Assembly: GCF_964204865.1 (NCBI RefSeq)
Contig: NC_135260.1
Span: 8,184,001-8,248,000 of the forward strand
Length of the DNA stretch: 64,000 nt
Source of the DNA: Styela clava
Taxonomy: Eukaryota; Chordata; Ascidiacea; Stolidobranchia; Styelidae
Direction: 5' to 3'
Every line of letters begins with the position of its first letter. The first letter of the stretch is position 1. This document shows, piece after piece, positions 1-64,000 of this stretch. Below the pieces are notes generated by a model. The model made no database searches. It saw nothing but the letters and a program-made list of their open reading frames with translations, and was not told the DNA's origin. Both the position numbers and the translations under genes were made by a program.

Positions 1-3000
1 TCATGGTTACCCATTACCGAACCAGAATAATCTAGTGCGTTGAAGCGCGTGCGCGCGTGCGTTGCGTGTTTATATTACGCGTTTTGAGAATTGCTTTCAT
101 TAGTTTTATTGCACACAACGTATATAAATTGGATTTTTCTATTCAGCGCTGTGGTTTCTATGCATTGGTTCAGTGTTTCAATTTCCTTTTTTCCCGCAAT
201 ATATTCATTTTTGCAAACACAGCATTGCTTCTCATATTTATTTCATTTTTGTTCTTTTCTGTCAAATATATACACCATTTAATAACAGTCAGTCAGCTTG
301 TTGGAAGGGGTCAGTCGTTAGTGCATGTACTCATTGTACTGTACTAATCTCCAAATTATTGCTGTAGTCATAAATCACGTCATCAATGCGTCATATTTCT
401 TACGTATGTGCCGGTCAAAGTCCGTGAACATAAATGCAAATCTACCTTAAACAAACTTATAACTGAAACCTGCTCGATACATCGCCATCGCATTTTCATA
501 CTACGGAATACGTTCCTCGGCAATTTCCCCTTGTTCTGCGTTATTCAATACATTCATTCAACTTCTAACTCCATTCAATATACAATTCCACCGTTCGTTC
601 GTGCCAATACTTCTTTCCACTTGAGTCAATGAATTATTATTCAAGTCTCAGTTCTGCGTCATTGATTCTGTATGATATGACTAAGCATGAAATTTAAATA
701 AAAATCCCAAATGTTAATACATTTTCGATCAATTTTTATGAATGGATGAAAAACCTTATCTTTAAACATAATATAAAGCAGTCGTTGAATATTTTGAGCC
801 ACAACTACAAGAAAACATATCTTGTACCGACTATTGAGACCGGACTGTATGAATAATTGAAAGGTGATTTCCCGCAGTTCCGAGAATCGCCAATTTTGAA
901 AATTCTTCGCCTGTTCTTCCAATACTAGTGGAAATTTTGTTGGAAAAATACAAATAAAAAATTTTAAACAGTGAACTTATATATTATGTATTATTTTAAA
1001 TTGGACTCGTATTCCGGTAACTGAACCTAGTGAAAGCAAAACATGCCCTGAAGTAACCCAAGCTCGAGTAGCTAACTCGAAATTGAAGCTACGAAAGTGA
1101 CCTAGAAGCAGAAGGTATTTATAATTATCGTTTCTTACTTTTCAAAGCATACCACAAAAATTTCCACAGTCAACTAAAATCGAGAATTCTAATATTCGGG
1201 GAAAATACCAAATATTTGTAGTATTGAACTGATAATGAATTGTTTGCTGAAAATAAAAATATGAAATTTATATGGCAGTTTTCGTAAATATTCCCTAAAA
1301 CTAGTTTATTCTGTCAATGTTAGCTGTTTTCTATTGTCACCGGGCAAAGAATCGGGTGTTTGGGGCGAAATTCCATCAAACTTTTCAGCTGCGCTTACGT
1401 CCTTGTAATGCACTCTTTTGGAAATTACCAAACGAAATATTTTCACACCATTATTTTGATCATAAATTTTCATCAACAGTCAAGATTGCATTTTCGTGAA
1501 TAACAATGACTCGAGAGAATTCAGTCTCTCTTTAACACTATTTCAAGAAAGTGTAGAATCAGTGCACCATTAATCAGGCATCGCACATCATATCGACAAA
1601 TTTTCATTCTATTGCGGTATTTGTTCTCATGTACTAGAAATGTATTTTATGTGAATTAACATCGGTAAAATCATTTTATTTGCCAACAACAGTCATTAAA
1701 ATAATGTATATATCAATATTACGAATTCTTCTTATCCTGCTTTCATACGTTAGTTAGTTTCTTGTAAGATAACTGCATAATATTTGCTTTACTGATAAGT
1801 TTCACGTCCCAACTCATAAAAAAAACTTGATTCATCGAATGTCAATATTTGCCACATTCGATTTGATTGAATTTTTTTTATCTAAAATAAATAATCCAAA
1901 TTCATCATCTATTTTTTTATCAAAATGAAATCGGGCATTCGATCGAGAAGATGTATTAACCAATAGATTTTTTGAGAGTGAGTTGGAAAGTTGTTGTTTG
2001 CACAGAGCAGGGAAGTTTTTTGAATGTTGTAACTTTGTACCGTTGTGAATTGACTCACATTTTTAATCGCGATGTTTTGAATAATTTACAAGGTGAATTC
2101 CCAAAGTTTAAATTTTCAAATTTTTCAAGTGATCTTTCAAAAATTACATATTTTCATCCAGGTGTCTCTGTGCACGAATAAGCAAATATTTTTCAATTTC
2201 CCGATTTATTTTTAAAACCTCACTTAACTGTTTGTAGAAATCTTAGATACGGGCCATGCAGTATATAGTTTGAATTTTTGTAAAAAAAAACAACGGAAAA
2301 ACTAGATTATATACCGTGCTCTGATTCAAATTATTCAAATTCGTGAATTGTACATTTTTTGCTTTGAATGTATCGATAACTACCCATATCACTTATTTTA
2401 TCATTGGAAAATTCCGCCAGATTTCAGTTTTACTTTGAATGAACATGGAGACGATGATTCAAATGGTTTAATAGTATTACATATTCTTCAGTGTATTAAA
2501 TGTCCGACAGTTTTTCGGGCTGGTTTGAGCTTAAAGCTAGCAAATTTTGATCATACTTTCACATGACTTTTAGTAATTGAGTTATTTAGAAGAATGCGTG
2601 TTACACCACACACTTCGTTACACTACAGACTACGCGAACTAAATATGGCGCGATAGCAAAATAATAATGTTAGACTGTAGTTAGTAGTTAGTAGGACTAT
2701 TTTCAACGAAGTGATGTAAATGCAAGATATCACGTTAGACACTTATTTGAAGCCCAATACGGCGAACATTCAGACGTCAAACAAATGATTCTTTAAATTT
2801 GCAAAAGTTAATTTAATTGACCCAACTACCGTGAGTTTGAATATATGAAGCTTAAATGTGAAAAATCTGAATGACCTCCAAACTTCCCCCATTACATAAT
2901 TCTAAACCAGCACGTAATATATGTTTCTAGAATGGAGAGTTTAATTGATCCATGGCGTATGCCGTAGGGCATTAATTTGACAGTCTCACCACAATTGGAA

Positions 3001-3900
3001 CATGGATGGATATATTGCCCCAATCATTTAAATAACCCCCTCCATGGTGGGTTATTGAGTTGCCACATAGACAGCGGTTTTGACTTTGGAAGCTGCACAA
3101 CATCAATACATGGATATATGTTTTGTATATTACCAGAAGTTAGCATAAGTGGCTGATAAGTTCTGAAAAATCACCCAAAATGATTACAAACGCATTTAAA
3201 AGAATAGAAAACCATAGAAAAGCAAATTACTTAGGGTTGTTCAGTGACGTATATCGATGTTTAAAGGAAGTCAGGCAAAATGGCAATGCCAATAAGGAAA
3301 CAAAAATTAGGAAACTACGCTAACAGGAAATTCGTCATAACTAAATTTGTCGCCGTAATGATAAACTTCCGATACGTAAATGGAATAAATATGTGGACTA
3401 TATGATGGTCGAAATCGCTATTTTAAATTAGTAATCGAATTCATTATTTTGAATTAAATTCTTGAAAGTTCCAAGATACCATATTATGTGAATTTGTTTA
3501 AATTATACCATTTCCGATTACAATAATTCCCGGTTGGAGTTTTTCCATCATAAAATACTTCTTAATCATCACAGATGAACAATATTCCACAAAACGTCTG
3601 AAAAGAAAATAATAAATAGCATACAAATATTTTTGATGTCAGATTTTACAGTCGTGTTATGTGTCAAAATGAAGTTATTTCATTCATGAAGAAAACCCCC
3701 GGTCGTGTTGTTGTGTTGTGTTTTGTCTGATACAAACCACGATGGGCAGTTATTGGACATTCCGCGAAAAATGTTGAACTGGTAGGGTTCAAAAATGAAA
3801 TACTTCATACATTTCGAATAGTTATTTGAAAAACTTAGTTTATAGATTTATTTTGAAACGAATAAAGATTGAGAATAGATAGTTTATTTCGAATGGTATT
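1..3900. other. AT-rich spacer, no gene recognised
   Basis: Both strands were read for conserved domains and splice-flanked coding segments. Only short open frames are present and none resembles a known family. An open segment on the minus strand around 659-922 has an AG before it and a GT inside it, but no partner exon was found. Homopolymer runs and AT-rich sequence dominate. Confidence 0.5.
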
Positions 3901-4019
3901 TTTGTATTTTTCAACTTATTGTGTTTTTTTTTTATATCGTTGTCAGTTGTCAATGTAGACCAGTCAGTTATGGGAATTCATTCATTCATATTTTCTGAGA
4001 AGTAATTGATTTGCTTTTA

Positions 4020-4880
4020 ATTTTTAACACACTGTATATGTCCTGTTTATTGTTATTGGATCATCGTTCGACTTTTTAAATTGACGTCATATGTACCATA
4101 CTATAAACTGGTCTAAACAAGCCGATGTTGATTTCACTGAGTGTTTACCGTTATCTTATTGTAACTGTTGTGTCAAACTACACCGAACCGGCTGCAGTTA
4201 CGCTCTGTTTACCAAACTTGCTTCAGCCATAATAGGAGAGATTGTAAGCAACAAATTCAGTAAAGCTGACGTAATTAAAGTCAGCAGACTGTAGCAAGGT
4301 GAACGAGATAAATTGCGAGTGCAGACCAGCGTGGTATCGTAGCCAAATGTAAATGACGCGAATACAACCATTTTTGGAGAAATCATTGAATGTGTTGATC
4401 CTGCATATTTATAAAAAGTGTTGTAATAGTCATGGAAATAAATCTGCAAATGCTGACTGCGAAAGAGAGAAAAATGTGGTAGAATACAATGGGGGGAGGT
4501 TTAATAGAATTCTCCCAATGTCCACAGCAAGCGCGATTTGTGAACAACCAGTATGTCTTATTGGGTGATTCTTGTGTGACTCCCCCACGTCGATTGCTAA
4601 ATTGTTGTAAACATGTTGATCCAATTCTGGAGATGTCAGATATCCCGTTAACCAATATGCTGTAACTTATTCATTTTCAATCAGTCCCGCGAGGTTGATC
4701 CCCCATTAGGTATGCCAGTCTGCACGTTTCTCTTTCAAATATTATTTGCTAGACTCTAATTGTTCTACGTATTGAATTGGGTATTATTAGTTGGCTATAA
4801 TCGTTGGTCGAATCATGACTACAGTCACGCTAACTAGGTCATTACGCAAATAGTAGAAATATATGCTTGGTTGGCAAAAG
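4020..4880 (+). repeat. diverged local repeat, copy 0
   Basis: This stretch shares collinear blocks with 5,090-6,550 and 7,080-8,790. Examples are a block around 4,300-4,350 (GAACGAGATAAATTGCGAGT, matching 5,203 onward) and a block around 4,783-4,870 (GGCTATAATCGTTGGTCGAA, matching 5,765 onward). It lacks the long 3' part that the other two copies share. Similarity is partial with many indels, so the copies are old. Confidence 0.55.
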
Positions 4881-5089
4881 CGCCTAAATAACAAATGGAA
4901 AATGTACATAGGTATTGCCTTTAATAAATATAATATAAAAATGGAATATATATAAATATAATAAGTTCATATAAATAGGTTTTGCATTGGTTAAACTTTA
5001 AAGGAGCTACAAACCAAACAATCATTACACCAGAATCTTTTTTAAGCGTAACTAGTCGTTGATTAGTTATTCCCTGTACCACAATGTAA

Positions 5090-6550
5090 CTTTTGGAACA
5101 GACCAGATTAAACCGGCTACAGCTGCCGATGTTGACCAAACTTGTTTCTTCCATAATAGGAAGTGTACCTAACGTCAGACAAGTCCGTGGGCCTTGAGAA
5201 GGTAAACGAGAGACTATGCGAGTACAGTCCATCGCAAGGTAGTAAGTCAATTGTAAATACGCAAAGCAAAAAAAAAATAACTATTTAAGCCTTCAAGGAC
5301 ACGCATTTGCAATCGACACAGAAAATTGATCTGCAAATGTTTACAAAGAAAGAGAGGGAAAATGGTAGACAACAATGAGGGAAAGATTCGATGAGGGTAA
5401 AATTATTTCCATGTTTGCAGATAGCGACTCGTCAACAACTGTTTATCGTGGGGATTTTTGTGCCACTCCCCCGTGTTGATAAATTTATTGAAAACATGTT
5501 GATTGATTCTTTCAGACGATGTCAGGAAATCACGTTTACCGATATATCGCAACTAATTTGTGCTTATCCAGTCCCGAAAAAAGTTAATTCCCCGAGGGGT
5601 GCCTGGTGTACCTGTTTGCACGTTTCTGTGATAAAACCATTTTTTAGAATTTAATCGTTATAAATATCGACTCAGACGACTCTCCAAGATTTATCTACTC
5701 GAATTAGAAAGATCAAATTACTGGCAACACTGATTATACATATATTTGGTATTATGGTTTGGCTAAAATCGTTTATCGAATCATGACTGCAGTCATGTCG
5801 GCCTATAATCGATTATTACGCAACTATTAGAAACATATCTTTGCTTGTCGAAAAACGCTTTATTTTTAACTAATCAAAAAAATGAACAAAATTCTTTTTT
5901 CGCGGGTCTAGCTTTATCTCCTCGAATTCGCATCGGTTTAGGAGCTCCAAAGCACAAAAATCATTATACGTTTTACCGAAATCTCTTATATTTTTGTAGT
6001 GAACAACATTTCAACTTAGCATTTAGCATTTCGTAATAAACAGTTACAAATAGGAATGTACATTTTAGACTTTCCAATCGATTCCGATTATGAGAATATG
6101 AATCATTTGTGTGTTTCGGGCCTGTATTCAAGTTTGCTCTACTCCGTGTTTAGATTCGATTTTATTGTTAAGTTACCAAAAAAGTTCGGGAATTTTGTCT
6201 AATCGTTTGTTTTTGCTCGTGTCTATTGAATTCATTGCATTGCATTCCAACATACTTTGAACTGACCCTGGCGTGCATTTCCACAGTCTTGAGCACATGC
6301 GTCATCACGTTCTGCGGGAACAAGTAAATCTAAAACCCAGTGACGCATGCAAAAGAGAGGATAGGGATTTTCAGAATATTCCCACCCTCCTTCCGACTGA
6401 ATCAAAAGTATTGCTTTCGTCACGGGAAGTCCGCATGATGTGACGTATACTATACTGCGACTATATTATGCACAAAAAGTTTTCGTTCAGAAAGCGTTCT
6501 ATAATAGATAGCTATAATACGTATGTGTAATTTTGACTGTAAAAAAAAAA
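5090..6550 (+). repeat. diverged local repeat, copy 1
   Basis: Collinear with 7,080-8,790 over most of its length. Shared blocks include the GTAAACGAGAGA...GAGTACAGTCCA region (5,203 and 7,217), AATAAACAGTTACAAATAG (6,035 and 8,220), GATTTTATTGTTAAGTTACC (about 6,154 and 8,370) and GTGACGTATAC (about 6,440 and 8,661). No open frame is preserved between copies, so this looks like duplicated non-coding DNA or an unrecognised old transposable element. Confidence 0.65.
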
Positions 6551-7079
6551 ACAGATTCCCAAAGCCGTTTCACTGATAAAGCATTATGCACGTGGGGTCA
6601 TATCATATATATGTTAGACTAGTCCTAAAGTAATATCCGAACACCCTTATGAAATTCATGTCTTCACATTTTAATGCAGTAATAATACTGGATAACCTCT
6701 GGAGAATGTATCTGTACTCCGATTAGGTCGTATACTTTTCTTTCTTCCTACTTTTTCGTTTCAACTAATTTTCGACAAGTTGAATAGTATATTGAGTACG
6801 TTCATGGAATAAAAGACAAAATATTTGAGTTATGATGTTCGTTTGATATTTGTCAATGTGAGTTGGAGATATTACTTTGGACGCGTGGTGGACCTATGAA
6901 TCGTTTGGTTATTATGTTGTTGTTGTCTTTGGTATTTTCTTCGTATTGTTATGAATGAAATCGCCTTTCTATTTAGCTACTGGACCAATTGCTTTAAAAT
7001 TTAATTTTTAGTGGTTAAATATTGTATTTTCACACGAAGGCTATTACTTTTTCGTGTCCATATATTTGAGCATAACCCT

Positions 7080-8790
7080 TTTGTTGTTATTAGCACCCTT
7101 CGACCTTTTAAATTAACGTATCACACAACGTAGCAAAGCTTTTAGTCATATTAGGAAATATAAATGAGCATCAAACAAAGCATATCTTATGTTAGAAAGG
7201 TCAGTAGACCCTAAGAAAGTAAACGAGAGAATATGCGAGTACAGTCCAGCGCAGTGCCATAGCAAATAAATTTTAGATACATCAAAAATATAACTACTCT
7301 TACACACACGCAAAAACTGATCTGCAAATATTGACTACGAAAGAGAAAGGATTAGACCAGTGTCTCCCAACCCGAGTCCGCGGTCCCAAATGAGTCCGCA
7401 GAGCGTTTGAATGAGTGCGCAACGAGCCAAAAATTCACTGCGGGCCGCAAACGTATTTGTGAAACTTTCTTAACTATCAGCCAAGTTACGATTTACGTTA
7501 GAATTTACATAAAACATAAAAAGCCAATTTCTTCACATAACATTAATCGTGTCAATAATTACCGGTTACTGAGTATGGCTGGGCATATAATCGTATATTC
7601 AACTATTAGAATAGCAATTTACTTATCGAAAAGTAGGTAACACGTGACGCGACAGGTCACTTGCGAGTCGCTTAATCAAACGATTAGTTTTCACAACTCT
7701 CTTGCGGATTTTCGACGAAAACAAGAGGCGGCACACGTGTCGATAGATACCTAAGTGGTGTTTGAACAACGAGAAAGAAATTTTTTCTGGTAGGTGTAAA
7801 TGGTGGTAACCCAAATTTTCTAAATTGAAAAGCGGTCCGCGACCGATTGAAGACGCATTTTTAGATATTGCAAATCGCAAAACTTCGAGTGCTACCGTAG
7901 TATAAGTAAATTGTTAGCGACAATTTTAAGGCGATGAATAAGTATTTTTCATTTACTAGTATACTTTAAATATATTTTTAATAAATACTAAATTGAGTTG
8001 TACATTCTGTAAATTTAAAGCAGATAGTAGGATTTTTCTAACGGCGATAACAAATTCGCAAGATTGCAAAAAATATGTATCAAAGCTGAATATAATCGGG
8101 CAATATATTCTCTCATTATTATATTCGCAGATGGCCGTGGAATTTTGGATATTTGAATATTTATCGGAAAATCCCTCTTATTGTAGTGCGCAACATTTCA
8201 ACTACATTTAGTATTTCTTAATAAACAGTTACAAATAGTAATGTTAATTTCGGCCTTTACAACCGATTTTGTTTGAATTGATCTCCAAACAAATTCATGC
8301 AGTGATTCTGAGTGATTATTTGTGTTTTACTGGTATGTATTTAGGTTTGTCCTACTTCGCGTTTAGCTTTGATTTTATTGTTAAGTTACCAAAAAATGTT
8401 TGGGAAATTTTTTCTGCTGTTTTTATTTTTAATACGTGTCTATTGAATTTATTGCATTCCATCGCAACGGACTTTGAACTAATCTGACGTACAATTCCAC
8501 TCACGTGCGTGCATGCGTCATGAACCTCTTCGACAACAAGAGCAGCTCAAACCCATTGACGCGTGCAGAAGTGAGAATAGGGTTCAGGGATTTCAGAATA
8601 CTTCCACCCTCTTTCTTACTGAATCAAAATTACTATTTTCGTCACGGAAAATCCGCTTGTTGTGACGTATACTGCGACTATCGATTCATTCAACCTACAT
8701 ACTAACGCCTATTATATACAAAAAGTTTTCGTTTAGACTATGTATTAAGGATAGGTGTACGTATATGCAATTTTGATTGAACAAAAAAAC
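7080..8790 (+). repeat. diverged local repeat, copy 2 with an insertion
   Basis: Third copy of the local repeat. It follows copy 1 up to about 7,355, is then interrupted by sequence starting CAGTGTCTCCCAACCC with GC-rich 'GTCCGCGG' stretches typical of hAT termini, and resumes similarity near 7,575. It tracks copy 1 until about 8,730. Confidence 0.6.
7358..7860 (+). mobile_element. probable degraded hAT-type insertion
   Basis: The left end reads CAGTGTCTCCCAACCC and is followed by paired GTCCGCGG / AGTCCGCAG stretches. Near 7,835-7,845 there is GCGGTCCGCGACCG. This is the usual style of hAT MITE ends in animal genomes. It breaks the alignment of the local repeat. No clean right terminus or target duplication was found, so the borders are approximate. 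Confidence 0.35.
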
Positions 8791-9522
8791 AATTGACAGA
8801 TTCACAGCTTCCAATGTGCTGTTACACAAATAATACATTGTACAGCTGGGGTAATACCATTTAGCCAAACACGAACTACGTCTAATTTTAAAATTAGCTT
8901 ATATAGATGTAATGCAGTAGCAATGCAGAATTGTGTCAGGTGGAATGCACCTCTACTCAGATTGCGTTAACCTGGTTTCCATTCTACTACTTTTTCGTCT
9001 AAAATTATTTTAGGCTAATTTGGCAATAGATTCAGTGCATTCATAGATGAACGTAACATATGGTTAGAGTTTTTTATTTAAAAAAATATTGTTAGTGCAA
9101 TTCAATTCACAAGACGCGAGCTATCCATCAAGGCATTTAATAAACAGTTATATCGAATTGATTGCAATATGACAATTTTTCTCCCCACGTTTGCTAGCGG
9201 TTTTCGCTGAAAAACGAACGAAAAACTCAGATGACAGCTGAGAAATTTCTTCGCATAAGGGCTCTTGAATCGCAAACCAGATATCATTAAAGATAAGAAT
9301 TAAGGATCCTGTTGTCGTCCTGCATCTAATTTTCTGATCTGTTTATCTTAGATTAGGAAAGTTGAGGAAATAGAATCGAAATTATTGCAACCTAACCCAC
9401 GATAAACATATTCAAAGAAACTAGACCATAAAATTATTGATGGGAAAATAACAGAATAGTAACCGGTACCTCGCCCACAGGAATCACCTATCTTGAACAA
9501 CAAGCAATCATATTTCTCAAAT

Positions 9523-9600
9523 CAGTGGTTCCCAACTGTTTTTGGCGCATTTCTCTCCTGGCATATTATTAAGCTCCCCTACTACGCATAAAACATATTT
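9523..9600 (+). mobile_element. hAT-type left terminus, solo
   Basis: CAGTGGTTCCCAACTGTTTT is a classic hAT terminal sequence. A matching inverted end and an 8-bp target duplication were looked for downstream to about 9,850 and not found. Probably a truncated remnant. Confidence 0.35.
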
Positions 9601-9922
9601 GCATTCAATTTTTAACGTGACCTTTGCATGCGATACGTGTAACTAGTTAACTGTCTTTTGTTCATTTTGAATGGTTTATAATGTATGCGTATATGTAATA
9701 ACAAATACAATAATAAATAATTAAAATATATTAGAAATACTACACGCAAGCGCAACGTATAAGTTCCTGCCCAGAAACATTCAATTTCCTTTCTGATCAA
9801 GAATTCGTCCTTGCTTGACAAACGTTCTCCAAAATACTACTGGCAGTTGTTATTGTGTGAAAATGAGAGAATATTCTTGAAAAAGAAAGAACGTTCTGTA
9901 TATAGTCACGTGTAAAATCATG

Positions 9923-9929
9923 TATAAAA
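9923..9929 (+). promoter_or_regulatory. candidate TATA box of IAP gene 1
   Basis: TATAAAA lies 70 bp before the start codon of IAP gene 1 at 9,999. This spacing leaves a short leader of roughly 45 nt. A CACGTG E-box sits just upstream at 9,907-9,912. Inference from motif and position only. Confidence 0.45.
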
Positions 9930-9998
9930 ACAGCTGAGCTATCTCGCTGTTAGTTACATCGATCGACAAAGTGAGAGAGAGATATAATAAAACTGAAA

Positions 9999-12683
9999 AT
10001 GCCGCAAACGGTTATGCCAAAGTACAAAACGTCCTCAGATGGACTTATGATGTCAGAATTTCCTAAGATCAAGCAAACTGCAACGAGAATAGGTATGTAG
10101 TTTTCCTTGTTTGGAAATTATGTTCCTGCAATGCAAATGTGAATACTGCTTTGAAGGTCTTTTTTTATATAATCACTGTTCGCACCTTCGCGCTTAATGC
10201 GAAATAACAAATACTAATAAAGTTTTTGCTTTATATTATTATAGGCGATCCAAATGATGCGACCTACAGATTAGCTAGTTTTTCTTCATATCTCAACGTA
10301 CCAATACAGCCGAAAATTCTCGCCAAAGCCGGATTTTACTACACGGGACAAGACGATATCACGCGTTGCTTTAGATGTGGATCACGTGTAAGGAACTGGG
10401 AGAAAGACGACAATCCCTGTGATTCAAAATATCACGAACAAGACTGTACAATAAATAGACAAAGACCAACAGGTACTACCGCGGTATATTTGTCGTTGAA
10501 AATATAATTTTAGATTCACCCCTTTAGATAAGTTTTTGAAATTACGCCATATTAAATATATATAATAGGCGAATATGGCGTAGATCAGTGTTTGGCAAAT
10601 AAATCAAAAAATGCGTAATGCAGGCAATTGAGTATCTTATTATAAGCTAGCCTATGAGGTCATTCATCGCACATGACTGGTGCTATTTTTTAGTATGTTG
10701 CGAAATTGTCCTTGGAATGCTAGCCTATTATCAACTGCGTTCCTGGAAGCTTAACATCCGTTGGTACAACTTTACATTTGAATTACTTCCTTGTATTTTA
10801 GATATGCCAACCGCTGAGCAACAGTCGGTTTCTGCTACTCGTACACTTTCGTCGAATTCGGGTCAAACGAATACATTGAATGCGATGGAATCGAATGCTC
10901 ACGAGGTTATTTTTTATTTTTTGAAGCCGAGGGAATTTTAGTTTCATTGTGGCGTCATGTTCGATAACCAATGCTATAAGCATAAATGATCATGCGGTCA
11001 TAACCGAATTTCCGATTCATGTCGAAATCTCAATCACTCTTCCGGGAAATTGTGCAACTGGGAAAATTTTAAATTCGCTGTCACTAAAATTTAATATATT
11101 TCCCTATTCAATTTTATTGTGTTAGTTTCATAAGAAACACATTACAGATTACCCACGCATTATATAAAATATTACGGGATTTCATTTTGACTCAAATTTA
11201 TCCACAGTTCAGTTCGGGTGCGGGAGCAACAAATCAAGAACAATTGTTTGAGACGTTCAATCTGGACCATCCAATAAACCCTCATATGAGAAATGAAGAC
11301 GTTAGAATGTCTACTTTTCGAGACAGAGGAAACTGGCAAGTTCGGAGAATACATGCAACTCCGGAACAACTTGCAAAAGCAGGCTTTTTCTATTTGGGTA
11401 AGCAACATCTTTGAGCCTCGTGCACCGTAATGTTTAAACATAGATAACAATGAATGCATATACAGTATGCTAAACCTGATCATATTTTAGCGATTTAAAA
11501 GAAAATTTCAAGACGAGAGTTAATAAAATCTTACCTAAGGTTATCGATAATGTCATTTAGTATTTGGAAAATATTTTTTATTTGAACTTGCAGGTGAAGA
11601 AGATAAAGTGAAGTGTTTTTACTGCAATGGAGGTCTGTGCGATTGGGAATATAACGACGATCCATGGATAGAGCATGCCAAGTGGTATCCCCAGTAAGTT
11701 AATAAAGAACATTTTCACAACTTCAATTTCCAAAATGTCAACGAATTCATGTCAATTTTTACTTTTTCTTTAAAGTTGTGAGTTTACATTGCATCACAAG
11801 GGACCTGCATTTATAACAGATGTAACTTCACAATTTCCAAACTTAAATCGGTCTACAACAACTTCGTACGATATTCCACCTCCTGGAGCACACGTGGTAT
11901 ACCAGAATTACGGAAGTTGGATTCCGCCACGTCGAAATGGATTCTCTCGTTCTCGCGGCGCCGAAATTATGGATCCGAGAGAAGAAGACAAAAAAAGAGA
12001 AGTTTTGATAGAATCGGCACTAGGTAGTTCTGAATTAATTAAACAAGCACGTGATATGGGATTCACAAACGAAAAACTTCGAAGAGCATTACAAAAGTAA
12101 GTCACAGTTCTGAATAAAATTGTAATATCAACAATCTTGTACGGTTTCATATTTGAATATCGAAATGAACGTTATGTTAGGAATATTGCGTATTGGTAAA
12201 AAAAAAAAAAGAGAAATTATCGAGATTCGTCAGATCATGTTTTCACTACGAAAAAGTAGTTCTCATTATTTTTTGGAAATGCCATAATGTAGGTTAAATA
12301 TTTTGTTTTCATTCCAATAATTTAAAATCTATTCTAGACAATACCAAGTCAAAGAGAGAAATTTTTGCAATATCGACGAAGTACTGGTAACTATTGGCAA
12401 TTTAGAAGACGAAGAACATGTTTCAACGAGAACAAATCACCCATCCACAAATCAAAATTCAACTAACACAACTCTCATGCCTAGTAATCCTGAAGATCGA
12501 GAAAATCGATTAAAACAACTTGAAGAAGAGAAAAAATGCAAAATATGTTTAGATGAAGAAGCAAATGTTGTTTTCGTACCATGTGGACATTTATCTACAT
12601 GTGTATCTTGTGCACAAAGAGTATCAAATTGTCCAATATGCCGGTCGTACGTTCGACAAAAGATCAAAACATACATTTCTTGA
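9999..12683 (+). CDS. inhibitor of apoptosis protein: BIR-BIR-UBA-RING E3 ligase (IAP gene 1)
   Basis: Seven exons: 9999-10092, 10245-10472, 10802-10905, 11208-11397, 11594-11693, 11776-12096, 12338-12683. All junctions are GT-AG and phases match, giving 460 residues. The family binds caspases through BIR domains and ubiquitinates targets through a C-terminal RING. BIR1 is about residues 38-100 and BIR2 about 172-250. BIR2 has the canonical zinc set C213, C216, H233, C240. A UBA-like helical segment with an MGF loop lies at about 315-370. The C3HC4 RING occupies 413-447, followed by the usual C-tail ending in FIS. BIR1 is odd: C73, C76, then H95 and C99 (spacing x18 and x3 instead of x16 and x6), with Lys where the zinc His belongs. 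Start chosen as the first ATG, about 70 bp after a TATA box. Paralogue of the gene at 28,413. It is closest to BIRC2/3/XIAP-type genes, but a one-to-one orthologue cannot be assigned. Confidence 0.9.
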
Positions 12684-12895
12684 TAGATTTCTATTAACAT
12701 TATTGTAATATGTTTCACTTCTTTTTTATGGAAATTTATTTAAATCTAACAGTGTTATATTTAAAACCAGTTTTCACTGAAAAAAAAAACTTTTTGTTAA
12801 CACAAGTCTCTTTTTTATCAAATCATATTAAAAAATTGTAGAACGTTTTGTATAATATTTAATGTCTGTGTAATTTTTTTGCATGGGAAATTTCA

Positions 12896-12901
12896 ATTAA
12901 A
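12896..12901 (+). terminator. candidate polyadenylation signal, IAP gene 1
   Basis: ATTAAA, about 210 bp after the stop codon, followed by a T-rich stretch. Confidence 0.35.
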
Positions 12902-12909
12902 AATGTGGT

Positions 12910-13500
12910 CCATTTCCGTCCCTTTTTTCGTCTTCAATTTTATTTTTATACATTGAAACATTTCCATATATACATATGTTCATATATCTGGAGTGACAGT
13001 CGAAAATGTAATTTTATTATTATTTCTTTTTTAATTAAGTCAACCTCATCTGCCATATAATTTTTATTTTGTATGCATTCTTGCCGAATAACTGTGTGCA
13101 AATTCATCTGGATAAATGTATATTTTCCGTCCCATTCATATATGTATCCTTTCAAGCCACGGTGAGGTGGGGTTCCGACACTAAAGCATTAAACACTTTA
13201 ACCCACTGGGCAAATTGTGACACTGTCTAAAAATGAACACAGAACATGTATGCAGCATTGTGAAAAATATAAGACGACAAAATATAAAATATTTTTTGCG
13301 GCAATTTATTCAAATATGCTATGTTTGGTATCATATTTTACTTTTGAAATCTATTTAATAAAAGTATTTTGATAAACATTTGCGTTTGTTCAAGTATACT
13401 AGGTTAAGCGTTTATTTTAAATTTGTAATAGGTTTAGTACAACATACGACCATCTATCTATCTATTAGGCAAAACACCATATATATAAAATACATACAGT
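12910..13500. other. spacer after IAP gene 1
   Basis: Contains the 3' flank of IAP gene 1 and the candidate AATAAA (13,411-13,416, minus strand) of the next open frame. Nothing else was recognised. Confidence 0.4.
13411..13416 (-). terminator. candidate polyadenylation signal of the 164-residue ORF
   Basis: AATAAA on the minus strand, 107 bp past the stop codon of the ORF at 13,523-14,017. Confidence 0.3.
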
Positions 13501-13522
13501 GCTTAAATGGTATATCGGAGTT

Positions 13523-14017
13523 TCAGTTATGATGGAGACAGCCAAGAAGTACATTCTCAGATATCATATTTGCATGCAATTTCAAATCAGTGACGGGTAT
13601 TAAATATATTATTTCTCGCGGAAAGTTTTTTTTTATTGGCATGGCATGTATCAATGTTACGTAATTGGAAATATACTGTGGAATTTTTCCGAATAATCGC
13701 AGTTCAAATACACATGACGTCAAAATCGAGTTTTTGTTTAAATTGAATAAAGCATAATATTGTATTGTATAGCCTCTTTTTTGAATAACAAGCCATGCGT
13801 TATCAATAGTAGTCTGTACACGAGACCCACGCATGGATTGAAACCTGATACATACAGCTCGTACGTAAGTTGCGTAGGCTTGTAATGGAATTTTTTTGCA
13901 AGACAAATAAATGCCAGGAAGATTTGTTTCTATTGAACGCCGTTTAGGAAATATCTCAGTATTATTTCGATATACTCGATAGGTATTATCGAGTTTCTTA
14001 TGATAAATATATGACAT
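13523..14017 (-). CDS. hypothetical intronless ORF, 164 residues
   Basis: An uninterrupted ATG-to-TGA frame of 164 codons in AT-rich DNA, where stops are frequent. A TATATAAATA motif lies about 50 bp upstream (14,066-14,074) and an AATAAA lies 107 bp downstream, which together resemble a compact single-exon gene. The product is basic, rich in Ile, Tyr, Asn and Lys, with several Cys, no clear signal peptide and no domain I recognise. It could equally be a chance frame or an old transposon relic. No function is proposed. Confidence 0.3.
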   Translation of the reverse strand: MSYIYHKKLDNTYRVYRNNTEIFPKRRSIETNLPGIYLSCKKIPLQAYATYVRAVCIRFQSMRGSRVQTTIDNAWLVIQKRGYTIQYYALFNLNKNSILTSCVFELRLFGKIPQYISNYVTLIHAMPIKKNFPREIIYLIPVTDLKLHANMISENVLLGCLHHN

Positions 14018-14065
14018 GAGAGTGGTGACTTCAATGCTAAAATACTTTAGTGCGGTATAGATTTA

Positions 14066-14074
14066 TTTATATAA
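14066..14074 (-). promoter_or_regulatory. candidate TATA box of the 164-residue ORF
   Basis: TATATAAAT on the minus strand, about 50 bp upstream of the ATG at 14,017. Motif and position only. Confidence 0.25.
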
Positions 14075-14391
14075 CTTTAAAACGTATTAGGACACGAACA
14101 GTAAATTAAATACAAAATGGGAATTTCTGACATTATTGATTTCTAACGATCAATCGCTAACCATCGATAAAATAATGTTTTGAAATCCAGCTATGTAACA
14201 TAGTAAAATTTCTTTTTAATGGCATTTGTAACAACATGTGATTTGTGAGAAAGTTGTTTAATAATCATATAAGCACACATGATTTGAATCCTTCTATTAA
14301 ATATTCGAGATGTATTCTGTCATATATTTCAATCCAAATGAGTTATGCAAGAGCAGTCACGCCTAGAATTGCCATGGTATATGGTATAGAT

Positions 14392-14859
14392 CAGGGTGGT
14401 CCAAACCCAGGCCCGCGGGACACATGTGGCCCACCGCTTCATTATCTATGGTTCGTGTCACATTCGGAGAGTAATCAAAAAATCGCATTTCGTGTTGTTT
14501 TGTAATAAAATTAATCAGAAAATCTTTTGACATATTGTTACATCACTAAATTGACTAGTGTTATGGCTAGCTGGGGCAACTAGCGAAGTTGAATGAGGTG
14601 CTTGGCAGTCTAAATTATTATCTGGCTTTCTATCTTTTTGGTCGGGAATATATGCTTACAATATAGGCATTATAGAAAACTAAAAATAGAATGCAGATTA
14701 TATTAGCCTGGGATAGCTATGTCTGATAACTATGTGTTTGCACAATATAAGCGTTTGTTTTGTTTTGCACTGTTTACCTATACTTGGCACTAATGTGGCC
14801 CGCGAAAAATGCAAAAATAATTTTGTGGCCCGCGGAGCCGGCAACCTTGGACCACCCTG
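14392..14859 (+). mobile_element. hAT MITE with perfect 8-bp target duplication
   Basis: 468 bp. The ends are perfect 13-bp inverted repeats (CAGGGTGGTCCAA at the left, its complement at the right), with GGCCCGCGG-type subterminal stretches. It is flanked by the direct repeat GTATAGAT (14,384-14,391 and 14,860-14,867). The 8-bp duplication and CAG terminus are hAT hallmarks. No transposase frame is inside, so it is non-autonomous. Confidence 0.9.
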
Positions 14860-14867
14860 GTATAGAT

Positions 14868-17800
14868 TCTAGAACAAACAGTACCGAGCAGTACCGTCGA
14901 AGAATTGTAAACCGGGCGTAGGGGTAAGTTTGAGCTTGAATTAGGATTAAGCAAACAGCATTTTTCAAAAACACGAGACCAAATCTAAGTATGAGATATG
15001 CTGTATCTATCGTCCCACATGTTTTATATAATCCGCGCGAAATGAAGGGAATGTAGTTCGTTGAGCGCTATCTCGCTGAAATCGATTGGGAGAAATGCAA
15101 TTTCGGACAAGAAGTGTTCATATTGATTGTTTCGCCAGGTAGCCTACTGGCTATTGTGAAGGTGATTTACTTGTTGTAGGGCAAAAAAAGCCTTTCTTTT
15201 TTAATTTATGAATTCAATGTATATACTAGTGAATACTAAATCTAAACCTTGCTGTTTTATCCATTTTCTTATTTCGTCGCGTTTCCGCCAGCAAACTCGG
15301 TACCTTACCCTATACTTACCGATGCGCGACCTTTGTATCCATAATCGAGAATTGCTCCCTCAACCTTTCCTTTTGTGTACAAAATGAGTGCGAATCTTGT
15401 GCTTTCTCACGTGTTGTCGGTCTATTTGTATTTCGAAACATCACACGCAATCGTTTCTCAATTCAAAGCGAATAAACCAACAAAGAAGAATCTTCCATCG
15501 TTACCAAAGCATATCACACTGTTGTACATTGAACATTCCATCAGTTGTCAAGGTTCAATAGTTAGGGTGTTAACCTGACATGGGCAAACTACGAACCGCG
15601 GGCCAAATACGACCCAATGGGTATTCAATCTGGACCACCCGATGCTGCAGCAACCAAACTAAAACCGAATTTTGATGTTCTATCTCAAATAAGTTCATGG
15701 AATTTGTTACGATTGAGATTAAATTTAGTCTTGGCACGAGGCTTATTGTTTTCCACTTTTGTAACACTGTAAATATTGTTCATAAAATGTAACCTTCTGC
15801 GTCACACTCATAAGGCCCGCCAGTCTATAAGGCAAACTTGTTGACCCATGGATAAAAACCTTGCATTATATTAGCATTGCACGGCAGGAAGCTACTCCGA
15901 GGTTACACTATCCCCACCATATAGGCGTTGGAGAATAGTTAAAGAAATGCCAGCGCCTTCAGTCTCTTAAGGGCTGCATAAGAACTTCTTTTGTTCTATG
16001 TGTCAAATGTAGGCTTACTATACGTCTCGGTTTATCCAGGCATTTCCGGTTTTGACAAGCTGTCCCGCCCGGTAGACATGAACTGAACTGAGCAAGAACT
16101 GGTGTATTGTGTCATAGTTAGTATATGTTCATTGCAACGTTAACTTATCTGGCCATCAATATGATAAATAAAAAGCGTAAAAATACCAGGGACAATAATG
16201 TTTTCCTCAAACTAAATAAAAACTAAAAAGAGCTATCACGAGACCGGTATAGCATGTGCGGTTCATGTACTTTGAAACTGAATTCAATACCATGCCGTTA
16301 CCATGGCTTCGCCCGTTTGCGTAGAAAGCCTTTTTGTCAACACGTATAAATATTTAATAATTACACTGTTCGAGTAACAGAGCTGAAATTATTCTGCGAT
16401 TTTGTCATTATGAGTATCAACGTCTATTTCAGTGAAAATCTTATATATATTTCACCGTATTTTTTCGAGTTTAAAGTTTTTTTCCTCGTATTAGATACCA
16501 TTTTTCATTTTCTTAAAAAGTTTGCGTCAAAATTTATTTGAGTATATATAACTAGGAATCTAGCTGGAATATTGGAAATGATGTTGTAATATAAAATAAA
16601 AACTCGATTTAAACCTATGTGTATAAAAGCTCGTTGAACTTGCAAAAAAATAGTTAAGCTATCCACCAAGAATTAATAAGTTTCGTAAACGTGCATTATA
16701 CGTCGTATGACATGATGGTTATACACTCTGTCGTAATATTATCACTCAAGTGTAAAATGTTTTCTCCCTACAATATTGTGCAATATAATAATCTACATTT
16801 TACCTGTTATACAATCCCCCGGGTAAAGCCCTGATATTATACTGATTTCGATAGCAATCTTGATAATGACTAATTTGTGGTCTCTGATTCATTCTTAGTT
16901 CAATATATCTTATTTGCAGATGGAGTTACGATCTATTAACTTGGTTTCAATAAATAACATTTAGGGTAAATTAGGAGTGATGTTTGTTTGGTTTGGCTAT
17001 TAATCACACCACGAGACAATGTTCGTCGCAAAATCAATATATATATATATATTATTCACGTAGTTGTTAAAATGTTTCGGATGTATGACAAATGAATCAC
17101 TCAAGGTAAAGGTAGCCCACGTCATTTTATTGGATTGTTTTAGTAAGTGATAAAGAATGAATGTACATGTTATTAGTATCGTGTGCATTATAAATTATTC
17201 AAGAATTTCGCGGTTTTCTTACCTGTGAACGTCCCCATTAAATACTGTCCGGGCAAGTAAATTTCAACTCATTTTATCAACTTACATCTTCTATATGTAA
17301 CTCGACATTCCAGATATTGCTGATTCTAATATATAATATTGAATTCACAGAACATTTTACATAAATTACAAAGATCTTTACCGCAACTGAGCAAATTCAA
17401 AACATCTAACCCCCATGTCCATGACCTCAGAAATTTGATAACATTACACTCGAGAAGAATATTGGGAAACATACCTAAATTAAACTTGAATTTAGTGAAT
17501 TAGTCTGATAAATCTGGTTGCGAATATTTGAAGATATCTTGTATATAATTAAATGATCAGACAAATAACTTTATATTTCCATGTCAAGATCATGTTCTAC
17601 AATACATTTATCTTTTCTAAATATGATTAAAGATTCTCATTGTTCTTGTCCTAAACTAAAATTGAAAAAAGGTACATCAGAGAATATGAACAAACATAGC
17701 AAAACCAGCTTTACATTTTTAGTAATCACATGTTTCGACATTATTTGTTACAATTCCTGATTTATTTTACATTTGTATTTACGTTACTGCCTCAAAGTTC

Positions 17801-18082
17801 AAATTAAAATTCATAATCAGATTACGAAGTAGATAGGTGTTCGATAACCTATAGAGCATCAAGTATAAGTATATAAAGAAGTGAGAATGGGAGATAATAA
17901 TTAAGCAGCAGTACATATTACAAATTAATATCCTTAAACATAAAAATTAACTTGCATCATTTCAACAGCAGAAATATAATCAGATTTACATTTATGTATG
18001 TGGATATTTCAAACGTTTTGGCACAAATTACACATATCTTGTCTGGATACATTGCACAATACATAAATGGATAGGGATGCAT
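14868..18082. other. spacer between IAP gene 1 and the lipocalin
   Basis: No coding segment recognised. It holds one degenerate transposon candidate (15,579-15,850), a short TA microsatellite near 17,037-17,052 and otherwise AT-rich sequence. Confidence 0.45.
15579..15850 (+). mobile_element. degenerate hAT-like MITE candidate
   Basis: The left end CATGGGCAAACTACG and right end (complement CATGGGTCAACAAGTTTG) are similar, and both are followed inward by GCCCGC / CCGCGGGCC stretches. No 8-bp target duplication is visible, so the termini may be wrong or decayed. Confidence 0.35.
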
Positions 18083-20985
18083 CTACTGTATAACAACATC
18101 TATTTTTGGCGGTTGCTCGGGTAGGGGCTCGTAACCATCCTCGAAGTCAGCACATTCAGAAAGATGCATCGCAAGCTCATCCCATCCTTCACCGATATCA
18201 GATAAAGTATCCATCAATCTTTTAAACTGCTCTGATGACACGTGTGCGTCTCTTGAATACACTACAATTTTGTTACGAACTGTAACATAAATGAATTATT
18301 TCACACATAGTGGAAAATATTAACTTAGTAATATACCACTGAAGCATATCTCACATGTAGTAATGCTTAAAAGTAATACTGAAAATAAAAACAGCAAGAC
18401 AGTAAACCTAATATTTTTTCTGAACAATATCTTCATAGTGAAGTTTTTGCAAGAATATGATTGAATAAAATAATAAAGAATTCTAATTGACTCACCGTTT
18501 TCTTGCATCAACATAATCATAAAATTATCGTAGTCAGTGATCATTACATATTTTCCATTGAACATGTCTTCGATAAACCTGATTTCTAGAAAATAAAAAA
18601 TTTATCGGCGGGGTAGCTTCTCGTTAACAGGAGATGAACACCAGTTTGTCACAGTATTGCATAGTTTTTTTAATAAATTAACTGAATATTATATATGTTT
18701 AAATACGATCACATTGTCTCGTGCATGCGGTATGTTTTTTCCAGTTCCAGTTTACACGTGGAAAAAAATTTCGCCCAGTTCAGTCGATATTGTATGTCAA
18801 ATAGCCCAATGAAACGGTGGATAATATTTAAAGGTTTATTATTATGGTTTAATAGAATTGGTAATCTTAATCCGTATTGGAGGAGCAATCTGAGCGTCCA
18901 TTTAATTTTGTTTTCGACTGTACCAATAATGAATTTCTCGTTATTCACTGCAATATAATATTATATATAGTAATCAAAAAATAATAATAGAGACACGTAC
19001 GACGTTTGCTTTCTCTATCTCTCTCACCAAAACTGCCATCCCCGCTAAATGTTGTCCACCTGGTACCAGAGCCGGACCCATAATTCGGTCCGTCGTCAAC
19101 TTGATAGCCAGGTCCGGTATTTGGAATAAAGCTTTGCTCTGAACCATAATTCGACATTCCATTGCCCGAATAGAACCCGCCATTGTCCAGGTTTCCATAA
19201 CCATCTCCAGACCCATATCTAGGGCCAGAATTGTAGCCAGGTCCATCGCCAGTCATGTAACCCATCATGTCCCCGAGTCCGCCTAGGAGGTCGTATCCCG
19301 AACCGTAATTTCCCTCGGACCCGTCATCACTGCCTTTTTCGTAATATGGCATAATCCTAGGTTCAGAAGCCGGTCCTGCATATTCATAATTGGACCCTTG
19401 TCTTCCGTATCCTGTCGTACATAAAAATGGGTTGAAATAATCAATAACAATTCCTGGCGTGAATACAACGAATTGACTAACTTCAGAGCCGAACTTTTAA
19501 GCCGGTTCGCTATTTTATAGGGTACAGACTTCACAAGTTGAAATGAAGCACTAATAATCATCGAATTTATTTTGTTCGGAAAAAGTGGAATTGGCCAAAA
19601 GTATTGCCATTCTATTTTTTACGTGCATTCTAGCATTTACGACGTAGATTAAAATATTGAAAAGTTATGCAAAAAACAATATGTTTGTATGATTTACCTT
19701 GGAAGTCTTCCCATTCATATTTACATCCATACTTCTTACCACGAATTCGCATTTTACGATAAGATTTTTGCCTACAAAATACAACGAACTTGAATTTGAG
19801 TTTACTACGACAACTAGTGGATTAACTGTCTTATACAAATCACATTTTAACCCGGTACACAAACCGCCTAGGATACCCTTCGTTTGGACAATCGCGACCA
19901 ATTGATATCCAATCAATTAAGATTTGCTTAATCTTCCAATATATGTACAATAGAACGATACAAGTAAAAACAAATGACCTCATTGATCTTACTTCCCTGA
20001 AAAAGTGCTATGTGTTTGTTGCTCATCATTATATATATATATTATATAGTCATCGCACTACATTCTGTACTAAAGGAGATTATTGTACCGTTTTTCTTAC
20101 CCAATATTGTATTCAATTATTTCGACTTCCATCATTTCATTCCCTCCCTTAATTTTATTCATTCCGAAACATTTTCCGTCGTCAGGATATTCCAAAGATG
20201 ACATAATTTGGTACCATCGGCCTGAAGCCTGCAGAGAATGAGAAAATAAGGACCGAGTTTTGGTAAACACGATGGATTACTTTGTTTCAAACAGAACATC
20301 TTTCCCAGAAATAAAAACAAACAATTTTTGCAGTACGTTGCGATATCGAAGTCTTTTTCAAGTAATGAGCCGAAAATGCCCAAAACCGAGAAAATACTTC
20401 ACTCATCACTTTAAAGTGTGTTATCATCTGTTCTACACAAATAAAAATTTGGCGTAGTTCTTGCACAAAAAAAGCTTAGTTATTCTTTCTGAAGGTGAGT
20501 CCGGTTCGAAAGTTAGTGTGAGCTAATAATTTTTATAAATACTGATCACCAACTGATACTGATTATACCAACGGTTTTTATCTGATTTGTCGAATTTCCA
20601 CAGCGCTTATATGCATTTCGAAATATTTTAAATCTATTAATTTTACATTAAACGTCCGATGCAAATCTATCAGTACATTGTCTAATATTATGCGTGATAT
20701 TATATAAGTTTAATGAAAAGCATCGCATTTATCGGATTTTTACCTTTTCACATTATTTTCTAACGATAATATCAAATTCAAACTGTTTTTTTGAGATACC
20801 TTGTCCCAATCGATTTCCTCCTGGGATGGCAAAGTACATTTCCTTTTATTTGCAGAGTTACCTGGGGGCTCAACTTTAGGTGGAGATGAAAATTCATTGG
20901 TGTAAACAGGTATAGGTGTGACGAAATTGATTTCAAATATTACAAAAACTACTGCAAGCATCTCAAATCGTTTCATGCGTGCCAT
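18083..20985 (-). CDS. secreted lipocalin with a Gly/Tyr/Ser-rich cassette exon
   Basis: Six exons on the minus strand: 20985-20800, 20228-20101, 19771-19698, 19411-19001, 18585-18496, 18279-18083. All are GT-AG with matching phases and give 361 residues. Residues 1 to about 24 form a hydrophobic signal peptide. G65-R-W67-Y is the lipocalin SCR1 G-x-W motif directly after the first intron. T283-D-Y285 is the SCR2 motif, and a helix-like C-terminal segment follows the last strand. Cysteines at 50, 82, about 119 and near the C-terminus fit the usual two disulphides. Lipocalins carry small hydrophobic ligands outside cells. Exon 4 (411 nt, residues 130-266) is a low-complexity GPGY / YGSG-type segment placed between predicted strands. 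It is flanked by two phase-1 introns and so can be skipped in frame, leaving a normal 224-residue lipocalin. Ligand unknown. The family call is firm. Confidence 0.85.
19001..19411 (-). other. symmetric phase 1-1 cassette exon (Gly/Tyr/Ser-rich)
   Basis: Exon 4 of the lipocalin. It encodes 137 residues dominated by Gly, Tyr, Ser, Asp and Asn, with repeated GPGY, YGSG and NYGS units. It contains no lipocalin motif. Exact divisibility by three and equal flanking phases make inclusion or skipping both frame-preserving. Confidence 0.75.
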
Positions 20986-21057
20986 AATTCTCTCCGTTCA
21001 GAAAACACTGGAACCTTCCTAAACTAAACTAAATGAATCTTTGGAATACATCCACGA

Positions 21058-21064
21058 CTTTATA
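21058..21064 (-). promoter_or_regulatory. candidate TATA box of the lipocalin
   Basis: TATAAAG on the minus strand, about 73 bp upstream of the start codon at 20,985, a spacing like that of IAP gene 1. Confidence 0.4.
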
Positions 21065-21069
21065 CATCT

Positions 21070-22900
21070 CGCTATTATAATTACTATGGAACTTTGGTCA
21101 AGCACCGTAGATATAATATCCATATCCCATGGAGGATATCCGTCATTGAAATGCAATATGGAGTTTGAACTATTTTAACGAATAATTCTGATGATCCCGT
21201 TATATGTCATTTTTAGGACAGAATTACGAACTTACGCATTTCTAATATCTCCTCCCCAAAAACTGTTTTTTTAGCTACCAACTGACCATACATTACATTC
21301 AATTAAATTATTTTTTTCCTTACCCACTTTTTACGAATTTCATACTTAATTTAGGGAATAACCCTGAAATAATTTTGAAATTCGAATTGATTATTTTAAC
21401 TAAATTCATCGTTCACATATATTGATAGAATTGTGTAGTGTATTGTACGTATCAAAATCGAACTGCAAACCAATGAAAGCTACAACGACTTCCCCCAACA
21501 TTCGTGTAGAATTTCACGCTGATGCAATTGCGGTAATGCTTGGTGTTGCAAAACCAGTTCGGTCTTCATACAATCCTCCTGATTCAATTTTTCTTTGTAA
21601 ATGGCAGAGCTGTCATACCATCCCAATACGCATTTACCACAGTTCTTATGCTTAATGTAATTTTTGGCCGGAAATATGAACCGCATATGTATATATATTA
21701 CTTGTATTGCTTACTGAATATAAGTTGAATCATTGAACATATGTAAAACAAATATTCAAAGCGGGATAAATGTAAGATCCAAGCTAAGACTGCGATACAA
21801 ATGGATTTCCGGTTGCGATGACCTTTGGTATTCTGTGATCATCCAGCAAAGAAGTAATAATGTTTACAGTTGAAATGAGCCTCAATCATAAATGAGGATT
21901 TCCTGTTAGAACATTTTTGTAAAGTTATAACATCATGATACAATTAAAGATAATTAAAGTGATAAATTAACATCTTTATATTTTCCACTCGAATTATATT
22001 TTATGGAATATTCAGTGGAGCGAACATGTTATTCAAGTTCCAACTGGACGATCTCGTATTGGTTTAGACTGCCTTGAACAAGTAAAATCCTAATTTTTAT
22101 TGAAAAAAAAAAAAAAAAATTGCTCAACGTTATTATACTTAATCGGGAATACAGACTTCCCTTACAACCATGGGTGCCGAATACAAAATTTCGGATTGTA
22201 AAACATTTACGGTGATAATTTAAGATGGACACAAATCTAGCTTATTTAAGGTTTCTAGTCGAACTCTTTGGTTTTATTCACATTCAGAAATACGTACCTG
22301 TAACGCCCTTCATTTTCGATTTATTACGTAAGCAGACTGAGGTAATCAGGGTATTGATGAGAACTTCCGGTACCGTGGCCATGACAAAGATTGTAGTCAC
22401 AATACAATATTCTACTAAAAAAAGCAGTCAGATCAAATAGGATTTGTAACACCCAATCATATCCACGTACCAGGCGATCATTTTGTTACTCGCAAAACTG
22501 GCCCTTAATCAGTGCTTACTGTAAGCCCGATAACTATTGAACCCCGCCCTATCATGTAGTTGCATTGAATACTATATGATTCTAGTTATTTTGTCAGTTT
22601 TTCTATATATCATTCTCGTCCCATTATTTTTGTCACGCATTTCACAATGCAGCCTGGATTATTGATTGTCGCAATTTATATCTGTGCACTTACAAGTTTG
22701 AGGTTTGACATGGCAGGTTGATGTTAGGCCGGGGGCGATAACACTGATCGTGGTCCTAACTTTTCGTTCCAGAATTTCATATTTTTGTTTTCATAATCTG
22801 TGGTTTCATTGGCTTAAACTTCATCAGCTGCTGATTGCAGTCTAAGATTCGAGGAACAAACGAATTTAAAAAAATAACTTCGTCAATTATAGCAGAGAGA
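21070..22900. other. spacer between the lipocalin and TPMT-like genes
   Basis: Mostly AT-rich. One minus-strand open segment (about 21,480-21,660) has coding-like composition and paired cysteines but no recognisable family or splice partners. No transposon ends were identified. Confidence 0.4.
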
Positions 22901-22902
22901 AT

Positions 22903-22965
22903 ATGCTTTCAAATTTAGATAATGATACCCCGGACGCCCAATCGGACCTTGGTTTTAATCGATCT
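22903..22965 (+). other. possible leader exon of the TPMT-like gene
   Basis: A 21-codon ATG frame ending at the strong donor T|GTAAGC. Joining phase 0 to the AG at 23,070-23,071 extends the methyltransferase in frame. Joining to the stronger acceptor at 23,013-23,014 makes a short upstream ORF instead. RNA would decide. Confidence 0.4.
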
Positions 22966-23053
22966 GTAAGCAAACATCCTTAGTATCGACCTCATTTTCG
23001 CATATTTGTTACAGAAAAACGTAAAATTTTAATTTATTTGTGCTATTATAAAA

Positions 23054-24940
23054 ATGTCCAGCACTGTCCAGAATATTGGATCAGAAATGTCGCTAGAGGA
23101 ATGGGAAAACGTCTACTGGAAGAAAGATTTTACACCGTTCCACAAAACCGACGGACCTCACACGTAATATATATACTAAATAATAGAAAAAGTGGGAAAA
23201 CTTTTTTAAGAGCCTGGAGCCAAGAAGTTATGGGCCCCAATGAGTACACGATAGATGCCCATTTCATCGATTATACTTTCTAGTGTTTTATTGCAGGTTG
23301 TTGATTGAATTCTATGATTTTATATTCGGATTGAAACAAAGACATCGTATATTTGTCCCGTTATGTGGAAAAACTAAAAGCATGTTGTGGTATGTACTTT
23401 TCTTTAACTAATACTTACCGGTACCCACATCACACTATCCAATGCCTACATATCCAGTTAGAACTGCATTCTTAGCGTTGCAGATTCATGACTTAGTTGT
23501 GCAAGAGACAGTAGTCGCGACCAGAAAACACCCAGGGTTGGTTTACCTGGGCTTGTAATGGTAACAGGCATCAACTTCTCGTGAAAAATATGAGTAGCCA
23601 TGTTGAAAGTGGTTTCCCTTCCTTTTGCTCAAGTCGTTGAACCGAAGTTTCCGACCTGAAATTATCGCTTCGTTTATGCTATCCCACAATATATTGAAGT
23701 ATCCTAATGTTATTTAGGTTGGCAAGCAAAGGTCATGATGTTGTTGGACTTGAATATTCACCGATAGCAGTGAAAAGTTTTTTTGACGATAATGGTTTGC
23801 TTTTCGAATGCTCTGACCATACCAACAGCAAACTAAAGATTTTCAAGGTTTGTTTAAATTTTATGTTTATTGACTTGAAATGCTTTCCATCTTTCATATA
23901 TATAGCTATAACAAAACGTGAAAACACCGATATATACTCACAATTCCTTGATGTAAAATTCTGTAAGTTCATAATCGATTTTAACTCAGATTAGTATTGT
24001 ATCGGAGGTTCTATTTAATCATTCAGGCTGTAGGATTGAATATCACAATTTTCCAAGGCGATATATTTGATGCAAATGCACAAGTTCTGGGTACATTTGA
24101 CGTCATTTGGGATAGAGGAAGTTTCACGTCAATTTATCCTCCCAAAAGGCCAAGGTAAACGAGATATATATACTTGAAAACAATATTTGATCGTTGACAT
24201 ATACATATCACGGAAGCGTGATATATGTGAGATATTGACAGGGGAGGGCAGCCACCCCGGGCATCACGTTGTAGAGGTGCGTTTGTTGGTTAGCTTGATG
24301 AATTAATTCATAGCTTCTCAGAGTGCTCCGTGCGATTTTTTCCATTTCAATAAATTTGTTGTGGATCTCCGTAAATAATTGTCAACCGCTTCAGGGGCTC
24401 CATAACACCAGAAGTTTGAGAACCCTTTGATTTAAATAATAATATTGCAAATATTTGACTCTTCCTTGACCTTTAATTCATTCAATCACACGTATAACAT
24501 CTATAATTTGTTTTTCCCCCAAATTATTTTCAAGTTAGTTTAAGTTAAGTTTAAATATATAAGAGGCATCATTTTCAGAAACTGGCCCCGGCAGCAGAAA
24601 AGTTTGGCACGCTCCTGGTTATTGTATAAATATATATGAAATCACTGATATATCAATATGGTGGTAAAAAATGTTAATACATGATATGCTGTTTACGTAC
24701 AGTGTGATTTTTATCCAAAATAGGTATCTTGAATTGATGAGATCCATACTTGAAAAGAGTGGTTCATACATGTTAAACTCATTTCATTTTGAAGCAATTC
24801 ATAAAGGGCCACCATACCATGTTGAGACTGATATCTTGCACAAAATGGCAGGTGATATTCTTACTAAATTATATAAAAATTGGAAATTAGGCATTGACTA
24901 TGATTTTATTCGATGCAAACAATTACAAAATTATTTATAG
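23054..24940 (+). CDS. thiopurine S-methyltransferase-like SAM-dependent methyltransferase
   Basis: Exons 23054-23163, 23297-23389, 23718-23847, 24027-24154, 24724-24940 close in frame to 225 residues. The family methylates thiol groups of small molecules using SAM. Order of motifs: an N-terminal E-E-W...W region; the SAM-binding loop VPLCGK (residues 55-60) with a downstream Trp; the acidic strand end VVGLEYS; then WDRGSF, the family's WDRG motif; and a short C-terminal strand region. Human TPMT is 245 residues, so this is near full length. An ATG at 22,903 opens a 21-codon segment ending at a strong donor (22,966). It could join in frame at 23,072 to give 240 residues, or be a leader with a short upstream ORF if the better acceptor at 23,014 is used. 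Substrate unknown, as TPMT relatives vary. Confidence 0.85.
24290..24429 (-). mobile_element. hAT-like terminal remnant in TPMT-like intron
   Basis: Read on the minus strand, the segment starts CAAAGGGTTCTCAAACTTCT, close to the common hAT end with GGTTCTCAAACTT, and continues with GGAGCCCCTGAAGCGG. No partner end was found. It lies in the last intron. Confidence 0.35.
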
Positions 24941-25156
24941 AATGAATACCTTATCTTATATACGCAAAGGACATGGTTCAAGAACGTTTTGGTCGATTTT
25001 GTTTAATTCGTATCTATTTGCATTATGCTCCTAAGTGAAATCATCGACTTTCTTCATATGAAATAGTATCATAAAATCATCTGTTTTTGTGTAGAAACCT
25101 GAATAGGTTATACCATGAAAGTCTTGGGTGTTGAAACTACATTCTTTGAAAGTGAC

Positions 25157-25162
25157 AATAAA
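25157..25162 (+). terminator. candidate polyadenylation signal, TPMT-like gene
   Basis: AATAAA about 215 bp after the stop codon, followed by a short T-rich stretch. Confidence 0.35.
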
Positions 25163-25753
25163 CCCATCTGTTTTCAGATGGAATGTTTGACAGCAAGGTT
25201 CTCCTGTCAAAGAAAAGCCCGGACTGGATTGTTTCGGGGAGTGAGTTACACAGTGTTCTGATAAAACTTACCATTTCGAAATAAAAATCTAATTTTAAAA
25301 CTTGCACTGAATAAATGAACATACACACACACATATACTATTACTCATTACATTCGACCTCGCTTTGGACAGCCAAAGATTTCATTACTTAGGCATAGGA
25401 TGCATTCAAGAAATTCGCCAACAAGCGCTTGTCAAACGCTTAAACTGCATGAAGACTTGGGATATCGATTGGTCCCCAATTGCGACTTCACATAAATTGT
25501 GCCTAATTGATGTGATATATCGTAGTAGTATATATTTACGGATATATATAACTTGAAATGTGGACATGACAACTTGGTGGTATCTGAATTTCTCAAAGGC
25601 CTATATATTGAAGTTTTTGGGATAAAACATCTTTTATAGAACAGCTTCCATAATGATATCTGCTGAATGAAATATCTAGCGGATATGATAGTATGTAGTC
25701 ATCTATGACGATGGGCGGCTTGGTGAGTCTGTAGGGTACAGGGTAGATGTAGC

Positions 25754-27430
25754 CAGGGGCGGATTAAGCCCCTTTGGTGCCCTAAGCACTGAAGAATTTG
25801 GTGCCCCCTCATGTGTAATTTGATTATAAAAACAATATAACCACATAAGTGTATTATCCATTAAAAATAATCACAACCAACAGTAAATAAACAACTTTTA
25901 CGAACATTCTTAGGTTTTTTAACTGTTATATAAAGTCACAACTGTAGTTTGAAATTTTACCGGTACCTAGTAGTCTACCTCAGAGTGGTTCAAGGTTGCT
26001 AGGTTGAAGGACCGCAAAAACTTTTGAGGAGGTCTCGCGGGCCGCAAGTCGGAGAAAACCCAAAAGTGATCAAAATATCGCGAGTTTACTTACTTTAAAT
26101 TTAATAAACAACGAGAGTTTACCGTTCTAATCAGACTCTTATTATGTTGCATGGTTGGCGTTCGTTTAAAGAAGATATATAAAGCCTTCAGTTATTACTT
26201 ATCGATCTTAAGATATTAAGGTATTTGTCTGTATGTTAGATGCACGCGATATCTCACGAAAGCGAGGTTGAATCTGCTCTAAATTTTGCATGTGCATTTA
26301 TCATAGCTCGGATCAGGAGCCTATTGATTTAAGATGGATTATGTCTTATAATTAGCGAGTTATTATTTAATTAGTGATGGGACACATGATGTCATTATGG
26401 AGTAAGACCACTGTTTTGGGGGATCCCCTAACCTTCGATCGATAAGTCTTCGGTTTCTAACCGATATTCTAGAGTTAATTCCCGAGAATTACCGTTGTAT
26501 TTTGCGCATCTCGCGTATAATGTAGCCTCAAATTATATTCTTTCGTGACAGATATTACTTGAAATCAAACCAGAAACTGCGTGATGGGCAAGAAAATACA
26601 TTTCCGCCGTGTTCTCTTATGTCACCTTTCTTGCGATTGTTATATTGAGTAATTTAAAAACTTACAGCTGAGCAAGCTTAGTGACATCGTCAAATACCAA
26701 CCAAGTCAGTCTAAGTTGGTTTTCCTGACCTAGCTAAAAAAAATGGATTACGCGGCGTTAAGTCGGTTCTGCGTTTCGCCACTACTGTCACATGGCCGAA
26801 GCTTGTAAACAGAGGAGTGTTTTTACTAAAATAAAGGCACAAAGCGTTAGAAAAAGGGTTTGAATTCCGGGATCCCAACCCCAGTTGGAATATCTAAAAA
26901 AACTCAAAAACGTTACTCCATTAGATACAAATATACGCTAAAATTGTTTTGTGAGCCGCACGGAATGTATCAGCATGACAGAGTTTGGACCACCCTGGTC
27001 TACCTTATCAGGAAACTCCCGACTTTGCTGACCAATATATCGTTGAAATGCGATTGTGGAACCGCCACATAGTGTAAATAGTTCATTGGTCCAATTGTTG
27101 AAGAGAATAGAATTTTTTTCAAAATAAAAATGCAGAAACAAGGTGAATACCAGAAAGAAAAAACAACAACAATTTAAGAAAACGACTCATAGGCCCATTT
27201 CGTGTCCAATAAATAAGTTTCAGTGTTTGTTTTTAGTAAAGAAGGTTAATATGATACTTGAAGACAAAAATAGGCGAACATTTTGAAGTTTGAGTCGCCT
27301 GGTGAACTCCTAATATTTTAATAAATACCGATAAACTATATAAAATTCTGCTCTAAAATTTCTGTGGTGCCCCTCTTTGCTTGGTGCCCTAAGCACGTGC
27401 TTATATTGTTTAATGGTTAATCCGGCGCTG
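25754..27430 (+). mobile_element. hAT element (outer) hosting a second hAT element
   Basis: The left end CAGGGGCGGATTAAGCCCC and right end (complement CAGCGCCGGATTAACCATT) are imperfect inverted repeats. Both are followed inward by GGTGCCCTAAGCAC-type sequence. The perfect 8-bp direct repeat GATGTAGC flanks it (25,746-25,753 and 27,431-27,438). Without the nested insertion at 25,981-26,997 it is about 650 bp. No intact transposase frame. Confidence 0.85.
25981..26997 (+). mobile_element. hAT element (inner), nested in the outer element
   Basis: 1,017 bp. Left end CAGAGTGGTTCAAGGTT, right end complement CAGGGTGGTCCAAACTC, with perfect 8-bp direct repeats GTCTACCT (25,973-25,980 and 26,998-27,005). 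Its ends match those of the MITE at 14,392-14,859, so both belong to one family. No intact transposase frame was seen. Confidence 0.85.
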
Positions 27431-27439
27431 GATGTAGCC

Positions 27440-28412
27440 TACACTGTACAGGCTATTATGGTAAGCTATGACTAAGCAGTATCTACTGTTTCCGTCAAAT
27501 TCAGAGTGGTGAACATCCGACTGTGGAAATCTGATTCAACTGCAGGCATCGGAATTTTCGCAAAAATTTATCTTGGCAGTTTAGGAAAAAAAGGTGGTAG
27601 AAAATTATCATCCTCGCCAAGCGATATTTCCACGACAATACAAATCTTACTTTGTTCCAGCAGTTCAATACGACACTTCAATGTAGGATTTTTAATTTAA
27701 CGAGACGAATATCCATCATCATTCTGCAATAAAAAGGTGGGTTTTTCTGTATTATAAATGTAAAGTCGATCCTTCCACGCGGACTACAACCTACACCGAA
27801 AACAAGCATTCTTGCAATCGCAGAGTTTATTTTGAGCCTGGTGCAGACTGGAACGTATTAATCGTTCACTGAAGCGTGACAAAATAAGTCTGTTTTCGAA
27901 TAACGCGATCGTCGCGTATAGAAGCGTATGGCAAATTTGTTAGGCTCAGTGAATTGATCGAAGTGTACGATTAAGCTCAGAGAAATCGTGTGAATAAGTA
28001 TCGGAAGTTATGGAATTTTAGTATACAGGTGTCGTTGATACACTTCAGTTTATTATTGTCGCACTACAGAAGGTTTAACACGTATTCTATAGCTTTCAAT
28101 AGTGAAAATCCTCAGACATATGTGTGAAACGACTCCTCGCTTATAACCCCGGCTGGTTACCGCGGGGATTCCCCTGGTAGTGCAGAACATTTGAAGGCAG
28201 TTGAAATCACGATAAACATAATGGAATAGCCTATAGGCACGTAATGTTTACTATTTTCTTTTACCACTTTCATTTACTATTTCGCAATTGAGTAATTCTT
28301 ATTTGACAACGCGCGCGAGCACAGATGTGGTAAATGACTCATACAGTATTATTAAAATCTGTAGTTCTACGCATAGCCACAGTTTAATTTGTTGACCAGG
28401 ATAAACATAGAA
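27440..28412. other. spacer upstream of IAP gene 2
   Basis: About 1 kb, presumably containing the promoter of IAP gene 2. No clear TATA box within 100 bp of the start codon and no coding segment recognised. Confidence 0.35.
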
Positions 28413-31400
28413 ATGCCTGATGAAGTTTTAAGCCAGCATCGAGATGAAAATATAGCTGACGATGGAAATACGTGTAACGATCCACGGGCTGTTAACAACG
28501 ATTTACCGTATATAAATTTCGGTATGTATACATGGACTGTTTTTTTGTGTTGAATATTGATCTTTATTCAAAGCAAGGACCCAAATAACAATTTCGACAG
28601 TAGCCTATATAAAACTAGCTCAGTAATAGAGTTACCACACGCCAGCCAAGTCGCAATCTTTGTACTATTGAGCCGCGTAAGAAATCGTTGCGACTGTGAT
28701 ATCGCTGTGTCCTTCTTCCTCATATAAATATTTAGGTAGTAGCTACTCACTTTCAACACAGATCAATGCCAGTTCAATGAATATCCATCTCAGACCAGTG
28801 ACTATCACTATCATATACCAAAACATTGCCGTTTCCGGCCATACAAGATATTTTACGTGTCATCGTCCTTTGAGCTGTTACCGGTATCCTGTTAGTGTGG
28901 CACGTCAGGTACAAAAATCGGTTGCCGAGGTGGTGGACTCAATTCTATTTTGTATTGTGAAGTACTTTACGGTTATGCAGACCTACTTAGTGTTGTTCTG
29001 AACCATATGTTGACTATCTCGATTAGAATCTGACAAAAGCTGGTACTCTAGAAGTGTTCATTTACTATATACAGAATATTATATTCTATAAACGACCAGA
29101 CTAGATTCAGTGTCAATTTAGTTTTATATATTTAACGCAGGAAATCCAGACAGAGAAGATGATCGCCTTGCAACTTTCAGAGACTTTCCACAACATCGTG
29201 ATTCTGCTTTACCACGCGATCTTGCCAACGCCGGATTCTTTTTTACGGGAGTGGGAGATGTTGTGAAATGCTTCAGGTAACGACAATACAAATTTACTGT
29301 TCTGTATATACCGGTATATCAACAAAATAAAAAACAGGTATATGACAAATAGCTGTTACGGACATTTTATGCGTGCTGTGCCTGTTCTATTGTCGTCACC
29401 TCGAAGCTCTACATAAGCCTCCTAAAGTAAGCTGTTTGTCGTTATCAGGCTGGCAATCTGAACATCATCAGAGAACAGTCGGTTGATCAATGTCAGGTCG
29501 TTAGTCATTAAAAAGAACATATTTAGCTTCACCTTCAAAACTCCTCGGATTTTCCCCTGAATTGTTGTTTGTTCTAACTGAATGTTAATACTGCCAGTTG
29601 GTCTATTTCAAATTGTACCATATATATAAGCAAAATGTTGCTTACAATATACCGCCATTAAAGTTATGGTTTTCGCTTCCCTTAGCGTTTGAGCGGCAGA
29701 AGATATTGCTTCACTGATCAAATCTCAATACGATGAATTAGAATACAATATTGCATGACAGTTAAACTAAATCTAAACAAACAGGATTAATTAAATTCTT
29801 TTCTCGTGTACGCGCACAATATGTAGTCACAATCTATAAGTGACGTTTTCCTGGCAATGATAAGTATGATTGATTTTGTTGTGAAAATATTTTTATTTGT
29901 TTATCTATTTGAATCATTGCGCGGGAAAATGCCGTCCTGTTGATTTATTTTAGTCGCTGATATTTATCACGAAATGTTAACATAAATCTTCGTGTGTCTG
30001 TACCTAATGAGTTGTTGTGATGGTACCATTAATTACAGACAATCCATTTGTCATTGTAAGTGACTCTGTGAAACGAGTAATAATGAAACGTCGCGTCGAA
30101 CGATTTACGTTGCGATTCCTTGGTGTACATCCCTCCGTACGCTGTGATGCAATCTGGGGTCGGTTAATCACTTGCTTAATCCGCAATGAACATCTATACC
30201 TCGATTATTGCTTCATTATTTTATCGTTATTATATTTTCATATAATAATTACGTGAAAACAAAACTAAAAACTATTACTGTAGTGATTGACTTATTATTT
30301 CATTACATTTTACCGGTACTGAAGTGGGACCCGTTTAGATGTTTCTCAACTACATCAATTAGAGTCAGTTGCAGTTGAAAATCAAGTATGATTTGCCATG
30401 TGTGATAGATAAAACGTAACTCTCTACCAATTGCAGGATGATTGTACGCTGAAGGACTAATAGTATTTCTTGGTAGGATCAATTGCTTGATCTTGTGCTG
30501 GGCTATTAAAGTGGTAACCTACTTTTCCTATCGTCAGTTCACTCTTTTGTTTGTGCACTTCGACGACGGAGATATGCACCGACTTTGAGAATAGAATCCC
30601 ACAACATGAGAGATACCGATGAATTGAATTTTCAGCGAAGTCAACTACAGCGGAACTCAGTTGTTTTAGTAAATTACGAATGTTCTAAAAAGAGCCTTAA
30701 AGGTGTTGTTAAAGTTGCCAACTTCGTGTATGAAAAACGAGTTTTTGCGAGAGTAACTTTTGATAGTTGGGAAACATGGACTGATGTCGATGGTACCTGG
30801 AGCAAACCTGGGGATCCAGAATGGAAAACTGACATCTTTGCATTCAGGCTGTTTTTGCCAAAGTTATTTAACGCAAAGAAAACCGAGTTTGCCGTTTGCT
30901 GCAGTCAATGTGGAATAGACTACTGGGACAACAACGATATGGCTAACTACGTCACTCTTATCCCGAGATATTTGATCAATAATCTTGTGTATATTCCCAA
31001 GTTGAGAAGACAAAAAATTAGTTACACCACATTGACAAAGAAGAGAAAAAAAAAGTTGGATGGAAGTAGAGAAACAAAAAATCCACGAATAAAATTTGCC
31101 AATTACGTGAAGTCATTGAAAAAGTAGAAAATTGGCTCACGCGCGTTTATGTGGATAATTTATTTTTATGATTGAATTTATTCCATTGTATCATATGTCT
31201 CTCATGATATTGGTATTTGATGCAGCTTATAAACTTGTTGTATTCGGCAATATATCCGATTGATATATTTTCTCGCTCGTGTTTGTGTCTTCTACTTAAC
31301 GCCTTTTTTCTATAATTTTCTGTAAATATGAAATAAATATTCTTGCAGGTATTTTAAATCTTATCATGGATAAAATCAAGTACAGGTTGAATTGGAATTG

Positions 31401-34400
31401 TTACAGAGCTCATGTAGATCGCAACATTACGTCGTATGTTTTTCAACATTTTATAGTTTGACAATATTCCGTTATGTACCACCTATGGACGAACATAGGC
31501 TACGTTATAAACAAACACTTACACCAGAGGACGGCAACCTGTTGTCGCTTGCGGGCCAAAAATAAAGGTTGCAAGTCATTTGCGGGCGCACATATTTTTA
31601 ACAAAGTTGAAAATCGAATGGATGACCGATGAATCACATTTTATCACACAGATCAGAAGTTAAATTTTAAGCAGCGCGCGAAGACTGACCATTTGAATAT
31701 TTTTTGCGCCATTAAACCATTTGCACTTAGCATCAACTTTTCTGCGTTTTGTTGCTATTTGTCTAAATTATAATTAAATTATAGGCTCATTAAACGAGTA
31801 ATTGTGAATTATATACTTATTACGTTATAATATAATTTAGTCACGTAAAACACGTAATTTCGTTTGCGTAAAGACTATATTCGACAAAACAGCTATAATT
31901 TGTTACATAATTCAGTGAAGCGTCGCGGGCCGGATTATTTTGCTCCGCGGGCCGTAGGTTGCCGACACCTGACTTACATCATTGAGATAACTAAAGTTTC
32001 ACCTTCCTCTATGCCTCAAGTTGATCAAGAAAAATTCTTTTTTTTTTTTAATTGGAAAGCTCTCTTGAAATGACCGTTGATTAGATATCCCTCTCGGACC
32101 CCACTCAGACCATCAGTTACCCAAGTCGCTTCTGGTTTAATCTATACTGAGTCTACCTCGGCCTCGTTCGGAACGAAGTAAGTAGTAAAGTCTTTCTGAA
32201 AAACCTTATCAATTCACTTTCTTATGCAGCTGTGGGAATTGCGTAGAGCGTATGACAAGACGTGAAGATCCACGAGATAGAAGATTCCATCGAGATGATT
32301 GTTTACATCGTAATGATCTCGATGAGAGAAACGTACCTGCAACTTGTAAGTTCCTATTTCACGAATTTGCTGAAACGAGAGAAAATCGCTGTGTTCTTTA
32401 AATCACCTCTAATGTACACTAATTGGCAGTACACATTTCGCGTAGTTGCTCCAAAAATCGAACATGGCAGCCATATAAACTTATACAGAAAAGGCAATTC
32501 AATTAGCGATTGTTTTCATATATCCACCCGTACTCTATCTAATGTCGCTGATCATTCTTTCGCATCGATTAAAACTGATACTATATGATATAGCTATAAT
32601 GATTCTTAATTGGCGACTCATTATGGGAAACGATATGTATCATATCATTGAAACTTTTTTGATTTTTTTTTTCTTGCTTGCTGTGATAATATGCGAATTC
32701 GACGTTTTTTTTATTGGCGAATTGGTAGGTGTTAGTATTTCGTAGAAATGGTTTACTTTAACTAACTTTTTCTACAGATCCACCTACCGCGTTACCATTG
32801 CATAATTTTTTGAGAAACGGAGGTCTGAGTTCTTCGGCAAACACAATTCAACCTACTAGAGAGAGAAACGAAATATCTGAACCAATGCAGCAGGACGAAG
32901 AAATATTTGTTATTCCTCAACAACCTTCGCAGCCGAGCTGTGACGTCGAACCACAAGATCAAGCTGCGGAAGAGCAGGTATTGTAACTTTATTTATCAAG
33001 ACTTAAATATGCCCGCCTTCAAAGGTAGGTAGACGATGGTTGAAATTGAAACAACCGCAACATTTCCGTGGCCGAGCTTCTGTCAAGTTTTTTATATGTT
33101 TGTAATAGGAAGTACATGTCCGGCTCAGAATCCACTGATGTCACATGCTCACACCACAACGTACCATGCGTGAAATCTTGTCGACGACAGTCGTATTCCT
33201 CTGTAGATATCAATTGTATTTTCTAATAATATTCCATCGTGAAAAGTCTATGACAATCGAAACTTCTACATACCTGGCTCATAGGAAACTTGACGTGAAA
33301 TCGTTACAACAATGTGTGTGAAAATATCTAAATATTCAGGAAATTTTTCTATATTCCCCTACTGGTCTTTATAGGGTATTTATCGTATAGTACAAAGGTT
33401 GGAGAATTCAGAATGAAGTTTATACCAAGCAGACTATAAGCCAATAACTCAATAAGATTTCAATTATGAATAATCGGAAATGTCTCTCAATGAAATCGAC
33501 ACCACAAAGAATAAACTGCTGATTCAGTAGATGTGGTCAATAGATCTATGCCGCTGTACTATTAATATTGCATGAGCATTACATGGGCCCCGAAATAGTA
33601 TTTTTTTAGGTTCCGAATGCAAACGCTGAAATAATTCAGGCTTATCATCTTTGGTAGCATCGATAGCCGATTTGATAAATCGAATTTAGAATTTCTTGAA
33701 TTTTGTTCTCTTTGTTTTATTCTTTTTTATATTAATACTATTCGGTTTTATTTATGAGCATCATATTAATGGGATTTAAATTGACTGCCATTTCAGCCCG
33801 CAGATCCAGAACCTCAAGGCGCAGCAGTGGGAGCTTCTAGCAGTGCACCCGAAGAGGAGATATTTCCCGCTTTTGAGTGTTCGGATCCATTTCATGCTCA
33901 CATGGCTGATCCACGAGAGAGACTTCGAACATTTCAAGGAAATTGGCAAGCAAATATAGGCGCGACTCCGCAGAATATTGCGGACGCTGGTTTCTATTAT
34001 ACAAGTAGGTTATGATATACGTTGCTCCGGAAGTACTTATATAAAATTCACTGTGACACATCCATGTTTCTAACGGTTCTTACGAAAAATTTATTGTATC
34101 CTTATTCATTATATTTTGAGAGATATTTTATGTAAAATTTTACCGAATAAAATGTCGTAAATTTTCAGCCTAAATTGCAATGTTTCTGCAAAATAAATAT
34201 ATTAGTATGTATCGAAATCAAATCAGAGGGCAAAGTGGTATTTATTATATCGGACCTATTTATATAGATGTCCCTTAGTATAATTCTTTTTTTATTCATT
34301 TACCATGTATATCCAATATAATATTTCATGAGTCAGTATATAGGTACAACTTAGGTTGTTGTTAAGCCTATTTTAAACCTGGCACTCTATGATTTGATGG

Positions 34401-37400
34401 TTCTGCAGTACGGAAGATGAAACGTTGAATTTGTGTGGGCAGCTTATGATGATAACCACATGGACTGTCACAAAATTGCGCCAATATAACATACATTTGA
34501 AAACTATTAAACATAGTCAAATCATCAGGAAGAGTTTGCGTCATTGAAATTTTATTTTCTATCCATGATAATAAGTACTTTAACCCAAAGTTATATTCCT
34601 ATAAAGCGACATAAATTTCATTATGGTCATAAGCAAAGCTATCCAGTTTGTATGTATCTCCGTCACTTCACTTCTAAATTATACGTGGTTTAATATGGCA
34701 ACTAAATCATTATTGTGATTGGAAATTCGCCAGCACAATATGTTCTATTTCCCTTTAGAAAGATGTCTTTTCAACTAATATCTAATTCTAATATGTTTAC
34801 GTATAGATGAGAGGGACCGTGTGACATGTTGGTACTGCAATGGTGGGCTTGAAAATTGGGAACGTGATGACGATCCTTGGATAGAGCATGCAAAATGGTT
34901 TCCACAGTAAGTGACATTTTCCATAAGTTTTATGAAAATCGCCATTGCGTTTGCCTAGCCCTAGGGCCTAAGGAGAAATGCAAATATGAAATTGAAACTA
35001 AGCAATTACCGACATCGTGTACTGGCCCTGAACCAATCAAATTTACATGATGGTGCAATTTTTCTCAGAGAGGCTGGGGGAAATTTGAAGAAGGAAATGA
35101 AAGTCATGATCTTTTGAAGCTCATGGCGAATGCATCGTTATCTACCTAAAATTTGAAGCGGCTGTTGTTAGTTGATAAACCAATGACGTGCAATTCCACA
35201 TTACCATACCTAAAGATACTAAACATTCTGTTGTTGAGTTGCACCTTGAAACGTTTTGAGAGGCATATTTAGAGATGCTGATGATATAACAATACTATTA
35301 TTTATTCCCACGAGCGAGTTGCACTGAATGGTATTAATTATTACTGTCATAATGCTCTGAAACGTGATTTGAAACTTCACAAATTGCCGTGACATCATTC
35401 ACCATTTTCATATACGTAAACTTGTATTAAATTTAGACGTTGGAATCAGTCGAAGACTGTAATTAAGCGTTTCTTTTACTTATACAGTTGCGAATTTCTC
35501 TTACGTCACAAAGGTCCAGACTTCGTGGGTGCAATTGCTGAGCAATTTCCTGATCTTCCGAGACCGAATAACGATCCTGCTCACCAGCCGACTGTCGCGG
35601 TCAATCCGTTACCTGAACCCCCACCACCTCCACCCGAAAACAACCCCCTTGCGCCTCCTCGGCCTCGACCACCTGCCGATGTTGGCCCTCGACGTGTTCC
35701 AGGTCCTCGACGTAACCAAATAAATTCAACGTTTATCAATATCGTAAATGGGCAGATAATGGGAGGAATGCCGCCTAATGTTGTATACAACAATAACCCA
35801 GAAGGTGGATTTACTATAAATATACACAGACATGGAGCTGGAGGAGCTACAAGAACGTAAGTTAGTTTTGAACAAAGAAAATTATCTCTTTAAACATGCT
35901 CGAATATTGCCGCGTACTTTGTTGTTCTTCCGAGCACAGGATTCTAGAAAAGCTTTGAGGTGGCCGACGTTTCCAAATGCTGGGAATAATATAATACCCA
36001 TAGAAAAAATATGGCATTAGCCGCCGAATTTGAAGTCTTCTAGTTGCTTTACAGAAACATGCAATTTATAATATTATTGGAAATGACATATTTGGTTGAT
36101 TATAGGTAGAAATGGGGTAACAGATATTGACTAAAAATTGTTTCAGCCTACATCCAAGCCCCTAAAACGACTGATGTAATTCCGACTATTTTTTGGTTTA
36201 TTATTATTTTTTTTCTATTAAATTTTTCATGTGACATGTCAGATTTCACTCGCTTGTACCAAGCGGACATGGATCGTTTTGTTCTTGTTAAAAATAGCCC
36301 TTCTCGGCTACTGATGGATCAATCGAATGTAAATTTCCTAAAAATGAATACAGTATCTTAATAGCTTATACATTCTTTGCAAATTTTCTCGTAGTCATAA
36401 TTTATGATGCCGATTATTCAGTCATTCAAAGCCCATTTTTATTTATTTGACCCTCATGTCCATATATTTATTTATCGCCCCCTTTTCCCTTTTATAGAGT
36501 CGTTCGAGGAACGAATAATGTCAGAATAGTGCAAACAGGGGGAGGTGGAAGACGACTTGGACGACGGCAGCAACAGCGGCAAGCGCCGGAATTCGTCGAT
36601 CCAGGCCAAGATGCTGAACGACATCAACAAACTGTTGATAATGCAATGACCAATTCACCTCTTGTAACTAGCGCTCGAAATATGGGTTTTACGGACGATG
36701 TAATCCGTGTGGTTTTGTTAAGGTAAGTTATGTACACACTCGGTTTCCTCGCATGAGGAATCATGAGCATCCAAATATCTTTATCATGAAAATAAGTCGC
36801 ATTGGGTAATTTTGAGTATTTAGTTGTCGTGGGTATTCAATTGCGACGTTTCCGTTACGCTTATTGTACAGTACAGTACACTAGGTAGTAGTAGTACAGT
36901 TCAAGGACAATGTATTTCGAGTATGTTTTGGTTTATAATGACGAGTTTCACTTATTAATAATGAGGATATCCGTCTAAATTTCGTTGTATAATCGGTTAA
37001 TATTGGCAAAATGATCCCACTAATAACCCCCACTTTGCAGCAAGTGTCGAGCTGGAGGCGGAATATACGACAATATTGAAGATTTTGTGGAAGCTTTGAC
37101 AGAATACCAGACAGAAGCTGCAAGACTGGATGAAAATCCGGCTCCTCCAGTTGACCCACCACCAGAGGGTGCAGCGGGAACTTCACAGTCTGGAGAAGGG
37201 GAAGGTGCATCTTCAAGTTCTGAATCCCAGCTTCAACAATTAGAAGAAAGTCGAAATTGCAAGTTATGTCATCGTGAAAAAGCGACTATTGTACTTATGC
37301 CATGTGCCCACTTGGCTGCGTGTGCAACCTGTGCTGAACGGAACATCAGAGTGTGCCCTGTGTGTAGGCAGATGGTGACGGAAACCATACGCTCTTTTAT

Positions 37401-37407
37401 ATCTTAA
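28413..37407 (+). CDS. inhibitor of apoptosis protein: BIR-BIR-UBA-RING E3 ligase (IAP gene 2)
   Basis: Nine exons: 28413-28521, 29141-29276, 32230-32345, 32778-32977, 33797-34004, 34807-34906, 35488-35856, 36498-36722, 37041-37407, giving 609 residues in frame. BIR1 (about 44-107) has C80, C83, H102, C106, with the same unusual x18/x3 spacing as IAP gene 1. The core Trp is Met90 and the expected zinc His is Arg100. BIR2 (about 229-300) is canonical: C264, C267, H284, C291. A Pro-rich linker lies near 325-360, a UBA-like segment with an MGF loop near 460-510, and a C3HC4 RING from 561 with the FIS tail. The 100-nt BIR2 exon and the split of BIR2 into three exons match IAP gene 1, so the two are local paralogues. 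Intron 2 is 2.95 kb and contains a separate intronless gene. Introns 4 to 7 (0.6-0.8 kb each) hold nothing recognised. It should act as a cytosolic E3 ligase and caspase or TNF-pathway regulator, by family. Confidence 0.9.
30606..31127 (+). CDS. PPP1R3-like CBM21 protein, intronless, nested in IAP gene 2 intron 2
   Basis: A single 173-codon frame from ATG 30,606. Residues about 20-135 match the CBM21 carbohydrate-binding domain of protein phosphatase 1 regulatory subunit 3 proteins, which tether PP1 to glycogen. Signature stretches are [12 protein letters not shown] (33-44), [13 protein letters not shown] (50-62), the D-x-F-x-F strand (76-80), EFAVC (94-98) and YWDNND (106-111). The Lys/Arg-rich tail follows. 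No RVxF PP1-docking motif is visible. In the family it lies N-terminal to the CBM21, so this copy looks N-terminally short. The frame stays open to 30,510 but offers no earlier ATG, so an upstream exon joined there cannot be excluded. Same strand as its host gene. A polyadenylation signal follows at 31,332. Confidence 0.75.
   Translation: MRDTDELNFQRSQLQRNSVVLVNYECSKKSLKGVVKVANFVYEKRVFARVTFDSWETWTDVDGTWSKPGDPEWKTDIFAFRLFLPKLFNAKKTEFAVCCSQCGIDYWDNNDMANYVTLIPRYLINNLVYIPKLRRQKISYTTLTKKRKKKLDGSRETKNPRIKFANYVKSLKK
31332..31337 (+). terminator. candidate polyadenylation signal, PPP1R3-like gene
   Basis: AATAAA 205 bp after the stop codon, inside the host intron. Confidence 0.4.
31525..31971 (+). 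mobile_element. hAT MITE in IAP gene 2 intron 2
   Basis: 447 bp. Left end CAGAGGACGGCAACCTG, right end complement CAGGTGTCGGCAACCTACGG, with GCGGGCC stretches at both sides. The flanks ACTTACAC (31,517-31,524) and ACTTACAT (31,972-31,979) agree at 7 of 8 positions. No coding capacity. Confidence 0.8.
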
Positions 37408-37679
37408 AACGCTCGAAGGAAAAGTAAAGTCAACTGAAAAAATATTGATCTGAAGCTGGTGCTTTTGTGGAATAGTTTGATCTGTAGTCGCTGACCGCTT
37501 CCTTTTTGAGAAAACCACTTTTTCTTTTGGGCAAGAGTTTAGGTGTAAGTCTATAAATATTTTGGTAATTTTTGTTAAATAGCATGTACCAGGCAACTGC
37601 ACAATGTGATATTTTCATTCATAATTTCATTTGTTAATATATAGTTTATGTGAACCGTACATAAATATCGTCAATGCTT

Positions 37680-37685
37680 AATAAA
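37680..37685 (+). terminator. polyadenylation signal, IAP gene 2
   Basis: AATAAA 273 bp after the stop codon and only 6 bp before the left breakpoint of the tandem duplication. Confidence 0.5.
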
Positions 37686-37821
37686 AATCCTTATTGTAAA
37701 TCTGTCCATGGTATTACATACGGCCACAATAATTTTGCCCTGCCTTACACGAACCTATGAACAAGTACTAAATGGTGCTTATAGCGCCTATCCATATGTC
37801 GTCGACCACCGCGAGGACTTT

Positions 37822-37832
37822 TATATAAAAGG
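37822..37832 (+). promoter_or_regulatory. candidate core promoter, unit 1
   Basis: TATATAAAAGG, a near-ideal TATA box, followed about 140 bp later by a consensus donor (GTAAGT at 37,965). No coding frame starts here, so a non-coding leader exon of the sulfotransferase gene is the simplest reading. The acceptor would be the AG at 39,302-39,303, 11 bp before the start codon. Inference. Confidence 0.35.
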
Positions 37833-37859
37833 CTAATGGGGCTTCTAGATCAAATTATA

Positions 37860-39300
37860 TTTCTCCACGGCCTGAACTAGTTAACACCAAGTGCGATTCA
37901 GAATGTTGCAGAAGTTTGACGGAAGACTCATTTTTGGCGCATGTTTCGATGTTCGGTAAACGACGTAAGTACTTTTATTTGGCGTGGTACAACCATTTTT
38001 GCATGTGTTATTCCTAACCCCAACCTTGCTCTGTCACTCGAAGATTACGTCACTACAACCTCACAATCACGTCAAAGAGCTTGCCAGAGTATAACTACAA
38101 TCGTCCGAAATGGCATCTTCGGCAGCGATATCGAACTCACTTATTAACGCCAGGTATCGGGATCGTTACGACGAGAGAAATAGCTTGCTCGATTTCGTGT
38201 GATCGCATGCGCGTCTTGGATGACAGTTGGTATAGTTTGGAGGACCTTAAGGTTACTGTGGCGTCGTAGTGACGTAATTTTCGAATGACGTAGTCAGATG
38301 GGAGTTAAGAATATCATATGTAATATTGTATTTTTTTTTTGGCCCCATTTTTTTTATTAATGATAGAAATGCAGCGGTAGAACTCATGCCATAGTACTAG
38401 ACTAGCTGTAGCTTTGAGGTGGATGCCAGGTAATAGCGTAGTAGACGTCATGTCATATGACGTCGCCATTCTGAGCCCAAACAATGTAAATAGACTTCTC
38501 GACGAGGACTTTCACAAATATATCGCAACATACCCTCTCAAGCCTTGGGCGTTAGATATATACCAATTACTTACAGTGCGCATGTCGCGAAATAGCTATA
38601 GGTTGACCATGCCTTGTTTGGAAGATAAACAGCTAACAAATTGTTGCACAAACAGCCGTCAGGCTGTTGCAAGAACTAAGCGCTGGTTGTTGTGGTCATA
38701 TCGAGTATCCGTTTTAGACGCCGCAGTACTACATGCCTAATATGGCAAACTATACCTATACGTCATGCGACGCAGCATTTTTGAGCGGCAGACAAGCAGC
38801 ATATAAACAAGCTGTTGTTATGGCAGCGCACTATGCTATTCGAGCACGTCGGTGATAGTCGCTACTGCAAAAATTTTGCCTCGACGATTCAGCATATCCT
38901 TGTAAGATTGGGATTAATGAGTAGAACGCCACAAACCGGCAAATATTGTCTGTTTATTTACTTTGGTGCTACTACGAGATACGTGTAGTACTAGTCACCT
39001 ACATATAGGCACGTATATATATGAATTAGCTTAGTATTGAGAAAATGATTATTTCTGCCGAGTTTTGTAGTACTTTCTGACGTGTTGTGATATATACTAC
39101 GTCGTCCACGAAGGAATTGAGCTGCTGCGTTTTGTGTAGTTATTATACAAAACAAATATACATTGGAAGAACAAATTGCAAATTAATTAAGATTAGATCA
39201 AATAAGTCATGTCCTCCCACACTAATTTGTATTTATTTTTTACTTTATGTCGTATCAGTGCGTTACAATAAGAAACGTTTTAGTTAAAATCGATAAAACG
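37860..39300 (+). other. leader and first-intron region upstream of sulfotransferase A
   Basis: No conserved coding frame. A 108-codon open frame near 38,414-38,740 is disrupted by a transposon insertion in unit 2 and is not considered a gene. The imperfect palindrome GACGTCATGTCATATGACGT at 38,444-38,463 contains two CRE-like TGACGT cores. Confidence 0.35.
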
Positions 39301-39314
39301 CAGAAACAGCCCAA

Positions 39315-42075
39315 ATGGAAGAGAATTTTGCTGAAATACGAGCCTTGTTACCCCCAGAATGCGTTCCCATTTGGGATAAAATGATGAGCATTGATATGTC
39401 AGAATTTTTTACTGTCAAGAAAAAGACTTTACCCATTGAAGACTGGAAAGGGCATAAAATGCAACCTTCATTCAAAGCTGAAACCGTCCGGTTTGCTTAT
39501 GAAGATTGGACGCCAAGAGAAGGCGACGTATTCGTTGTGGCCTATCCTAAAACAGGTATAAAATTTATAGTAGTCTTGTATTATTAAATATTTTTGGGAT
39601 ACCATAGATCTTGTGGGATGTAGGTCTTGTTTGCGAAAAAAGGTAACGACTAGTTTTAACATAAATCGTCTAAACTCTAATTAATATAAATTTTTATATT
39701 TATCCAACTATTAGTTGTTGCGCATCTTTTGCGTCGCAGACCATAGTCTAGGGACAAAACATATTGTTTGGATCGGACAGTCAAGATTAGATCTCCTGCC
39801 GTATTTGATAGTACATTAACATAGTTACCCAATTGATTATATATAAGCACGTCGGGGTTTGTATTAAAAAGGGGCGAGAGACAAGTCAGAACGTAATAGC
39901 GTATAATAAAATACTGTAGAACTGTGACGATCAAGTCGGCAATAAAATATCAATTGTGTGCTGGTGAAATCTGATATTATTGTATTCGATGTTGGTGGTT
40001 GGGGAAGACGGCGCTTAAAAATAGTCGTGTTGGTATGATCATGGTGGTGAGTTAGTTTTGAAAATGTTTTCTCGCATTTTTGCTTGGCCGAATTCTCTAT
40101 GGGTTTTTAAAATATCCGCATTGAAGCCAGTCATCTACCCATCTCTTATTACAGGACTAAATTGGACAAACGAAATTGTAAAACAATTGTTATACTTTGG
40201 ACAAGAACGAGACTACAGAATAATGTCAAGTCAGGCAATGGTCATGAGCCTTATTGAAGGAGGGTGGTGTAAGCTATGTTTTCATTTTTGAATCTCATTC
40301 GAGAACCATGATTACAATCTAATCATCTTTAATTACTATTCTCTAATAAATGACAAGGTTTTAGTTGAATATTTGATTCAATTTGCTATCTTTGTGATAA
40401 TCGACCAATGGCCGAACTAAAGTTGCCTACGGCTCTTTATCGTTTATAATTTTGTCTTTGCAGCTGAAAAATACAAAATATTTGATGCAATGCCATTAAA
40501 AAGAAGAATATTATGCACACATTTACCTGCACCAGTGATAAATGTCGACAAAATCAAGAAAGTCAACGCGAAGGTAAACATTTCAAAAAATGTATTTCAC
40601 CCATCTACTCAAATACGATATGTTATGTTTTAGTTTAAAGAGGCGTCCTTACACAGTATACTCTTTTATTCCACATTTTAGTAAAATCAGTTGTTATATA
40701 TATATATATTATTAGGGAGTGTTTCATATATTTTGGTTCTGAATTAAAAACACCCGTTTTGTGCCGAACTACTATATATATATACTATTTGTTTTTTATA
40801 TTTACCCTGGGCCTGGAAAATTTTTGTCAAGAAAGAGTTCTATTTATTATAAACCATTTCGCTGCTCTCCGAAAATTTCAAGTTTACTGTTTCTTCTTAG
40901 GTTGTCTACGTGTTGCGCAATCCCAAAGATCAAGCAGTGTCCTGGTTTAACTTCATTCCAAAGTTGCCGAATCTACAAATCGAACCGCTAGATAAATTAT
41001 TTGGATCAGACTGGGCTACTTTTCTGGACAGCTTTATTGCGGGTATATATTTAACATTTTTATCTTGCCATTTGAGTAGTATATGACTTTACTTTTTGTC
41101 GACGACTTTGTCAAGCATGTATGTATATATATGTGTGTGTGTGTTTGTGGGATTAGTGTGTGTGATTTCTTCAAAAATATATGCACGATCGTGTCATTCC
41201 TGTGTGCCTGAGATACACTTTTACCGGAATTCAGAGAACATTTTTTTTTTTATATTTAGGCAAAATGCCCATCGGTATGCGTGACGGGGAATGGTATTTG
41301 GACCATATTTTAGGATGGCTACAGCATAGAGACGATAAGAATGTGATGTTTTTCTATTACGAAGATATGAAACAGGTATGTACAAAATTGAGATCTCATA
41401 ACAACACATCTTCTGCCATTTTATCATTTATTGCTATATGTTTAAGTTTATATATATATATATATATATATCAAATGTTATAGAATCCGGTAAAAGAATT
41501 TAGCAGAATGGCGAAGTTTTTGGATTTAAATCTCACTGAAGAAAACATACGAGAAGTTGCCGAGAAAGTTGCCTTTTCGAGCATGAAAAAATCAGATCAA
41601 AAAAGCGGAAAAGAAAATGTTGATCAAAATTTGAGAAATCAACTTGGAATACTTAGAAAAGGTGAGGCGTAAATTCATAGCAGAGTCTGCTTTAATGTCA
41701 GCACACAGTTGTAGTTCCAAACAGTTGTTCTCGCCATTTTAAAAATCTTTTAAATCAACGCGTTTTCAATTTTTTTTTAATTGTTGAATTGTTAATTAAG
41801 AAGTTTATGAGCGTGAGAAATGTGTTATTCTCTTTTTCTTTTAAGTATTCGTTGACTTTGTTTTGACGAAATATTAGATATATATACCGAATTTTTGTGC
41901 AAGCTAAGTTCTAGAATAATTTAAAATATCGTATATATAATATAAAACGTTTTTTCTATCAGGTGAAGTTGGTGGTTGGAAAGACCATTTCACGGTTGCT
42001 CAATCTGAACAGATGGACAAAGAAGTGAAGAACAAACTTGGAAATACTGATATAAAATTCAAATACACTTTATAG
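39315..42075 (+). CDS. cytosolic sulfotransferase, copy A
   Basis: Seven exons: 39315-39555, 40155-40268, 40464-40573, 40901-41042, 41260-41375, 41484-41661, 41963-42075, giving 337 residues. The family transfers sulfate from PAPS to hydroxyls or amines of small molecules in the cytosol. Motifs: the 5'-phosphosulfate loop YPKTGLNW (77-84), split by intron 1; the catalytic-His motif C-T-H138-L-P; the 3'-phosphate motif RNPKDQAVSW (161-170); and the C-terminal K-G-E-V-G-G-W-K loop (300-307). Two positions differ from classical SULT1 enzymes: the loop has Leu-Asn where Thr-Thr is usual, and Cys136 stands where a Lys normally precedes the catalytic His. No signal peptide or membrane segment, so it is cytosolic rather than Golgi type. 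Almost identical to copy B; the substrate cannot be inferred. Confidence 0.9.
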
Positions 42076-42284
42076 TTAGATAGAAAAAAGTTGAAAATGA
42101 AGCACGTTTAAATACAAGTTATTAATATACCTAAATATATGAAATCATGTGTTTTCCTTCTATAGCTGGTTCGACAATATTATATGCTATATACGTTTGG
42201 AGAAGCAAGCAAATTCGGCATGTTTTAACACCGCTTTTGTACGCCCTCAATACTTTGTGAATGTCGAAATCATAGCAGTTAACA

Positions 42285-42290
42285 AATAAA
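42285..42290 (+). terminator. polyadenylation signal, sulfotransferase A
   Basis: AATAAA 210 bp after the stop codon, conserved in copy B. Confidence 0.45.
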
Positions 42291-42443
42291 AGTGTGATTT
42301 TTCAACTTTGGCATAAACTCTTGATCACAGCGCAGTATATGGGTTCGAGGTCAGATGTGACTGCGTTGAATGCTTAAAACCAGGCAACGCAAAGGCGTGG
42401 GAAAAATTGAAGAAATGTCTGTCCCATGACTGTTTATTTAAAC

Positions 42444-42934
42444 CAGGGGTGGGCATCATACGGCCTGCGGTCCAGGTCCAGCCCGCGACGAGATTTTGAC
42501 TAGCCCGCTGACTGTATCCAATCACACTCTGTAATGTGGTCCGACGCATCATTCCTGAAAGTTGCCGATCGCTCTACTCCCACCGCACTGTCAGTGCGAG
42601 CTGGTGAAACAAACAATTGCTTTAGTGAACAAACAATTGCGTTAGCACACTTGTTAAACAATATAAGGTCAAAGCAGGGAGCGCTGTAAACATTCCCTAG
42701 CACTGTTATCAGTTATATTTAAATTCTAATATAAATAGATTTTAGAAATTAGATTTTATAGATATATATTAGGTTTTATTGACCATGGAATATCCCAAGA
42801 AACGTACAGTTGACAGAGAGTGTCGAGCATTTAATAAAGATTGGATACCGAAGTATTTTTTGTAAGAATCCGACCAATCGAGGACTTCATTTTCCCACAT
42901 CTGGCCCGCCGACTAGAAAAGTTGCCCACACCTG
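42444..42934 (+). mobile_element. hAT MITE with a transposase N-terminus relic, unit 1
   Basis: 491 bp. Left end CAGGGGTGGGCATCATACGG, right end complement CAGGTGTGGGCAACTTTTC. Perfect 8-bp direct repeats ATTTAAAC (42,436-42,443 and 42,935-42,942). The copy in unit 2 has the same target duplication, so insertion preceded the segmental duplication. Confidence 0.9.
42785..42865 (+). pseudogene. hAT transposase N-terminal relic (26 codons)
   Basis: A 26-codon frame from an ATG, beginning with a Lys-rich stretch then V-D-R-E-C-R-x-F-N and W...KYF, followed by a stop. This resembles the N-terminus of hAT transposases related to the GTF2IRD2/ZBED-type genes. Everything after it is deleted, so the element is a deletion derivative of an autonomous transposon. 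Confidence 0.5.
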
Positions 42935-42949
42935 ATTTAAACCTTTGGA

Positions 42950-43805
42950 TAGTTGGATAGATATTGCTAGTCTTATAGTTTTGCATTTTATATATAGCAT
43001 TGTTATATATGTAAACAATTTGAATAAAATATAAGCTTTTGAAGCGTTCAAAACAGACCTGCTAATTGACCTGAATTTTTTCAGTTGGGTTTGAGTTCGA
43101 ATGGAAAGTATGTCACGACTCACGAATCTGATTTAATCTGGAGAAATGTTTGCTCGCCAATACACAGGACAACCTTTGAGATTCAGTAAACTAGATTTGT
43201 TTTATTGTACAAAGCAACCTACCAAATAGTAAAAATGTAACGTCATCTCTACTATCATACAACACACAAAGCCAAATTATAATTCGCAATAAGGTGTTGT
43301 TATTAAAGTAAATGGGGACCAGGTGCAAGATGTAAATTTTATCGTATTGTGATCTTATTGAGAGTACCCTGCGCATATGATGGCCCTTCACCGTAATCTC
43401 CAGATAGCGATGTTGGTTGGTTAATTCGTTAATGCCATGCTCACCGATAACAACTGTTACGCGAATATAAAATCCCCGATTTTGTTAACACAGAAACTTT
43501 ATCCTAGTTTATCCATACTCCCTTTGTAAACGCTCGTCAGTCAGTGAAGATAATATTATGATTTATTTTTACCCCAGCAGGAAGGATAGTTTATAGAACA
43601 TCTTCATTTGGGATATGTTACAATTATCTGACGAATATATAGCTGAACCCAAAATTATCTTGTAGAAAACGAGACAACCTTCCAACAGTTAACTCTTTCA
43701 CATTTACATTCACGTAGCCTACAATAACCGTCAATCTTATACATAATACAAAATAGTGAATATTGGGGGGCTAACTATAATGACCTCGTGGTCGTATAGC
43801 TCTTT
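42950..43805. other. non-coding tail of duplication unit 1
   Basis: Matches about 49,458-50,205 with small indels. No coding segment. Confidence 0.5.
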
Positions 43806-43908
43806 TGTTTGACTTCTGACATGTATGAACCGAATGATAATAATAAGTATAATTATACAAGTTGATACAGAAATGTCTGAATGTCCTAATAAATTGTAGT
43901 GTGATGAA
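43806..43908 (+). pseudogene. relic of RBM22 intron 1 at the duplication junction
   Basis: About 100 bp matching 51,226-51,320 of RBM22 intron 1, apart from an extra TGAATGTC. It stands alone, without RBM22 exon 1 or 2, and ends exactly where unit 2 begins. It proves that the duplicated segment reached into RBM22. Confidence 0.85.
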
Positions 43909-44046
43909 TATTGTAAATCTGTCCATGGTATTACATACGGCCACAATAATTTTGCCCTGCCTTACACCGTTACACGAACCTATGAACAAGTACTAAATGG
44001 TGCTTATAGCGCCTATCCATATGTCGTCGACCACCGCGAGGTCTTT

Positions 44047-44057
44047 TATATAAAAGG
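44047..44057 (+). promoter_or_regulatory. candidate core promoter, unit 2
   Basis: TATATAAAAGG conserved from unit 1. A consensus donor follows at 44,194. Confidence 0.35.
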
Positions 44058-44930
44058 CAAGTGAATGGGGCTTCTAAATCAAATTATATTTCTCCACGGC
44101 CTGAACTAGTTAACACCAAGTGCGATTCAGAATGTTGCAGAAGTTTGACGGAAGACTCATTTTTGGCGCATGTTCCGATGTTCGGTAAACGACGTAAGTA
44201 CTTTTATTTGGCGTGGTACAACGATTTTGCATGTGTTATTCCTAACCCCCACCTTGCTCTGTCACTCGAAGATTACGTCACTACAACCTCACAATCACGT
44301 CAAAGAGCTTGCCAGAGTATAACTACAATCGCCCGAAATGGCATCTTCGGCGGCGATATCGAACTCACTTATTAACGCCAGGTATCGGGATCGTTACGAC
44401 GAGAGAAATAGCTTGCTCGATTTCGGGTGATCGCATGCGCGTCTTGAATGACAGTTGGTATAGTTTGGAGGACCTTAAGGTTACTGTAGCGTCGTAGTGA
44501 CGTAATTTTCGAATGACTTAGTCAGATGGGAGTTAAAAATATCATATGTAATATTGTATTTTTTTTTTGGCCCCATTTTTTTTTTATTAATAATGATAGA
44601 AATGCAGCGGTAGAACTCATGCCATAGTACTAGACTAGCTGTAGCTTTGAGGTGGATGCCAGGTAATAGCGTAGTAGACGTCATGTCATATGACGTCACC
44701 ATTCTGAGCCCAAACAAAGTAAATAGACTTCTCGACGAGGACTTTCACAAATATATCGCAACATACCCTCTCAAGCCTTGGGCGTTAGATATATACCAAT
44801 TACTTACAGTGCGCATGTCGCGAAATAGCTATAGGTTAACCATGCCTTGTTTGGAAGATAAACAGCCAACAAATTGTTGCACAAACAGCCGTCAGGCTGT
44901 TGCAATAACTAAGCGCTGCTTGTTGTGGTC

Positions 44931-45117
44931 GGTGACCGTACATTTGAACCCATGTACATTTGAACCCATGCGTATATCCACGGGTTCAATCTATATGCGG
45001 GTGCTAAAACCCATGGGTTAGGGTTAGTATGGGTTTAACTATCCGTGAAACAAAAAAAATTCCATAGGTGCAATAGCATACAGGTGCAATTGTCATGGGT
45101 TCAAATGTAATGGAACC
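44931..45117 (+). mobile_element. MITE with 9-bp target duplication, unit 2 only
   Basis: 187 bp. The left end starts GGTGACCGTACATTTGAACC and the right-end complement starts GGTTCCATTACATTTGAACC. They form about 24-bp inverted repeats ending in CATG. It is flanked by the 9-bp direct repeat GTTGTGGTC (44,922-44,930 and 45,118-45,126). Unit 1 holds the empty site with a single copy, at about 38,690. A 9-bp duplication suggests a Mutator-like origin. Confidence 0.85.
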
Positions 45118-45203
45118 GTTGTGGTCATATCGAGTTTCCGTTTTAGACGCCGCAGTACTACATGCCTAATATGGCAAACTATACCTATACGTCATGCGAC
45201 GCA

Positions 45204-45475
45204 ATCAATCAATCAATCAATCGTTTATTTTGTCATCACAAAAAAACACGTTCAAACATAAAGTGACACAATGAATAAATTACAGTACTAATCATGTTTT
45301 TGCGTGACTGGAGTCGCGAGGCACCTAAGAAGGTCTTCAAGCAGCGACACCTACAGCGCTACAGGTTAGAATAAATATAATTAAATAAGGGATAAAATGA
45401 ATAAATCCTAGGAATAAGTCACATAAGTTACAGCGACATTCGAAATGTATGCGATTATGACACAGTAAAACAGCA
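45204..45475 (-). mobile_element. probable 5'-truncated LINE/SINE 3' end, unit 2 only
   Basis: 272 bp absent from unit 1. On the minus strand it ends with ATAAACGATTGATTGATTGA, a tetranucleotide tail after an AATAAA-like signal, as in CR1/L2-type retroelements. No clear target duplication beyond GCA. Confidence 0.6.
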
Positions 45476-46015
45476 GCATTTTTGAGCGGCAGACAAGCAG
45501 CATAAAAACAAGCTGTCGTTATGGCAGCGTACTATGCTATTCGAGCACGTCGGTGATAGTCGCTACTGCAAAAATTTTGCCTCGACGATTCAGCATATCC
45601 GTGTAAGATTGGGATTCATGAGTAGAACGCCACAAACCGGCAAATATTGTCTGTTTATTTACTTTGGTGCTACTACGAGATACGTGTAGTACTAGTCACC
45701 TACATATAGGCACGTATATATATGAATTAGCTTAGTATTGAGAAAATGATTATTTCTGCCGAGTTTTGTAGTACTTTCTGACGTGTTGTGATGTATACTA
45801 CGTCGTCCACGAAGGAATTGAGCTGCTGCGTTTTGTGTAGTTATTATACAAAACAAATATACATTGGAAGAACAAATTGCAAATTAATTAAGATTAGATC
45901 AAATAAGTCATGTCCTCCCACACTAATTTGTATTTATTTTTTACTTTATGTCGTATCAGTGCGTTACAATAAGAAACGTTTTAGTTAAAATCGATAAAAC
46001 GCAGAAACAGCCCAA

Positions 46016-48578
46016 ATGGAAGAGAATTTTGCTGAAATACGAGCCTTGTTACCCCCAGAATGCGTTCCCATTTGGGATAAAATGATGAGCATTGATATGT
46101 CAGAATTTTTTACTGTCAAGAAAAAGACTTTACCCATTGAAGACTGGAAAGGGCATAAAATGCAACCTTCATTCAAAGCTGAAACCGTCCGGTTTGCTTA
46201 TGAAGATTGGACGCCAAGAGAAGGCGACGTATTCGTTGTGGCCTATCCTAAAACAGGTATAAAATTTATAGTAGTCTTGTATTATTAAATATTTTTGGGA
46301 TACCATAGATCTTGTGGGATGTAGGTCTTGTTTGCGAAAAAAGGTAACGACTAGTTTTAACATTAATCGTCTAAACTCTAATTAATATAAATTTTTATAT
46401 TTATCCAACTATTAGTTGTTGCGCATCTTTTGCGTCGCAGACCATAGTCTAGGGACAAAACATATTGTTTGGATCGGACAGTCAAGATTAGATCTCCTGC
46501 CGTATTTGATAGTACATTAACATAGTTACCCAATTGATTATATATAAGCACGTCGGGGTTTGTATTAAAAAGGGGCGAGAGACAAGTTGCTTGGCCGAAT
46601 TCTCTATGGGTTTTTAAAATATCCACATTGAAGCCAGTCATCTACCCATCTCTTATTACAGGACTAAATTGGACAAACGAAATTGTAAAACAATTGTTAT
46701 ACTTTGGACAAGAACGAGACTACAGAATAATGTCAAGTCAGCCAATGGTCATGAGCCTTATTGAAGGAGGGTGGTGTAAGCTATGTTTTCATTTTTGAAT
46801 CTCATTCGAGAACCATGATTACAATCTAATCATCTTTAATTACTATTCTCTAATAAATGACAAGGTTTTAGTTGAATATTTGATTCAATTTGCTATCTTT
46901 GTGATAATCGACCAATGGCCGAACTAAAGTTGCCTACGGCTCTTTATCGTTTATAATTTTGTCTTTGCAGCTGAAAAATACAAAATATTTGATGCAATGC
47001 CATTAAAAAAAAGAATATTATGCACACATTTACCTGCACCAGTGATAAATGTCGACAAAATCAAGAAAGTCAACGCGAAGGTAAACATTTCAAAAAATGT
47101 ATTTCACCCATCTACTCAAATACGATATGTTATGTTTTAGTTTAAAGAGGCGTCCTTACACAGTATACTCTTTTATTCCACATTTTAGTAAAATCAGTTG
47201 TTATATATATATATATATTATTAGGGAGTGTTTCATATATTTTGGTTCTGAATTAAAAACACCCGTTTTGTGCCGAACTACTATATATATATACTATTTG
47301 TTTTTTATATTTACCCTGGGCCTGGAAAATTTTTGTCAAGAAAGAGTTCCATCTATTATAAACCATTTCGCTGCTCTCCGAAAATTTCAAGTTTACTGTT
47401 TCTTCTTAGGTTGTCTACGTGTTGCGCAATCCCAAAGATCAAGCAGTGTCCTGGTTTAACTTCATTCCAAAGTTGCCGAATCTACAAATCGAACCGCTAG
47501 ATAAATTATTTGGATCAGACTGGGCTACTTTTCTGGACAGCTTTATTGCGGGTATATATTTAACATTTTTATCTTTCCATTTGAGTAGTATATGACTTTA
47601 CTTTTTATCGGCGACTTTGTCAAGCATGTATGTATATATATGTGTGTGTGTGTTTGTGGGATTAGTGTGTGTGATTTCTTCAAAAAATATATGCACGATC
47701 GTGTCATTCCTGTGTGCCTGAGATACACTTTTACCGGAATTCAGAGAACATTTTTTTTTTATATTTAGGCAAAATGCCCATCGGTATGCGTGACGGGGAA
47801 TGGTATTTGGACCATATTTTAGGATGGCTACAGCATAGAGACGATAAGAATGTGATGTTTTTCTATTACGAAGATATGAAACAGGTATGTACAAAAATGA
47901 TATCTCATAACAACACACCTTCTGCCATTTTATCATTTATTGCTATATGTTTAAGTTTATATATATATATATATCAAATGTAATAGAATCCGGTAAAAGA
48001 ATTTAGCAGAATGGCGAAGTTTTTGGATTTAAATCTCACTGAAGAAAACATACGAGAAATTGCCGAGAAAGTTGCCTTTTCGAGCATGAAAAAATCAGAT
48101 CAAAAAAGCGGAAAAGAAAATGTTGATCAAAATTTGAGAAATCAACTTGGAATACTTAGAAAAGGTGAGGCGTAAATTCATAGCAGAGTCTGCTTTAATG
48201 CCAGCACACAGTTGTAGTTCCAAACAGTTGTTCTCGCCATTTTAAAAATCTTTTAAATCAACGCGTTTTCAATTTTTTTTTAATTGTTGAATTGTTAATT
48301 AAGAAGTTTATGAGCGTGAGAAATGTGTTATTCTCTTTTTCTTTTAAGTATTCGTTGACTTTGTTTTGACGAAATATTAGATATATATACCAAATTTTTG
48401 TGCAAGCTAAGTTCTAGAATAATTTAAAATATCGTATATATAATATAAAACGTTTTTTCTATCAGGTGAAGTTGGTGGTTGGAAAGACCATTTCACGGTT
48501 GCTCAATCTGAACAGATGGACAAAGAAGTGAAGAACAAACTTGGAAATACTGATATAAAATTCAAATACACTTTATAG
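46016..48578 (+). CDS. cytosolic sulfotransferase, copy B
   Basis: Seven exons: 46016-46256, 46662-46775, 46971-47080, 47410-47551, 47769-47884, 47987-48164, 48466-48578, giving 337 residues. Same motifs as copy A: PAPS loop YPKTGLNW, C-T-H-L-P, RNPKDQAVSW and K-G-E-V-G-G-W. I find only three amino-acid differences from copy A: Ala108 to Pro, Arg132 to Lys and Val266 to Ile. Intron 1 is 194 bp shorter and intron TA/GT microsatellites vary in length. The 5' region has gained two transposon insertions. Both copies appear functional by sequence. The Pro at 108 falls after the PAPS-loop helix, near where substrate-binding residues lie in relatives, so it could alter specificity. Confidence 0.9.
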
Positions 48579-48787
48579 TTAGATAGAAAAAAGTTGAAAA
48601 TGAAGCACGTTTAAATACAAGTTATTAATATACCTAAATATATGAAATCATGTGTTTTCCTTCTATAGCTGGTTCGACAATATTATATGCTATATACGTT
48701 TGGAGAAGCAAGCAAATTCGGCATGTTTTAACACCGCTTTTGTACGCCCTCAATACTTTGTGAATGTCAAAATCATAGCAGTTAACA

Positions 48788-48793
48788 AATAAA
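48788..48793 (+). terminator. polyadenylation signal, sulfotransferase B
   Basis: AATAAA 210 bp after the stop codon, as in copy A. Confidence 0.45.
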
Positions 48794-48946
48794 AGTGTGA
48801 TTTTTCAACTTTGGCATAAACTCTTGATCACAGCGCAGTATATGGGTTCGAGGTCAGATGTGACTGCGTTGAATGCTTAAAACCAGGCAACGCAAAGGCG
48901 TGGGAAAAATTGAAGAAATGTCTGTCCCATGACTGTTTATTTAAAC

Positions 48947-49442
48947 CAGGGGTGGGCATCATACGGCCCGCGGTCCAGGTCCAGCCCGCGACGAGATTTT
49001 GACTAGCCCGCTGACTGTATCCAACCACACTATGTAATGTGATCCGACGCATCATTCCTGAAAGTTGCCGATCGCTCTACTCCCACCGCACTGTCAGTGC
49101 GAGCTGGTGAAACAAACAATTGCTTTAGTGAACAAACAATTGCGTTAGCACACTTGTTAAACAAACAATATAAGGTCAAAGCAGGGAGCGTTGTAAACAT
49201 TCCCTAGCACTGTTATCAGTCATATTTAAATTCTAAATATAAATAGATTTTAGAAATTAGATTTTATAGATATATATTAGGTTTTATTGACCATGGAATA
49301 TCCCAAGAAACGTACAGTTGACAGAGAGTGTCGAGCATTTAATAAAGATTGGATACCGAAGTATTTTTTGTAAGAATCCGACCAATCGAGGACTTCATTT
49401 TCCCACATCTGGCCCGCCGACTAGAAAAGTTGCCCACACCGG
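48947..49442 (+). mobile_element. hAT MITE with a transposase relic, unit 2
   Basis: Duplicate of the element at 42,444-42,934, with the same ATTTAAAC target duplication (48,939-48,946 and 49,443-49,450). One terminal base has changed (CACACCGG instead of CACACCTG). The 26-codon transposase relic is intact at 49,293-49,373. Confidence 0.88.
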
Positions 49443-49450
49443 ATTTAAAC

Positions 49451-50944
49451 CTTTGGATAGTTGGATAGATATTGCTAGTCTTATAGTTTTGCATTTTATA
49501 TATAGCATTGTTATATATGTAAACAATTTGAATAAAATATAAGCTTTTGAAGCGTTCAAAACAGACCTGCTAAGTGCTAATTGACCTGAATTTTTTCAGT
49601 TGGGTTTGAGTTCGAATGGAAAGTATGTCACGACTCACGAATCTGATTTAATCTGGTGAAATGTTTGCTCGCCAATACACAGGACAACCTTTGAGATTCA
49701 GTAAACTAGATTTGTTTTATTGTACAAAGCAACCTACCAAATAGTAAAAATGTAACGTCATCTCTACTATCATACAACACACAAAGCCAAATTATAATTT
49801 GCAATAAGGTGTTGTTATTAAAGTTAATGGGGACCAGGTGCAAGATGTAAATTTTATCGTATTGTGATCTTATTGAGAGTACCCTGCGCATATGATGGCC
49901 CTTCACCGTAATCTCCAGATAGCGATGTTGGTTGGTTAATTCGTTAAAGCCATGGTCACCGACAACAACTGTTACGCGAAATTAAAATCCCCGATTTTGG
50001 TAACACAGAAACTTAATATTATTAAGTTACAGAAAGATAATATTATTCATATTTTCCCCAGTAGAAAGGACAGTTTATAAGACATTTTCTTTCACATTTA
50101 CATTCACGTACAATAACGGTCAATCTTATACATAATACAATATATTGAATATTGGGAATACGATACAATATAAGGAATACAATATAATGACCTCGTGGTC
50201 GTATCGCCCCCCGAGGTCTGTACCAAAAACTTCTTAGTATTTTTTATTGTTGCAATGTTCGTTTTCTGGTTGATGAACAATAAATTTTCTCTCTTTCTCT
50301 TAATCATGTGATTGGCGGTGGTTTCTCGCTCGTGAAAAGAGGGATACGATAAACATTTAAATAGATGAGAGCAACTAGAGCCCCTCGGTCGCTTACCAGA
50401 AAAAAATAAGTCCAAATGTTGCATCACCATTAAATTCTTACTGGTTAGGCACTGATGGACATGAAAATGCCCAAATACTACACGCGGATATCTATTTTTG
50501 GATAAATAACTTATGTCTCCGATGTAGTTGTGCTGGTATCCGACTGTTTTTTTTTCAGCTTTTCACTTCTCTCATTTTGGTTCGCGTATACAATATTGTT
50601 CAATTCGATATATTTGTAACCATGCGATACTTGAATAGTTAAAATAATATTTAGTCCGTGTTTTTTTCCTGGTTTTATTTTGGTCGAAGTATTTTAGTCT
50701 CCGGTGCTAAAATTGATAAAGCTGGTTGTAATGTGACTCCGTACACTAATTTGCTCCAGTGGTTAACGCGAAAATAAGCTTACGTTCGTTTTTCTTGATC
50801 GGTTTATCTTTACGTCTCACAGTCTTTAAGATCCGAATAGTCTATTTGCATTCTGCCTGGTACCGGTACCGGTATTACTTTTTGGTTTGGAGGTATAACA
50901 ATTGAAGTCGCGATCTAAGATAGGGAAACACTTGAATATCAAGA
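49451..50944. other. tail of unit 2 and RBM22 upstream region
   Basis: Up to about 50,205 this matches unit 1. The rest, to the RBM22 start codon, is found only here and should hold the RBM22 promoter. No TATA box near the start codon, as expected for a housekeeping gene. Confidence 0.45.
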
Positions 50945-53900
50945 ATGGCGACATCTTTAGGAGCTAACCGATATAATCGTCAAAACTGGGAAGAATCGGT
51001 GAGTTGTCAAAATCATTCTGTCAAGTTTATGACTTGATATTCATAGCACCCATACCTGCAAACAATTGAATAAGCTTAATACGGAATAAATATAGAATTA
51101 GGAATAAAGCTATAAATACATGAAATAGCTTGGAAAGGTTGAGAAATATACAATTGGACAACCAGAATCAGAACAAAATTATTTTTAATTTTTGCCTGAC
51201 CTCAAATCGCAGAATCATTTATTTTTGTTTGACTTCTGACATGTATGAACCGAATGATAATAATAAGTATAATTATACAAGTTGATACAGAAATGTCCTA
51301 ATAAATTGTAGTGTGATGAATATTGAAACTGAAATTTAAATCTTCACTTTCTGACTTTAGGATTTCCCGATTCTATGCCAGACATGCCTTGGAGACAATC
51401 CATACATCAGAATGGTAAGTTTTTGTGTTGCCATCGACAGAATTGCTTGTTGTAGTCGTATGTACCGTATTTATTCAATTATAACGCGCACTCGTGTATA
51501 CTGGTATAACGCGCACCTTTAAATTTTGAATGAAAATTGGTATAAAATTCTTTTTTTTATTTTTTCTCTACTAACTACTGGTAAGCACATAAGGTAACAA
51601 CTCACAGCATGAACAAAAATTTATTAAAAGCACACAGTAATTCAAAACTCTTCAAAATCGGATTCAGTCTCTGACTTTTGTGCAATTTTTGTTTTCTGGC
51701 GTAGTGCAAGTCCATACCTTCTCATAAACTTTTGTGCCCAACCATTAGATGCTTTAAAGGTTGAATCTTTGCAAATCTTTTGTGCACGGAGTCTAATATG
51801 GAGCGAAGTGACGATGTACCCACTAGATCTTTGATCAACTATCCAATCATAAAGCTCCTTCTCCAACTCTGGGTACCGGGCTTGTCTCCCTCGCCGCGCT
51901 TTCTTTGTTTTGTTCATATCTTTTGAACAACTTTCTGCTTTCTCCAATCTCTGACATTTGTCTCTGGTACATTGAATTCTCTAGAAGCTTTTCTATTTCC
52001 ATGAGTTTCCGCATAATCAACAACCTCCAGTTTGAATGCAGCCCTATATGCAGAACGTTTTTGTCTTGCCATAATAGATAATGGGTAATATATAATGGGT
52101 ATCTACAGTACAGTACGATAATGGCAAATAAATATTCTCAACGCAGCGGGAATGTCAAACACATGCTGAGCTGTCGCATGTGCGTGTGCTTGCACGAAAT
52201 CGAACGCTTGCACGAATGTCAAACGCACGCTGAGCTGTCGCATGTGCGTGTGCTTGCACGAAATCGTCCTGCATTGGAATGTGCATGCGCGAGCGCACGC
52301 ACGTTTCAGATGTTTAAAACCACATTTTCAATACCGCATTTCTCAGACCTCGTGTATAACGCGCAGCATTGATTTTTGCCTAAAATTCAGTTCAAAATTT
52401 TGCGCGTTATAATCGAATAAATACGGTATGTAGCTTATTGTCATGATTCAGTGATTATTTCAATTTTTTTAAATTGAAACATTTCACTTCACTGATTAAA
52501 ATCCTATAAACAACTAAGTGTAACTGTGTTGCTATCTAATCTACCTCTAGTGACTTTAATAGCTGAAAAATATTCTGATAAGATTTAAGACAAACCAAAT
52601 TTTTCGATGAAAAAATCTGCAATTATCGGTTAAAAAATCTTAAATTATTACAGCAGTTAACGGATAAAAAATGCTAGTGTCCACAATTTGGACATCCCTG
52701 CTATAGATGAATTCAATACAAATATACTTTTCCATACTTTATATACTAATGAGAAGAAATCAACTGTTTTTGTTTTTCATAGACTAAGGAAAAATTTGGC
52801 AAAGAATGTAAAATTTGTGATCGACCGTTCACAATATTCCGATGGTGTCCGGGTGCCAGGATGAGATTTAAGAAAACTGAAGTCTGTCAAACTTGTTCAA
52901 AACTCAAAAATATCTGCCAAACTTGCCTACTGGATCTCGAATATGGTAAGGATTACGATAAACAAAATTTGTCTAGTTGTATATCTATAAGTTAGTATTA
53001 GTACTCTTGAATAAACACTTAAATTTATAAGCCTTATTTTAAATGCATACCGGTAATTATTTCCAACAAGGTAAAGAGATGTTTTTATGCTCGGGCCATG
53101 TGATGAAAGAAATGCACTGCATTCCATTAAAACAAATAACCTCCGATATTTTTGCAAAATCTTAGACACATAGCGCGTGTGAAATTTTCGAGGATGTGTA
53201 AGCCTATTCAACTAACTACTAATATATTTCATGAATGAAATACGGTTCAAGTAAACAAACGAGAAATGAGATTTTTGGGATGTAGCAGCCATGTTGAAAA
53301 ATTGGCTACGGCATACTTATGTCAAATTCAATTTCAAAATTGGGACATGCTCTGCTTTTCAGGCAAATGTTTACATTAATTTTCAGGTTTGCCCGTTCAA
53401 GTTCGAGACCATGCACTGGGACTGATTGACGATCTTCCCAAATCAGACGTAAACAAAGAATTTTATACTCAAAATATGGAAAGAGAGGTAAATATTATTT
53501 CAAGTTTGGTTATAAAATATTTATACACTATTTTCTCAAAATGAGCTTCAGAAATAAATGTTCAAATTTAAACAGTTGAAAAATGCTTGTCTGAAGAAGT
53601 TCGACCTCGTATAAATGAAACGTTACAGACATACATTTATGCTAGTGTGCAGCAAGACTCTTGAATTAAATTAAATATTTAAACTGCGAAAAAACACAGT
53701 ATGACTCTCACATTGCGTCAAATAAAATAGTAATGATTTCAATTTATATTCAACAGTAATCATGTAACTACCCTGAAAAAGGTATATTCTAAGTGGTTCC
53801 CAACTAGGATTTTGATCTCGGGAAGGAATTACAGAATATAATTTTGTATTATTATTTAGTTAATACTAGCCTAGCCTATTATTGTAATGCATATTTATCC

Positions 53901-56900
53901 TCACATTATAAACTATTCAAATTTGCAAAAGCAATCGCGCTCCAGAAGTGTTTGTATGAATATGAAGGTAACTTATTTTGTTTGCCTACTTTACATCAAG
54001 TTGTGTAAAAGGACTGAAACCTATGGGCAGGGGTATATTCACTTGGCTAACACTGACAGTCCCCGAACTCGTAATAGAACTAAAATAAAGAAAAAAACGA
54101 ATAAAAGTATGTCCTAACCCTAACCTGGTACACACACTACGGGAGTACCAAAGCCAGTGTGCGAGTTGCAAATAACATTAGCTCACGATCCCTTGAAAAT
54201 TGAACAAATAACAGAACAGAATGTTTCTAACATTTTCAACATATTCACAGATTGCTAATACAGATGGAACAGTAGCTGTGGGCTCTGTTGGGAGAAGTCA
54301 AGCTGCCAATGATTTGCTAATGAGAATGGCAAGAACCACACCTTATTACAAAAGAAATCAAGCTCATATTTGTTCTTTTTGGGTAAAAGGGGAATGCAAA
54401 AGAGGAGAGGAATGTCCTTATAGGTATGAAACATTGCGACTTTGTCTTATTGATCTAGCATTCTATTAAAGGAATGTTGATGTAAAAATAGAATTCCCTC
54501 CGAGACCAGGCAACATCATTTAGTCTTGAATATTCTATTATAGACTCATACTGTCTAAAATGAGTTTTTTATTAATCTATTATACTTATTATTATTTACC
54601 TGTAATCATCTACAACAGGCATGAATCACCCACTGATCCAGAAGATCCTCTTTCAGACCAAAACATTAAGGATCGTTATTATGGAATTAATGATCCAGTT
54701 GCAGATAAAATGATGAAAAGGGCTCAAAATTCTGCTGATATAAATCTGGTAGCCCCAGAAGATAAAACCATAACTACTTTATATGTAGGTGGTCTCACAG
54801 AGGAAATAGAAGAACAAGATTTAAGGTAGTGTGTAGCTCATTGAAATACTTAAATAGTTTTGAAATTGAATGGATTCCAAATAGAAATAGGCAAAGGAAT
54901 CTATATAATAATTTAATGACTTCAAAAATATTTGTCTGATAGTTATATAAAACAACCATAGTACCATAGGCTAGTGATAACTTGACTTGAGATAATGGTC
55001 ATTGTAATCAGTCATATAAATTAATCTTATTTTTATAAATATAATATTGTTTATCTTTAATGAGCTGAGATATTTAAAGGTTTATGGTCTGGTTTATTAA
55101 CAATCTAATTAATGCACTGTCCTTTATTTTAAACTAGTCCTCCCTTATTAAAAATACCCAAGTAATCTATTAAAAATATCAATTTAATAAACTTTATATG
55201 ATTGATGGTTTTTTTTTATTTTTCATTCGGAATTGGGTATTGAATTGACCATCTCTATCATTAAGTGTACCAGTAAATTATTCAAACAGTATCAAATGAC
55301 ATTTCCATATGTACAACCCATGAAGTTTTTCTTTGGTCGAGGTGCATTCGTCCAACATTTCAATGTGGTATTAATTTAAGAAAGGTCTTTTTGAAGTCAC
55401 ATTCTTCAAGGTTAAAAAATTCCTGTTTAGGGTGCCACACTCGAATGTTGAAATTGGAAGAGCTATCATTTGTTGCTTTCTAGACTAACCTCGATTTTTT
55501 TTATCTATAGAGATCATTTTTATCAATTTGGAGAGATAAGATCGATACACATTGCATCAAAACAGAGTTGTGCCTTTGTTCAGTTCACAAAAAGATCAGA
55601 TGCTACATCAGCTGCTGAAAAAAGTGTTGGAAAACTTATTATCAAAGGAAAAAGGTACATATCATTCTCATATTACAATATTTATTATATATTTATACTC
55701 ATTCAAGTCATTGATGAAATTTTCTATTTCAAAAGCCATTTATCTATAATATAATTCCTGGTTAAACAGTGTACCAAGGAGTATTCAGTCAGTTGCAATT
55801 GTATGTGAAGACAATTATATCCAGGAAATGTGATGCAGTCCTCCAGTCCCAAATGTGTAGATAAACCAAATATAACATGTACTTGTGGGACCAACTTGGA
55901 ATCTATGGCTGTTGTATTGTCTCAATGTCAAATAATCTTGTCCTTCAGATTAAACATTCGTTGGGGAAGATCACAAGGATCTGGTAGATCAGATTCTGAT
56001 AGTAAGCGTGGTAGTGAGGACAAAGAAAAACCGGTTGCTCGTGTTCCTGGATTACCTGGAGGTAAAATACGGGTTCCTATTCGAATGGAAATGAAATGTT
56101 TCAACATTTCAGATTCTTGATTTTAAGAATTATTTAGACTAAATTCAATTGAAATATCATTTTGAACTATGGAAGTCTCACACTAGTACTAAAGAATATG
56201 ACTTCTACTTGTCCTTATTAAACACAACTCGATTAAAAAGCGATCAATATTCAATATATTGAAAAATATGACCGGTATATGGTATCTCCGAACACATACA
56301 TAGTAATAATCATAATTATAAGTTTTTCAATTTTGGTCATGTGTGGTTGAAAATAATTTCCGATTAGATATAATTTTTCTTGCTATTACTTCGTCTAAAA
56401 GTTCATTTAGTTTTTGAAATAGAATTGGTGCCCTATCATAGTTTTAAAACAACATCCAAAGACGGTCAATTCTGGGGGAATCTTAAATAAATCACTGACT
56501 GTAGGCCATTCATACACAAATATTTACATCTGCCATTTTTCATTAAATAAAAATCTTTATTCACAGCTTTGCCAATGCCTGAAGATGTTTTGAAAGGAGA
56601 TGGTGAACGACGGGGCAAGAAACGTCCTCACAATTTTAACGAACCTCCCCCACCAGGAACTTTTGGTCCACCTGGAATGATGCCACCGCCACCTTTCATG
56701 GCTCAAGGTCCCCCACCTTTGATGGGAATGCCTCCACCACTTATGGCACCACCTCTCATGCGACCAGGTTAGTACCTGAGTACTTTCTATTATTAACCAT
56801 ATTCTTGACCTGGCTGTGGAGTCTGGATTTGTCATTTTTCACTAATATCAGGGTTGTATTGTCTGATTTTGAATCAATTTGAGTCTGATTTTGGACTCCT

Positions 56901-57385
56901 AACGGTGGTAATGGAATTTATGAAAGCCCAAATTTGCGACAGAAAGAAAAATATTGTCCAAGGATTACCATAAAAAATGCCTGTTTACACATACAGAGTT
57001 CGGAATCTAAGTCTTAATAAGTTAAATTTTTATCTCTTCGAAAATAACCCAGATTTGGAGTCTGATATGAATTCTTCCAAACTTTTCCCAATTATTACTG
57101 TATTGCCTTGCGAGTAGTTTGAAATGGCAGCTTGTGTGATTTTAAACAATGATCGTCAGAACCAAACCAAAGTTTGATTTATTGTAGGTGCCCATACCCT
57201 CAACACCATACTTAATCAGGTAATAATGCACGTTTTCTGGTAAATTGTTTATGTAAATGTAATGATCTTATACCAATTTTCTAGGACCTGGTCCAGGATT
57301 TATGGGACCTCCAAACGTGAACCAACAAAGACCACAGGCATATTATCCATCGCAAAATCCTCAAAGACTGGGCAAAAATCCATGA
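50945..57385 (+). CDS. RBM22: pre-mRNA-splicing factor RBM22
   Basis: Ten exons: 50945-50998, 51361-51414, 52783-52945, 53387-53487, 54251-54423, 54619-54825, 55511-55654, 55949-56061, 56567-56767, 57285-57385, giving 436 residues (human about 420). RBM22 (yeast Cwc2/Ecm2) binds U6 snRNA and the pre-mRNA in the spliceosome catalytic core. The N-terminus holds four CxxC pairs (residues about 24-92). The CCCH zinc finger is C165, C173, C179, H183, with the family's [19 protein letters not shown] sequence. An RRM follows with RNP2 LYVGGL (236-241) and RNP1 ending CAFVQF (271-276). The C-terminus is Pro/Gly/Met-rich. Intron 1 contains the right breakpoint of the tandem duplication, 35 bp before exon 2. 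Intron 2 contains a pogo-like transposon. Candidate AATAAA sites lie at 57,403 and 58,093. Confidence 0.95.
51642..52072 (-). pseudogene. frameshifted transposase fragment with a CENP-B-type HTH
   Basis: From the minus-strand ATG at 52,072 a first segment encodes a basic helix-turn-helix (R[11 protein letters not shown]). It runs out of frame at about 51,947. A second frame to 51,642 encodes a CENP-B/Tc5-type DNA-binding domain ([12 protein letters not shown], then W and [12 protein letters not shown]) and ends in a stop. The catalytic DDE domain is absent, so the element cannot move by itself. Confidence 0.7.
52150..52266 (+). repeat. 64-bp tandem repeat, about 1.8 copies
   Basis: The segment beginning GAATGTCAAAC at 52,150 recurs at 52,214 with few changes. 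Each copy contains GCATGTGCGTGTGCTTGCAC. It lies inside the pogo-like element, near its right end. Confidence 0.75.
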
Positions 57386-57402
57386 AGATTTCACAACAAA
57401 CC

Positions 57403-57408
57403 AATAAA
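57403..57408 (+). terminator. candidate proximal polyadenylation signal, RBM22
   Basis: AATAAA only 17 bp after the stop codon. A second AATAAA at 58,093-58,098 would give a 0.7-kb 3' UTR and is the more usual arrangement. Confidence 0.25.
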
Positions 57409-57409
57409 A

Positions 57410-58913
57410 GATGACCAAAGGAATTATGGAGTACCGAAGTCTATGACCCCATTGCCATACATCTATTGTGGAGAACTGGTGAATTGTGATAAGCTCGGCA
57501 TGACATTTTTTTCTGCTGTTTTATGAATGCTAAATCGACCACATAATAGAAACTTTGTATATAAATTTGTATTTTGTCTTGATTGAATCATGGTTAGCTA
57601 GTATGTACAGATGCAGTGAATTCAAGAGGCACTGATGATTGCTGAATATTGCCACTAGATCTGACATACCAATTACCATTAGTGAAGATAGAGTGTCATG
57701 GGTTAGGCGAGGCAGATTTGACCAATGAATGATATATAGATGAGCTTTGGCCAGTTCCGGAATATGTTTTTCTGCAACATGTGGGCGTGGCCATATAAAC
57801 TCAAGAAGTTTTTTAAAAATGCCTTTGTGTTGCAGTGACTGATTTTTGTGGCCTTAGTTGTTAATTTAAAACCCGAATTAACAGCCTCCTATTATCTTGA
57901 TTTCATGTATGCATTACATTCTCAAGCAAAATATCAAGCCAGTAAGGTTCTCAAATCTTTGTTCAGGAAACTGCAAATATCTGCATGTTACTCATTATGT
58001 GCAGCCGAGATTGTGTTACAAATAACCTCTGACTTATGCAGTCCTCCTTTGCGATTTCAGAAATTTGTACAAACAAAAATAGTTGTGTATTTAATAAACT
58101 TTGAATAGGAAATGGGATGTAAGAACATTGAAGTTACCAGATTCACAGTGGGATATAATATAGTAATACAGTCTGTATTGCATAAATATTTGGTGTAATC
58201 CATTATAAAAAAATTACATTTTTCTGTGTAGTTACAGTGAATGATGAGGAAAGCTATGCACAGGAATTGAAAACTAATAACTTGTTCTAAGTCTGTCTGC
58301 ATATGGTTCAAACCAAAGGAGAATAAACAATTGGAACTTTTCTCTAAAAATGGGTTAATTGGTGTAAATATCACACTGCACAATTACCACAATATCTGAA
58401 TTTGAAAATATAGAACTATATTTTCCCATTTATCCTGGACAGGAATGCAAATAGAACGATTCGCCTCTAGTCCAGTCAGGTATAAGAATAGTTGAACTAA
58501 CAGTGTATTGGGTGTATAATGCCTTAACAATGCATAAGTCTTTGTGCATGTTATGTGAAATCATCAACGAGTTTGTTTTTTAATAATAACTTCCTGAACG
58601 ATTAAAAAAATACTTATGGCTAAGAGAAGCATAGGAAAAATGGTATAAAACTCTCATAGCATGATGAAGAAAATTTTATGGCTACCGATATATCAAAAAA
58701 TAATTTCTAGAAAAAGGTAAGAAAAATTTCTGGCCTAAAAAATTAAAAATCATATTTCAATTAGAGGGAAATTATAACAATGTAGGTACGGTAATTTAAA
58801 ATAGTCACAGTCGATTGTCGGCGTTACATAATATGAGTAAGCCATTTTTTAAGAGATGGAAAAGTAGGACTGATTTGTCTCCGATTTTCAATTGTCATTA
58901 ATCTTAATTATAT
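57410..58913. other. 3' region between converging RBM22 and the RSPH10B-like gene
   Basis: Probably the RBM22 3' UTR up to about 58.1 kb, then AT-rich spacer. The genes on either side converge here. No coding segment recognised. Confidence 0.4.
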
Positions 58914-60392
58914 TCATGATGCAAGTCTTCTTCCCCTGTGTCTTGCAGCTTCAATTCTCAGAAGTTCAAGTCTTTGCCAGGCAGGAAACAGATGCCTTGT
59001 AAAGAAAATACGCAATTTCAAAGACCATACATTAAATTGCTTCTCTTTTTCTTCCATTTCTTTAGTGATAACTTCAGGCGAACTACCTTTACTTTTTGGA
59101 CTCGCCATTGCCATTTCTTCTCCATCCTCATCCATGTCATCAAACATAGATGAAAGATCTATACTCGAGGATGAAGAGGTTCGTCGAATACTTGGTCGTC
59201 CAGTGGGATCCTCAATTCCAAGTTCTTCCAGCTTGGACATTGTTGTGTCCATCTTTTCTTCCATGTCATTTTCTTTTACTGATTCTGCATCTGATTTAAT
59301 TGTTGCTAATTCTGAATTCATATCATCTTCATCTATACTGGTGATTGTAGCTGGTTGTGACGATACTGTTTTAGAACTTCTAGCGCTCGTGTGCCTCGCA
59401 TAAGCAGATCCTGGTCGAGAATGTCCCAATGAACTCTTTGCACTGCTAGGCCCGCTGTTAAACTTTCGACGAACCTTTGGAGCTTGAAAAGGAGCAGGTT
59501 GTTTCATCATTTCTTCATCTACAAATAAAACTGCACTTGCTAATAGGGCTTCAAAATATTCAAGAAATGTCATTTCTATTTCAAGGTTATAGACACCACC
59601 TTGCACTACGCTTGGATTGTCTGATGCGAGAATTTTTAAGAATGCATCTGCTGAAAGACGTGGGCCAATTATTTGGAAGTCTTTCAATGCCAATAAAAGT
59701 TTTCTCATTCTGAGAGTTGGCTCACGTGTCTGTTGTTCGCACAGTGATCTATAAATTTTCCAACTTCCTTCCATATATGCTAATGCATTAATTGTCCTAC
59801 GTGGGTCGAATAGAAAACCACCCTTCACTCGACCGGAATATTTCATGATATGTTCAGACATGAGCATTTGTAAGCATTGAGGCAAGATATATGACTGGGA
59901 TCTAAATGAACCACTAGAAGGTCCAGAAGATTTTGATTTATCTTTTTTTGTTTTACTATTCGTTGGGCGGTTAGTATTATTTCTGATTTTATCTCGAAAC
60001 ATAGCAAAACTTAGAATAGTAATAGCACTTAAAAAGTCTGATAATGAAAGTCTCTCAGTTGGTTGGTGGACAGAACCCTTTTCAAGGCAAGCTGCGATTA
60101 TCCTGTCCATTTCTGGTAAGGATAATCCATAATGATGTATGTGACTGTCTTTAACAAATCGCCAAAACTGAAGACGTGTCATTTCTGATTTTGTGCTCTG
60201 CACTCGATTATGTCCAAGTGTGCAGTAAAAGTGATAAACTTGACGTAAGTTAGATATATTTCTGAGGATGAGAAACGTTACTTGAGTCTGTTCGTCTTTT
60301 CTTTGTGACAGAGGAAAATTTTGAAGCAGCGCATTAAGTTTTAGTGTCAAATTTGGTGCAAGTACGTTGCCACTACCATCACGACCCATCAT
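58914..60392 (-). CDS. RSPH10B-like protein without MORN repeats, intronless
   Basis: One uninterrupted 492-codon frame. Residues about 12-95 align with the region after the MORN repeats of the RSPH10B gene at 62,170. Both have LTL...LL..FP, then LRNI followed by R-x-V-Y-x-F-Y and LGH, then M-T-R-x-Q-F-W-R-F. The parent gene has an intron directly after this block (donor at 63,914) and this gene has none. It continues with a helical region, a Ser/Lys-rich linker (about 145-165) and a Ser/Asp/Glu-rich low-complexity segment (about 330-445). The C-terminus is Leu/Arg-rich. No MORN repeat, signal peptide or membrane segment. The simplest reading is an old retrocopy of the RSPH10B C-terminal half, kept open for 1.5 kb and so probably functional in the axoneme. 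Start is the first of two adjacent ATGs. The frame extends a few codons upstream without another ATG. Confidence 0.8.
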   Translation of the reverse strand: MMGRDGSGNVLAPNLTLKLNALLQNFPLSQRKDEQTQVTFLILRNISNLRQVYHFYCTLGHNRVQSTKSEMTRLQFWRFVKDSHIHHYGLSLPEMDRIIAACLEKGSVHQPTERLSLSDFLSAITILSFAMFRDKIRNNTNRPTNSKTKKDKSKSSGPSSGSFRSQSYILPQCLQMLMSEHIMKYSGRVKGGFLFDPRRTINALAYMEGSWKIYRSLCEQQTREPTLRMRKLLLALKDFQIIGPRLSADAFLKILASDNPSVVQGGVYNLEIEMTFLEYFEALLASAVLFVDEEMMKQPAPFQAPKVRRKFNSGPSSAKSSLGHSRPGSAYARHTSARSSKTVSSQPATITSIDEDDMNSELATIKSDAESVKENDMEEKMDTTMSKLEELGIEDPTGRPSIRRTSSSSSIDLSSMFDDMDEDGEEMAMASPKSKGSSPEVITKEMEEKEKQFNVWSLKLRIFFTRHLFPAWQRLELLRIEAARHRGRRLAS

Positions 60393-60862
60393 TGTGAAAT
60401 ACTGATCGCATTCTTTAGAACAAGTTCTTACAGAACCACGAAGCCTCTAGCAATAATGGAGCAAATGGCATCAATATTGTAGATACATAACTATATCCAT
60501 ATATTGATCAGGCTATTCCAATGTTGAGGAATATATCCTATGTTATTATAGACATTCAAATCACCATCATTTCATTCGTTTTTGAAGGATATTTTCAATC
60601 TTTAATGAGCATGTATCACTATCATTTACAACAAATTCACTGAAAATAAGCATTGGTTCATTACTCATCACTATTAATAATAAACCAAACAAGCAAAACA
60701 ACGAATAGGCTTCGAGCATGAATAAAACTAAATGTTACCCATGCTGTCATTTCATGTTATGCTGCTTAATTTATCTGACTTCAATAATTTGAAATCAGAC
60801 GTTACACTACCACAGTACTAATATATATTATAGAGCATCAATTATGAGAAATAGAATATCTA

Positions 60863-61006
60863 CTAGCAAAAACTTCGAACTTCTAGAATTCTATTATAAA
60901 CCTCTAGAATTCTTTGTCTTCTCGTTGCGTCGTCACTGATTTCACCAGTGAAACAAATAGAGAAATAGACAAAAGCCACCAGCATGAAACAAAACACCTT
61001 ACACAT
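60863..61006 (-). CDS. possible 47-residue secreted peptide (weak)
   Basis: An ATG frame of 47 codons. The N-terminus is hydrophobic (about residues 4-19), like a signal peptide, followed by a short charged tail with R-I-L-E-V repeated. A TATATAG lies about 50 bp upstream of the ATG. There is no nearby AATAAA and no recognisable homologue, so this may be chance. Confidence 0.15.
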   Translation of the reverse strand: MCKVFCFMLVAFVYFSICFTGEISDDATRRQRILEVYNRILEVRSFC

Positions 61007-61235
61007 CAACGTCAATAAAAGCTGACAAATACCGACGTTTATCTGGTGCAACAGCCTATATAGTGTCAGTCATTAACGATACTATATGATGATTGCTTAT
61101 TCTTATATATAATCAGAATATTTCTTGTCTGAGATCGCAAATACTGTAATATTATACCAATGTTCATATGAAATAAATTAACTTTACTAGCTTTTACTGG
61201 GGAATCCCCAGCGTGATAATCAATCATGCGTCACC

Positions 61236-61249
61236 GTTGCTATGGATAC
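61236..61249. promoter_or_regulatory. candidate RFX X-box
   Basis: GTTGCTATGGATAC fits the X-box pattern of two inverted half-sites with a 2-bp spacer, with one mismatch. RFX factors drive ciliary genes, and the site lies between two divergent radial-spoke genes. A second inverted-repeat motif, GTTTGGTTGGCAAAC, is at 61,262-61,276. Confidence 0.4.
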
Positions 61250-62169
61250 GCTCACGCTTTCGTTTGGTTGGCAAACGCTGAGGCTTCTTTCCTATTTACA
61301 CCCTACATTTCTCGACCCTGTACAGAGATTGTGACAGTAAGGCAATCGAGGGCTCCGTGTTATTAGATACAAAACAAAAGCCAGGTAGATGATATGAAAG
61401 AATTGTATGTTTGACTTGCTTCAGAAGACAATAAGACGGCCATATTAATATGGCCAATCCCTTTGTGATTTTGATGTTTTCGATATCAAATTTCGCTTGC
61501 TTGCGTGGAAAAGAAGGTACGAGCTTTCAGTAAATGCGCGAGATTTTATTGTTTGTTGAAACTCAAAACATGTTTGTTAATGAGAGTTTAACATTCTTGA
61601 AGGCAGACGTGAGTTATTGTTGACCTGATTTCCTGTTGTTTTGCCACCTGTTAGATTACTTGGTACGTTTTTGCATTTGCGCAAACTCGATGAAGGCGAG
61701 AATGTTATTTTGTTGAAAACGGATAGATGTATCTGTAGTACAAGTTTTATATGTCTTTGGGAAAAAATATTTAAAAATAGAAGATAGTCTTCATCAGAGA
61801 GCTAATGAATAAAATTGGTAGAAAATGAAGAAGATTGTTTTACAAAAATATAATCCATACTACTTAAGTTAAAGACATTTCATTTATTTTTATATTAACT
61901 TTTAACTTAAAGTCTTGTCTTGTATATTGAATATATAATGATCTATGTATGAATAATATTATGGTAAGAAAATTAGAATGGGTAACTTGGATCTGCAGTG
62001 AAAAGATGCATTATAAGGGTGAAGATTTATGGCATTTCAGTGATTTTTTTTTAATACAAATAGAAGTTTTTATTTTTATTGCAACCAAAATACCAAGTGT
62101 TACAAATTTTTGCAATGCATTCAAAACATTTTGATTTATTGTCAGTTAGGATACATTTTGTTAAACAAT

Positions 62170-64000
<1,831 letters not shown>

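Follow-up and report, generated by a model that had tools for sequence, protein, structure and literature searches.

The lipocalin-like gene on the minus strand at positions 18083 to 20985 of the window, the stretch of 64,000 nucleotides analyzed here, most likely encodes a protein of 352 residues with a 128-residue insert rich in Gly, Ser and Tyr. The evidence speaks for a divergent, ApoD-like lipocalin as the remaining part of this protein, and for the insert, constitutive inclusion is favored over regulated skipping. The gene was rebuilt from the window sequence and has six coding exons. Coding exon 1 (20800 to 20985; 186 nt) contains the start codon, a hydrophobic N-terminus that is likely a signal peptide, a linker and the first Cys, and ends in phase 0. 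Exon 2 (20101 to 20228; 128 nt) starts with the GxW motif (GRWYQ), includes Cys82 and ends in phase 2. Exon 3 (19698 to 19771; 74 nt) includes Cys121, ends in phase 1, and its 3' end encodes ...EWEDFQ. Exon 4, with a revised 3' end (19028 to 19411; 384 nt), encodes the acidic, low-complexity insert and has phase 1 at both ends. Exon 5 (18496 to 18585; 90 nt), also with phase 1 at both ends, encodes the TDY motif (ITDYDNF). Exon 6 (18083 to 18279; 197 nt) encodes the C-terminal region with the last Cys and the stop codon. The introns are of the GT-AG type, the phases of the full gene are 0, 2, 1, 1 and 1, and the spliced frame is open.

The junctions proposed in the earlier, sequence-only reading are all present in the sequence and yield an open spliced reading frame. 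With exon 4 as defined there, the predicted translation is 361 residues long. Translation without exon 4 gives 224 residues, in agreement with the lipocalin of that length predicted for its omission. The 3' end of exon 4 needs revision. Splice sites were scored with an approximate matrix and ranked against all GT or AG sites on the strand. The donor at which exon 4 was thought to end (CGTC/GTACGT, exon end 19001) has a matrix score of -2.0, and 23.8% of the GT sites on the strand score higher. Another donor (TTG/GTGAGA, exon end 19028) is located 27 nt upstream, leaves the phase unchanged and has a score of 3.06. The remaining four donors have scores of 2.02, 3.51, 5.50 and 5.84, where 5.50 is the donor of exon 3. 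The U1 duplex energy is -1.7 kcal/mol for the donor at 19001 and -8.1 kcal/mol for that at 19028. Energies of -8 kcal/mol or below are observed in 0.95% of 3374 GT sites. The donors of exons 1, 2, 3 and 5 show -5.7, -9.2, -6.8 and -9.0 kcal/mol, respectively, and the donor at 19028 is third of the five by U1 energy and fourth of the five by matrix score.

Because the donor at 19001 is weak, and because that at 19028 is strong and keeps the frame, exon 4 most likely corresponds to 19411 to 19028, and the insert to residues 130 to 257. The 27 nt counted in exon 4 by the sequence-only reading (19001 to 19027, minus strand) are most likely intronic. There is one observation in favor of the donor at 19001: only the 361-residue form passes the Lipocalin_2 cut-off of Pfam (26.3 bits), with a match at residues 246 to 330 that spans the nine disputed residues. 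The donor at 19001 was set aside on matrix score and U1 energy despite this Pfam score, and both donors may be in use. The segment had been described as 137 residues encoded by exactly one exon between two phase-1 introns. The in-frame exon rich in Gly, Tyr and Ser and the phases of its introns stand; the exon end is moved from 19001 to 19028, and the length is most likely 128 residues. A dibasic KR at the end of the insert in the 361-residue model was also evaluated as a possible processing site; it was discarded because it is located in the 27 probably intronic nucleotides.

Exon 4 looks like real coding sequence. The insert contains 34 Gly, and Gly, Tyr and Ser together account for 64 of its 128 residues. 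When exon 4 was shuffled with its dinucleotides preserved, none of 5000 shuffles reached the Gly count, none of 5000 reached the Gly+Tyr+Ser count, and 9 of 5000 were free of stops. The other two sense frames contain 3 and 8 stops, and the three antisense frames 5, 2 and 11. The GC content of exon 4, calculated with the edges of the sequence-only reading, is 0.496, compared with 0.300 to 0.426 in the other five exons and 0.255 to 0.331 in the five introns. No tandem nucleotide repeat was found in exon 4 at the default score. Tetrapeptides that occur more than once in the insert (NYGS, YGSG, GPGY and SGDG) form eight pairs, some of which overlap and are not independent; all eight differ at one to four codons. 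The Ser codons in the four copies of YGS are TCG, TCT, TCA and TCC. In an internal repeat aligned by hand over 15 positions, 5 of the 11 identical residues are encoded by different codons. These codon differences suggest that the motif is kept as protein and is not a young DNA repeat. They suggest, weakly and within the one sequence compared, that the repeated motifs are under selection at the protein level. A chance open frame or a simple nucleotide repeat as the origin of exon 4 was rejected on the basis of the shuffles, the repeat scan and the codon differences.

Lipocalins, which fold into a barrel of eight strands, are recognized by a GxW motif near the mature N-terminus and a TDY motif; both motifs are found here. 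Four Cys are located at 50, 82, 121 and 330 in the numbering of the 352-residue form. In the Pfam search, the form without the insert matched Lipocalin_2 (E 2e-4; 21.7 bits against a curated cut-off of 24) and Lipocalin (E 0.0035; 18.0 bits against 23), besides two weaker and unrelated matches (E 0.099 and 0.21). The revised 352-residue form scored 21.1 bits for Lipocalin_2 against the cut-off of 24. The best PDB match is to human ApoD (2hzq) and is weak (E 0.025); Sandercyanin sequences account for the other seven of the eight PDB matches listed (E 0.063 to 0.15). The assignment to divergent lipocalins is based on GxW, TDY, the four Cys, the hydrophobic N-terminus and ApoD as the top PDB match. 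The Pfam scores do not clearly reach the curated cut-offs. Judged by its hydrophobic N-terminus, the lipocalin is probably secreted.

Without exon 4, the intron phases are 0, 2, 1 and 1, an order that may correspond to that of lipocalins at large. In tick lipocalins, intron positions and phase are described as conserved (PMC3695081). According to PMC8530192, ApoD consists of a single domain, and its gene has four coding exons in chordates. The present gene product shares GxW, TDY, four Cys and likely secretion with ApoD-like lipocalins, whereas these lack its 128-residue Gly/Ser/Tyr-rich insert. The position of one Cys is also different. The third Cys is located in the region of strand D (YGCKYEW) and the strand after TDY contains no Cys, whereas ApoD sequences carry a Cys in the strand after TDY. 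Because the third Cys is in a strand other than that in ApoD, one of the disulfides may have an unusual pairing.

In the alignment with ApoD, which is a weak match, the insertion point falls at AKL/EVKF. In the naming of lipocalin strands, this point would be the D-E hairpin, on the closed side of the barrel and remote from the ligand entrance. On this weak alignment, the insert is predicted to lie in the loop between strands D and E, where it is probably disordered. It is acidic (pI 4.05) and hydrophilic (GRAVY -0.98), and 15.6% of its residues are aromatic. The insert matched neither Pfam families nor PDB sequences at E up to 1, so any view of its role is based on composition. This composition would be consistent with an adhesive, matrix or phase-separating role. 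Arthropods have Gly/Tyr-rich proteins of cuticle, silk and cement that are also rich in Gly, Tyr and Ser and may resemble the insert in motifs similar to GPGY and YGSG. These are whole structural proteins, whereas the present segment would form a loop within a globular protein.

We tentatively propose, giving it slightly less than an even chance, that the insert is a constitutive, disordered D-E loop on a secreted ApoD-like lipocalin and acts as a matrix tether. Exon 4 would most likely be included in the ordinary mRNA. The barrel would retain its ligand cup and carry the disordered acidic loop at its closed end. In a more speculative step, the loop would act as a tether and, by weak multivalent Tyr/Gly contacts or by Tyr cross-linking, hold the carrier in extracellular matrix, cuticle or secretion. 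The Pfam scores below the curated cut-offs, both without the insert and for the 352-residue form, count against this proposal. If the insert does tether, one added exon would turn a soluble carrier of lipid or pigment into a fixed depot and leave the binding cup untouched. Barrel loops with phase-1 introns would then offer natural entry points for additions of this kind.

A serious rival to the tether, if in our judgment an unlikely one, is neutral growth of the loop. It has the same anatomy and differs in function: the insert would be a lineage-specific, low-complexity loop that the closed end of the barrel tolerates and that has no function of its own. Loop inserts are often tolerated. The insert contains no recognized domain and has short internal repeats such as GPGY...GP.YGSG, which is in favor of this origin. 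The internal repeat speaks against it, weakly and from one sequence, as the amino acid motifs are kept while the codons differ for 5 of the 11 identical residues. If the expansion is neutral, this would be an ordinary case of a tolerant loop lengthened by low-complexity sequence. Far less probable than either is that exon 4 does not belong to the lipocalin mRNA and is an unused open stretch or an exon of another transcript. The lipocalin is complete without exon 4, and a frame with its own ATG (135 codons; 19352 to 18945) passes through it. The plausible splice sites at both ends, the matching phases, the raised GC content, the repeated motifs with differing codons and the extreme composition make this reading very improbable.

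The sequence-only reading regarded exon 4 as skippable, that is, as a regulated cassette whose skipping and inclusion yield a soluble lipocalin of 224 residues and a longer, matrix-prone form. This is consistent with the two flanking phase-1 introns and with the intact lipocalin left after skipping. The strong donor of exon 3 (5.50) and the strong acceptor of exon 5 (7.96) could join directly, and the acceptor of exon 4 is the lowest-scoring of the five by a small margin (5.10; the others 5.30 to 7.96); both points also weigh against constitutive inclusion. The exon 4 acceptor ranks in the best 1.7% of the AG sites on the strand. Of the four internal exons, both exon 4 and exon 5 could be omitted with no frameshift, although loss of exon 5 would delete the TDY motif. 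Because exon 5, which bears this motif, is equally symmetric, phase symmetry says little about skipping. By matrix score as well as by U1 energy, the corrected donor of exon 4 falls among the values of the other donors. The optional nature of the exon had been deduced from phase symmetry alone and is not upheld, as exon 5 has the same 1-1 phases and the splice sites of exon 4 score inside the range of the other exons or close to it. The differences between splice sites are too small to separate skipping from constitutive inclusion. Regulated skipping of exon 4 appears unlikely to us, and we favor its constitutive inclusion. In a further version of this reading, which is quite improbable, exon 4 would be a regulated cassette in the closed-end loop, and one gene would give a free ligand carrier as well as one that self-associates or is bound to matrix, both with the same cup. 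Such a splice switch would set where lipid or pigment cargo is deposited.

A lipocalin with a matrix-like insert had been considered a new architecture. Among the titles and abstract openings listed in literature searches on Gly-rich or low-complexity segments in lipocalins, none describes an insert of this kind. In the main text of PMC8214410, on arthropod lipocalins, the words insertion, glycine, exon and intron do not occur. The novelty of the Gly/Tyr/Ser-rich loop insert is softened by a precedent in C. elegans. According to PMC12848578, LPR-3 is a lipocalin that is held in the apical matrix by an additional, matrix-targeting domain. LPR-3 thus makes the idea of a tether more plausible and less new. 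In LPR-3, the extra domain is N-terminal, whereas the present protein would have its additional segment in an internal loop, and its matrix location is hypothetical. LPR-1 and LPR-3 of C. elegans are lipocalins of the apical matrix, whereas matrix association is here proposed from composition.

A tandem array of lipocalin genes nearby was rejected, as the window and 18 flanking 10-kb stretches gave, outside the gene itself, no match below E 1.8 with phmmer. With tblastn, the same window and flanking stretches gave nothing below E 2.7 outside the lipocalin gene. A scan of viral contigs yielded two stretches that fit a pattern, neither of which is a relative. A search of the genome of the same species (376.6 Mb, 379 contigs) with PF00061 returned no match at E <= 0.001. 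This null result is uninformative, because exons are matched singly and the present gene was missed as well.

Among ten neighboring frames compared with Pfam, eight showed a match and two did not; the families are BIR, RING, TPMT (twice), CBM21, RBM22 zinc finger, MORN and Tc5 transposase. An inhibitor-of-apoptosis-like gene, with BIR and RING domains matched in its frames, is located at 10208 to 12680 of the window on the plus strand. A second one, similar by eye, is located at 33785 to 37404 on the same strand. A tandem duplication is observed between 37692 to 43499 and 43909 to 50014, where three blocks (1.0, 1.1 and 3.4 kb) are 96.5 to 99.4% identical. Each copy contains a frame that we take to resemble the start of a sulfotransferase; this frame, examined in one copy, showed no Pfam match at E 0.01. 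On the plus strand, an uninterrupted frame of 205 residues (30510 to 31124) encodes a starch/glycogen-binding module of the CBM21 family and may correspond to a glycogen-targeting phosphatase subunit. At 51980, on the minus strand, a frame encodes the DNA-binding domain of a Tc5-type transposase.
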